Made by a program: the position numbers and the translations under genes. A stretch of 64,000 nt of DNA. Origin: Spirogloea muscicola (Eukaryota; Streptophyta; Zygnematophyceae; Spirogloeales; Spirogloeaceae). The notes beneath the pieces were generated by a model. That model did not search any database and was not told where the DNA came from. It worked only from the letters and a program-made list of their open reading frames with translations. This document shows positions 1-64,000 of the stretch, piece after piece; within the stretch, counting starts at the first letter, position 1; each line of letters starts with the position of its first letter. The stretch spans positions 695,573 through 759,572 of the forward strand of contig WELB01000042.1 of NCBI GenBank assembly GCA_009602725.1, given 5' to 3'.

Positions 1-99
1 CCGCGGCGCGGATCGCGGCGCGGGACGCGGCGGGGAGGGCGCGGCGCGGCGCTGCGCCGTCTGGCCGGCCGTCTCCCAGTTGTGCGGCTGTCGATCGGG

Positions 100-665
100 G
101 ACTACTGGGCAACCAGCCATCCGTTGTGGTCACCTTGCTTTGAGGAGCGATCACGCAGCCACTGCAGCCCGGCTTCAACGCCGCCGGCTCGCTCGCCCAA
201 GTCTTCCGCATGCGCCTGGCTGTATCGTTTCACCGCTCCCTTGCGTTGAAACGATACCCACGCCGTCCCTTGCCCACGCCGTCCATACGCGAGCAGACCG
301 TGCTGTGCCGCCGCCTCTGGGTCTCGGCGGAGTCCCTGTTTCCCTGCAGCGAGCTACTCCGACCTAATGTTGCTCACTCGTGGGTACTGAGCTTCCCTCT
401 GCAACGTCTACGTGTTTTGTAGTGTTTTGTGGTGTAGTCCTCTTTCCGGCTCCTCTTTCTTTGGCTTTGGACATTGTCCATTCTTTTTAGGGCTGGCTTT
501 GCTGCCAGCTTCTCCTCTACGGGCGAGCACTTCTTCCCAAGGTACCCTGATCGCGCTTGCAGGTGCCCACTCGTGGGGTACTTACGTCACAGTATACCCT
601 TATAGGCACCTTAGCATAGTGCTTCGTTTCCACACAGCCATCGCCGACTATCGAAGGGCCCTTCC
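100..665 (+). mobile_element. 5'-truncated LINE copy: end of ORF2 and 3' tail
   Basis: The plus strand around 170-240 encodes AGSLAQVFRMRLAVS, nearly the same as AGSLAQVYRMRLAVS read from the minus-strand LINE copy at 12410-12800, followed by a related 3' tail. That tail holds a shared stretch (ctttggacattgtcc near 465-480) and the GCTGGC...GCCAGC piece near 493-510. Only the last part of the reverse-transcriptase ORF remains, as expected for target-primed insertion with 5' truncation. The end near 665 is approximate. Confidence 0.6.
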
Positions 666-1634
666 CTAGACTCCCACCATCTGCGACGTCCCGTCGCCGT
701 CTCGAGGCCCCACTGATCCGCGGAGGGCCCCTTGACCCTCCCCCGCGACGCCGCCGCGGAGCGCGCGGCGCGAGCAGGCCATGGCCGAGGTACCGCCGAT
801 CGCAGGCGAGCTCCGGCCCCGCGCGGCGCGGCGCAGCCTCCAACGCTGCGCCCGCCTCGTCGCGCGATCCGCCTCGCCGGCCGCGGCGGCAGTGGTCGGG
901 CTTTAGGGCGTAGGGTTTAGAGTTTGGATGGCGCCGCGAGCTCGTGCGCGTCGCTCACCGCGTCGCGGAGCTCCGGTGATGGCGCAGAGGCGGCGGGGAT
1001 CGCGCCGCCGGCGGCCGCCGCCGGCGCGGCGCTGCCGAGCCAGATCTGCGCCGGCGGCCTCGCAGGTCAGCAGCACCCCTCCATACCCAACTCTCGATCT
1101 TCCCCTCCGTCACCCCCACCTCCAGCTCACTCGCACAGATTTCCGCCCAGTGAGCGGCACCATGATCACATTGATTATGGTGGAGCCACAGGCTAGGCAG
1201 AAGGATGCGGCTGCTGTCATTAGAGGATCGGCTGTTAAAGCCAGCCAGGTGCATGCAGAGGGTTAGTCTCAGGGTTCAGGGTGTAAGGCAGACAGGGTGT
1301 ATTTAGTACCCCCGTGTCAGCAGCAGCAACTCGGATGAGTTGAAGGGAGGAAGAGCAACCCCCGTTGCGCAAGCCAGAGCCACCGCAGAGCTTGAGATGG
1401 TGGTGCTTTTCCAGTGCTTATCAAGGGATGCCGATAATCCTTTTCACAACCCTGACCCCAAGTCATATCAGCGTCCCGCGGTGCAGTTGACGTGCGAAAG
1501 ACGTGCAACATGCAACCAGGCCCATAGCCACTTTGGCGCCCGTCCGATCTTTCTGGAGCGCCCACGAAGGAAGGCCTTGGTGGCTGGCGCAGTTGCCTGT
1601 CGTAGCCAAAGGGTTGCAGTGCACTTGAAACGAA
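666..1634. other. GC-rich spacer upstream of the carrier gene
   Basis: No gene recognised. The stretch 700-1080 is very GC-rich. A degenerate TTTAGGG-like run lies near 902-925 and again near 1262-1285. Around 1308-1335 there is a short match (cccgtgtcagcag) to LINE-tail scraps seen elsewhere, for example near 53355. It probably holds the promoter and 5' leader of the downstream carrier. Confidence 0.4.
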
Positions 1635-4265
1635 ATGGAGGCCAAGCTGAGCAGCCGTCTAAGTCTGGGTGAGAAGAAGGCACAGAAGCAGCCGCTGAGC
1701 TGCGAACACGCTGCACTTTGTGCAGGCATGGTGGCGGACGCCGCCACGTACCCGATGATGACTGTCAAATCACGGTGCAGCCTGCTGCCACGCCCCTCAC
1801 GCCGACAGGCCTGCTGCATCAGCGACAGCGTGCTGCAGCTCCGCCAGACCGGCTGTTAGCCAGTCCTATCTGCAGTGGATGTCAGCGGCGTCTGACACGG
1901 GCAGCGCAGAATGCAGGTGCAGGGGGCCATGGCCGGCCAGGCGGGTGCGGCTGCCTATGCCTACGCCGGCCCGTTCGAGGCCATACGGTCTATTGTCACC
2001 AAGGTACGAATTCTGCTTGCCACAATAGTAAGTTCGCTTAGCAATACGAGCCGAGGCATTTTAGCAAGCCGCCCAAAGACTGACATTCACAATGTCCTGT
2101 CTTGTATGGCTCCTCCATCGCCTGCAGGAGGGCTGGCGCACGCTCTACAAGGTGCGAACATGGTCGCGCTTGCCAGCGAAGCCACTGCTGGAACCATTGC
2201 CGGCTGCACAACTTAGCAGCTGCACTGAAAATGATGCTGGCTGCGCTGCAGGGCTTTGGGACCGTGATCCAGGTTGCGCCGGCGCAGGCTCTGTACATGG
2301 GGACGTACCAGGCATCTCGGCAGCTCATTCCTGGTGCTCGGTTCTTGCGCCGCCGCTCTTGATTGCGTCTCAACGTGAGGGGCGCGCCGGCACCAGTTGA
2401 CTTGCATGTGCCGCCCTTATATCGCGGATAACCTTCTGATATCCTTGAGGCAGCAAGTCATGCCCTGTTGATACATGGCGGCGGCGGCGATCTATGCAGG
2501 CGACGAGCACAGCCCCGGTGTGCAGTTCCTCGCAGGCATCTGTGCCACGGTTGGGCAGTCGCTTGTGATGGTCCCGCTTGAGGTCGTGCGGCAGCGCCAG
2601 CAGGTCCAGACGCGGGCTTCGGCCGGAGCCTACAAGGTCTTCACTGCTGTCCTTCCCTTTCCTCTACCACAAGTGACGCCCTCTACAGAGCTGCCTGACC
2701 TGCCCACCTTTTGTGTTGTGCCGCCGCATTGACATATTGCTGATTATGTACCGCAGGGGTCATGGCAAACTGCCATCACCATCTGGCGGGCCGAGGGGGT
2801 CCGGGCTCTTTACCGCGGCTTCCTCATGACACAGGTGCATCTCATCGCCCGTCTTGCCTGCTTGTGCCGTCCACCTCTCCCATTTTTCCTACTCTAGTTT
2901 GCCCCCCTCTTGCCAGCTCCTCTGGCAGCGTCATGCACCAGTGACTTGTGAGCATTTTACTTGATCCTTAGTTGCTTGGTGAAGAAGGTCAGTGAGCTCC
3001 ACTCACATAGCTACAAGTGATAGCCACAAAGGCTCAGAGGCAGAGTAGTTTGCTCGTGACGACCCTTGGTATAGCAGCTCGTGATGCTCTTGTTGCTGAA
3101 TGGCAGCTTGTGTGGGGGCCATTCAATGCCGTGTATCTCCCGCTGTGGGAGGGCAGCAAGCAAGCTTTAGCCAGATTATCTGGGGCGGCCTCTGTGGGTT
3201 TCTAAACTCTGGTCCTACCCACCTCTTGTCTCCTAGTCTCCCCCCTTTGTTTGGCATTCACCAACCTTGACAAATAAAGGTGACAATGACTTGACAAAGA
3301 CTTGACAAAGACTTCAATGAGAGGCTTTGTCTCATAATACAGTAGACCCAGGGTTGGCATTCAAGAGTGCTTGTTGCGCTCGTTTTATGCAACAAGTCCA
3401 ACGTTTGCTCTGTGTTAGCTGCTGCGTCCTCCTGGTTTTCATGTCGGCTGCTGTCAGTGTCCTTGTCCGTTGCTGGAAGGATAAAGAAAGCTTTTGAGAA
3501 ACTTACTGCATTGCGGGCCTTGCCCCTCTACCTCTGTTTACCCACTTATACTCCTCATTGTGGTCGCATCTGCAACCTCGAAGCATGGCTGAAATGATGT
3601 GGTGGGATGCTCTCTGAGCGCCACAGGTGAGGGAGCTCGATGTTCGATATGAGCTGGCAGCCTCCTTTGGCAGTAGCTCGTTTGCAGCAGCCATCAGCAA
3701 TCCAATGGTAAGCCTTGGTCGCCGTTGCTTGACATAAGCTGGCATGAGATTCGCATGTCCGCCCCCATGGCTCTGTGAAACACCTGCAAGCCAGTGTGTC
3801 ACCTGGTCACTCCCCACAATGGTCACTCCCCACTTCTGCAATGCCAACCTTAGAGACGTGCCTCTTTGTAGCCACTTTCTCAAGCTGCAGAGATCGATTG
3901 CCGATGCTTGCTGTGATGAGCAACAGGTTTGACCTTACAGTCCAGGATCAGAAGCATCTGACTTCCGTTTGCCATCTAAGTGGACTGGGCTGTGTTAACT
4001 TTCTATGGTACACCAGGACGTGGTAAAGACGCGACTGCAGGTGCAGGGTCGGAGCAATACCGCATCGGCAACAGCGTACTCGTCCGCGCTGGACGCGGCG
4101 GCCAGCATCTGGCGGCAGGAGGGCGCAGCGGGCTTTGCGCGGGGGGCCTCGTCGCGCGTGCTCTGGGTCGCCCCCTCCACCATGATCATGTTCACAACGT
4201 ATGACCAGCTGATGAAGCTGCTCCACAATGCAACCATGGTGGATCAATCCGCATCTGTCGGCTAA
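1635..4265 (+). CDS. Mitochondrial carrier family protein (SLC25, SLC25A44-like)
   Basis: Predicted inner-membrane solute carrier of about 323 residues in nine exons: 1635-1774, 1910-2003, 2128-2151 (a 24-base microexon), 2252-2333, 2500-2636, 2757-2834, 3107-3193, 3627-3707 and 4017-4265. All junctions are GT-AG and the exon lengths sum to whole codons. The three carrier repeats are visible. Repeat 1 has the signature YPMMTVKSRMQVQG, with the usual acidic residue replaced by Met-Thr. Repeat 2 has VPLEVVRQRQQVQ and ALYRGF. Repeat 3 has NPMDVVKTRLQVQG and ends in a helix with FTTYDQLMKLL. Odd-helix Pro and charged residues fit the family. The VPLEVVRQ motif and YKGFGTVIQ loop recall SLC25A44-type carriers, proposed to move branched-chain amino acids, but substrate assignment is inference. 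It is tail to tail with the ELM2/SANT gene. The start is the first ATG in frame, with no obvious presequence, usual for this family. Confidence 0.88.
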
Positions 4266-5333
4266 CAGACCGATGCGTCTGCGCGTAGCGCTCGCATCAT
4301 TCTTTGACACCTCCTAAATCTAAGGCAAGCTTATTAGATGCTCGATTGCAGTCGAAGCTGTGGAGTGAGATGGAAGCTTGAATTTAAGGCACCATGAGGT
4401 GGGAAGCTGCTGCCAAAAGATAGCCTGCTTGCAGCATATCAATATATCTTGGTGACGATTTTGGTGCTGCGATGCAAAGAGCGGCGGGCACATTATGGCA
4501 GAGCTAAATTGTGACACATGGAGTTTCTCCTACAGGGGTAGGAGCTATTGCGCATTGACATGATGGTTGCACTTTTGAAATTTTGTAAGTAGACAGTTGA
4601 GATACTAACGATAAGCAGCCATGACAGACTACGGTTGATAGCCAGGTGTACTCAGGGTAGAGTTGCCTCTTTTTCCTGCTTGGGAATGGAGTGTGTGATG
4701 AGTGACAGAGGGCCTGAACGGCCAAGTACAAAGGCAAGCACATTGACAGATGTCACCTGCTGAATCCTAAGCTTACCCGCTCAGTAAGCACGAGCTTGTA
4801 AAAGACAAAGGTGAGCTGGTTGCGGAGCAATTTGCCACCAGAAACCGGCCAACCAAAGAATGACAGAAGTCCTGTAAGGGAGGGGACGTCAGAAGAGGTC
4901 TAGCAAACTCAAAAACTGAGCACATACTGCACCGGGCTGGCCAATTGGCAGAGCAGCTCTGCACAAGACTTGGCACCCCAGGCAGGTATTGGCTGCACCG
5001 CAGCTAGCAGGGGCAGGCCTGCTTCCACCTCAGGGCGGCCTTCCGCCGCACGTCCACTGCGGTGGGCCACGGTAGCCACCTGACCCACTTCTGCATGGAG
5101 CCTGCTGCCCCAGGATTTGCAAGCGACAGCCCCTTGCGGCCCAGTTTCTGCAGAGGATACATGCCAGAGCTGCAGCTAAGTTGAAGACCTCATGTGACAT
5201 ACTGAGCTTGCACGTGTGTGCAGCTGGCATTACATAAAATGTGACGTGGCACGAGTGCAAAGTGGAGGGCAGCTGCCTCCACCAGTAGGAGGACGATGCC
5301 CCTACACATTTAATTACTGTTAGCAAATCAACA
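4266..5333. other. Convergent 3' spacer
   Basis: About 1.07 kb between two tail-to-tail genes. It has moderate base composition, with no convincing coding exon or repeat. It should hold the 3' UTRs and polyadenylation sites of both neighbours. Confidence 0.4.
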
Positions 5334-8300
5334 TCAGCCTGCTGAAATAAGGGAGTATGCTTGCATATTTACCAGCAAAGACAACTGGTAGGTGCTGTTG
5401 AACAGCGTGGGTCTGAGTTCGACGAGCAGCTCAGTACCTCCTCTGCTGCTCCAGTCAGCTCTATCCCAGATGCTTGCAGCCTCGACACGCGAGCCCTGCG
5501 CATGGGAGCTGGCGCCATCCTCGCTGGCCATGCTTAACCCGACGCTGGACAGGTGGCTGCCTTTAGCTTTGCAGATTACCGCTGGCAAAGTCACGACTAC
5601 TGGCAACAGCCTAGACCTGGCCCTCCTCCACGGCTCTGGGCTTCGACCAGCCGGCTGGGAACGCTTGAGCTGAGCGTACGATTGCGCAGGCAAGTTAAGT
5701 GATTCCTCATCCTCCTCATTGCCATCGCTTGACCCCTTGGCAATTTCAAAATTGCTGGTGTCCACCATCATTGGCCTGCCTCCCCTGTTGCCAATGCCTG
5801 CTTCAAAGTCCACACTTCCCGGCACCCGCACTTCAAGCTTCGGAGCATAGTTGCCTCCTGCAGAGCCCTGCACATCTGCCTTCCTCTTCCTGGAGCTCGA
5901 CCTACTGGTCTTCCAGTCTGACACCCTTAGCTTGTCACTTGAACAAAGTACATCCCCATTGTCAGTGGCAGCCTCGCAGAGTGGAGAGCCAGTCTCTTCC
6001 AGCTTGGGTCTCTCAAGCTCATTGCAGCTGCTGGGGGGCCACAGAATATCATCCTTCGCTGACGACCACCTCAGTGATTGGGCCCTTCGCTCTGCAGATC
6101 GCCGGCGCCTGCTTGGTGACAGAGGCGAGCAATCGCTTGCACGCCGCCCGAGCTCAAGGCAAGGGGACTGCCCACCTGCATCACGGTCGGCTCCCACATT
6201 TCCCTTGGAGCACGGCACCAAGCCACCCCTGCTCGGGCTGCGCAGCGGGCTGCTCCTCTTTTTTTTTACACAGCGGTAGTCTGTGGAGGCCGGCCCATCC
6301 AGAGTACCCGTCTCGTGAGGGCCCGACAGCTTTTGTGGTGCCAAAACCAGCAAGGGGTTTGGCCTGGTCACGCTCTCACAATACTTGCTGCCAGCAGCCT
6401 CCTCAGCTCCCAGCACAGCACATTCGTCTGCATCTGTGTGTCCTGCAGGCACTGCCTCTTCTTCTCCCTCCACTGCTGGTCCAGGGTTGCTGCTGCTCTG
6501 GTTCGTCTGGCCCCTGCCTTCAGCGGTTGCTGCTCGGGCTGCCAGTAGTATGGAGCCTCGGATACCTTTTCTCCAATTCTGCCCACGACCCAGCCCTCGG
6601 GCTGGCCTGCTCGGAAGCTCACGATCATGGCTGCTGGCCGCTGCCCGGGTGTGTTGCGCTTGGGAGTGTGCCCTTATGTCACCGTTGCTTGTACCCTGTG
6701 CACCCTCTGCTGGCACTGAAGACAAGCCATTCTGAAATCTAGCGGTGGCAAGACCCTGCCCCTCTGTGTATGAGCCCTTTCTTCTTGCTGCATGACGCGC
6801 CAAATCTTTCAGCGATCCTCCAGATGCTTCTGCTGGCCCTATGCATGCGCCTGCCCATGATGTAACAGCTGTTGCCCTTGCGCAGCTACTTACTGTATCC
6901 TCTTTTTCCCTTGCCTGTTTACAATATGTGGTCTTTCCTCTGCTGCCAGCCCTTGAGCTCCAAGTGGCCTCCTCCCCTGCCCACCGACCCTGGGCCTTTG
7001 CAGGCCTCAGTTCTTCCGCCCTGCCTAGAAACGCAGGCTTTGCAGCGACAAAGTCCAGGACGTCGCTGAGTGAGTCGAAGTAGTGGACCCCTTTCCTAGC
7101 TCCTCGGGACAGGCCGGCCTTTCCGGGAGGGAGGAAGTAGGCCGCGGACTTCCTTGCCCTGCCGCTGGTGCCGTCAAGTCCAGTGCATTTGGTCCCGCTC
7201 GCCTGGAGAGCTCTCCACCCACGCTCCAACAAGCGAGGCCAAACAGCCTCCCAAAAGAGGTCTTGCCTGCGAGCCTTGCTTAACCTCACCCCATTTAGCA
7301 GCTGCATGGTACAAGTAAATCAGGTAAAGTCAACAGTGGTTGCATGTCTAAGTGCCAATGCAATGCTGCGTGCCAACTCACTACACGCCATTATCATAAC
7401 ATCACATGCAGCAGATTCTGCACAGTACAGGTTTAGTTTTGTGCAGGTTGTGTTAGCCGTCACCTCAACAATCTCTTTGGCGACCAGCTTTCGAAGTGCA
7501 AGTCCACTTGGCAAGCCATCTGGCACCACCACTGGTGCCAGCTGGCATTTTGTAGGGTCCTTATAAGACCGAGTGAGATCGCATCGCCCGCTCCCAATTC
7601 CTACACAGTTGATGAGTAGCTGTAGGCCAACTTCCCGTCGCAGAGTGCAAATGAGATGGCCGAGCGTAACCTGTCCTTGCTCATAAGATGCAGCCGTCTG
7701 AAATACCATCATTTAGCCAATTATTAGAATTTTAGGCATACAGTAGCAAACATTTGTGCAAATAGAACAATCAAATTTGACTGCTGCAAGTGCAAAGTGC
7801 TAGTATAGTGGCCGGCTAGGGGCTGGCTTTGATTTTAGAAAAAAGCACGGACTGCCCATATTCACCTGCCGTAGTAAACGAAGGGAAACTGTGGATGTAC
7901 TGGCAGCCAGTCTTTGCAAGAGCTCCTCCAGCCTCCAACCAGACAGAAGGCCACTGCATGCGCAGAGATGTCACGTAAATTGTGAGTAGCAGTATGTAGC
8001 TGCAGATTCTAAGCTCCAAAAGAGAAGTTGCGAGTCCTTTTAGTGGTGGTCTTACCTTCCGCTGCATGCATGCCTGCGTAGACTTGCGTGGGACTCCTTT
8101 GATGACGACCAACGAGCATGTGCTGAAGTGTGAACAAAAGCGCCATAGTAATAGTGGATGAGGTCACTCATGCCCTTTGTCTCCATGAAGTCCTTAATTG
8201 CACAGAAGTCCTTTCCAAAGAAGTAAAGCCCGAGCTTGAATGCTGCCATTTCATCAGTGCTCCAAGGTGCAGGGGATCTGCAGAATGAATTAGGCGAGAG

Positions 8301-10516
8301 GGACAAAGTTCAGCTAAGATCCGTCTGTGAGAAGAGTGGAGTGTAATTACGAGCCATGGTTATTCCCTGAACAAAAAATCACAAAGGGTATCGCAACTTG
8401 GAAGCTGCACTAGACTGGTTGGCAACAGCAGAATGAAGAAAGGACGTGATCATGATGACTATTTTCAACAAGTTACATGAGGAGTCAATCTGCAGCGCAG
8501 ATAGCATTTGCAAAAATGCAAGACAAGACAAGCTCAAAGTGTTACACACATCAATACATATGTTCTCAATGTATTATGATTGGTAGCAAGTCTGGCACAG
8601 TTAGATAGATGCCGTTGTTCTGACATCCAGATAAGTATGTACCTTCCTGGAACAAAGATTGTATCCTCTCGAAGGCCACAGATTGGACTGCCTGCACAAT
8701 TCCTTTTATATTTGCCTCGCCCTCTGCATTTCCCCTTTCTTCTTTTCACAGGAGCTACATAAGCCATACTTTGCAAACTCTTGTCTGCCAAAGACTTCCT
8801 CTCTTTCAGATACTTGTCAACCTCGCCTTCATCAGGCATTTTCCGACAAGTTGACTGGGAAGGTGCTGTGTCTGTAAAGTGCACGTGTGATGCCTCCTGG
8901 TCAGAGTTGTGCATCATAGGCCCTTGTCTCCTCAAGACTGGCTGATCACCTTGATTTACTTTTTGAGAGAGCCATTCAATGTGGACATCAGCATCTGGCT
9001 CCTGATTGAGGCTAATGTGACTCGCTCCTCCTGAAAGCTTGATTCTGGTCCTTCTGATCTGCATAACTGGGATGGCCCCTCCGTGCACTGCAGAATAGAG
9101 AGGCATTTGCTGCTTGTGAAGAGGATGGACTACCGAGCGGAGTGGAGGCAGGCATTGTGAGCCAAGGTTCTCTATCAAGTAATCACATCAGGTGTGTAGC
9201 CTTATACTGATCTCGCAGTCATGCAAGCCACACTTTAGACTTGGCTGGCTTGAGCCCTTAATCTGCAGTTTGCTTAACAGCTGTATTCCTGAGTGAAAAG
9301 ATCTTACCTGACAGTAGGCCTTTATTATCTTTATTAGCAAGGTCAGACTGATGTTCGTCTAAGTCCTGTCACAAGCAAAAGGTCCAGCTACATTTGTTAT
9401 GCATGTATCCATTCCTGTCAGTAGTGCCTGCATTTTGATCAACAACACAGTCCTCCAGCTGAATTTATGCTCGTTAGTCTAGGCATGACAACTACCTGCA
9501 GCCAATCACAAGAAGCTCCAAAAATTGGTCTTGCAAGTGGTAGCTCAGTTGCCTGCCAATTTTGTAGAACAACAGCAAAGATGTGCCGATTTGTCAGCAT
9601 CTGCAAGTCATAATTTGGCATGCTTGCGCAGCTACAATGCAACCAGTGAAGCAGACAGACTGGAGCATGAGCGAAGGGGCGTCTCATTAACCTGGTAGAG
9701 AGGTCCTATCCTGGGACAAATTCTTGGTGTGCTCCAACTGCCGTTGCCCGTGGAAGCAGATTGTGGAGTGCCGAGGGAGTTATATCTTGGCGTCAGAGGC
9801 TGGACAGCCTTGGGACTCTCTGGCAATGTGAGGAGCTGAGGCGAGCCAATTAACTGGCAATCATTGGCTTCAAGCCTGGGCTTCCCGCCTCCTATATCCC
9901 CTGGGAGCTGACAAGTCAGCTGCTTCCCCGCTTGCTGCTCAAGTGCCTCTGCAGAAGGAGTGCTGGTGCAGCGAAAGTATTGAGAGCTGCTAGGCACTGG
10001 CAGCTTCCTTGGCGATAGACTTTGCCATGGATACCGGCTGTCCGGCGTGTTCCCAGGAGACAGTGCGCATGCCACTGCAGCATCGAATTCAGCTGTGCTC
10101 GGGAGCACAACTGCTGCCTCCCTGGTCTTCAACGGCTCTGGTAAACCAGAAGGCTGCAAACTCGATATGCCATCTGTCGCCTTCACGGGGGTGCCTTTCC
10201 TGCGGCGGTTGGATGGGACTGCGAAGTCATTCTGGCATCTCACGGCAATGCGCTTCAAATTGGACGGCGCCCCCAGCACCTCCAGAGCTTCCATACTTGA
10301 TCTGCTAAGGAAGAGATCTCCATCTTCATCGCTCGGCACATTGCCCGAATCTGCCACAATCCTTTTCAATAGGGATGACTCGCCGCCACCTTCGGAGATC
10401 TTTACACCGCCGTCACCACAGGTTGGCCAGCCAGAGGGGAGGCAAGCTGTCATCTTGGCTGAGAGCATCGGAAAGCCGGGCTCAATTGCAGCTGGAGGAG
10501 CCGCGCAAGCCCCCAT
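5334..10516 (-). CDS. ELM2-like/SANT domain chromatin-associated protein (plant type)
   Basis: Predicted nuclear protein of about 1298 residues from eight exons (minus strand order): 10516-9692, 9552-9496, 9365-9308, 9087-8643, 8277-8056, 7953-7866, 7697-7464 and 7301-5334. All splice phases match and the total is 1299 codons. After a low-complexity N-terminus comes CPRIGPLYQATELPLA, resembling the start of ELM2 (PRxGxxYQAxIP), then HGGAIPVMQI. A SANT/MYB-like domain follows: PWSTDEMAAFKLGLYFFGKDF with DLIHYYYGAF, then GLLSGWRLEELLQRL. The last exon opens with DLFWEAVWPRLLERGW and YFLPPG, then HYFDSLSDVLDFVA, a block I recognise from the Arabidopsis At1g09040/At1g09050 group. The remaining ~500 residues are charged, Ser-rich and disordered. 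Related animal ELM2/SANT proteins recruit histone deacetylases; a corepressor role here is inference. The ATG at 10516 lies just after a possible acceptor (tttgcag), so an upstream exon is possible. Confidence 0.85.
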
Positions 10517-11029
10517 GCGATTGCTGCAAACATAATGAGGACGCCGAGGCTATCACAGTATCAGTTGCCAAGACACGACTCTTCAATGCAGATGCAGCAA
10601 CTGCATCTCTCTTGCACACATGTCAAAGACAAAATCCAGCTGGACGAGAAAGGTGAATTGCAATTGCTGCAGCGAGAAATCATAAAGGGGGGACACGGTG
10701 TCTGCCCCAAGCTACGATCGACAGCTCAGGAGAAGCCAGCACCTAGGCGTGGAGCTCGGGGCGCGGCAGCCACGCCACCTGGGCGTCGGCGAGGCCGGCC
10801 ACTTGCCAGGTAGAGAGGCGCTGCGCCGCGCGCCCGTGGCGCCGGCGCGATGCCAAGGCAATGGAAATGGAGGCCGCGGCGAGCGCCGCGGCGGCGACGA
10901 CGTCGGGGCCCCGAGGCAGCTGGTGGGGAGCAGGGGCGCGTGCGAGTCGGAGCAGCTATGGTGGAGGGGGGGGGTGCCCGGGGCGAAGAAGATTACGGCT
11001 GCTGATATGAAGAAGATCGGCTGTAGAAA
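10517..11029. other. GC-rich upstream region of the ELM2/SANT gene
   Basis: This lies 5' of the minus-strand gene and becomes strongly GC-rich from about 10740 to 10980, as at other gene starts in this window. It is likely promoter and 5' UTR. No motif could be assigned with confidence. Confidence 0.35.
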
Positions 11030-11515
11030 GAGAAGGCGCGCTGTGCGCGTGCAATGAATGGGGGGCCAATTCAAGCCAATACATTATTGTTTAGACAAAA
11101 AGGGTGCAAAAATTTACATACAACGAAGCCAAAAGCAAGAAAAGAAGAAAGGAAGGAAGCAATAAAGTGGCTCTCTCAAGGGAGCGAGGCCGCTGAAAGC
11201 CAAGCCCAAAAAGACTTAACAAGGTCCGAAGGGAACGAAAAGCGCTTTCCTAAAAGCCTTCTGGGCTGTAGTAGCACATTTGCACGGGAGAAGCCACTTC
11301 TCTGGTAGCCTCCACCCGTTCTGACATCGTATTTTCATGCCCCTCCGTCATCGTGGCCCCTTCGGGCTGGCTTTTCACAGCCCTTGCCCCCATTGGAAGA
11401 GCCACTTCTTCCTAGTTGCCGGCCAGGTTCATACGGAGAGAAGACTCGCGGTGCGCATGATATGAGAGGGAGGCCAAGTCAAGCCAATACACATTGTTCA
11501 GGCAAAAATCAGAGG
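11030..11515 (-). mobile_element. LINE 3'-tail fragments
   Basis: Two copies of the family's terminal segment (ggcgcgcNGTGCGC...GGCCAATTCAAGCC) sit near 11034-11090 and 11445-11500. Between them is the repeat module with agtggctctctcaag (about 11165-11240) and an inverted copy (about 11365-11412). No ORF2 residues are evident. These are short truncated insertions or nested pieces; their limits are approximate. Confidence 0.55.
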
Positions 11516-12129
11516 GTGTTCACGGCTTATATTAGCGGAGGAGACGGGGGCGAGACGGCGGGGCGGGCCACCGGCCCCAGCAGGCCCCCGACGGCGCCGC
11601 GTCCGTGGGCCGACCGCCGCGGCGCGGGCCCCACGGGGGGGGGCGCCGGCGCGATCCCCGCGGGACGGGCGGGAAAAGAGGGACGGAACAGATGGGACTT
11701 CGTAGTTGGTGGCCTGGCCTCCCCACCGTTTGACCGAGGGGGCGGGAGGGGCCCGGTCGCGTGGGGAGAAAGGGCTCGCCCATTGAGGATAGGGGCTGGA
11801 AAAAGCAGTGGGGAGCAGGCTCCCACCAACCGGCGATCGGCTCCCCGTTTCTCGTGGCGGGTCGCGCCGGGGGCGGAGCGAGCCCCCGCTGGCCGCCTAC
11901 CCCCCGCCGGCGATCGCGCGCATCCAGGCCGCCGCCGCCACCACCCCCCTCCGCGATCCGGGCCGCCCTGACCTGGCGACGCATGCCAGCCACTCCCTGC
12001 CTTCCCCGCCAACGGGCTTCCTCCCCGGCCAAGGCTGGCCTCCCACAGCCAAGGCCTGTCATTGGAAGAGCTGTTTCTTGCCCCCGTCCCACACGGGTTT
12101 GGTTTTGGCGCCTTTTGGGGAGAAGTGCG

Positions 12130-12805
12130 CGCCCATAGAGAGAAAGGCGCGCGGGGCGCATGAAATGAAAAGGGAGGGCAATTCAAGCCAATACATAGTT
12201 CAAGCAGAGGCGAGTGCATACTAAACAAGGCTACATAATATAGAGACCTAAACTAAGGTGCCTAAGGTGACATTAGTACCCACGGGAGAGCACAAACAAA
12301 AAGAGAGAAGAGGGGCCAAAGCCAGCACAAAAAAGACTGGACAATGTCCAAAGCCAAAGAAAGAGGAGCCTCTTAAGCACAGAAAAGAAACGAAGCAGCT
12401 ACGAAGCACTCAGTAACCTCTGCTAAGCAGCCGCAGGTCGGAGAGACTGGGTTCCTGGAAGCGGGTCCCCTGGCCAGAGCCAGAGGCTGCAGCGAGGGCG
12501 CTGCCTGCACGCAGGTGCAGCGCGCGGGCCATAGACCTCTGCAGCGAGACGGCCAAGCGCATGCGGTACACCTGCGCTAGCGACCCTGCTGCATGGGAGT
12601 CCACCGGCTCCCCATGGAAGCGGCGGGCAATGGCGTGACGAGAGAGCTGGTTGAGCAGCTCGAGCCACCGAGCGCCCAGCGCCCCGTGCGTATCGATGGC
12701 GAGCGGGAAGAACTCGTCGTCCCGCGGGTGATCTGCGTATTTTAGCTCCTTGGCCCGAGCTGCGCAGGCTACTGCATACCCAGCTTTGGTGGCACACTGG
12801 GTCCG
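12130..12805 (-). mobile_element. 5'-truncated LINE: ORF2 C-terminus and 3' tail
   Basis: Best LINE copy in the window. Read on the minus strand from about 12720, it encodes EFFPLAIDTHGALGARWLEL, then LSRHAIARRFHGEP, AGSLAQVYRMRLAVS and finally SLSDLRLLSRGY before a stop near 12410. The F-x-P-L-A-x-D-x-x-G-x-x-G pattern is typical of the end of LINE reverse-transcriptase ORFs. The 3' tail includes ctttggacattgtcc and ends in the GGCTTGAATTG...GCGCGCC segment near 12215-12130. The ORF piece is uninterrupted, which suggests a fairly recent insertion. I cannot place it in a named clade. Confidence 0.7.
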
Positions 12806-12869
12806 AGGTCTCCATGGGCGAACGATTCGTCTTTCGGCCCCCTTTGTCCCCCTTAGCTAGCCCATTAAC

Positions 12870-13145
12870 CCGTAACAGGACGTGCAAGGCTAGAATTGGC
12901 GTTACTTGCAAAGTCATGCGCACCGCGCGCATTCTCTCTTTCGGCCCTCTCTCATCGAAGTAGAAAGGGCTCGCCCATTGAGGATAGGTGCTCTCTCTCT
13001 CTCTCTCTCTCTCGGCCCTTGTCCACTCTTTCTGGGTTGGCTGTTCACATCAGGTCGCGCAAGCGCGGCCAGATTAACTGGTGGCTGGGAGAGACCAGCC
13101 CAAAAGAATGGACAAGGTCTGAAGGAGTCGGAGTCCACGGAGTCC
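12870..13145 (+). repeat. LINE-tail fragment with (CT)n microsatellite
   Basis: Bases 12873-12950 match the LINE terminal segment in plus orientation (gcgcaccgcgcgcattctctc). A CT dinucleotide run of roughly 25 bases lies at about 12988-13013. A repeat-module scrap (ggctgggagagaccagccc) follows near 13083-13105. Confidence 0.5.
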
Positions 13146-13259
13146 ACGTCACAGCCCACGGCCGGCCGGCCAGGATGTTGTTACCCTGCCGGTTTGCCTT
13201 GTTTCTAGATCTTGTTCACTAGTATTCAATTCTCTTGCCTGAGAAATCGAGCTCTTCCA

Positions 13260-14090
13260 AAAGAGAGAAGGCGCGCGGTGCGCATGAACTTGAAAGGGAG
13301 GCCAATTCTAGCCTTACAAATGTCTTGTTGGGTAATGAGCTGGCTAAGGGAAGGGGGACACCAATATCCCCGAGTGAGCACATGCATATCTGACATGCTA
13401 TACTGAGGCGCCAAATCACCACCACGGGAGCCATCAGCCTGGGCTAATGCACGACCAGCATACTGGTGTATCGCGAGTGCCAAAAGGCGGCGGGAGCTGT
13501 GGAGAAGATTAAGTGGCTCTCCAAAAGGGGTCAAGGGCTGTGAGAAATCAGCCCGAAACGAATCGACAAGGTTCGAAGGGGCCAACATAGGAAGGGGCCA
13601 GAGGCGCTAGCCATGAACTAGGGAAGGAAGAATCACTCAATGACAACGAGAGAGGAGCCTCAACAGACAGACTAGCTGGCGGAAAACCCCTGACGAAAGC
13701 CACAGGCAGCAGCGAGAGCACGGCCAGCACGCAGGTGCAAAGCGTAGCTCATGGACCGCTGGAGGGATACGCTAGCTGCGAAAAGCTAGCCCAGAAAGAG
13801 TGGACAAAGCGAACAGCTGTTCCAACAAGGTCCAAACGGCCGAAAGGCGCCACAGCTATGCAGTAGATTACAGCGAATAGGAGCTTAGTAACCCCTAGTC
13901 AGCAGCCGCAATTTGGGTAACTTGCAGCTGGAAAGAGGCACCCCGACGAGCCCCTGAAGAAGCATTCACACCGCGGCCTGCCTGCAAGTGCACTGCGTGA
14001 GCCTGGGAACGTCGGAAAGAAGCTCAGTACCCACGAGTGAGCAGCAGCAAGTCCGAGTAGTCCGTAGCTGGGAAAGAGGCATCGGAAGGA
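13260..14090 (-). mobile_element. Two or more LINE-tail copies in series
   Basis: 13262-13325 carries the terminal segment (ggcgcgcggtgcgcatgaac, ggccaattctagcc). Module sequence follows near 13505-13590, and relics of the ORF2 end lie near 13690-13760 (acgcaggtgcaaagcgtagc). A second set with agcttagtaacccctagtca near 13883 and a third with agctcagtacccacgagtga near 14020 match the RLLSRGY-stop region in reverse. The order suggests nested, 5'-truncated insertions. Confidence 0.5.
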
Positions 14091-14459
14091 ATGGGCAGGA
14101 ATCGAATCGAAACGGATTGTTCATTTCTTTTGGGCTGGCCTCTCACAGCCATAGCCTAACATTGGACGAGCTGTTACCTTTTCTTTCTCGCTCTGCTGTC
14201 CTCCCTGTACGCCCCCCGAGCTTCTTGACCGCATTGTTGTCTTGTCCATCCGGTCTTGTCTCCTCACAGCCAGATAGGAGGAGCTTTGGACCTCGTCATT
14301 CTTTTGGCTGGCCTCTCCCTGCCTCTCCATGCAGCTGCTCAACAGAACAGGGAATGTTGAGCATCCAGTGGCGACTTGAGTCACTGTATACTCTAGCGCT
14401 TTTCTGGCCCCTTCGGAACTTGTAAGGGTGTGGAACGAGGACCTATACAGCCAATGATA

Positions 14460-15200
14460 TCAAGTGCAGCTTGCAGGAGGCTCGGGGGGTAGTCGATATA
14501 GCGCTGCAGCTTTATCTGTTCTGCACTGACCACTGCGTGGCAAGCGATGTGGGTCAATGCTGGCCCTTTGTACCCCTCCTAACGACGACATTGACCAAAG
14601 CCCGTGATACTCCGCCAGGTTGCACTTCCACGATGTCTAGGGTGCGGCAATGATGACATCTTTGGACATCGTGGTGATGGGCTTGATGTTTTTCAATACC
14701 ACGACCGCACGGTAACCGGCGTCACGCATCAAGCCCGTGAGGGCATCGCGGAGGGGATTGTGAGTGCCCACCTACCCACCACTTCCGGTCTAGTGGGGCA
14801 TCGCAGCATGTGTGTAGCGAGCTCACCACCTCTGCACGAAAGCTGCACTCACACTGGCGCACTCCGATCAGACACTTGGGTGGGAGGAAAACTTGAAGCA
14901 GCGTCCGAAAGGCCTCGGAGCTGATCTTGAAAGTGTTTGAAATGGCGTGTGTCGTAACCCAGTCGGTAGCACCAGGTGTGGCAAGAGATGTGAGTCTTGC
15001 CAGGCTCCTTGGATCGTTTTGATTCCTGGCAACTTCCTGAAAGTGCTCCTTTGTACCAATACCTCGCCAGCGCACCATCCCTTTTGCCAGCTTCTTCTCT
15101 TGTCCTTGCTTTCTACTGTGTAGCAATCTGACTCTGTATTGGTGATATCTGAGTGAATCCAGAAGCAGCACTTGTTCAACATGGTACTTGTCCACTTATC
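14460..15200 (-). mobile_element. LINE-like reverse transcriptase C-terminal fragment
   Basis: Minus-strand frames from about 15195 to 14720 read SLARLTSLATPGATDWVTT, then FKISSEAFRTLLQVFLPP, then a Cys/His patch (CECSF...LHTCCDAPLD). This order (ARLxSLxTPGAxxWL, an F-R-x-x-L block, then a Cys/His motif) is characteristic of the region after the RT domain in algal and plant LINE ORF2 proteins. A further piece near 14500-14600 continues in another frame, so the copy is decayed. It may be an older relative of the family represented by the tails nearby. Confidence 0.5.
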
Positions 15201-16794
15201 TTGGGAGCTTTCTACTTGACATCTTGTCCGCTTGTTGAGCTGACCCTACACAGCCCCTGCTGTCCTTGCAGAAAAAGTTTACTCTTAAGCTGGCCTCTCT
15301 CAGCTGCTGCTCCCTTTGAAATGCGGTATATGTCCCATCAGAGGCATTTGATTGTCGAGAGTCAAGCAGAATATACTTAATGATCATTGAAATCGTAGTG
15401 TCTCTAACGATAGCCCTGCTAGGAGCCCAGCAGCTGCCATCATAGACTTCAGAGGAGCACTTTCCTCCGTCAGCCATCCTACCTTCTTCACTTTGTGTGT
15501 CCTTAGCTGGCCATAGTCTTTGTTGTTGGGGCTCTACATCATTCGTATAAACTCAGGCAACTGGCTTGCGGCCATTAGCTTGCGCAGCTGTCTGATGCAG
15601 CTGGCTTGATTTGCTACTGGCCTCCTATGCTGGTGCCGTCCTGCCCGACCAATTATGTAGTTGGTTCGGCTGCTCACAGCCAAGGCCCCCTCTATAAGCG
15701 CTCATCTTTCTCTGCTTCCGTGCCTATGGTAAGCTCAACTTAGGATGGTACCGTAGCTCTCGATTGCTGGTGCTGCTCGACATATTTTGTCTCCTCCACT
15801 TACTGAATGGAATCATGCGGACCATCTTGCCGGTGATTATGTTTCTCCGCTGGCATCGACATTCAAAGGTCGTTTGGCAGGCGGTGGCTAGATCCTCTAT
15901 ACCGCTTGCCCGGCGTGCCACAGCCAGTGGTAGCTGAAGCTAGCAGCACTTAGTCACTAGTTCCTCGCAGCGACAGCCAGAAATTGCGCCAAGATTTTGC
16001 AAATATGTCACGCTCTCTACTTTATCGGCTGTTCCCCTTTCGTCCTTCACCAGACAAGTCAGCTCCTCGGTGAGTAACTTCTCTTCAGTGGCTTCGTCAG
16101 CTCCGATGCAAGGTGCACAGACGCACTATTGACGTACATCTTGTTTCTGACAGCCAACACCACTTGTTTTATATAAAGGGTAACGACAGAAAAGGGTAGA
16201 TTTATAATGCACGTAAGCGCATGGAGATCAGCATGCTCGGTCAACTTCTTCAAGGTGTTTTGTTAGTTTTCAAGTCAGGATGGAGGAGACAAGGATAGGG
16301 TGATAGAGGGAGGCCCAGCTTGCTGGTCCAATGTTAGCCACCCTCTAACCTCTGAAAATCAGGGCAGTGAGGCAGATTTGAGCACGGGACTAGATTGGTA
16401 AAGCGGCAAGATGCATCAGAGTCTGTGCCTTGTTCAGTCAGAGAAAATGAAGGACTATTTGGAGCAGGGAGGCACCTTAAGACCCTCTTGCAGCTTCGCT
16501 CAGGGCTAAGACAGTAGACCGCTTACTGTGCCTTTCCCGTTCTCTTGTCACATTGGGGGTCGTCCCTCAAGCGTCGCGCCTCAGAAGCAGAGAAGCAGCA
16601 CGAAGTATAACTAGAGGAGACGAAGGTGGGGTGTGAGGAGCTTGGTCAATGGACCATGCTAGTGGATGCCAGTCGCATCATAGAGGACAATGGTAGTGGG
16701 CCAGGAGGCGCAGGCAAGCGTATGGAGAGCGGGTGTCTGCTTCCTGTCTGTGAGATCAGATAGGTGGGGGAGGGGGTGGAGATTTACAACCTCG
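15201..16794. other. Unassigned repeat-flanked stretch
   Basis: Nothing I could identify as a host gene. Short module scraps (gctcacagccaaggccccct near 15672) indicate more decayed repeat DNA. A minus-strand open frame at 16059-16253 is short, has no recognised family and was not called. Confidence 0.3.
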
Positions 16795-17340
16795 GGGTGA
16801 AGGCGCGCGGTGCGCATGAAATTGAAATACTCGGGGGAGTTGTAACCGTGTGACATTTGTGCTTTTCGTCCCGATCGACCATCCTCTCAGATTTCACAGC
16901 ATTTCACCCTTTCACAGGCATCGCCCCCTGTTGAGACGGATAAATCCCTTGCTCCTGGTTCCCTCCATGACGCTGCAACTCTTGCAAAGGAAAAGCCAGC
17001 CCAGAATGAAGAAGGTCGAAAGGCGCCAAAAGCACACAGCTATGCAAGACAATGCAGCGAAAGGGAGCATCGTAAACCCAGGTCAGCAGCCGCAAGTCGG
17101 CAGGAAAGAGACTCTTCCAGTGAAGGGCGATGGCTGTGACTGGCTCAACAGGGGATTATTGAGTGCCTAGCGGCCACTTGAGTCGCTGTGATCAAGCGCT
17201 TTCCTGGCCCCTTCAAACTTTGTTCAGTCTTTTCATCGGCTGGCCACTTGCAGCCATCGCCCTCTACTGGAAGCGTCTTCTTCCCTTGGGAGGGGCGAGG
17301 GCTTCCAGTAGAGGGCGATGGCTGTGAAAGGCAAGCCAGA
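16795..17340. repeat. Repeat-module cluster with a 23-bp inverted repeat
   Basis: A terminal-segment scrap (aaggcgcgcggtgcgcatga) lies near 16800. Module copies follow near 16990-17150. Two module copies in opposite orientation form a perfect inverted repeat, 17252-17274 against 17301-17323 (agccatcgccctctactgga and its complement), separated by 26 bases. Confidence 0.55.
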
Positions 17341-17599
17341 GAGATTATTGATGGAAAGGACAAGATCCGAGGAGGTCCTTCAGATGGGCCGCCTTCGCCA
17401 CAAACCAGGGAGCTGACGGTGGCCGCCGTCAGCTGCCACCTTCCGCAGCTGTCGATTGGGCAGCAAGTGGCACTTGGTGGCGGCGGACCCACAGCCAACC
17501 TGGACCGGCCGCCGCCCTTTCGAGCCAGCCCGACACAAGCCCGCCGACAAAGCTAGTCATCCGGGGGGTCGGGGGGGGGGGCCCCAGCGGGCCCCGCAG

Positions 17600-17970
17600 G
17601 ACCCGCACGAAGAAGTGGCTCTCCCGCAAGCGAGGAGGCGCGCGGGACGCACGATACGGAAAGAAGTGGCTCTCCCAATGGGGGCAAGGGGCTGTGAGAA
17701 GCGAGCCCGAAAAGAATTGACAAGGTTCGAAGGGGCCAAAGTACGAGCTAAGCAGCTACTAAGGGGCCTGAAGAAGTGGCTCTCCCAATGGGGGCAAGGG
17801 CTGTGAGAAGCCAGCCCGAAAAGAATTGACAAGGTTCGAAGGGGCCAAACTACGAGCTAAGCAGCGACTGCGGGGCCTTGAGAGGCTATGGCAGAGAGGC
17901 TATGGCCTGAAGAGGCGGGGCGCACGAAACGGAAAGGGTGGGGCCAATGCAAGCCGATACAATGTTCAGG
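17600..17970 (-). repeat. Tandem pair of ~110-bp repeat units plus LINE terminal segment
   Basis: Two near-identical units, at about 17663-17770 and 17773-17880, each start with aagaagtggctctcccaatg and run through aagaattgacaaggttcgaa to gagctaagcagc. A terminal segment (ggggcgcacgaaacggaaag) follows near 17917-17965. The second unit is almost identical to one at 60209-60320. Confidence 0.7.
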
Positions 17971-18546
17971 CAAAAGCTAGTGCACAAAGTGAAGTGGGGC
18001 TACATGGGACGAAGCCCTGGGCTAAGATTGCCAGGCTAATAGTGTGGTCGGGTGAGCACGTACAAACACGGCTGGCTCATTCGGGTAGCCGTTACGGAAG
18101 CAAGGCGGTCCGGCGCAACGAGCCGTCCCCGGCGAGACGGCGATGGTCGACGGGAAGCGCCACTGGCGCCGTTTCGTCTGAAGTAGAACGGGAAACGTAG
18201 TAGTGCCACCGGCTGCCGGCGGGCCCACAATCCGACGATTGGCCCCAAAGTCCGAAGCGCCTGCAGGACGACATCTGGCAGCTACCGATCTACAGCTCTT
18301 TGCTCGGGCACAGCTCCGAACCGCCGCCGCCGCCGCCGCCGCCGCCGCCTCCGCCGCCGAGGCGCACGGGCGCCATGGCGGTGGCCAGGCGCAAGCAGGA
18401 GGACGGCGGCGACGAGGAGGTCGACCCCAGCCCGCCGAGGTGGCCGCCGCCCCGCCCGGCCCGCCGCCCGCCTTGCCGGCCCGGGAGCTCCGCAGTAGCT
18501 GCCGCCGCGACGGCGGATTCTCACGACACTCTTCTACCACGAGCTC
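17971..18546. other. GC-rich 5' region of the channel gene with CCG run
   Basis: Includes an uninterrupted (CCG)n stretch at about 18318-18350 followed by further GC-rich sequence. It probably contains the promoter and first, unrecognised, exon(s) of the downstream channel. Confidence 0.35.
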
Positions 18547-21500
18547 TTGTTCTTCTCGCCGCTCCTGACGCGCCGCGCTTGCCCGCTCGGCCGCCGTGGC
18601 TGCAGCGCCTCGCCGACCGACGCCATCTCGGAGAAGTTCCGGCGCATCCAGGCGCTTCGCATGCCCGAGCAGATCAAGTGGGAGCTTGCGGAGCTGCGGC
18701 GCTCGCGGCTGGTCCACCCGGAGGGGCCTCGATACCGGCTGTGGAAAAAGTGCGCCAGCCTCTAGACCGTCGCTGCAGTGCTTCAGTCTCTGTCGCTGCC
18801 AGCAGCGATCCAAAACGGGCCGCCAGCAAACGTGCGTGCTCTTACAAGGCGAGCGGCTGGCTGCCAGGTTCATTGCCATCTGGGAGGCCTACGCGGCGAT
18901 CGTGTCGCCGTTCCAATTCGGCTTCGTGGCCCNCCACCCGGTCTTCCTCAGTTACTTCCTGCTGGTTACTCCTGCAATTGAACATTTTTCCGCTCCTGTG
19001 ACCTGCAGATGTGACCTTGCTGTGCTCATGTGGTAGCAAGTGGGACAGCAACTTCTTCTTGACTCACATTGATATGAATTCTTCCTGCCAGATGTCTATC
19101 TACTGCTCTTCCAGCATTGTGAAGTTCTAGTCAGCTTGACTTTCCCATTGTGCTCTCTGCTTTGACGCAGGTATGCAAGCCATGGTCTCATTCCAGACAT
19201 CTTGTCGACGATTCCTTACAGCCTCCTGTGGTACCTGGCTGCCGGCCACCCGCCCCACGGGCGCCTCGGTGACGTGCTAAGGCTTCTAGTATGCCTCCGC
19301 ATATATCGGCTGGGCCACGTCTACGAACTTTTGTCACAGTAAGCAAGCTCTTCCGACTGGCCTTGCATCGTGGCAATTTGTCACTTGATTCTCCATGGAA
19401 GTCACCACCCTTCGGCATGGGTTTGGTATAGGTAGGGTGTAGGGGTCTTGGTCAAGTGTCCAAGTCTGGGTTCCAGGGGTTTAGGAAATTACTGCTGCAG
19501 GCAGCAAGGTACGTCTTTGTTTGCTCCTTTTGCACAGAATAGGTGAGCGATGCAAATATCACCCCCGTACTGAGCCAAGTGTATGTCTCAAGCATGTAAA
19601 TGATCTTGCTGAAGTGATATTAGTCACCCTACTATTGCAGATTGGGCCGGAAGCATCGGTATGGCTATATGATCATCCGCCTGTCCAAGCTCTTCATTGT
19701 ATGTAGAGAGTATTCTCCCGCCTCCAGTCCTTCGTTTGCATCCTCACAGCATTGCAGCCCAGCTAGTCAAACTCAGCTAGCTCCACCATCATGCAGAACT
19801 CTACCTGAACCCCTGAGAGTTTCAATTGTCATTGCCATCCTTATGGCATACCTAAAGCTTACAATAGACAAGTTGCCATACCTGATGAAATAGTATGACT
19901 AAAGTCCTTAATAGGTAGATACTAGTCGTCACATGTCATCCTTGAAAGCGAGGAGAATAAAGTGCCATGCACGCTGAGATGATTATGCCACTCACATTAT
20001 TTTTGCACATCAGAACATTTTGCTTGGTGCACATTATGCTGGTATCATCTACTTCTACATTGCAACTGTGGAAGCAGACCCAGACAATAGTTGGATTGGT
20101 CAGGGCATCGGCACTGACTGGAAGGGGCAAGGCATTGCCAAACAGTACATTGCTAGTAAGATCCTGAAAACCTTGTCCTTTTCCTTTCAATATCTTCTGT
20201 GGGACCAGTCACCAGGCTGATCTCTCTATTGGGACAAACAATCGTTTCTTTCTGGATACTCCTCATAGGGCCTGGTTTTGTCTGCAGTACACCTCTGCAG
20301 TACACCGCAAAGAACTTCTAGCCGTTGGGCCACTACTGACTAAGGTGCATTCAATGACGTCGCAGCCATTTACTGGTCGGTGTTCACAATAACCAGCATA
20401 GGGCCCGCTTACTCAGCCAATACCACCCCAGAGCAAATTTTTATCACGTTTTATGCCTTGTTCGGAATGGCTGTTGTAAGTACCCTCGTTGACCTAGAAG
20501 CCATGTGTTGTTCTTGGCATGGGCTATTGTAGCTACTCTCTGTTGCAAGTTTCCTACTTCATCTTAGGCCTATCATACTGTATATGCTTCAGAGGTGCAA
20601 CCTGAGTCTACATCAGGCCGGCAGTCAGGACAGGCCAAGCACCTAAAGCTGGTGCCTCTGCTGAACCACACCACTCTGCAGCTTGCCTACACCCTTGGCA
20701 CACTTACATTGCTCATCGTCAAGGAGTCCAGCAAAACAATGCAATATGTAAGACAACCCTTGGAATTCAAAAGGATGGTCTCCAGCTTGCAACAGAAGTA
20801 TTGTACGCTAGGATGAAATTGACCCGCTCATTGTTTGAGGCTTAGCAGGTGTACAGCAATCACTTGGGCTACTTCCTGGTGCGGGACAAGTCGGTCCTGT
20901 GCTAGAATTGAAGACGTTTCTGATGTACTGCCATATGCCTCCGCAGCACGAGGAGATGCAGGCCCTCCAGCGATATGCAGCGCGACATGGTCTCCCGCAG
21001 GGCATAAGGGCTCAGCTGCGCTCACACTTGGAGATGCAGCTTCACCAGGAGCTGGACACGTTTCTGGAACAATTTCCACGGCATCTCCAGGTCGCCGTCG
21101 CGCGTCATTTGTACCTGCCTCTTGTCTCTGCCACATACCCATTCCAGAGCTGCTCACTTCAGTTCCTGAATCAAGTGGTAGATACCCGTCCCTTTCCTCT
21201 CTGCCCTTTGCCACTTTGCATCTGTGTTGATGGTGTCAGCAGCTTCAGAGGTCAAGGCTCACTTCTCTTGCCAAGTCAATCAGACAGTGAGTGAACATTT
21301 CCTGTGGTGATGGTCGATGCAGGGAATATGCAGTTGGTTGTGAATCTGCCAGGATTATGATATGCATGAGAGTGTGGCTGTTGCAGGTCAGCGAAATGAA
21401 GCTGGAAACAGTCATGCCCAACACTGTGGTCGTCACAGAGGGCGACGTTGCAACTCACCTGTACATTGTTGTATCTGGTACCCTTGTAAGTGAGAGGGAG

Positions 21501-24197
21501 GACAACTGGGCAGTCTTGAGAGTCTTGCACGTTGATGAGGACTGCAGGAGAAAGAACTCGAGCCATATGTGGCCATTGATTTATTGTCGACTTCGTCAAA
21601 GTTGGTGATGAGATAAGAAGGGCATAATTCTGGAATAGGTCAGAGCATGCCCTCCTTGGGCAGGCACTTCTCAGCAACCATCTTTCGTCTGCTTTGTAAA
21701 CAGGTGCGTGATTTCTGTAGCGGAAGTATTATGATGGTAAGTACTGCCTTTCACGTGCGTGAGGCTAACATGGAGCAGGATGATGAGAAAGCCTTTATTC
21801 CAATGAAGGTCCTGTCAGACTATGTCCGCGGTCTTGATGGCCCGCAGCACTATCCTTTACATTGATTGGTCTCACCAGACAACCAGAGTCTTAGTAGAAG
21901 CCTCGTCTAGTCTGTGCATATGGAGCAGCGTCCATATTCTGAAGCTAAGATTCGAGCTTAAATCTGCATGCTCATTATCACCTTGCAACACAACAATCTA
22001 GATATTATCATTCGTGACCCTGGATCTGGTTTCCACAGGCAGAGCTTGGCCCAGGGTCGGTGTTTGGCAAGATGGCGGTGCTCTGCAATGTACCACAACT
22101 GCTCACTGTACGCACGCTGGGCCTGTGTCAGCTGCTGAAGCTTGACAAGCAGGCCTTCTCCCACATCCTCCGGGCTTACCCGCGCGAAGCGCGCCAGATA
22201 CTTGACAACCTTAAAGAGGCAAGGCCGCAAATCATCTCAAGTGCAGAATTCCTCAGCTGCTGATTAGCAGCTACAAGTGCGTACGTAGATGACAACAAGA
22301 AAGAGTTGGGCAGAATAGGCAGCGACAATGACCTGCGTCTTGCACGAAACAAGGCCTTTGGGCCTGCTATGAGGTGCAACGGAGGACCAAAGGCCTTGTT
22401 GCACAAGAGACACCTGTGGCTCGCTATGTGGTGCAGCAAAGGTTAGGAGGGCTGTTAGGTGTGCCATGGGGATGTAGTACAAGCAACCCCAATTAAGTTG
22501 CAGCATCATCTTGGATGGTCTTACCTCTACCAAGACACTTGCATTACTGCAGTTCCATGGTACAAGTTACTGTTGCCTTCCTTGCACTTCCTTGATTTCC
22601 TGTAAAAGGGGAGTGGAATGAACTGCTGTATTCGTGTGACTCACTCGTTTTGGTCTACCTACCTGTCTCAGCAGAAGGTGGAAGCTGGAGGGAGCTCGCC
22701 GGGCCAGAAGTTGCTCGTCCAAACACGGGCAGAGGTCAGCTCCATGACGTCAGAGCTTGCAAGCCTCATTGAGCAGCACGATGCGGAGATGAGCACAGCG
22801 CTCTGTGCGGCAGCGGCAATGTGAGAGGCCTTCCCAACAGCCTCATGTAGATTATTGGCAGTGTCAATGCAAGAGACATGAGAAGGAGCTGATGACCCAG
22901 TCATAAGCGTCAATGATGTCACAGGGCTGCATTTGTCAGTACTGATGCCCTTCAAGTTGCCATCTGCCGCTTTCCACATGCAGGGGCGATCTTGGGCGCC
23001 TCCAAGCTCTTGTGAAGGGGCCCGCCTCTGCCAGCACTCCTGACTATGCTGGTCGCACTCCACTGGTATGCCCCTTGTAGCGTCGAGACAACACTTGTCA
23101 GTCACACTCCTTACGTTGCATTGGCTGCACGCTGAGGTCGACCACCTTGAAGCTGTCCTGCTGCAGAACTGTTAGTACAACATGTACTCACTGGCTTCTC
23201 AAGAACGTGTGCAGCACTTAGCTGCTCGCCAAGGCTTTGAGGACTGCGTGCATTTCCTGATCGAGGAGGGTGGTGATACCTTAGCTGCTGGTACGAGCGG
23301 CAGCATGCGTGCCTTCCTTCTTAGATGTGTCTGCGTAAGTGTCTGTGTAAGTGCGCATCACTCTGAGCGTCCCGTGCAGTCCTCCATTGTCTCATCTCCG
23401 TGTGCGAATCTATGTTCAGCTTGTGATAAAGCTTTGTCAATGTTGTTTGTCAATGTTGCTCCATGTTGAGCATAATGTGCCCTGTTGGGTGTAAAGAGTG
23501 CACTTGGCAGTATCCAATACAGGGAACCCTTGGCTCTGTAGTACATGTAAGCTGAGATATCACAGTGTCATGTGATGACCCCACTGTCGGTTGGTCCCTT
23601 GTGTTCCTCCCCGCAGACCAGGAAGGTAGCACTCCTCTCCTGGAGGCCGTAAAGGCAGGCCAGCCGGCTGTGATCGAGAAACTTCTGAAAGCAGGCGCCC
23701 AGCTGAGGCTCCGAGACCCTGGGACGTTCTTGTGCGGGGCGGCGGCGCTGGGCGACCTCGCACATCTCCGACGCCTGCTCCAATGTGGCGCAGACTTCAA
23801 AGCAAAGGACTACACAGGGAGGACGGGTCTCCACATCGCCTGTGTCAAGCAGAACCTTGCCGTTGTGCAGGTAATTGTCCCATCACCTTACATCACGTCT
23901 CGTATCAATTCGATTAGCCATGTCCCTGGGTTACAGAGCCTTGCGTCTGCATCAAAATCAGTCTTTTGCCCTTACACTTCAAGAGCAATGTACAGAGCCG
24001 AGCCACTAAGACTGCCCCAAGAAGCGCTATGGTTGACCCTGACATGGACCAACTTGACTCGTTGCCCTCATCAGCTCTTGGTGGAAAGCGGAGCAGACGT
24101 CCACATTGCTGATGATGCTGGCGAGACTCCCATCAGCCTGGCTCGAGCCAGCAGCAACAAGCGCCTCCTTGATATTGTCCAACGACGTAACATGTAG
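18547..24197 (+). CDS. Plant Shaker-like channel with cNBD and ankyrin repeats; atypical pore filter
   Basis: Multi-exon membrane channel of the AKT/SKOR architecture; the 5' end is unresolved. Exon 1 ends RYRLWKK and joins FIAIWEAYAAIVSPFQFGFV (S1). GLIPDILSTIP (S3-S4 linker), VCLRIYRLGHVYELL (S4), NILLGAHYAGIIYFYIA (S5), the pore exon (about 20343-20479) and AYTLGTLTLLIVK (S6) follow. The pore reads AAIYWSVFTITSIGPAYSAN where relatives have YWSxTTxTTVGYGD, so the GYG filter is absent. A C-linker (LQRYAARHGLPQGIR) leads to a cyclic-nucleotide-binding-like domain with GSVFGKMAVLCNVPQ and LLTVRTLGLCQLL, then a coiled segment and ankyrin repeats (DYAGRTPLHLAARQGF, QEGSTPLLEAVKAG, YTGRTGLHIACVKQN, DAGETPISLARASS) to the stop. 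S2 and the start of S3 are not clearly readable at 18940-19160. It is likely a plasma-membrane or endomembrane cation channel; selectivity is uncertain. The first ATG in the recognised exon is at 18661. Confidence 0.82.
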
Positions 24198-24978
24198 TGC
24201 ACAATTACAATCAGGGATAATCCACCAGACGAATGCCACAATCGCTGCTTGTATATTAGCTTCTGATTTCTGTGAAGTGCACTAATGCTGATAGCTGCAT
24301 CAGTGCACTACACCTTCATGCGCGGGGTCACCTACATGTTGCACAAGGAGCTGCACGACCCTGAGAGCTATTCAGAATTCGTCAGCTTAGCCAGGTTAAT
24401 CGAAGTAGTCAAGTGACCTTAATTTTCAGAAAGCCCAAGAGAACCATCTCAACAAAATAGGGCCATCTGCCTGCTTTGGTTGGGCTTCAAGGAAACCTTA
24501 GTACAACCGTAACAATGACATTTCAATATCGGCTTTGAGTCAGCATTCACGAATTTAGCTGACCATGAAAAACAAGCTTGGCCGCACAGTACAAGCATAC
24601 TTGCACTCTGCCAGGCTTGAAGCTAAGCGGTTTAAGACCCAGTGTCCATTTAGATGACCTGGACACGTTTGACTTCTTTGGGAACATTGGCAAATGACGG
24701 TAAGCACTGCCAGTTCTCAGCAAAACAGTAAGCTGCTTTAGCTACATATGTACAGAGAAATTTTTGCAGCACTTACACCATCCTAGATGGGTGAAAGGCA
24801 CCCGGAGCCAAGAGGAAGGGGTCGGCAAAATCAGCAAGAGCACGGCCGAATACTCATCCAACGCCTCCGAGGCTTCCGTCCTACTAAGCGAGCATAAGAA
24901 CAACAAGCGGGGTGCCTAAACCCCAAAAAACAAGGCCACCTCCAAGAGCTGTACACGACAGGTGGGACTTGCCAATCA
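24198..24978. other. Convergent 3' spacer
   Basis: About 0.78 kb between the tail-to-tail channel and SPX genes. No coding exon or repeat was recognised. It should hold both 3' UTRs. Confidence 0.35.
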
Positions 24979-27462
24979 TCATAACCTGGTTGCTTCTGTG
25001 TCCCCGCTCCCCGTTGCAGGCTCGCTATTCTCAGTCGGCTTCTCCTTCTCAGCATCCTCACCAGACACAACTTTTTCCAGCTCATCCTCAAAATCAAGTC
25101 CCGTCTCACCAACTCCAGCATCTTCGCTCGTTCTCTGCCGCTTCAGCAACTGCGGACTCCCACCCTCCACCAAGCTATTGAAGGGGCCCACCTCCGCGTC
25201 GCTGTCATCCACATCGCTGCTCCCTGCCTCCTCCGACATAGAATCCCGGTCGCGTTTGCCAGGGATGGGGATCTGCGGCGTCCTTGACTTGTGCTGAATG
25301 TCATGTAGCGCGCTAAGGGCGGCCATGGCACTGCGGTAAATGCTATCTACAAGCTCGTGCTCCGGCAATGCAGATGCCAAGTTGGCGCTTCCCCTCAAGT
25401 GAGAGGCAACCCTCTTGAGGGTGACACCAGCAGATCTCCTGTCTCCGGTCGCGTCTAGAGAAGGTGGCTGGGCCAACTCTGCTTATGTCACAGCAAAGTG
25501 CACCACAAAGTGAGCAGACAGCGGACGACATATTGGACATGAGCAGCTTGGACACGTGGCAAGTATACTTGGAAAATGCCTGCCTCTGCTCATACAACGA
25601 TAAAGTGCACTGATAACTATTTAGAGGGGTCAACACCTTAGACCTGGACAGCAGGCAGAAGTATGTGCTAGAGGTTGCCGAGGTAGACTCTACAGTGCAG
25701 GCTCAGCTACATAAGGTGGCCAAGAGTGAGCGAGCCCACAACGAGAAGCACGGAGGTACAACATACAAGAGCCGCCCTAGAGCAACAGGGCACAGGCACT
25801 TTACCAGGTGCAGGGAAGACAATGAGCAACCACTGTTCACACTCGTTGATGAGTCGGGACAGGAGTTCGGTGGTGTAGAAAGGCTGGACCAACGCAATGT
25901 GCACATTCAGGACCAATCTCAAAGACCAAATTGTCAGGTGCACAAGTAAATCGTTGGACATGACGAAGTACTTGTGAGTTGTGGACTTCACAAGTTGAAA
26001 CATCATAGTCACTTGACTTGGACAAGCCTGACTGACCCCTTTCAATGATACACCAATACAAACTCTAATCCAAGATCCAGGGTCAGAACTCATCAGTAAG
26101 CACTGCGACAGAGGTCAGATCCTACAAAACTCAAGCGCCAGCAGCATCTGCGTACCTGTCGGAGGACATTGGAAATGTACGGCGAGCGCAGTAGTGACCC
26201 CCTCATTTTGTCGTGCTTCTTGAGGATCTTGACCAGCCCAATATAGTTGAGCAAGCTGTAATTCTCCAGAAGGACCTGGCAATGCGACAAGAGAATGTCA
26301 TCAATGTGAGGTGGAATGCTGTCTGACCTTGCTGCTGACAAGTGAAGTGCAGAAGGCACGTTGCTTTAAGGTACTGGACCAGAAACAGGATGAAGAGTAG
26401 GGACTGAGTGACTGGCTCTTGGAAGGCCCTCTTTCCTCAAACGGTCATGTGTTGCAGAACATGGATACCTTGCTGATACAGTGGTCAACAAGTGTGACTA
26501 CTAAAGCACACGCTGACGCTGAACTAAACATTGCTCTTGGCTGCGGGAAGCATCACTATGTTGCACAGTGCAGGAGCCTGCTGAGAAAGGCAGGTCGCGA
26601 GGCAAAACCATCTCCCCATGAAAGGCCACGATGGCCCTCTGGACCTCATCGATCTCCTTAGCGCAGTCCTCACAGGCTGACATGTCCTTCTGCGAGCACT
26701 TTGATCTCTGCGTACAAGGGACATGACACAGGAGTCAGGATCTGGTGCCCTGCCTTCTCCAATCACATGAATCCAACTACCAGCGATTGCACTAGTTGCA
26801 TCAGTCTGATGTAAGAGCGACCACTGCCAACTTCGACCAATAGTTTCAAAACCATTCAGACAAGAAGCTGACAGCATAAGGAGGGAGAAAGTCATGTACT
26901 ATCAGCTTCTAGAGACAAAGTTGTGAAAGTCTCCCACACGTAATTATCGTCGACCTAAACTACAAACAACGTCCAGCTGTGTGTTTCTACTACAAGCTTT
27001 TATCTCAATCTCAAGAGCCAGCATTGCATGGATTACAAGCATCGTGCAGTCCACCATCAAACGCCATCAGAGGCGCTTGTGTGGCGATTACATGTGCACA
27101 TCAGACCATGAAAAGATGCTGAGCGGTCTGTTTGTTTCTTATCCAGTTGTGTATGAGGACAAGACCATGCCGAGACGTGTTGCTCAGTGTCAGAGTATGG
27201 TCAGATCTGCGGATCTCACCACATGCTCAACATGCTCTTTGAGGTCCTGGAAGCGTATCACGAAGTCCTCCTCCTTCTCCAGGAAGAAGTTGTTGAACTT
27301 CGCAAGCTCCACATTGAGCAGGTTGATGAATTCGTCCACCTCAAGGGATGCAGATGCGCAGCGCTCTGGAGCTGGAGCCGCAACCTTCCGCAGCTTGCCG
27401 CCACCATCCCGCAGGAAAAATTTCGGATGCCGGTCTTTCTCTGCCACCAACAGCGCGTCCAT
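24979..27462 (-). CDS. SPX domain protein (phosphate/inositol-pyrophosphate sensor type)
   Basis: Exons on the minus strand: 27462-27220, 26676-26609, 26275-26156, 25883-25805 and 25478-24979, all with GT donors and AG acceptors. Together they encode an SPX domain: [16 protein letters not shown], then [16 protein letters not shown], then [20 protein letters not shown] with HDKMRG, then NVLRQ joined to [19 protein letters not shown] domains bind inositol pyrophosphates and report phosphate status. After SPX comes a disordered acidic tail of about 165 residues, starting [12 protein letters not shown] and containing [12 protein letters not shown], somewhat like plant SPX1-4. No EXS, MFS, RING or VTC catalytic domain follows, so this is a stand-alone SPX protein, probably a soluble regulator. 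The usual N-terminal MKFGK...LxYKxLKK helix was not found upstream of 27462, so the 5' exon is missing from my model or lies in the GC-rich stretch around 27.8 kb, which contains an N. Confidence 0.8.
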
Positions 27463-28534
27463 GACGCAGGTCAGACATCAGGCACACCGTAACGACGATG
27501 AGATTATGCAATCAAGCACGCATATCAAGTAAGAGCTGACACCATCTCAAGGACCTATACTAAGTCAGTATTTAATTTACAGCTTCACCCTGCTATCCTC
27601 AACAAACCTTATACTCGGCAACACAGATAATGGCCAAAGTGAACCAAGCACTTGCCCACGAGTACGGACTTCATGTTTTGACATCGTCCAAGCCATCTCT
27701 ACTCAGTGCTGCCTCGGAGCACAGCAAACTTGGGCGTCTGCTACAGTAAGCTACGGGACTATCACTGGCCGCGGGGGGGAGGNGCAGACGCCGCTGGGGG
27801 GGGCAGTGGCCGCCTTAGGAGGACCTGCTCTGCAGCGTTACACTCCTTCAGCCAGTCTGACTGATAACGACGGAGATGGCGACGACTACTGCAGCCGCTC
27901 TTCTGAAGAGCTCGCTCCCATCAGCAGCCCCGCCAGGGCCCGCTCTTCGACGACCACCGAGTGATGGATTCGAGGACACTCCGAGTCGGCGCCGGGCTCG
28001 GCCTCCGCCTCCAACACGATATCGCCGCGGCCACCGCTCGGGCCGGCGCCCTGGTCGAGGCCGCCAGCCCTGAGCTACTGCCGGCAGCAGAAGATGCTGC
28101 GCTGCCCGCTGATATGGGGCCCGCAAGGGGCAGCGCTCTCGCGCTCAAGGCTCCGCGCTCGCAGGAGGAAGGGCGAGCGGCGGCGGCGGCGATGGCGGCG
28201 CGGGCGGCGCCGCGGAGTGCGGCGAGGGTCGCGGAGGCGACGGGGCTCAGGACGGCACAGGGTCTGCCGGGGAATCCCGATGGTGGGGCGGGTGGCCGCA
28301 TAACGGGAACCCGTCATCGGCTGCTCGGTGGCGGCTAGCGGCCGCTACCCCGGTGCAGCGAGAGCCCCCCGTTTCGGCCCGCGGGCATCGGTGCCGTGGG
28401 GGCGGCCGCATCGGACGGCGCTGAGACGCGGGGGCAACGGCGCGGCGGCCCAGTGCTGCCGCTGCCGTTTGCCAGCCGAGGCGGGCGCGCTGTTGACAAG
28501 TCAGCACTGGGGCCGGGCGACATGTCTCCGCGAG
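27463..28534. other. GC-rich region, probable 5' end of SPX gene
   Basis: Rises to very high GC from 27770 to 28480, with a single N at 27783. It may hold the SPX promoter and first exon. A plus-strand reading at 27630-27748 (MAKVNQALAHEYGLHVLTSS onward) ends at a good donor (acagtaagc) and could instead be an exon of an unseen gene. Several long GC-rich open frames here overlap each other and were not called. Confidence 0.3.
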
Positions 28535-29180
28535 GACGGCGCGCACGATGCGCAGTGACTGGAAGGGCGGCCAAGTAAAGCCAATTCATTGTTCAAATAA
28601 AAGGCAGTTGTGGTTTTGCACCTTCCTTCTTCCGGCCCCCTCTCAGACATTGTACAAGCTCTGGGATGGCCTCTCAAAGCCATTGCCTTACATTGAGAGA
28701 TCTGTTTCTAGTTGTGGGAGCTCTGAGGAGCGACGCCTGGTCGCCATAAGAGACGCCTGGTCGCCATAATCGGAGGTAGCCCATATCCCCCTCCCCCCCG
28801 GGCTTGCCCGACGCCGCGCCCCGAAGGCGCGGGCCCGGCCAGCGGCGTCTGCCCGCCTCCCAACTGTCGTCAATCACCGTGCCAGGAGGGAGGAGTTGAC
28901 GTCCGGCGGCCCCTGGGCTTTGCCAGCCCCTCTTCTCTATGGGCGCGCACTTCTTCTTTAGACCTTGACCTTGTTTTGTGTCTGGTTCTAACTACGGTCA
29001 AAGTGGCTCTCCCGAAGAGAAGAAGGCGGGCGAGGGCTGAAAAGCTCGCCCGAAAAGAATAGACGTTGCCTTGTACGTTCCCTCGGGCTGGCCTCCCACG
29101 GCCATTCGACATCCTTTGAATCACATCGGAAAGGAAGTGAGTGAGCGGGGGCTGTGGAAAAGCCAGCCCAGAAAAGAATG
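28535..29180 (-). mobile_element. LINE-tail and module fragments
   Basis: The terminal segment (gcgcacgatgcgcagtgact, gccaagtaaagcc) is at 28540-28600. Module scraps lie at about 28655-28700, 28915-28960 and 28998-29175, the last including gtgaaaagccagcccagaaa-like sequence in both orientations. A 20-base unit (gacgcctggtcgccataa) is tandemly duplicated at about 28732-28770. Confidence 0.45.
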
Positions 29181-29929
29181 AGCAAGCACGGAGAAGTGCT
29201 TGTTTTCTCCCCATTACTGGTGACAAACGCGCGCAACTTCCTTGTCCCCGCTGCGGGCGTGGGGCGAAGATGCCCTTCCACCCGGACCCCACGCGCCCCC
29301 AAAGCCGCAGCAGCATGCTTGGCATCTTTGAATGCCCCCCCGACACCTCCCCAAGATGTCGGGGAAGCACGTGCCCGAATCCCGGGCGCCACCTCCCCCT
29401 GGCTCCGCCGTCCGATGCCAGCGCGCCTTCCACCGCGTGGCCGTCAGATGCGCATCCACCCCCCGATGCCTTCCCACGTGGCCATCCAAGCTGCTCCGAA
29501 GCCAAGTGCCGTCCACGTGATGCCGCGGAGCCGGCTAAGACGCCACGTGGCAGCTACTGGTCTTAGATCTGGCCAAGTCGCCGGATGGTCGGCAGACGGC
29601 GGGAGGACCGCCCGTCAAGGGGTCCCGTCCCATCAAGGACCTCGGCCGGCGGAGCACACGCCGTCAAGCGTGGCCCGAGGGTTTGGGATTCTAGGGCTTC
29701 GGTTTAGGTTTTACGATCCTGCGCCGCACTGCGCGCCGCAGCCTGCGCCGCGCTTCGCGGCTCGCGGCGGCGGCTGCGCTCGCTCGGCCTCCAGCGGCCG
29801 CAGGCGGCAGACGGCAAATCAGCGGCTTTCGCATTTACGGCCGCCGGAGCGGCATTGCGGCGGCGGGGGTTTCCGCCGGCCGCTGGCGGCCGGCCGCCGG
29901 CTTAGCCTCGGGCAACGAGCGCTGCGGCA
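29181..29929. other. GC-rich upstream region of SKL2
   Basis: Pro/Ser-rich readings in several frames look compositional rather than coding. A TTTAGGG-like patch lies near 29682-29712. It is probably the promoter and 5' leader of the downstream plastid gene. A ccacgtgg core occurs at 29551 and again within repeats at 60667. Confidence 0.3.
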
Positions 29930-32762
29930 ATGCATGCCCCGGTGTGCGCGCGGCTCGTCGATGGCGGCGTCGCCGCCGCCGCTGCCGCCGGCGGTGCTGC
30001 CACCGCGGCCGCTTGCCCGACTGCCGCCAGGACGGCGATGCCTCCAGCTGCACACCTCCCAGGCACCGCGCTCCAAGCACGGCCTCGCTGCCGAAGTCCA
30101 GGAGCGACGGCGGTGTTAACGGTCGGCAGGCTCGCTGCAACGCCGGCTGCCTTTGCCGTCACAACCGCCGCCTCCGCCGCCGCCGCCGCCGCCGCCTCAG
30201 GCGGTCCAGGTGGTGCCAACGCCGCCGGCGCCATCTACGAGGTCAGCCTGGCCCTGGCGCTGCGGCGCAAGCTGCTGCGCTGCCGCTGCGCTGAGGCTCA
30301 GACCGACGGGATCCCTCGCATGGCAGCCTCGCCATGGCCGGTCTTCCGAGTTGGAAGGCCCAGCTGCCTGAGCGAGCTGCCGTGCACGCCCCTGGCTGGC
30401 GGGTTCTGCCGCCGCAGTTCCTAGACGAGCAGGGGGAGGTGGAGGTGCGCGTGAGGCTGCCGGCCGACATGGCGCGCTGTCGCGTGGCGGTAGACACCCA
30501 GGACGACTCCCTCATTGTGGCCGCGGCACCGCCAGCAGACAGTGGTGGAGGCGACGGCGCCGGCAGTGCTGCAGCGCAGGGGTTTCCCTTGCCACTGCTC
30601 GTGGCGCGGCCGCTCTACGACCGCGTCCTGCCTGCTGAGACAGTGTGGTGAGGCTGTTGTATAATCTCGGGCCCATTTCATTGGGGCTCGCTTCAGCGTT
30701 CGTGCTTGAAACTTACTGACCATGTTGAGTTCAGGTTTCAGGATTCTGAGTTCCGAGGACTTATAATCCAGATTGGGTTCGCTTAGAGTCAAGGCTTGCA
30801 GCCTCCGCGCTGTAGGCGACTCAAGCCAGCGTGTGTGCACCCTGGCTGCTTTGCTGCGACGCTTAGGTTCCTTGACAAGGACGAGGGCGAGGTGGTGGTG
30901 AGCCTCCGAAAGGTACAGCCCGGCAAGCCTTGGCCGGCCCTGGTGCAGGAGTGGGCGGCTCTGGTTCGTGGCGTGGGGCGCACACTAGCTGGTACCTCAA
31001 TCTACATAGTCGGCGCTGATAGTGCCGCCAGCTGGGCGGTTGCTTGCGAGCTCGCCGGCGGCCTCCAGTTGAGCCCCCTTGGCCTGCACCTACATCTCCA
31101 GGCTTAATGGTTATGATTTAGGGTTTAGGTTTCGTTATCTGTGTCTGTAAAGAGTCACATTTGAGCTTGGGGATGTGAGAGTGGTACAGCTTTTCACGTG
31201 TAGAGATGCTCAAGATTTAGGTTGAGACAAGCAAGTAGGACATTAGTCACAACAATGTCATTGAGTGCAACCAAGATCATGCACTGACGCCCACTTAATA
31301 CCTGTTTGGCGCCTCAGATATGTGCCGCTGAGGACAGCGGAGCTCGTGGAGCAAGCCGCCGGCGTCCCCGCCAATCATGGCACGCTTCTTTCCCACTACG
31401 TCACCGCCGCTCCCTACTCCTACGTTCACCATATTTAACCCGAGAGCGTAGAATTCAAGTAGAGCGCAGGACCAAAAAAGCCCCAAATATGTAGGACCCA
31501 AACCATCTTGTGCCCCTCCCTCAAGCAGTCTTCTCACTGCGCACTATGGTGGTGCTGAAGTCTGACAAGGCCACTGCTGCTTGGGGCCCCAGGCTGCAGC
31601 CTCTTGACAACTGCCTGGTGTGTGCCATGGAGGCTAAATTTGGTCATCCTGCGCTTGCTATGCAGTGGCAGCTGAGGAGGGGGCGGCTGAGCTGGCCCGT
31701 ATGGAGGCTGCCATCCTGGAGGGCCTGACATCGTTCGTACTCCGCCCTTTGCCGCCTTGGTCGCCATCCCACTACTCCTGATTGTATCCGATGAAAGCTC
31801 TGCCACGGCGTCCCACCATGACATGACGGTTGCTCCTTTCTTGCCTGCCGCCAGGCACGTGCGGTGTGTAGTGGCCACAATGGGTGGCGAGGGCGGTGCT
31901 GCATTCAGTACAGGCGGATGGCGCCATTTGCAAGCTGGCATCTGCGTCCACCTCGATTGCTCGTCTGCTGCTGGCAATGGTACTCAGCTGGGCGAAGGGG
32001 GAGTGCAGGCCGGAGCCGCCAGAGGTGGTGGTGATCCAGTCAGTCTCTTCTCCAGGGCCGATGTTAGGGTTGCTGTGCAGGGCAGCTGGCACGACGAGGG
32101 AAGGTCGCGGCTGGCCGCGGAGGCCGTGCTCAAGGCCATCAAGGGGCTGGCGGACGGTGATGCGGACCTCATTGGTGGGCCTTCTTTCTCCTTCTCCAAT
32201 TTATTCCATCCACCCATCTCTTCTTCTCCTCCTCCTCCTGCCCCCACTGTTTCTGCCGGGTTCAAGGGATCAAGCAATTGTAAGAGTGAGACTTAGGGTG
32301 TGGGCTCTAAGGTCGAGTAGTAGCTACCGGCTTCATGGTGGGGGCCTGCATTACTTGCAGGAAGCGCAGAAAGAGGAAGTGCAGAGAACATTGATGAGCC
32401 TGTGTGGCAGCACTGGCCTGCTCTCTCTTGCCAGCCCCATGCCATGACTACAGTAAATGTCAAAACCAGACATGCTGATGTCAGACTCTGGAGTGAAAGT
32501 CTAAATAGATGCTTGCGCCTGTCCATGTTTTGACAGTCCACTTGACTTCTCTTGAGCAGGGAAGAAGAGCTTGTACGTCCGCCTGGGCTGCCGTGGAGAC
32601 TGGCCCAAGCTGATGCCGCCAGGCTGGACGGCTGCGGGCGACGGCAGCGAAGTCCCCACTGCGCAGCTTGCACCGTGTAGACGGGGGCCAGGGCCGATGG
32701 TTGGCGAGACTGAGGTCGCGAAGGCCCTAGATGCTGCCCTTGTCGATGGTAGCATTGCATAA
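29930..32762 (+). CDS. SKL2: Shikimate-kinase-like protein SKL2 (CS domain plus degenerate kinase fold), plastid
   Basis: The start at 29930 gives an Ala-rich, low-acid N-terminus like a chloroplast transit peptide. Exon 1 ends GAIYE (30241), joined to 30418-30647 (FLDEQGEVEVRVRLP ... PLYDRVLPAETVW) and 30867-31067 (FLDKDEGEVVVSLRKVQPGK, WPALVQEW, LAGTSIYIVGADSAASWAVA). The first two parts match the p23/CS-type domain of plant SKL2. Next come YVPLRTAELVEQAAG (from 31318), VAAEEGAAELARMEAAILEG (from about 31660), HVRCVVATMGGEGGAAF with WRHLQAG (from 31855), SRADVRVAVQGSW, and a last exon, SLYVRLGCRGDWPKLMPPGW, before the stop. Family knowledge: SKL2 is considered catalytically inactive. Here the P-loop position reads GADSAASW, with no GxxGxGK[ST], in agreement. 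One junction between about 31380 and 31660 is unresolved, so an extra small exon is possible. Confidence 0.85.
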
Positions 32763-33571
32763 TCACTGGTGTCCCACTTTGGCGGCACTTGTGGGGCAAT
32801 GCGTAGGGCGCTGGGAGTGAGCAGACGGGTTGCATCTTTGTCGGCAGACACGACTAGTCCCAGGCAAATGCGTTGCAAATTGAGGAACTGGGTCACGTCC
32901 TCAGGTCCTACAGTATGCTGCAGCAGGCCGATCTGATGGCTGGCTCCGCATCAGCGAGCCAGTCGCACACGAGCCATGTGCCATGCAGGCCAGCGGAGGT
33001 GGACGCTCACTTCTTGCCGGCAAAGGACAGGGTGGGTGAGGTTTCTTGTGCTGCAGACACTGAGATCTGAGCCTTCTGCTTTCGTGTCAATTCCTGACAT
33101 TTTTTACTCTCAGTCTACAGTGCATATAAGTCTTTGCACTAAGTCAAAGTCAAGCACTGCGTGCCTGATCCTATTGCACACTCGCCAGAGCTTATTCTGA
33201 GCGAGCGCCTCCAAGAGTGCAAGACGCTGGATTTGGCGACTGTGTGGCGCTTGTTGTCACTTGCTTAAGGGCTTTTGCCTTCCCTTGCCAATAGGGTGCT
33301 GACTTGAAAGTCCGAGTCAAGGTCATCAATCATGTAACCCATATAGGTCATAAACCATCGGAGCCGTAAGGTCGATTCGAGACAGACTGACGACTTCATT
33401 GTAGGCTTCGGCAGTAAAGAAGAGTAGCGCTTCCAAATTGACTGGTGGCTGTGAGAGGCCAGCCCAAAAGAATGGGCTAAACCTTAAACCCTGAAGGCTA
33501 CAGATGAAGGACCTTGCGAGTCGCCAACGACTGCTGCACTGCAGCAGGTGGCGCTCTCCTGGCGCCGAACA
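32763..33571. other. Spacer with a repeat-module scrap
   Basis: Between SKL2 and the flavoprotein gene. A module fragment (gactggtggctgtgagaggc, then cagcccaaaagaatgg) lies at about 33438-33478. The remainder should contain the SKL2 3' UTR and the promoter of the next gene. Confidence 0.35.
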
Positions 33572-36500
33572 ATGGCGGCAGCTGCGGCAGTGCCGACGGC
33601 GGCTCTGGGCTTGGCGGCTGCAAGTGGCTTCACCCATACCGCCACGGCGAGGCCCGTCTCAAAGGAATGCGGAAGTCGTCGGCGAGCCAGGGCGGACGCC
33701 TCCGCAGCCGGCGATGGACCGTCAGCGGAGGCCCAAAGCAGCCGCCGTCAAAAGGTGGCCGTCGTGGGCGCCGGCGTCGGCGGCCTGGCCGTCGCCGGGC
33801 TGCTGGCCAAGGCGGGCCACGCCGTGACGGTCCTGGAGAAGAACGCCCGGCCCGGCGGCCGGCTGCAGTCGGTGCTCGTTGATTTAGATGGTCGTGGCGG
33901 CGCCGGTGGTGCCAATGATGGGCCGCTGGCGGAGACGGCAGCGGAGGCGGCTGACAGCCGGCGGCGGTTCCGCTTCGACACTGGGCCCAGCCTGCTGCTC
34001 ATGCCGAACAAGTGCCGGGAGGCCTTCGCGGACCTTGGTCAGCGCCGCCATTAACCTCCGCTCTGAGCCCACGTACGCCTTATCTCCCTTGTGCAAGGCC
34101 ACGCAGCTTCAATTTGGGCTCGTTTTCGAAAATTGTGCTACACATTCAGGCCGCCTGTTCAGCATTGATGATCGCAAGAAGTATGGCTGACTGCTTTAAG
34201 TCAAGCTATGAATGCTGAACCTTACAGTAGCAAGTCACTGTAAGGTTTAGACCCAAGACACTGGCTCTGAAAGGTGATGCCTGAACCCTGTGAGACTTGG
34301 TTACTGGGGTCATAACGGTCATTTCAGTTGTAGAAACATTATTGCCCAAACTCTTGCACGAAGTGACCTCAGGCCCAATCCCCTCTCACCTCAGTAGTGC
34401 TTGTGCAGTGCCATGCACCTGCGACTTCAGACTCCAGAGTAGACTGCCAAACACCTACATTCGAACAATGTTGATACCAGAGCCTCATCAGACATCCCAG
34501 AAATTGGCATCCTCCTTAAAGCTTGACAGTAGGCACGAGGGGTCCTTGCATATCCGAGCATGTTGCTGGGGGCGAGCCTGCATCTGCAGTTCACGGTTGG
34601 ACTTCCCCCATCCCTGCAACCCGGGCCTTACCCTTGTCACCGAATTCTTAGTCATCTGGATGATCCTAGAAGCCATCGTGGCCTTCCTACACTGAAGCGG
34701 AGTCTTCAATTGTGAAATTTTCATCCTTTAACAGTTGTCCTTGTACCTGCTTTCGCAGGTGAGAATGTGGACGAGCATGTGGAGCTGCGCAGGGTTGAGC
34801 CAGCAGCGTACCGCGTCTTCTTCGCACGAGGGCCGTGGGGGCTGCCACTTGCCGTGGACCTGCTCTACGACGTGCAGCGCATGGCCGAGCAGCTCGAGCG
34901 CATCGAGCCGGGGTGCTCCAGTGCATACCTGCGCTTTCTGGCCAATGCCCGTGAGGCCCTCGTTAAGGTGACCGGAGCAGGGTAAAGCACGCATCACTAG
35001 GGCAGATACCACGGACCACAGAAGACAGATAGGATACAGGCCCTTTCGTTTGCAGAGCTGTCTAAACTTTAGGTGACTCTGACCTTAGTCAGGCTCACTT
35101 CAAGGAGCAAACTGCGCCTAAAACCTAAACCCTTAGTCCTAAATCCTAATCCTAAACCCTAAAAACTAGACCCCGGCCGTCTATTGTAAGTAAATCCAAG
35201 TCCGAGTCCATTCAGCTGCCATTGATTGGCCAGGGTTTGCTTGCCTTGATCCTTCCACTGCAAGTTATCAGCAGGGCACATGGCTTCACCTTCCCCAGCC
35301 CAGGTGCTACTGTTGACTACATAAGTTACGTCTCAATCAGGGCACAGAGAATTTCATTGAGCGCGACTTCCGGAGCTTTTGGGACTATGCCAACTTGCCG
35401 CGCCTGCTGCCCCTGTTGAGCAAGCTGTCCCCATTTGAGCTCCTAGGGCAGCACCATGCCCGCATGGCCACCTATTTCAAGGATCCCCGGCTGCAAGCCC
35501 TCTTCACTTTTCAGGTGGCTTACACATACATGGCATGCTATTTAGTGCAATTGCACTTTCCCTTTATCAACCTGTCGTCATAATGTGCCAAAGTTCCAGC
35601 TATAATTAGATTGTTTTTGATAGCTGCTGGCTTCTTAGCTGTTCATGCTGAGCTGAATGAAGTCCTCTGAGCCCTAGTTTGTGTGTAAAGCTTCTGCTTA
35701 TATGTGTTGGAGGTGTGCAAGATAATAATTGTAAGTGTCTGTTCCATGATGCTTTGTACATGTCAGAGCCAACCTTTATCTGCAATCAGATACGTGGCCA
35801 TAGCAACATCTGTGCCCTTCTTGATCGCCACAATGAGCTTCATTCTAGCTCTGAAGTGTAGCTGGGCATCTCTGCAGGACTTATATGTTGGCCTAACGCC
35901 TTACAGCGCACCAGGTGTTTTCAGCCTCCTTGCCGCAACAGAAATCACGGACGGCGTGTGGTACCCTGTCGGCGGCTTCCAAAAGATTCAAGATGCCTTG
36001 TTCAGCACCGCTGTCAAGAATGGTGTGGATGTTTGCATGTCAGCGGAGGTGCAGGCAATTAATGAATACAACAGTAAGGTCTGATGATCCGCAAACAAGT
36101 AGAGGAATTCGTTGAAACCTCTGCCTTTCACGCTGACCACTGGGAGTTGCAGTAATGGCTGTTACCACAACCTCGCCGATTGACTGCTTGTCCAAGCAGA
36201 AAGTATGTGTAAGTAAATCAGGATAGCATGTAATAGATCTATGAGACAACTCAGGTTCTTGACCATGAGCTTGTGTTACACAGGTATCTGGAGTGACATT
36301 ACAGGACGGGTCCACAATTGCTGCAGATGTTGTTGTGGCAAATGCTGACCTACCTTATGCGTACAGTCAGCTGGTCCCAGGTGAAGTCAAATGACCAGCT
36401 TTCCATAATCCTGGGAGCACCTGATGTATGATAGTCTCCACGACGAATGGAGCATATGTTACCAAGTGTCCGCTTGATGCCAAACTTTGGGCTGTGCAAA

Positions 36501-37884
36501 GGCTATGACTTGTAGTCTTGCTTTGCAAACAACAATCTGATATAGATAGGAGCGTATGCTCGGCAGGACTGCAGGCTCAGAGGCAGGCGGCCCGACTGAA
36601 CAAGATGGAGTACAGGTGCAGCTCTAGCTTGACACCGTCTGTGGACCACGACCTTGCATCTGCTTTGCTTTCATCGCCAGTTGACGTATTTTGCATTTTC
36701 TCAAAGAGTCAGTGTTGCTATCTGCAATTACTTGCTGCTTCGCAAGGTTCTTCACGTTAAGTGTCGAAGGGACTTCCATAAAGACATATTGGTCAAGCTG
36801 ACACGTAATTGACACCTGAGTGACAATTGTACAGCCCTGACAGCAATGCATGACACACCTTGCCTCCTGAGTGTTGGAGCAGCGCGGGCATCATCTCGTT
36901 CAACTGGGCGCTCGACACATACCTGCGAGCTCTCGCCCACCACAACGTGTTTCTGTCGGACGACGTCAAAAAGAGCTGGGCTCGCGCCACTGGGCCCCAG
37001 AGCCTGGTGGCACGGCCCAACTTCTACGTCCACGCGCCGCAGAGGACAGACAGCTCTGCTGCACCTGCAGGTATATTCAAAAGCCCCAAATTGCCCCTGC
37101 ACTATTCCAGGCTGAGAATGTGGCTACAGATTGTTAGAGGTGGTCTTGTCTTTTGTCAGGATGTGATGCAATCACAGTGTTGCTGCCGGTCGCCAACCTC
37201 GGCCAGATGGAAGCTGGCACTGCCGTTGACGCGGATGCTCAGTGGGAAGCTCTTGTGTCTGCTGCGAGGTCCAAGGTGCTCCAAAGGTCAGCTATTCTTG
37301 CTCTCAATGAGCTATGTGAGGGCGCTGTCCTCGTAGATTGAGTAGGGCTTGCCGACATTGTTGCAGCAGGGTAACAATATAGATTCCAGGACAATCTCTG
37401 TAGCTTGCCTGCAAGGATATAGGGCTTTGCAATCACCATACTGCATTAGCAGCAAAGCCAGCAAAGCCCTGTTGTGGGACATTGCGACCATTCAGCTCGA
37501 CTCTTGCAGGACAATGCATGAGGGCACATGTTGCGATATCACTGGGCTGTCCTTTTCACCCCCCAGCAACTGGCATCCCTGTGCAGGTTACAAGAGGAAG
37601 GAGTAGGCAATGTTGAGGAACACATTGTGTCTGAGTTTGTGATAGCGCCACCACAGTGGCGGGATGCGTACAACCTGCATCACGGTGCGGCCTTCGGCCT
37701 ATCTCATGGCCTCTCCCAGCTAGCATACTTCCGCCCAGGCGTCGCGGACCACGCAGTACGTGGCTTGTTCTTTGTAGGAGCGTCCACACGGCCCGGCAAT
37801 GGCGTCCCACTAGTCCTCATGGGCGCCCGAGTGACGGCCGCAAGAGTACTTGACCATTTGTCTCGGATGCTAGTGCAGTCCTAA
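33572..37884 (+). CDS. CrtI-family carotenoid desaturase/isomerase-like FAD oxidoreductase
   Basis: Exons: 33572-34037, 34759-34967, 35341-35513, 35878-36078, 36284-36380, a short one near 36565-36615, 36893-about 37068, about 37161-37288 and 37588-37884. The N-terminus (Ala/Ser/Arg-rich, about 60 residues) looks like a plastid transit peptide. It is followed by KVAVVGAGVGGLAVAGLLAK and HAVTVLEKNARPGGR, the Rossmann FAD-binding start, then FDTGPSLLLMP. Middle blocks include VELRRVEPAAYRVFF, FWDYANLPRLLPLLSKLSP, GVWYPVGGFQKIQDAL and SFNWALDTYLRAL. The C-terminal FAD motif is GLFFVGASTRPGNGVPLVLM, as in bacterial-type CrtI, CrtD and CRTISO proteins. The reaction (phytoene, zeta-carotene or prolycopene as substrate) cannot be decided from motifs. 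It sits downstream of another likely plastid protein, SKL2, but with no sign of joint control. Confidence 0.85.
35117..35165. repeat. Degenerate telomere-like (CCCTAAA) run in an intron
   Basis: Inside an intron of the flavoprotein gene: successive aaacctaaaccctt, cctaaatcctaatcc and taaaccctaaaaac. The units are imperfect versions of the plant-type telomere repeat. Confidence 0.5.
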
Positions 37885-38746
37885 TGCTGATACTAATCAT
37901 AATGCCTGCCTGCTGCTATTTCCAGCAATCAAAATTGCAATTAAAATGGCAGTTGTAGCTCCTCTGACTAGCCAGCTTGAACCGGCTGCTGACTGGCCAG
38001 ATCCCTTTCAATCTAACCACAACTTGCTAGCAGTGTATGCAGAGCTTAGCAGTGTATGCAGAGCTTAGCTAACTCTGCCAGTCCTTGAAAGTCCTGAAGG
38101 GCCGTCAACAGTTGGAGCATCTGCATGCATGTCAAGTAGGTTTCCGTTTACGTGATGGGGACTAAATTGGAATCAGCAATTAGGGTTCGTCGCCTAAACA
38201 CCCTGTCAGCAGCCTGTCAAATCGTTCGCTTGTATATGGGTTGCATTGGACCTCCACTTTACTCTAGACATGCAGGGCCTGTGTCTGTGTGCAGGCTCTT
38301 GCAGCAACTCCTTCAGATGCAAACGTCTGTTGCTTAGCACGACTCAAAATGTAGGACCCGCCTCTTGAGGATGGCAAAACCTTCAAGAGACATCCGCAAT
38401 GGTGGCCACTGCTGTGCGTGGCTGGACAGAAACTGTGACCCCGGAGCTGCAGCTAGAATGTATTACAGTGCAAAGAGGCGTAGGATCCTTCAGAAGGGAT
38501 GACAAGGTAAGGTCATAATACACCAACTCCTGCCTGGAGCTATCCCTGTTCATTGTCATGTTGACAATCCACAGGCATCTATGTAGCGGCGAAGACTGAT
38601 AGTTCGTTAGGTGATATGACATTGTTCTGATGACACAGGCCTCCTCCACTTCAGCTGCATCTACGTTCTGTCAATGCTCCCCTGCAGCTTTCAATTTGAC
38701 GCATGCGGCTGCCAAGGCAGGCCTGCAGCAGGCGCTTTTGCAAGCC
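37885..38746. other. Convergent 3' spacer
   Basis: Between two tail-to-tail genes. It holds a perfect tandem duplication of tagcagtgtatgcagagct at about 38026-38067 and no recognised exon. Confidence 0.35.
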
Positions 38747-40855
38747 TCAAACGTGGTTCTTGTGGTCGAACTCGCCCAGGTAGAACCGCACCATCTGCTG
38801 CGTGACCCAGATGTAGTCCGTGGCTTCATGCAGTCTGGGGAGCGTGAGCTCAATGAGTTGCTCCGGCACCCACAGCTTCTCGCGATCTAGCTCCAGGAGA
38901 GCGGCGAGCAGCTTGGGGTCGTGCGCATAGTCAGGGTGTCTGCACGAAAGGTGCACAAGGGAAGGGCGTCGCTGTAAGGCCAGTCAGGAAGCAAGGCCAC
39001 CGGCCGGACCGCTACACGTCCTCCTATGGTGTAATTGGCAGTCTGCCTCCTGTGGGGCTTGCAGCGCCAGGATGACGACTCGACACCAGCACTGACGTCA
39101 AAACCCTGGCAGCAGAGTACCCACGATTGTGCTGCCTAAGGTACTGCACTATCTATGTGCGCAGTTGAGCATCCTTCAAGCCTCCCATATTTTGCACTGT
39201 ATGTCAATTAGCTCCGTCGGTGTAGTTGCCGTGGACGACGGTGGCGGCAAGAGCGACTGAGGCGGCGGCGGCTGCGGTGGCAGCGGCGGCAGCGGCGGCA
39301 AGCTGCAGCAATCACTGGTGTGCATGGTTGGGAGCACTGAGGAGAGCCTGCCAAAGTCGAGCTGGGGAGGCGGCTCACCCGCAGAATGTGAGGACATTCT
39401 TGCCTGCCTGCCAAGTCACAGCCGTACAGAAGTGACTGGTGAGTTTCCTTATTGCACTTGATAATCAATCACATTTGGGGCATTGGATATAAGTTTGTCT
39501 CTTACATCTAATGTGGGCATCATCTCACTCAAGTCATGCTCATTCAGATGGCCCAAGTGGCTGCCAGTCACTGGCACTGAAGTGAAGGAGGCCCAAGGGA
39601 GCATACCACGCTCTGGAACTGCGTGACGTTGTTGCCAGCCAGAGACCGCAGGCAGGGCGGCAGCCGTACAATGGCGTCATTGTGGTGGTACTGCAGTGAG
39701 AAGCCCTCTCGTACAGTCCCCAAGTACTCTTTGCCGTAGTCCGTCAGCTGCACATCTCGAACGCCCACCTCCGAGCCCTGCAGGTGGCCTGCCCGGGATC
39801 TCTTCATCAGTTGGGCTGCCTGCAGTTGGCTCGCCAGGAGCCCACAGTGGTAGGCAGGTGCTATACAGATGTCTAATTGGTGTAGTCGACAACTGAAGGC
39901 TGCCAATGCAGTCTGAAGGCAAACCCCTTGCCTTGGGGTTGCGCTCGACGAGGCCGCCGAGGGCCTGTGCGATGGCCTGATGCCCAAAGCTGATGCCGAC
40001 CTGCTTTACGCCATCTTGGTGGTATTCCTTCAGCTCCTGCATACCAACATTAAGCCTCCTGTCAGCACCACAATGGTGGTCCTGATTGCATCTAGGACTC
40101 AGAACAAATACGTCATGCGCACACTAGAGGGCACGAGGCAGGCGACCCTTGATGCAGCAACTGCAGATTGAGTCTGGGCATCATTTGCGTGTGCACCAGC
40201 ATTGGTAGATCAAGTTTAAAACATGAGGTTTGGGTTTGCGGTCTAGGGGTCTAGGATTTAGGGTCTAGTCAAGGTCCGGACGGCCTACTACATTTTAGGT
40301 TTAATATCAGGGTAAGGTACCAGTTCTCATCAGTCAAACAGGGACTGCAGATACACACTCAGGGCTCTATGGCCGGCACCGGGGCTCAAGGTTCGAACCT
40401 TGCGCAGCGAGCTCCAGCCTGCAGTAGATAGCATATGAGAGGTGGCCCGGAAGGAGCAGTGAGCACCTTGAGTAGTCTGGCGATCCAGGGCTCTCGGTCG
40501 TACACGCCGCTGAGGGAGCCCGAGACCAGGACGCCGTCATAGCCGGCGGCCGCCTGCGGCGGGTACTCCTGCGCCTTGGCGTCAAAGCCTGAGGACGGTG
40601 GCGGCCCTCTGTGCCACCATATCAGCATCACCTGAAGCGCCTGAGGCGGCTGCTCAGCTGCCCAAAGCCTGAACCCTAACACCCCTAAAACCTAAGTCCT
40701 TAAACCCTGAACCCTGAGCTCGGCTTCGCCGGGCTGCGCCAGGCCGGGCCTCACCGGTGATGTCCACGCGCACGGCGGCCGGGCCACCCCCGGCGGCGGC
40801 GGCGGCGTCGAAGGCCCGCTGGAGCGCCGCGGCGTAGCCGCCGACCTCGGCGGCG
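38747..40855 (-). CDS. Class I glutamine amidotransferase-like protein with altered catalytic residues (5' partial)
   Basis: Six exons on the minus strand: from the N gap to 40755, then 40588-40467, 40036-39932, 39777-39610, 39407-39379 (29 bases) and 38939-38747. The phases agree throughout; the third intron starts with GC. The readable protein runs VGGYAAALQRAFDAAAA, then GFDAKAQEYPPQ, YDGVLVSGSLSGVYDREPWI, QVGISFGHQAIAQALGG, NPKGSEVGVRDVQLT, FSLQYHHNDAIVRLPP and NVLTFCGHPDYAHDPKLLAA, ending in a helical tail. This is the fold of single-domain GATase1 proteins, such as gamma-glutamyl peptidases. In these the nucleophile sits in GxCxGxQ and the His/Glu pair in GHPE. Here the nucleophile position is Ser (GISFGHQ) and the Glu position is Asp (GHPD), with Cys where Gln usually precedes GHP. 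It may be inactive or changed in chemistry. It is head to head with SEC15 across the gap. Confidence 0.8.
40221..40275. repeat. Degenerate TTTAGGG-like run in an intron
   Basis: Reads gaggtttgggtttgcggtct, then aggggtctaggatttagggt, in the second complete intron of the amidotransferase-like gene. A reverse-oriented set (ccctaacacccctaaaacct) is in its first intron near 40673-40712. Confidence 0.5.
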
Positions 40856-41404
40856 NNNNNNNNNNNNNNNNNNNNNNNNNNNNNNNNNNNNNNNNNNNNN
40901 NNNNNNNNNNNNNNNNNNNNNNNNNNNNNNNNNNNNNNNNNNNNNNNNNNNNNNNNNNNNNNNNNNNNNNNNNNNNNNNNNNNNNNNNNNNNNNNNNNNN
41001 NNNNNNNNNNNNNNNNNNNNNNNNNNNNNNNNNNNNNNNNNNNNNNNNNNNNNNNNNNNNNNNNNNNNNNNNNNNNNNNNNNNNNNNNNNNNNNNNNNNN
41101 NNNNNNNNNNNNNNNNNNNNNNNNNNNNNNNNNNNNNNNNNNNNNNNNNNNNNNNNNNNNNNNNNNNNNNNNNNNNNNNNNNNNNNNNNNNNNNNNNNNN
41201 NNNNNNNNNNNNNNNNNNNNNNNNNNNNNNNNNNNNNNNNNNNNNNNNNNNNNNNNNNNNNNNNNNNNNNNNNNNNNNNNNNNNNNNNNNNNNNNNNNNN
41301 NNNNNNNNNNNNNNNNNNNNNNNNNNNNNNNNNNNNNNNNNNNNNNNNNNNNNNNNNNNNNNNNNNNNNNNNNNNNNNNNNNNNNNNNNNNNNNNNNNNN
41401 NNNN
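40856..41404. other. Assembly gap (549 N)
   Basis: Flanked on both sides by CGG-rich sequence. It hides the first exons of the amidotransferase-like gene and of SEC15, and presumably a shared promoter. Confidence 0.95.
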
Positions 41405-44400
41405 CGGCGGTGGCGGCGGTGGTGGCCAACGGCGAGGACGCGGGCCCGCTGGTGCGCGCGGCGTTCGAGGCCGGGCGGCCGGAGGCGCTGGTCGGGGCGC
41501 TGAGGGCGCTGGCGCGCGGCAAGGAGGGCGAGATCGAGGACCTGTGCAAGCGGCACTACGAGGAGTTCATCGCCGCCGTCGACGAGCTGCGCTACGTCAT
41601 CGTCGACGCCGACGAGCTCAAGTCCGGCCTCGCCATCCAGAACTCCGAGCTCCAGGTACGTGGTTTGCACGTCGAAACAGATTAGCGCTCTTTATGAAAA
41701 GATCTGTCCATCAATACTATAGCAGAGCACTTGCTTGGCCTCCGTGAGCTGCCGTTCCAACAGCTGCCAGCCTCGCTCCAGGGGACGCATCACCTTGAGA
41801 TCGGTTCTCGGGGCTCAGTCCATAACGGGATTGCATTAGGGTTTTGTAGCTCAAATCAGTAAGGTTAGCTGTCAGGCATCCCACGCAAGTTGGGCCATGT
41901 GTGACTCCACTTTGCCTCCCACTGAGCATTTGTAGAAGGGTCTCAGGCACGCTGGTCTGAGAGCCGCATTCGTTGGCACCGTGGCGACTGGGACTGCGCT
42001 TGCAGGGCGTCGGACGTGGCCTGCTGACGCGCTTGGAGGAGCTCATGGAGGCTCAGGCCATCAAGCGCAACATCGTGGAAGCAGTCGGCTCGTTGCACAA
42101 GTGCAAGGCGGTCGTCGAACTCTGCCAGAGAGTCAACGACTACCTGGCCACTGACAGCCACTACTCGGTTCTGCGTACGCTGGACATCATTGAGCGCGAC
42201 CACATCAAGCAGGCCTGTCCTGCTCCACTAAGAGCTGCTGCACCCAGCTAAGGTCGAGGCCCAGCAAGTCAGCTTTCAAGGGCTGTGCCGACTTTCTGAA
42301 GCGACAAGGAGGAGTTGCAGCAGCAGCTCTTAGTGGAGCAGTCAACCTCGTGAAGCAGACAGTAGATGAGTTGTTGCTACTACTGACTGACTGCAAAGCA
42401 ACTCTTGACCCGCGCAGGTGCCATCACGGGCACTCCAAGCATACCTGGAGCGCCAGATACCAATGTGCCGTGGCTACGTTGAGCGCAAGGTCAATGAGGA
42501 GTTCACTGATTGGCTTGTCAACATCCGGGGGCTCGAGCGAGAGATTGGCCGCCTGTCTATTGGGCAGGCTTCCTCGCGCCGCCAACGAGAGGAGGAGATT
42601 CGGTTCAAGTAGGTTGCCAGTCGATCGCAAATGAGTTCTGATGTCCTAGTGCACAGACTGGAAACAGGTCTTGGCTGTCTCTGGAGAATGCCTGCCCCTG
42701 GCATATGCAGATGATAGGTCGTATCATCTGCTACACAATCACACAGCTTGCATGTGTTGTCCTGCTACTTTGTGTGTAGGCGTCAAGCAGAGGAGCAGCA
42801 GAGAGCAAACTCCAAAGATCCTGTGTACTTGCTCGAGGTAGACGACCAGGAGGAGGAGAATGTTACCTTTGCTTTCGACCTCACGCCAGTGCACCGAGCC
42901 TTCTACATTAACACGTGCCTGGGCCTCCAGGACCAATTTCGGGATTTCTACTTCAAGAACCGCATGCTGCAGGTCACTTCAGCCGTGGCTCTGAAATCAA
43001 AACTTAGTAATCTGCAGGCATCTGAAACTGCTGCTCCTAATAATCCCAAGCCTGCCAAGAGCGCAGTGACAGCTATGTCCTGATTCAAACTCTGCTTTGT
43101 CTGATTTTCGTCACGTCTGTGCTGTTTGTGTGTGTGCAGCTAAACTCAGACCTGCAATTCGGGGCCGGGCAGAGCTTTCTGGAGGCATTCCAGACCTACT
43201 TCTCCCAAGCTGCAGGCTTCTTCATTGTGGAGGACCGAGTGAGGAGGACTAGCGGCGGCCTCATAACGACTTTCCAAGTAGGTGCTGAGGGATAGCTGGG
43301 ACATCCAGAGCATCACTGTGGTTGTCATTTATTCATGCCATGTGACAGTGACAACTTTTACTTCTGCTTTAAGCAAGCAGGCGGATTTGGTGATATGGAG
43401 CTGGATTGCAGGTTGACAGTCTCTGGGAGGGCGCCATCAGCAAGATGAAGATGGTGATTGAGGAGCAGTTCACAAGGATGGGCTCCGCCTCTCACCTCTT
43501 GCTTGTTAAGGACTACGTCAGCCTGCTCTGCTCAACACTCCGGCGCTTTGGCTACCAGGTCAGCCCTTGGTGGCTTTGACACGATGAGCCCTGCATACCT
43601 GTTGGACTCCCAAGAGCCATGATCTGACAGGACTTGCATAAAATCACTGTGTAAGCCATTGCATTGACGTCTGCCCTAACAGCACATTCTGATCCTCAAT
43701 GAAGGATGGGACAAAGGTAGCCTTTAAGTGGATACTGTAAACAAAATCCTGGTACTATGTCTTGGTTAAGAGATTATCGTGCCTTGCAGGTCGCGCCGCT
43801 TCTTGAGGTCCTAGAATTGATGAGAGACAAGTATCACGATTTGCTGCTGAGTGACTGTCGCCGGCAAATCAACGACGTTCTTGCCAATGACAAGTACGAG
43901 AAGATGCTCATGAAGAAGGAGTATGAGTACTCGATGAACGTCCTTGCTTTTCACCTTCAGGTATGCAGGAGACTGTAGTATAGCACAGCAAGCATGAGGA
44001 AAAAATTTTGCTCAAATATTGACATGGCATTGTATCTACCGTGCTCTGCAATGAGTTGTAAGCTAAGCCCAAGCAGTTGCATGACTGTCAGCATTACACC
44101 TGGTATAGTGTTTGTCTAGCATATGCTTTGTCGGAGCACTGTCTTGGCCAGTAAGCTGATTGAGTGCGCCATTGAGGCTGGTATTGCAGAGCACCGACAT
44201 CATGCCAGCCTTCCCCTTCATTGCCCCCTTCTCAGCCACGGTCCCAGAGTGCTGCCGTATCGTGCGGAGCTTCATCATGGACTCAGTCAGCTTCCTCTCC
44301 TACAGCGGGCAGATGGACTACTACGAAGCCGTGCGCAAGTATCTTGACCGCCTGCTGACTGGCGTGCTGAATGAGGCGCTCCTCCGCATGATCCACACAC

Positions 44401-46227
44401 CCACCTTGGCCGTCTCGCATGCCATGCAGGTGATCCTGTTACATCCGATGGGCGTTTGCTTCGCTGCAATCACATTTCGTCAAAGTCTCATGCAGAAAGA
44501 CATGACATCAGCCACGACTTGACATGTCTCCGGTGCCGGGCACCCTTGCTTAGAGCACCTGTTGAAGTCACTCACTTGGTGCTTGATTCTAATTTTGTCG
44601 TGCAGATAGCTGCGAACATGACAGTCTTAGAGCGGGCATGTGGATTCTTTGCGGAGCACGCCGCCAAGCTGTGCGGCATCCCAGTGCGGCTCGTCGACGG
44701 CACGCATGGAAGCCTTGCCTCGCGAGCTGTTCTGCGGCAGTCACAGGTACAAGCCAGTGGGTAAAGTCAGCCCTTCAAATAAGAGACTTATGATGCTTGA
44801 AATGGCTTCCAGTATTTGATCTCAAGCTAACGATCATGCTTCGGATATTTCTAACACTTATTGTATTCTACCGAATGCGCGTCAATGAGCACTTGGATTG
44901 CGTGCGCACCTTGTTCTGAGAAGGCTGTTGAGCTCATGCTCCACTCACTTGGTGCAGGCGGCAGCACACGAGCAGATGCTGCGGCTGGTCAAGTCCAAGA
45001 TTGACGAGTTCATGACGCTGAGCCATAGCATTGTATGGATGCCCGACGAGCTTCCGCAGGTTGGCTGCCCAATCTAGAGTTGCCCTTGCACAGTCAGCAG
45101 CTCTGATATTGTTGCACTATGCAGTAGTACAATTGATGCACAAAGTTGCGCAATGAATAGTACAACTGATGCACAATAACATGTACTCTGGGTCCTTTGT
45201 GACTTGGGAGCAAAGCATTAGCAAACTTTGTCACAGTAGAGCAGCCAATGCAGTATCAGACTTGTATCATGAAAAACAGCCAAGGGGTTGTCCTGCACTC
45301 AAGATTTGAGCTATACGACGCTAATCAGATGCTGCTACAATGCTAAACAGGGCGGCAATGAGTACCTGAATGACCTCTTCATCTACCTGGACACGATGAT
45401 GGAGACTGCACAGGAGATACTGCCCATTGAGGCCTTTGGAAAAGTGCGCTTCTTACTCGTAGACTCATATGAGACTCCAGCGCTGTGTCCTACGCATGTG
45501 ATGTTGACAAGGTATTCTCAACACGCAGCCCTTGCAAGTCTGACACCATCGTGGGCTGTTGCTATGCCAGGTCAGCGCAGGGATCATGCGGCACATTAGC
45601 GACTGCATCATCGGCGCGCTGTGTAGTGATGAGGTCAAGCGTTTCAATGTCTACGCGCTCGAGGGCATCTCTGCAGACCTACGGGTGCTTGAGAGCTTCT
45701 CGGATGAGCAGGTGCCGTGGCTTGATGGCATAGCCAGGGTGGATCAGCTCCTTTGTTTCTCCTTGTTCCTGCACTTGCTTTTTTCCCTCACCCCTCACGT
45801 CACTGGGCGTCCTCTTTCGCAGTATCGGGAGAGCGGGCTTCAAAAGTTGGCCGGCGCTATGCCACTTCGGTTGTGTCTTGCTGAAGCACGGCAGATGGTC
45901 AACCTCCTCCTCAGTAACACGGTAGGTTTCCCGCCAGCTAACTATTGGCTGCAAAGAAGTGCATTCATTCAGCCCCACACGTAATCTGGTAAACGCCACT
46001 GACTTAATTTTATTGTTGGAATCATGCTGTAGCCGGAGCTGTACCTCAATGCAGCGGTGAGAGAGAAGAACTACTTCTCGCTGCGGCCGGACAGAGTTCT
46101 GATTATTGCGGAGAAGTGCAAGGACGCATCAGACGGGAAGTTGTTTGGGCGGCCAGGCCCACAGCAGGCGAATAAGCGCAAGTCACTTGACACACTTCTT
46201 AAGAAGCTGCGTGAAAGCGGGATTTAG
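41405..46227 (+). CDS. SEC15: Exocyst complex subunit SEC15 (5' partial)
   Basis: Fourteen exons are visible: gap-41655, 42006-42212, 42418-42608, 42780-42972, 43140-43277, 43412-43558, 43790-43960, 44190-44429, 44606-44746, 44958-45059, 45351-45443, 45571-45711, 45823-45921 and 46033-46227. They encode an all-helical protein of the SEC15/EXOC6 family: [20 protein letters not shown] and [11 protein letters not shown] near the start, then [114 protein letters not shown] and [20 protein letters not shown], ending [13 protein letters not shown]15 links Rab GTPases on secretory vesicles to the tethering complex at the plasma membrane. The second intron uses a GC donor after IKQ. The N-terminal tens of residues lie in the gap. 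No domain is missing in the visible part. Confidence 0.93.
42220..42341. repeat. 22-bp perfect inverted repeat inside a SEC15 intron
   Basis: Arms 42220-42241 (ctgctccactaagagctgct...) and 42320-42341 are exact complements with a 78-base loop. The first arm begins 8 bases after the GC donor of this intron, so a stem in the pre-mRNA could affect splicing, or it may be a relic of a small inverted-repeat element. Confidence 0.7.
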
Positions 46228-47969
46228 GATCTCCTTGCTGCCCTACACGTGTATACCTCTCCTGGGAAGATGCACTGGTCCACAAGCTGGAGCCACAAGC
46301 AAGGCTGTGGCGCTCTTGTGCACTTTTTACCAACCTCCTGCAGCATGTTGTTGCTGCCAGCTCCGGCTTGCTTGCTGCAGGCCTTCTACCTCCCACTGAC
46401 AATTTTGTCTACCGAGCTGGTCGCTTGTTGGCCCTTTGGAAAGCTGGCTGCAGAATATGCACACACTAAGAGTCCAAGAGTCTGCACTCTCCCAAACCAG
46501 CAAGAGTAGAAAGTGCCTCAGCCACACACAGCCAGCAGCTTCAAGTGCAGTATTCGGACCTGTGCAGTGGTGCTGGCTGTCCGCAGCCTTCGGTCTGCTG
46601 CGACTGCCATTATTATCGTACTGCAGCTCTTGCAGCACTTTGATCCTGATGTATAGTGATAATCTTGGAGATGCAGGGTCTTGTGACAAGGTTGAGATAC
46701 AGAAGATATGCAAGATATGCAATTCTTGATGACTGTAGGCCAGATAGGCTACATACAAAGGCAGTAGGTTGTGGGCGCAGCTTACCAGTGCAGCGCATAG
46801 GCCTTCAGCGCACTGCAAATTGACAAAAGCCTGATGCAACAGCGAGGGGAAGCTGCTGGCAAGCCCATACAGGTTGGCAGTGCAACTCTTTGCAGCGGAC
46901 TCACCTAGGGCTAGCCATCTTTCAAGCAGTGTGTGAAGGCAAGACTTGAAAGTGCCAAACCTGTTGACGGCGGTCAGAGAGAGGAGCACAGCGCAGGTCA
47001 ATCAGGTGACAATCCCTTCCGCTTAGCAATGCCCAATGCAAGTCCAAGTGTAGAGGTCAAGCTTTTGAAACCCATCCTTACAATACATCATGGAGAGCAC
47101 ACAAATTGTCGCCATATTGCATCCCAACAACGTCAGGCTTGTCGTGATGATGGCCACCTTGAGCATCCTCCTTGGCCGGCATGATAGTGCTCACCTCTCC
47201 AGTCACCCGTTAGCCAGCATCCTGCATCAACGCGCTGAAGGCATCACGCAGAAGATAGTGGATGCCTACACTTCAGGGTCCGTGGAGCTTCGCAGCATGT
47301 GCCTGGCAAGATCTCCAGCACGGTAGCCTTACTTGCACTGGTGTTGTTAAGCATGTGAAGGCGAGGCCGACAGAGAGCTGCATGAGCTGCAAGTCAGGTC
47401 TCAGGGGTGATCCCAAGGGGTTAAGCCGTATTGGTCGTTGCCCAGTCAGTAGCCCTGGGCGAGGCGAGGGCGGCAGTAAGTATTGCCAATGCCACTAAGT
47501 GGGGGAGTCGTTGCAAAGTCTTCATTCGCCGCTCTTCCTCCTGCTCTTATTCTGTCTGGGCTTCATTTCTAAGTTCCTCACGGGGATTCCGGCCCCGTGC
47601 CGCTTTTAACGAGGCCTACTTCTGCAGCTGATGGGACGGTGGTCCTGCCGCCGGCACGGGCCCTGGAACATCCCTCCTGGGGCAGGCAGCAGCGAGACGG
47701 CAGAACTGGCGCGGGCGGAGCAAGTGCCTGCCGTTAGGGCGTCGGAGGATCGACCCCCACGGTCGCGTGCCTTGCGCCAGAGTGCTTCCCAGCCGCCGCG
47801 CCGCCGCGGCGGCGGCGGCGGCGGCGACGGCGGCGGTGGCGGCGTCGACGGCCCCATTGCCACCAATTGGCATCAACCAGCCGGGATCTCCAATTGGCCG
47901 TCGCAGCGCGCCTTGCTGGAGCAGGAGGTGGCGGCCGCTGCTAATCGGAGCGCAGTCCAGTGCGGGGAT
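46228..47969. other. Spacer between SEC15 and the ligand-gated channel
   Basis: No recognised gene. An open minus-strand frame spans 46327-47001 (224 codons) with a hydrophobic middle but no known family; donors and acceptors can be found inside it. From 47600 to 47960 the sequence is GC-rich with a CGG run (about 47800-47840), the likely 5' UTR and promoter of the next gene. Confidence 0.35.
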
Positions 47970-50900
47970 ATGACCGCTGGCGGCGGCGGCCGCCGCCGCC
48001 AGCCGGCCTCATCGCTGCTGGTGGCGGCGCTGCTGGCCGCGCTCGCGGGCGCCGCCACCTCGCAGCAGCAAACGCCTCTGCTGGGCCAGGGCGTGTCCCC
48101 CGTCGGCGCCGGCCTCGCCACGTATGGCTGGCCGCTCCCTCTCAGGGCCGTCTGTCCTTGCACAAGTCAAAGAGCCATCTACTGGGAACGCTGCCTGCGA
48201 CGTGTTCGCAGTGTTCCACGTTGCGAGATCCCCTGGAACCGGATGGCATATGAGATCTTCAAGCTGCTGCAGTGCCTCATGTGCTGCGCCTGGAAAGTAA
48301 CGCGGTCAACGTGCTGCTCTATCCGTTACTGCAGAAATGCGACGCCCGTGTACATGTCAGTTGTCCTTGAGAAGCTGTTCAAAGTAGATGGTGAGCTCAT
48401 CCTGCTTCTCTGAACCCTGCTAGCGTGTTATGTCCGAGTTGCATAATGTGCTACTACTTGACGGCACCTTTTGCACCACATTTGCACCACCAGCAAGATT
48501 CTTGCATCTGATCAAACAATCAGGTTGAGGTGAGCACGAAAAGTGCAGTGGACGCCCTAAGATTACAATTACAAAGTAAAGTTGCAAATTTGCATGCCTG
48601 CATTCCTGGAAAGCATTCAGGGCCTACAGGCCTCATGCTGCCAGCACAATGTTTGGTCTTTGATTTACAGCAAACAACATCACAGGCCTCGTTGTATATT
48701 CTGCAGAGATAAATTATTCCTTTGAGGTTGTTATGACCGTGGTGACGACTTGGAGGGATCCTAGAGGTGGAAGCACAAGGGATCCACTGCCTTTACCAGA
48801 TGCTGAACTCCAATTCTTGGCAAGCAATTGTGCTCCACATACTTCTGATCGGGAATTATGGCAGGACTTACAAGGGCTCACTTTGGGCTTACTGCTCTGT
48901 TGTGCAGCTGACAAGCTCATCAATGGCCTCGTACTGAGTTCCACCGTCAAACAGAATATAGCCGTGTCCAAGCAGTCACAATGCAGCGCCTACATTGCTG
49001 AGAGTAATTATAGTTATACAGATGGTGTATACTTCAACTCCACCAATACGACCTGCAACGAGGCCACCGAGAAAGTCAACAGGTTCACTGCAATTACTGC
49101 ACAGCTTCCAATTCAGCAGGCATCTGCCATTCTCTTGTCTGCTGTTTGCCTGATCCAAGGGCAAGAGAAGTGACAATCATGGATGTGTTGTTGATGACCT
49201 TTGTAAATTTGGCCTGGCAGCGTCCCATGCAATCGGTACTGCTTTCCGTGGGATCAGACTGTCTGTTGCGATGCTATATGGGTACCTGGGTTCAGATTTG
49301 GGAATGTTCTTGCCTATTCCCAAGATCGATATGTCGAAGGTAGGTTGTGCTGAACAATTTAGAAGAACCTTAGGACTTGGCACTGAGCTTTTTGAGAGCG
49401 TCTCTCAATTAGGTGGAGCTATGGTGACAGACGTAAACTTCTGGATCACGTAGCTCCTTGCTTGCTGCAGACATACTGAATGCCGCGGCAACGCCCAATG
49501 CTGGCATACGTCAGACTCAGGTGCAGGGTAAGTGAGACTTCTATTCTGCATAGGTAGGCAGAACGCTTTTGGGACATTTGCATGAGATACAGAGGTGTTA
49601 GTCAAGCTGACACCAAGCTGGCAGCAATCAGCATATCAGATAGGCTATGCATTTGCATTCGTACAGCAGCAAAGAGCTCAATCATTCCTTTGAATGCAGG
49701 TCTCTTTTCAACACCACTGTCCTTTCAACGTTTTCCTTTTGATAAACAGGTGAACATTCACAAGCAAATCAAGCGCAAGTGAGGACACTTCTTCAACTTG
49801 CAGCATAGATGTCTTTGACATATAAATGCCTTCACGATGTTCTGTCTGAAGGCATGCAAATTATGCATAGTTGACAATTGTTGTCAGCTTGACATTTATT
49901 GGCACATACCTACATGATGTTTTGTCTGGAGGCATTCAGCCTCCAGACAAGTACTCAAGATAGCAATCTCTGCAATAGACAAGAGGTGAAAGCTAGCCAT
50001 TCTTTGCATGGGCAGTACTAAATGGAAGAGAGTAATCGTCCATTTGTCCATTTTCTCCTCTCCATCTGCATGAGATGGGAGCAGAAGCTTATCATGCAAA
50101 TTCAGACAACAGACTCAGACTATTATATTGTGCCAAGTATCACTGCCAAGGATCAAGCTTTGAGTGTGGCTGGGCGACGCCTCAAAGGGGCAGGCAAGAG
50201 TTACCCAAGCGATGACCTTGCAGGCTGGAAGATATTGCAGATATATCTCAAGTGCGACCCGCAACTTGATTGCACCTCGTCGGAATTGTGGCAGAAAGCT
50301 GATCCAGGTGAGCAGACTGCTTGGCCCTTCCACGTCTCTGATTTTGTCTGAGATCAAGTATGTAGCAAGAGGAGTATGAACCTCTCAGGCCGGCAAATTT
50401 GATAGGTGCAGTTCCTCTTGCTGGCAAAAGAGTTGGGCTACCCTTCATGGCACAGACTTCCATTTGCACTCATGCGCTGATCTTCTTTCTGTTGCTCATG
50501 CAGATGATCCTTTGGTTGATATCTTGAAGGCCCAAAGTGAGGTCTGTAGCAAGCAACTGTCAACCAAGCCCACATCTTGCGAGATTGTCATCGTAGTGGA
50601 GCGCCTTAGCTACTTCTACATCTGGAATGTAAGTTCGGATTTTTCATGCAGGCTCATGTCGTCACTACAGTAAATTGTATAAACATTACCTAGGGTGTTT
50701 GTCTGGCCTTTACAGACATGCAGAAGATTCACCACAGGGATGGTAGACCACAAGTGTTTTGTTGTTTGTTGTCTTTGACCCTCATTGTGGCACTTGTGAA
50801 CGTGCGTAAGGTTCCTAGTTTGTGACCACTGGTGGAGTATGTTTTAGTATGACCCTCCCTTGCTGCTTCTCTCCTTGCAGATCATATTCCCAGTTATGAT

Positions 50901-52265
50901 CACAGTTGCCCTGGCATTTGTGGCATTCTTTGCTTCCCCAGTGAAGCTCGAGCTGCGGCTGAACACTACAGTCACTCTTTTTCTTGCCCTTACTGCCACC
51001 CAGTTTGTCGTTGATGGACAGGTCGGTCATCCAGTAAACTGGGCTCCTTCTTCTACACTAATTGAAGATGGCTGTTGTTGAAGGTGGCTTGGGCTGACCA
51101 ATGGCCTCGCAGCACTCCTGCACCTACTCCTCGGCAGTTTTATCATCATTCCATGCTTGCTTGGTGTAGAAGACAGGTCTATCACACTTTCCATCAGGGC
51201 TCAGTAAACCTGAAGTAGGACGATGTAAGTGGCATGACTGCTGGTAGCATTACATATGCTACCAGCAGTCATGACATACCTGACAATCAGGATGACACTT
51301 TGCTGGCAGGTGCCGAAGACATCTTACTTGACAGCTTTTCACAAGATGGTGTTACTATCATATGGAGTAATTGTGCTCATTGTGTGCGAGTGCACCTTTG
51401 TACACTACATAACTACCCTGGTAAACTCATATGCATCCAATACATCCTACGTGGTGGGGCACTTCGGCTGTGATACTATCTATCTGCCAAGCCACGAATT
51501 TGTTCTTGCCTGCTCTGTAAGGTCATATGAGTCTGCCAGCTGAGTTCTCAGCATATGTTGTTGTGGACAGCGACATTTGTTGTAGTAGAGGAACTTCTGT
51601 GAGCCTGAGTTATGCTCTGTCTTTCCTTTCTTTTGTCTACTTGCAAGAGAACCAAATCCTGCTCAGAAGTTAGCTAGGTGCTGGAATTGTCTTCAGGATG
51701 TCAAAAGGACGAGGCTTGGGAAACAGGTGCTGAAGAAGCTTGGCATGATGGACAATGCTGCTACAAGCAGTAGCATTCAAGGTGGATCTTCTAGGCAGGC
51801 CAGCATGCCAATCGTTGACGAGGATCAAGAGTTGGAAGGCGGTTCTATTAGCAAACCCAAGGTAAGCCTTGCAGGATAAATGTGAAACAAGGCTTCCGCT
51901 ATAGTTATTTGTGGCCCTTGGTCTTTGTCCTCAGCAGAGGCTAGCCCTCAAGAACATATGTGATCAATGTGAACTTGAGGTAGCAGTGTGCCTGACATTG
52001 CCAGCTATCCAAATAGGGTGATGGAGGAGGGCCTCCCGCAGCAAAAGGCACCAAGTTGAGGAGATCAAGAAGCTTGAGGAGGACATTCTCTAGCGTGGGG
52101 CCGGCCATCAGCTCGACATGGAGAACCATCCGGCGGCATCAAACGTCTTTGGCTGCAAGTTCAACTCAGGCATTCCGATTAGCGAGCCTCATAGACACTT
52201 GTTTCCTTGTACTCCTACCACTGCTCTACTTCATGGGTGCTCTACTAATATTTGCCTGCTCCTGA
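47970..52265 (+). CDS. Pentameric ligand-gated ion channel (Cys-loop superfamily, Cys-less loop)
   Basis: Start 47970 gives a signal peptide: an Arg-rich start, then SLLVAALLAALAGAATS. Recognised exons: 48335-48390 (NATPVYMSVVLEKLFKVD), 48707 onward (INYSFEVVMTVVTTWRDPR), 49471-49527, 49700-49749 (GLFSTPLSFQRFPFDKQ), 50085-50307 (KLIMQIQTTDSD; SDDLAGWKI), 50504-50628 (IVIVVERLSYFYIWN), 50881-51021 (IIFPVMITVALAFVAFFASP, TM1; LRLNTTVTLFLALTATQFVV, TM2), 51310-51518 (VPKTSYLTAFHKMVLLSYGV, TM3), 51697-51861 and 52017-52265 (basic, Ser-rich M3-M4 loop; LIDTCFLVLLPLLYFMGALL, TM4). The beta-strand WRDPR, the FPFDKQ loop, the SYFYIWN entry to TM1, VPKTSYLT before TM3 and TM4 next to the C-terminus are all in family order. 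The positions of the two loop cysteines are Thr and Leu, as in prokaryotic members. TM2 has Asn, Thr and Leu at about 2', 6' and 9'. Middle ligand-domain exons (48860-49470) are unresolved. The ligand is unknown. Confidence 0.85.
51233..51273. repeat. Perfect 18-bp hairpin in a channel intron
   Basis: Arms 51233-51250 (catgactgctggtagcat) and 51256-51273 are exact complements around a 5-base loop, 36 bases before the acceptor of the TM3 exon. Confidence 0.75.
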
Positions 52266-53269
52266 TTGTGGAGGCGACTTCCACAAGAATGCTGTTTACA
52301 TCGCCGAGAAGGTCTTGCAGCACTGCATGCTCAGGAAATCGAGCTCTCTGCCATGTTTGCAATGTTGGCCATGTCTGATGTTGGTTTAACTGCAGCAGAG
52401 CTAGGCCGTTGTGGTCGTGCCAGACTACTTAAGCAGCCTTGCCTGCAAGAAAACGTAGCAATGACATGCAGTCCTGCCAGGTATCTCCGTCAGAGGAAGA
52501 ACAGGTCAAAAGGATCACTGTTTGCCGTCGAGGAGCACGTCTGGCTGGCTGCTGCTAGCAGCAGCTGTCACTGTTAAGTTCCCCGAGGCATCAAGCATTT
52601 GTTGAATACGGCCATGTTGAGCAAGCTACCAATGTCTGCAAGTGCAGTCAACGCCCCCCCCCCTCCAAAGTAAAGCGGAGCCGCTGTCCTCGGCAGCAGT
52701 GAGCTTTTTATCAAGCTACTGCCAAGTGGATGCTAGCACTGCTAAGTGGTCTGCCGATTCCCTTTTGACATGTGCTGCTCGCATCACATTTCTCACTTTT
52801 TCAAGAACCGAAGCTCGGTGTCCTCAGAGCCTGCAACCTGGCAGCCTAACGAACGGGCCCATTTGACAGCTGCCGCAGCATTGAGAGGAAGAGGCCCCAA
52901 TCATCGTCAGGGACACAAAGATGCATTTCACGGCGTAGAACTTTGCAAAGCCCAGCACACGCATGGTCAGGACCTGAGCCCAGCGGTTTGGGGAGGAGGG
53001 AGAGGCAGGCAGGCAGCTTCATGTAAGGATCATGAAGGTTTTAGTGCGCTGGAGACTTGCAGGGCGAGTTGATGAAGGAGCTGATGAAGGAAAGTTCTCC
53101 TAGGGACCACGGCAAGAATGGACGTCGACTTAAGTTGGCCACGCAAACAAGGATGCAAGAAAGCAAGGGTCAGAAAATTGATCAAGCCCAAGCAATGATC
53201 AGGACATTTGGAGCATTCAGAGTCCCGTCAGCATATTGCAAGCTGGCGGGCCGTAAGGGTGGCTGCTAA
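52266..53269. other. 3' region of the ligand-gated channel
   Basis: No recognised coding exon. A short C run lies near 52656. It probably holds the 3' UTR followed by unassigned DNA. Confidence 0.35.
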
Positions 53270-53640
53270 AGCCAGCCAGTGCATAGAGGCCATAAAGAGG
53301 GCATCTACACTGTGTGAAGCCGCATGCTCGGCAAAAAGGTTCCTCGTGGTATCCCCGTGTCAGCAGTAGGACGTCGGATGTGCTAAGGATAGGGAGAGGA
53401 CCCCGCTGGGCAAGCGAGAGTCTGCTGAAAAGAGCAAGACTGGAACGCCGGTGCAAATCAAGCAATTGGGACTGCTGGAGAGAGCTGCGGCTCCTTGGAG
53501 AAAAGCAGCTAATTCAGAAGGAAATAAGGCGTGTATTAAGTGGTGGAAGGGGGCCATGGGCTGTGAAAGGCCAGCCGCAAAAGAAGGTACAGCTATGTCG
53601 AAGACTCGTCTTTACTAAGCGGGTCAGCTTAGCAGTGGAC
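53270..53640 (-). mobile_element. Decayed LINE-tail copy
   Basis: Includes the reverse of the ORF2 end (tatccccgtgtcagcagtag near 53350) and a module piece (gggctgtgaaaggccagccg near 53555). Similarity to the 12.1-12.8 kb copy is patchy, so this is an older copy. Confidence 0.4.
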
Positions 53641-53894
53641 TCTAGGCTGTCCCCTCTTGTATTTTATTGAAGAACACCCAACCCAACAAGGTATAGTAGG
53701 ATCGACTGATGCCACATTGAGCCTGGATTTAGCAATGCCCGCCAGTAAGTACAAATAGAGCATGGAGAAAGCCAGACGGGTAGTACCGCAGCTGCTTCCT
53801 ACAACAGCTGCACAGACGTACCCCAACAGCGTCGTACTTTCACCAACACGCTGACATGCCTGACTGGCAGCTAGTCAACCATGAGGACTTCTAC

Positions 53895-54085
53895 CTAGAG
53901 CATGCTGCCAAATGCTGCAGATAAGCCAGACGGTGATTATTGCAGTTTGCCTGGCAGTTTTTGCTTCTCCGATGAGTATCTTTTGCTTCTCCAATGAGAC
54001 TTGAGCTGCGGCTCAATGTTGCAAGGACGAGGTTCGTTGCCTTCACAGCCAGTCCATCATTGTGGATGATGGACAAGTAGAGTGC
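53895..54085 (+). pseudogene. Decayed duplicate of the pLGIC TM1-TM2 exon
   Basis: The stretch ttgcttctccaatgagactt followed by gagctgcggctcaatg, and later gatgatggacaagtag, aligns base by base with the intact exon at 50881-51021 (ttgcttccccagtgaagctc, gagctgcggctgaac, gttgatggacaggtcg). Translated pieces AVFASP and ELRLNVA echo AFFASP and ELRLNTT. A short internal duplication (ttgcttctcc twice) and frame changes show it is not functional as such. It lies about 1.7 kb downstream of the intact gene's end, consistent with an old tandem duplication. No convincing TM3 or TM4 remnant was seen after it. Confidence 0.6.
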
Positions 54086-54254
54086 TGTGAAGCCTTGCTA
54101 ACTGCTAAGGTAGCTGATCCTTACAAGGTGGCAACTCTCAACTCTCAACAGACGCATGACTCGTGGATTTGCATGGATGCTGAGCAGGGAAATGGAGTGG
54201 GTTCTTCATCAGCCCGATCGACCCTGTTGCAGTCGTCCAGTTGAGCCAAGTTTC

Positions 54255-54440
54255 TCTGACATGAAGCTGCTTAGCAGGGGTTACTGAGTGCTTCGTAGCT
54301 GCTTAGTTTCTCTTTTGTGCTTGTTTTCGGTAGTGCTTCCCCTGGCCCCTTCTCGTACACTGTTCATTCTATTTTGGGCTGGCTTTTCCCAGTCCCTATC
54401 CTCAATGAGCGAGCCCTTCTCTCTCCAGAAGGAAGCTGCA
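54255..54440 (+). mobile_element. LINE tail (last codons of ORF2 and 3' tail)
   Basis: Starts with KLLSRGY and a stop, then gtgcttcgtagctgcttagt, matching the tail of the minus-strand copy at 12410 downward. It continues through tattttgggctggcttttcc to the catcctcaatgagcgagccc-like end. Confidence 0.6.
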
Positions 54441-55026
54441 ACAGGATGTTACAAGAGCTGGGTGGAGCGTTGGCCGGACGTGGAGGACGCTCCGGCGGCA
54501 CCAGACTACTTTTGCCGAACATGCGGCGCTTGCATTCTGACTGGCCAGCCTCATCGATACGACCTGCCTGGTCCTCCTCGCGGCGCTCTATCTTCTGATC
54601 GCCACATTGGCCTTTACTTGCTTCTGAATTATGCTTCCACCTTTGCTATACTGATGTGGGCCCAGGCCTGCTTTGCACATTTAGCACTCCTTCGAGCATT
54701 TGCTTGTGATCCGTTGAACTTGAAATATGGTGTATCCTCTTCCTACAAGCTGCCGCTTCAAAGGCTAGCGAAAAGGACCCATACTAATGGAGCAGCTGGC
54801 AAGCTCGACATTGGGCGAATGTGCACAATGTGGCAAGCCTTAAATAGGCTCCGGAAATTGATACGGCAAAATTGATTGGCCTGAAGCTTCTGGGCATCAG
54901 CCAACAGGTTTGCACCATGTGAGAGACTGGCAAGTGGCTTCAATGTTCACCCTACCAATGACATGCTTGATCTGCCAACAGGCCTGATAAATAAGTTCCA
55001 TGTGGAGCAGGCCCCTGCTAAGGGCA
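54441..55026. other. Unassigned spacer
   Basis: A plus-strand open frame continues from the LINE tail but has no recognised family, and none of the reading looks conserved. It includes the 3' UTR of the minus-strand membrane protein gene. Confidence 0.3.
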
Positions 55027-56370
55027 TCACTCTGACTTTGAGTCGCTCCCCTCCTTTGATACCTCCTCCTTCCTTGCCAGCAGTGTAGGTGCAATAGATA
55101 CAGCGGCAATAATAAGTAGAGTAGCCAGAGTCTGGGTGTCGTATAGGTCAGACACAGATTGGATATCTGCGATTGTGGATCCCGCCTGTCGCCATGCCAG
55201 GGGCCCAAATGCTTGGTCAGCACAAGGTTGCGCAAGCTGCAAAATGCTGCTGAAAAGTGGCTGCAGCATGTGCCTCGCGGGCACGGAAAAATTGTATTTT
55301 ATAAGAAGTGGTACAGGAAGATAGATGGAGACCACCTCACCCGCACAGCGACAAACGCCCCGGGCATGAGGCCAAAGAAGGTGCCAATGGCAAAAATTGG
55401 GTATGGGACATCAACAATGGGCGATGCGACGTTGATGAAGGTATTTGGAAAAGCGGGCGTAACGCGTAAGAAGAGCATGTAGTACAGCAGGCTGGCCCGC
55501 CGCTGCTTCACCTGATGAGGTAGACCGTGGTGGGGCTCAGAAAAGCTGGAGCGCGGCCAGCACATCCATTACTCAAGGGTGGCAATAGTGGAAGTGAATT
55601 GCATAGCAGCTGATGACAGATAGCTGATATGCTGGCTCTTGTATAGCAGCAAATGGCTACTAGCTGATTTGTGAGACCTAGTCGAAGCTCCACCACTTGT
55701 CACACAAAACTGGAGGCAGGCAGAGGGCACCAGCGCGGCAGCTGATCGGCTGCTGCACCAGGCGGCAAATGGCAGTCGCTGCAATGACCTGCATCCGAAA
55801 GGCCTCGAGGCGGCTGGGCCAGAGCCAGGCAGCCAGCGGGCGGCCGACGAGGCACGAGAGGAGGTACGAGGACGACGACCCCAGCGTGGCTGTGCACACG
55901 ACCAGCGCCACGCCGCGTACCTGGCCGAACAGCGAGCCCGCCAGGAGCGCCAGGAACGCCGTTCCGGGCAGCGCAAAGGTCTGCAAGGAGGCCGCAGCTC
56001 AGCCGCTCTTTTATCTCCATATACACATAAATATGTATATTTCAGATATATATTGGATCGGTGTATACATACATATCTTATTATTATCAGCAGCCGCAGT
56101 TTTCAGCGGTGTCACAGGGAGCCAGGGGGCCGGCGAGTGAGGCCAGGCAGGCAGCCAGCCCACTAAGAGCGCGAGCGGCCGCCAAGGTGAGCAGGTGTGC
56201 GACAGGCACACCTGCATGAACACGTAGGCCGCCACGAAGGTCGCCGCGGCCTGCAGGGTGTGGTCATCCGCGTAGGCGCCCAGGTGGGCGCTGCGTAGAA
56301 GCAGCATTCCCACGTCCAGAGCCGCGTCAGCAGAGCAATGCAGGAAGGCAAGGACGGACTCGACGGCCAT
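55027..56370 (-). CDS. TVP38/TMEM64 family membrane protein (VTT/DedA, 'SNARE-associated')
   Basis: Four exons, all phase 0: 56370-56212, 55980-55789, 55511-55341 and 55185-55027; about 226 residues. The read-through is QAAATFVAAYVFMQ joined to TFALPGTAFLALLAGSLFG, ATLGSSSSYLLSCLVGRPL, then RASLLYYMLFLRVTPAFPNT, FINVASPIVDVPYPIFAIGT, GLMPGAFVAVR, then AGSTIADIQSVSDLYDTQTL and a last hydrophobic helix before a charged tail. The F-x-x-P-G and R-x-T-P-x-x-P-N motifs are the two re-entrant/helix elements of VTT-domain proteins, and the layout is that of the TMEM41/TMEM64 group. Family members act in the ER/Golgi; TMEM41B and VMP1 are phospholipid scramblases. A scramblase role here is inference. 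The second intron is AT-rich near 56020-56095. The start ATG is the first in frame; sequence upstream is GC-rich and interrupted by an N gap. Confidence 0.88.
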
Positions 56371-56563
56371 CGTGGGCGCTGCACGGGAAGGGCCCTGGCT
56401 CTCGACTCCCAGCTCCGAGCGGAATGACTTGAATGATATCTGATGGCAAATGTGTCAGATCGGTTCTGATGGCCAATATGGCGGATCGCCGCAGGGCCGC
56501 TGCGAGCTGCTGTAGCAATGGCGGTCGGCAGCTGGCGGAGGCCGACCGGCGGCGGCCCGACCA

Positions 56564-56594
<31 letters not shown>

Positions 56595-56620
56595 GAGCGC
56601 ACCTGAGCGCGCGCACGTCG

Positions 56621-56798
56621 NNNNNNNNNNNNNNNNNNNNNNNNNNNNNNNNNNNNNNNNNNNNNNNNNNNNNNNNNNNNNNNNNNNNNNNNNNNNNNNN
56701 NNNNNNNNNNNNNNNNNNNNNNNNNNNNNNNNNNNNNNNNNNNNNNNNNNNNNNNNNNNNNNNNNNNNNNNNNNNNNNNNNNNNNNNNNNNNNNNNNN
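56621..56798. other. Assembly gap (178 N)
   Basis: Follows a (CGG)n tract at about 56560-56595 and is followed by more CGG. It probably lies in the promoter region of the TVP38/TMEM64 gene. Confidence 0.95.
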
Positions 56799-57309
56799 CG
56801 GCGGCGGCGGGGCGGCCGAGCGCTGAGGGGCGCGGCCCCGCGGGCTCCGCCGCGAAGCGCGCCGGGATCGGCGGCGCACGACGCGGCGTGCCCGCCGCCC
56901 ACATGGGGGATGGGTCTCCTGAAGCGTCTGTGTGAGACATATAGCTTGTAGCGAGCCTTCACCACGTTGCTGCAGCTTACGATGGTGACCGACAGTGAGA
57001 CAGCGACCGAAAAGGCCACCATGCGAACACCAGGCGGTGTTGGCATGGGGGCATAAGTCGTCCACGCATGATGCTTGCTGCCATTACCTGCGAGCAGGCC
57101 AACTGGGACATCCAGTCGCATCGATTAGCTTCTCATTCATTGTCTCGGCATCCAGGCTGCCCAGCAGCAGGAAAAGAGAATGCGGCTGCTGATATTCTAA
57201 GAGAGGAAGAAAAGGAGCGATGTACAGGGATGACTAAAAGACTGCCTGCTCCAAACGCAGGCACAGGAGCGCCCAGAGCAGGAAGTCGTTCAGGTCACTT
57301 TCGGCTCGC
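56799..57309. other. Spacer before the copia fossil
   Basis: GC-rich up to 56900, then ordinary composition. No gene or RNA recognised. Confidence 0.3.
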
Positions 57310-57880
57310 TTTCCTGTGCTCAGTCCCAAACTATTTCGTGACACGAAGTGGCTGGTCTGGAAGTTCGAGATGCCAAAGTTGCTCCAATTTCAGAACATTT
57401 GGACTGCTGTAGAGCTCACAGCAGATCGAGGGCTATGTCGGCCCTTCTCTTGAGAGAACACTACTGCCTCAGCGAATCTTGTGGCGGATCAGTCTGATGA
57501 GGAACTGATTGGAGTTGTTAAACAGTCTCTGGCAAGCGGGATCTGGCGGGAACACCTGAAGAACAAGTTTGAAGACAAAGGAATTGACAGGGCGTACTAT
57601 CTTAGCATGAGATTGCACGATTGCAGAAAGGAGGAGGATGAGCCACTACAAGAATTTGTAAGCAGAGCGGAATCATTGGCTCTTCAGCTGCAGGACATTG
57701 GAGAGGAGGTCCAGCACGACATCAGGTCCTCTCTATTCGATGGGACTTCCACAGGAGTATGATGCCCTTCAAGACTCTTCTAAAATGATCAACAACGATG
57801 ATCTGACTGAAGGTTGTGTGCTGGCTCGTCTCTTACATAACAAGAAAGAGAGCATTGATTCCACTCTGTTCACAAATTCT
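57310..57880 (+). mobile_element. Ty1/copia retrotransposon Gag fragment (fossil)
   Basis: Encodes blocks typical of copia Gag (UBN2-type): a WKFEM-like start, TADRGLCRPFS, SDEELIGVVKQSLASG, EHLKNKFEDKG, YYLSMRLHDCRKEED and EFVSRAESLALQLQDIGEEV. Only this part of Gag is present; no pol domains, LTRs or primer-binding site were recognised. The copy is broken. Coding similarity is still easy to read, so it is not among the oldest insertions. Confidence 0.72.
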
Positions 57881-57949
57881 TGTATTGGCTCATCCTCCTC
57901 CTTTCTGCGTTTGCACAATCTCATGCTGAAATACTACGCCCTGATTTCC

Positions 57950-58240
57950 TCTGTTTTCAAACTCGTTTTACCAGATGTTCCCAGATCCCGCTTGCCAGAG
58001 ACTTGTTGACCACTCCAATCAGGGTCTCGTTAGACAGATCCGCCACAAGTTTCGCTGAGGCAGTAATGCTCTCTCGAGAGAAGGGCCGACACAGCCCTCG
58101 ATCTGCTGTGGGCTCTACAGCAGTCCAAACGTTCTGAAAGTGGAGCAACTTTGTCATCTTGAACTTCCAGACTAGCCACTTCGTGTTACGAAAAAGTTTG
58201 AGACTGAGCACAGGAAGCGAGCCGCGCGGTGGGCCCATGA
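57950..58240 (-). mobile_element. Second Ty1/copia Gag fragment in inverted orientation (fossil)
   Basis: Minus strand encodes the same early Gag blocks as the neighbour (TKWLVWKFKM, TADRGLCRPFS, ETLIGVVNKSLASGIWEHL). It is short and broken, facing the plus-strand fragment about 70 bases away. The two differ at many positions, so they are more likely two insertions or an old inverted duplication than a fresh one. Confidence 0.68.
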
Positions 58241-58619
58241 CCTTGAAATACTTCCTGCTCTGGGCGCTCCTGTGCCTGCGTCCGCTGCTCATGTCCGCTG
58301 TAATAGGCACTTCCAGATTCATCCTTCCTCCAGTCGGAGTCCTCCATCGGACGTTTGCCCTTGTCCATGGGCCCAGCAGACCGCCCTCGTCGCGGCGGCA
58401 GAGATGCAGATGCGCTCATGGCGGCAGATAGGTTCAAATCTCAGGCAGTCAGTCAGACAGCACAGGCTCTGTCCTCACCAAGGTGGGGTGGCAGGCATGG
58501 CTGGGGAGCACGGGAGCACCGCGTGGCCTCAGATGTGGAGAGTGAGCCCGATGGGTGCCCGAGGCCTCGCTTACCCATCACACATGATCCTCGGGCTGGA
58601 CATCAGGAATGCTTTCAAG

Positions 58620-58760
58620 CGAAAGGGGTCAAAAAGCGCTAAAGCACAGAAAACGGCTCTTCCAACAGAAGACAGTGGCTGTGAAGGCCAGCCCAAAGGA
58701 ATGTACAAGGTCTGAAAGGGCCGGATGGCGCAAAAAGCAGAATTCTATTCGCCAAGACGT
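58620..58760 (-). repeat. Repeat-module copy
   Basis: Contains ggctcttccaacagaagaca, then gtggctgtgaaggccagccc and aaaggaatgtacaaggtctg, the module seen throughout the cluster. Confidence 0.5.
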
Positions 58761-58839
58761 CAGCAAGTGGGAGCTGAACAGAGCGACTCAAGTGGCCGCT
58801 GGGTGCTCATTGGCTGGATGGACTGGGCAAGAATCATGT

Positions 58840-59420
58840 ACGATAAGTACTTAGTTATTTCTGCTAACCCCTCAAATCTCTTCTTAAATCGGCGTCGGAA
58901 GCAGGGACGCGGTCGGCAAGGCTGCCAGCGGCAAAGAGCGGAAAGTATGCTGTTCACCCGGCCGATGATGACTTTATGGCGCTGGCGATGGACGTGAACG
59001 GGGCATTCGGCAGTCGCTGGCTGGACCTTTGCAGCAGCCTGGCACGGCAGGTCATTGATCGGCCATTAAGCGTTGGCAGGGCCAGCAAGGAAAGCTGCCC
59101 AGCTTCAACGTCGCCGGTTCGCTTGCTGTATGCGGCAATCCAAATCCTTCCAACCGTCCCAGGCTCACGCGGTGCACCTGCGGGCAGGCCATGCCATGGC
59201 TCCATTGGAAGAGATCACTTTTACTTCTCTTCTTTCACAGCTCCCGCCCCCTTTGGAAGAGCTCATCTCTTGGCTGGCTCTCACAGCCATTGCCTTCACT
59301 GGAGGAGCTGTTTCCAAAGGCGGCGAGGGCTGTGAAAGAAGAATAAGCTCATTAGAGTAAGGCAACGACTGTGAGAGGCCAGCCCTCGCCAGAGGAATGT
59401 ACAAGATCTGCAAGGGCCGG
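58840..59420 (+). mobile_element. 5'-truncated LINE: ORF2 C-terminus and 3' tail
   Basis: Frames at 58850-59060 read VISANPSNLFLNRRRKQG, then DDDFMALAMDVNGAFGSRWL and LCSSLARQ, matching the FFPLAIDTHGALGARWLEL block of the copy at 12.1-12.8 kb. The tail from 59200 holds two oppositely oriented modules (ggctggctctcacagccatt near 59272, gactgtgagaggccagccct near 59369). Confidence 0.6.
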
Positions 59421-59779
59421 TTCACGAGCGCTTACGAAACTAGCGACAAAACGACTCTCCTTGACTTCCGCGGAAGGCCACTCAATCGGATTGAATGCGT
59501 GATGATGTCAATGTTGACCCTCGCTCATCGTTATTTCTCGTTCAGAGCCTAATGAGAGCTGTGATTATGAGTTCAAAATACTCAACTGGGGCAACTGGGG
59601 CAGGCATCGGAGAAGCGACTCTCCTCGAGGGAGTCCCGCGCTCTCTCCGCGCCTTCCTGCCCATGGTGGTGATGGCAGCAGACTCTGAGGAAGCAGGCCA
59701 GCAGCAACTCAAAGAAGGTGGCGTGGGTGCGGACAAGCAAGGAGGAGATGTGAGCGAAAGGGGCTCAATAGCCCCTGTT

Positions 59780-60440
59780 GATAGTGAGTAGAAGAACTGG
59801 CTCTCCCAAATGGGCAAGGGCTGTGAAAAGCCAGCCCGAATGTGAGTGGGCACAGGCCCACTGACCCCCTTTCATATTGATGGAAAGAATAAGGTGGTGT
59901 ACAGAATGGTTGTACAGAGTGGTGGTGGCCTGGGGGGTGAGGCCAGCCTGAAGTGCCGCTTCGGATCAACCAGCTACGAAACACTCACCCCTCACCCCTC
60001 CTGAGCCCTGATCAGGGCCCCGGCCCCAAGTGTAACCCGGCCCAGTGCTTCCTGCTAAGCAACCGCAGGTCGGGGAAACTGGGCTCCTGGGAGCGGGTCC
60101 CCTGGCCCTGTTGATACTCCAGCTATTTATACACACTCCAACCACCTGGCCAGGGCCAGGGACGGCTTCGAAAGAAAGTGGGTCTCCTAGGGGGGGTAGG
60201 GCTGTGAAAGAGAAGTGGCTCTCCCAATGGGGGCAAGGGCTGTGAGAAGCCAGCCCGAAAAGAATTGACAAGGTTCAAAGGGGCCAAACTACGAGCTAAG
60301 CAGCGACTGCGGGGCCTGTGAAAAGCCAGCCCAGAAAGTATGAACAAGGTCAAAAAGGGTCAAAAGGGCCAAATTACACAGCTAAGCAAGAAACTACAGC
60401 AAATGGGAGCTCAGTAACCCCGAGTCAGCAGCCGCAAGTC
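59780..60440 (-). mobile_element. LINE-tail and module copies, one near-identical to 17.8 kb
   Basis: Module near 59790-59840 (ctggctctcccaaatgggca). The reverse of an ORF2 end lies at about 60050-60110 (gctaagcaaccgcaggtcgg, gcgggtcccctggcc), close to that at 12430-12480. The 60209-60320 unit (gagaagtggctctcccaatg through gagctaagcagcgactgcgg) differs by only a base or two from 17773-17880. A further ORF2-end reverse lies near 60408-60440. Confidence 0.6.
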
Positions 60441-60789
60441 GGAGTAGCTTGCAGCTGGAAAAGAAATAGCTGGAAACGAGGCACCCCGACGAAACCCAGA
60501 AGTAGCAGCCAAATCGCGTTCTGCCTGTGGGAACTCGTGATGGATACCTGGTTGTGCCAAGGGGTTTTTGCGCTTTGGTGTTCCTTCGAAAAAATGTCCA
60601 TTGGGTCAGCACGCTGTTGAGTCAGCAGTGCGCGTGCTGACCCGACGGACAACTGCGACCATAGCGCCACGTGGCAGCCAAGTTGGCCCGGGCAAGCCGC
60701 CTTCAGGATCGAGAAGCGGCCCCTCCCGAGTGGGACGGTTAGACAGGATTACAAGCTAATAGGCGGGGAATTATCCCTGCATATGTGTT

Positions 60790-60955
60790 TAACAAGGGGA
60801 AAGAGAAGCTCTTCCAAGTAAGGCAATGGCTGTGAGAGGCCAGCTCAAGCGAATGTATAAGGCCAAAAGCGCACGCAAATACTCCCCTTGATTACTGCGA
60901 GCGGATGCTCAGTAACCACTAGTCAACAAATGCAGGTCAAAGGAACCGGAGGGCC
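60790..60955 (-). repeat. Repeat-module copy with LINE-tail scrap
   Basis: Contains gaagctcttccaagtaaggc, then aatggctgtgagaggccagc, then gctcagtaaccactagtcaa near 60907. Confidence 0.45.
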
Positions 60956-61089
60956 GGCAAAGCGTCGCCATTACGCCTGCGAGACTACGCCGGGCGCCCG
61001 CCCCATGCCCACGCCCACTCTCGTCTACGCCCACCTCGCCCAGCTCAACTTCAAGCCCATTTCTCCATCGTCAAGCACCTGCCGTCGCA

Positions 61090-61572
61090 ATGCAGGCGCA
61101 GAGGATCACGCCCTTCCTGTGGTTCGACGGCGCCGCCGAGGAGGCGGCGCAGTTCTACGCCGGCGTGTTCGCGGGCGGCCGCGTACTGGAGGTGTCGCGC
61201 TACGGCGCGGGCTCTCGATACCCAGAGGGCACCGCCCTCACCGTCAGCTTCGAGCTGGAGGGCCTGCGCTTCGCGGCGCTCAACGGCGGGCCCGAGTACC
61301 ACTTCACTGAGGCCATCTCGCTGGCCGTCAGCTGCGAGACGCAGGAGGAGGTCGACGGGCTGTGGGCCAAGCTCACGGCCGACGGTGGCAAGCCCGGGCG
61401 CTGCGCCTGGCTCAAGGACAAGTACGGCGTGTCGTGGCAGATCGTGCCGGTGCAGCTGAAGCAGCTGCTGGGCGACCCAGACCCGGCCAAGGCGCAGCGC
61501 GTGATGCAGGCCATGATGACAATGTCCAAGATCGACATCGCCGGCTTGCAGGCGGCGCACCGCGGCGACTGA
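61090..61572 (+). CDS. VOC superfamily PhnB-like protein (3-demethylubiquinone methyltransferase-like fold)
   Basis: Single open frame of 160 codons, no intron, unlike every other gene here. It opens with ITPFLWFDGAAEEAAQFYAG, then TALTVSFELEGLRFAALNGG, EAISLAVSCETQEEVDGLW and CAWLKDKYGVSWQIVP. These are the landmarks of the PhnB-like VOC family (PF06983), common in bacteria: start ITPxLWFxxxAEEA, LNGGPxxxFxxAISLxV, a CxWLxDxxGxSWQIVP block, then an MxxMxKxDIAxL end. The length matches bacterial members. Despite an old family name it is not known to be a methyltransferase; the activity is unknown. It probably acts in the cytosol, as no targeting peptide is seen. Gene context gives no clue. 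A bacterial origin by transfer is plausible, but the codon bias is as GC-rich as other exons. Confidence 0.9.
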   Translation: MQAQRITPFLWFDGAAEEAAQFYAGVFAGGRVLEVSRYGAGSRYPEGTALTVSFELEGLRFAALNGGPEYHFTEAISLAVSCETQEEVDGLWAKLTADGGKPGRCAWLKDKYGVSWQIVPVQLKQLLGDPDPAKAQRVMQAMMTMSKIDIAGLQAAHRGD

Positions 61573-62731
61573 GCGTGGCATGGCCACCTAGACGCTCTTG
61601 AGGAGCTCCCACCCAACGTTTGTCTCTCTGCTAGCTTTGCTCGCGGCCTCTGCTCTGTGTCGCGATGTCTTGGCCTCATTTGTGGTCAAAGCGGTTCTCT
61701 TGTCAGCAGCTGCGCTGATCGATGGCGAGTGGCCTTGGGCTCCAGTAGCACTAGTCTTCGGAGGCTGCCTTTCTGTGGGTGGCTCCTTGCATGACCATTG
61801 ACGTGGTCAGCAACGACAGGTGGACATGCGTAGCCACTTCATCTGGGTGTTAAGCCAGACTTCAGGCCGTCAGGTCCCTGACACCTGACAACACGTTCAT
61901 AGCAACAATTTTGCATGACACTCCATCAGAAGGGCTCCGCTTGTGTCATTGCGCCAAGACTGCCTAAGATCAGAATCTACTTAGTCAATGACTGGGGGGT
62001 TATTCTTTTCAAGGACTGGGGGATAATAAGCTGACAAGACGTCAATCTAGGCTTCGTGGACTTTGCACTCTACATTTCAGGCCCTGTACAAGCCAACACT
62101 GCAGAAAGTCTAAGCCACCAACAACACCCACGGCCAACGACCAACGACCAACGACCAAAGCACATAGTCCAAGGAAACAACTAAATTGCTGCCAAAATAG
62201 ACCATCCACCACTATTCAACAAGATTGCAAGCCAAGCTTTGCTGTCAGAGCTCGGACTGCGCCCTTGTTCCGTATAGCGTCATCCTCCTGTAGATGACCA
62301 GCTGGAAAAGGTGGGGCGACATCAACACGGGCCGGGCGAGAGCAATCGACAAGTTTCTCACAGCTCCCAACTTGCAAGTCAATGTGATATCGATAAGCAT
62401 TTTCACAAGCTAAGCTCACAGGCTAGTGATTACAATGTTGCCGCGACCTGGATCCATAGATCGACAGAAAGAATGTGAACATTGGCGCTTCAGTGATGAC
62501 ATCCTACTTATACACTGTACTTATGTAAAGAAATAATCAAGTCAGGCATTTGTAGGCGGCAAATGCTCGTCAGGTACAGCACCTTGCAGGAACACAATCT
62601 CAGCTCCTGCCAAAGCTGACTCCTGCGGATTCCAGTCGAAGTGCTATCAGCATGGCAATTGCTATCACTCCGCAGGATAACAGCCTAGAGACCAGAGCCC
62701 TCATCTTGCTCGCAGGAGAGCTGACTCTAGT
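61573..62731. other. Convergent 3' spacer
   Basis: About 1.16 kb between the VOC gene (+) and the RING-CH gene (-). An 8-base unit (cgaccaac) repeats near 62134-62158. No exon recognised. Confidence 0.35.
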
Positions 62732-64000
62732 TCAGGTAAGCTGCGGCAAGAGTCGTGTGGTGGGCGTGGACCCAGATGCTGCAGAGAGGGTGCTTGCCTG
62801 CTGCTGGCGGCGCCTGCGGAAGATATTGAAGGCTCGAATAATAATGTAGCAGGGGACTAAGAGGGCAACAGCTCGAAACAGCAGCACCTGCCAGTTCAAG
62901 CACCACATTAGCTTGATAATATGGCAGACCTTCCTATGTAGGTCAAAATCTTTCGGAGGGCTGTCTAGACTGTCCTTAGCATAAAGAACCTGTTCACATA
63001 TCCTAGATAAGAGTCTTTGTTTAACTTGAAGCTTGGTTACGAGCTCACAGTGAAAATGTCATCATCGCTGTCGTCATCCATTTGGATCATCTGAAGAGCA
63101 TGCCGAAGGAGGAGGAGAGCCAGCAGCTGCAGAGCATTCCAGCTTTGAGTAACGCTTCCGCTTCATTTCTCCAGGTCGTGTGGGAGTATCCAAAATGGAT
63201 ATATGGTAGCATCACGTGTGGGTGTATCACATACATGTAGAGTGTAGCATCAAGTAAGTGATAGACGAGGACAATCCACGGGACTTGAGAATCTCACCGT
63301 CAAGGCTGCTGCTCTGAAATGGGCACCGTTATTGTAGACTGCTGTATAGGTGTCATAATCAAGGTCTAGGAGCTGATGATTGCCAGAATCTATGTGCGCC
63401 CTACTGTTTGTACGGAGAGGATGTCCTGCTGGAAGGAACCACCGCTCCCTGCAGGTGAGCAAGAAGTACGTGTAAATTCATAGACCAAACCCAAGCCTTG
63501 GCATCGTCCTTGGCCGCAGCCAACGAACAAGTGTAGACTGACCATACAAATTAGTGAGATGACCTTACCTGAAGTCAATTATGGTTGTTACTGGGTGTTG
63601 GGGCAGCAAAGGTGGTGGAGCAGTGTAGCCGGGCTGATAAGGCTGCAGACATCCCAAATGCACAACACAATGTTAGAAACATGCTGGTTAAGATTGACAT
63701 ATTTGAGGACACATGTAACATCTGCTAGCTTGTGGATCACCCATGACTCCATCAGTCACAACTCCTAAGATGAGGAAACATAAACAGCGCCTAATGTCAT
63801 CCCTGCTTCTGAATACAGCTCACCCAAGAAACAGCAGCGCATGTTGTCAAGTGAGAGAGCGGTCATACCTTGTGGCAAATTTCACAAGTCAGGTTACCCT
63901 TCTCCGAACACCACCTCTGAACACATTTGCGGTGAGCGTACTGCAAGCAAGCATGCACAGGAGGCACTTCAGGCCGTACGTCACATGTGCACTAACAATC
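62732..64000 (-). CDS. RING-CH (RINGv) membrane protein, plant DUF3675 type (5' end outside window)
   Basis: Exons (minus strand): 63940-63869, 63642-63569, 63448-63298, 63126-63049 and 62887-62732; the gene enters from beyond the window. The first exon is the end of a RING-CH finger: YAHRKCVQRWCSEKGNLTCE then ICHK, giving the H-x2-C...C-x2-C ligands; the first cysteines are upstream. Next is QPYQPGYTAPPP, the hallmark following the finger in plant RINGv proteins, then WFLPAGHP, AVYNNGAHFRAAALT, LLALLLLRHAL (membrane segment 1) and VLLFRAVALLVPCYIIIRAF (segment 2) with a basic stop-transfer FRRRRQQQ. These proteins are E3 ubiquitin ligases of endomembranes (MARCH-like). The stop is at 62732-62734. 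Confidence 0.85.

Follow-up and report, generated by a model that had tools for sequence, protein, structure and literature searches.

The locus considered here, at positions 47970-52265 on the plus strand of a 64-kb stretch of DNA (the window), raises the question of whether a pentameric ligand-gated ion channel (pLGIC) is encoded in a genome of the plant lineage, and whether such a gene would be unexpected there. The initial annotation assigned the gene to this family, and the assignment is borne out by the sequence through a profile match to PF02932, matches to the bacterial channels ELIC and GLIC, an automatic spliced alignment and a profile of bacterial relatives. In our reading the locus encodes, with good confidence, a Cys-less pLGIC subunit (a "Pro-loop receptor"), and the eukaryote that carries it is most likely a green alga.

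Gene model

The gene consists of 11 exons coding for 690 residues, with the start at 47970 and the stop codon TGA at 52263-52265. All ten introns are of the GT-AG type, measure 131-335 nt and have matching phases, by which a single frame of 690 codons is obtained; the GC content is 0.52 in the exons and 0.42-0.49 in the introns. Exon 1 (47970-48390) carries the start, a hydrophobic signal-like stretch, an N-terminal extension and the first strand of the ligand domain (TPVYMSVVLEKLFKVD). The signal-like stretch (residues 13-31) is preceded by an Arg-rich start and reaches a hydropathy of 1.79, which makes it, by hydropathy, a candidate signal peptide; the N-terminal part of this exon was modelled without homology and an additional intron may lie within the extension. 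Exon 2 (48671-49082) holds loop D (W-R-D-P-R) and most of a cysteine-rich insertion of about 100 residues, exon 3 (49221-49339) the end of this insertion and loop A (IWVPGFRFGN), and exon 4 (49471-49527) the strand linking loop A with the Pro loop (FPFDKQ), which itself lies in exon 5 (49700-49749), the cysteine positions being T and L. The later strands of the ligand domain and the start of the loop C region are found in exon 6 (50085-50307), and exon 7 (50504-50628) leads from the loop C region to the pre-M1 arginine and the start of M1. M1 and the pore-lining M2 are encoded by exon 8 (50881-51021), the M2-M3 loop (VPKTSYL) and M3 by exon 9 (51310-51420), the first part of the cytoplasmic M3-M4 loop by exon 10 (51697-51861), and the remainder of this Ser/Arg-rich loop, M4 and the stop codon by exon 11 (52017-52265). 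All exons are on the plus strand.

The landmarks of the product follow the order of the family: WRDPR (168), FPFDKQ (348), M1 to M3, VPKTSYL (517) and M4 (about 663-690). GT-AG exons with these motifs and M1 to M4 in family order had been described in the initial annotation, and the in-phase model of 11 exons agrees with that description. The start and stop given there were retained as well; the exons given as 48860-49470 were not, and were corrected to 48671-49082, 49221-49339 and 49471-49527. The frame of exon 3 differs from that of a nearby long open frame and restores the loop-A motif.

Family membership

Compared with Pfam, the spliced product aligns with all of PF02932 (profile positions 1-233 of 233) at 48.3 bits, above the cut-off of 28.1 (2e-12). 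With PF02931 no match to the whole protein was obtained at E 0.1, and a piece of the protein reached 14 bits, below the cut-off of 26 (E 0.034, positions 79-145 of 216), because the cysteine-rich insertion of about 100 residues splits the ligand domain. The comparison of the spliced protein with both profiles, which had been proposed in the initial annotation, thus turned out positive for the transmembrane domain and not above the cut-off for the ligand domain. Among solved structures (PDB) the best matches are bacterial ELIC (4.6e-11) and GLIC; 126 distinct PDB sequences match the core region at E <= 0.001, and the names of the best 60 of these 126 are those under which ELIC and GLIC are entered. 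Several PDB matches labelled "GABA receptor subunit beta-1" are read as ELIC from their shared coordinates and lengths. When ten unspliced single frames of the locus were compared with Pfam, none matched any pLGIC family (two weak and unrelated Pfam matches were returned, with E 0.016 and 0.17), so the family call depends on the joined exons.

Bacterial relatives were collected in two ways. Scanning with a small alignment gave 25 pattern matches, two of which were real (in records of Aphanocapsa and Dickeya), and further relatives were obtained through PF02931, which matched 13 of the 292 genomes from the phylum of Aphanocapsa and 7 of the 398 from that of Dickeya, both starting genomes being counted. 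A profile of 24 ORFs (23 bacterial loci) matched the product with 89.7 bits in a single-sequence search; its pieces, taken in order, gave -3.2 bits for loop D, 27.4 for loop A to the Pro loop, 64.0 for M1-M3 and -0.7 for M4, the loop D and M4 pieces thus lying below zero when scored alone. After removal of two duplicates, 21 of the 23 bacterial loci make up the alignment; L022 among them is incomplete, and no fewer than two pairs look nearly identical in M1-M2. All 21 share the Pro-loop proline P349 of FPFDKQ, 20 the pre-M1 arginine R461, and 19 each the prolines P473 of M1 and P518 of the M2-M3 loop. In viral contigs 27 pattern matches were met with and none proved a true relative, and on plasmids no relative of the 220-aa core was found.

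Neither of the two positions flanking the 13-residue Cys-loop is occupied by cysteine: they are T341 and L355, which places the protein outside the Cys-loop receptors in the narrow sense. Of the 21 bacterial sequences, 12 have Ser or Thr at the first of these positions and 17 have Leu at the second. With threonine and leucine at these places the protein is therefore a Cys-less member of the family, and the absence of the loop cysteines, likened in the initial annotation to the prokaryotic members, is confirmed. The same is true of the Ser/Arg-rich M3-M4 loop, for which 17 Ser and 12 Arg were counted in 109 residues; the same columns of the bacterial sequences span 0-18 residues in what is a rough profile alignment.

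Enlarged ligand domain and integrity of the gene

From the loop-D tryptophan W168 to the loop-A tryptophan W298 there are 130 residues, compared with 19-34 in 16 of the 21 bacterial sequences by a count between W motifs, in which four of the 21 gave no value and one (L002; 106, with the tryptophan outside W-x-D) was set aside. The spacing between loops D and A taken from the profile alignment, where the loop D of the query had been placed in the insertion, was discarded and the motif count used instead. Nine cysteines are present in the 125 residues following DPR, and the insertion has three N-x-S/T motifs, at 253, 263 and 266. Exon 2 stays open over 137 codons, which in a single given frame and place would happen by chance with a probability of about 0.002, so that it is unlikely to conceal a long intron, though it may contain a short one that keeps the frame. 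The domain is also longer from the Pro loop to the pre-M1 arginine, 107 residues versus 65-76 in the 21 bacterial sequences. As a tentative suggestion, to which we give a rather low probability, the insertion, with its nine cysteines and three N-glycosylation motifs, would form an outer module held together by disulphides, by which the ligand site is reshaped or capped; the protein would then represent an architecturally distinct green-lineage subfamily which senses an extracellular cue.

In Pfam no recognised homology was found for the insertion or the N-terminus, and assembly gaps occur elsewhere in the window, as might be expected if the locus were a decayed or non-expressed pLGIC pseudogene in which the splice sites are usable by accident. 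This explanation is improbable, considering that 690 codons spread over 11 exons are free of frameshifts and stops, that the ten GT-AG introns are in phase and that the conserved family residues are intact. An intact gene of a Cys-less pLGIC subunit is the preferred reading.

Eukaryotic origin and the neighbourhood of the gene

Bacterial contamination, or a very recent transfer from bacteria, would accord with the bacterial identity of the closest solved-structure matches, yet it is very unlikely in view of the ten introns, the identity of only 22-25% in the best segment to the two scanned bacterial loci, the M3-M4 loop of 109 residues set against 0-18 in bacteria (rough alignment) and the eukaryotic Sec15 gene which flanks the locus. 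The earlier statement that the gene is eukaryotic and not a bacterial contaminant is upheld by these introns together with neighbours such as this exocyst subunit.

Exons of Sec15 extend over about 40.7-46.0 kb (plus strand), with PF04091 at 44160-44519 and 45544-45981 (69.4 and 40.7 bits); the frames upstream of the PF04091 exons resemble, by eye, the N-terminal part of Sec15, and an assembly gap is situated at 40856-41404. This neighbour indicates a eukaryote and not specifically a plant.

The remainder of the window contains several other genes. At 20839-24194 (plus strand) exons with a cyclic-nucleotide-binding domain and ankyrin repeats are found. The ankyrin exon matched plant GORK (2.2e-23) and SKOR (5.5e-22), designed ankyrin proteins scoring higher and animal ankyrin proteins about equally; the cyclic-nucleotide-binding exon had three PDB matches at E <= 1 (best 0.021), with no plant channel among them. 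The pairing of both domains is that of plant Shaker potassium channels, and the exons possibly belong to a plant-type Shaker potassium channel like GORK or SKOR, in which case the window might contain two ion channel genes. A frame at 33488-34051 (plus strand) encodes an NAD/FAD-binding oxidoreductase (PF13450), and together with later frames, over 33488-37881 (plus strand), it resembles by eye a carotenoid isomerase or desaturase. On the minus strand an open frame of 661 residues (5337-7319) has DUF7650 (PF24662), a plant family, near its start. An open frame of 218 residues at 60916-61569 (plus strand) bears a 3-demethylubiquinone methyltransferase-like (VOC-type) domain (PF06983, 144 bits). 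Judged by such gene content, a green-lineage host is likely for the window, although the indications are thin; that it would be a chlorophyte is suggested by the published occurrence of such channel genes.

A repeat of about 108 bp, 94-99% identical between copies, occurs as two tandem copies at 17661-17878 and as one copy at 60211-60318, and weaker repeat pairs (70-85%) were noted among 12-14 kb, 17 kb, 54 kb and 60 kb. Scans of the window for tRNA genes and for Rfam families (gathering threshold) found none. The poly(A)-type motifs that follow five of the gene ends carried no signal for or against a chlorophyte.

Automatic spliced alignment

Since the splice sites had been chosen by hand with the family already known, an automatic spliced alignment was added as a control, with ELIC fragments as queries and GT-AG introns permitted anywhere. 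The transmembrane fragment of ELIC scored 78.2 at 50613-51408, an alignment whose outer ends lie in the interior of exon 7 and of exon 9; no other place on either strand of the 64-kb window scored above 41. For 100 dinucleotide shuffles of the 8-kb locus the mean was 34.8 (SD 3.5, maximum 45), so that the observed value exceeds this mean by about 12 SD, and 60 shuffled queries gave at most 51. With the ligand-domain fragment a score of 52.0 was reached at 49698-49749, in exon 5 alone, while other places reached at most 37 and both the shuffles and the shuffled queries at most 41. By this alignment no second pLGIC copy was found in the 64-kb window. That the similarity of the joined exons arose by chance from the manual choice of splice sites, a suspicion to which the ten silent unspliced frames lend some weight, is scarcely credible when an automatic alignment selects the same stretch from exon 7 to exon 9 at such a distance from the shuffled sequences.

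Pore and proposed mechanism

In M2 the residues are Glu at -2', Leu at -1', Arg at 0', Thr at 6' and Leu at 9'. GLIC has Glu at -2' too, and the pore is without the Pro/Ala anion signature. Passage of cations rather than anions is more likely because the aligned -2' residue is Glu as in GLIC and this signature is missing; Glu at -2' is nonetheless a weak basis for ion selectivity, being present in only 5 of the 21 bacterial sequences and accompanied here by Leu at -1'.

For a Cys-less pLGIC subunit of this kind the following course of events may be proposed. Five subunits would assemble within the membrane, and the ligand domain would be set in motion when a small ligand binds at the subunit interface or when, as in GLIC, protons are taken up there. 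The movement would be relayed by the Pro loop and the M2-M3 loop, upon which M2 would open, and the Ser/Arg-rich M3-M4 loop might take phosphorylation or anchoring.

Comparison with known systems

Jaiteh et al. (2016, PMC4795631) report pLGICs from Chlorophyta, "such as Chlamydomonas and Chlorella", describe the protist members as mostly Cys-less and record none in multicellular plants. In PMC11085791, too, chlorophytes are listed as having Cys-less pLGICs, and land plants are said to be without the family. These statements are consistent with the premise of the initial annotation that land plants are without the family; the surprise which it implied at a pLGIC in the plant lineage does not hold, for green algae are already known carriers. 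With Cys-less pLGICs of green algae already published, the present gene is a good new member of the family and no surprise.

In a literature search that was far from exhaustive, no report of a pLGIC gene from a streptophyte or charophyte was found, nor any title on green-algal pLGICs beyond the papers cited above. If the host were a streptophyte alga, the loss of pLGICs in plants would have to be dated later than supposed; otherwise the known range of the family is unchanged. In either case the gene model, being complete and probably from a green alga, offers a concrete candidate for expression and a way to ask to which cue such a receptor responds in a cell that has no synapses.

The animal Cys-loop receptors (nicotinic, GABA-A, glycine) share with the product the PF02932 transmembrane domain and have, as here, a long cytoplasmic M3-M4 loop; unlike them, the present protein is without the cysteines of the Cys-loop (T341, L355). 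ELIC and GLIC, the best sequence matches among solved structures, possess loop A, the Pro loop and M1-M3 in identical order, whereas the present gene has introns and the cysteine-rich insertion of about 100 residues between loops D and A, and its protein differs from the bacterial pLGICs by the longer distance from the Pro loop to the pre-M1 arginine (107 versus 65-76) and by the M3-M4 loop of 109 residues. The Cys-less Pro-loop receptors of protists, including Chlorophyta, as characterised in PMC4795631, resemble it in being eukaryotic, in lacking the cysteines and in placing a polar residue where the first cysteine would stand and a hydrophobic one where the second would; the likeness is drawn from their published description, and Chlorophyta lie inside the range reported for these receptors.
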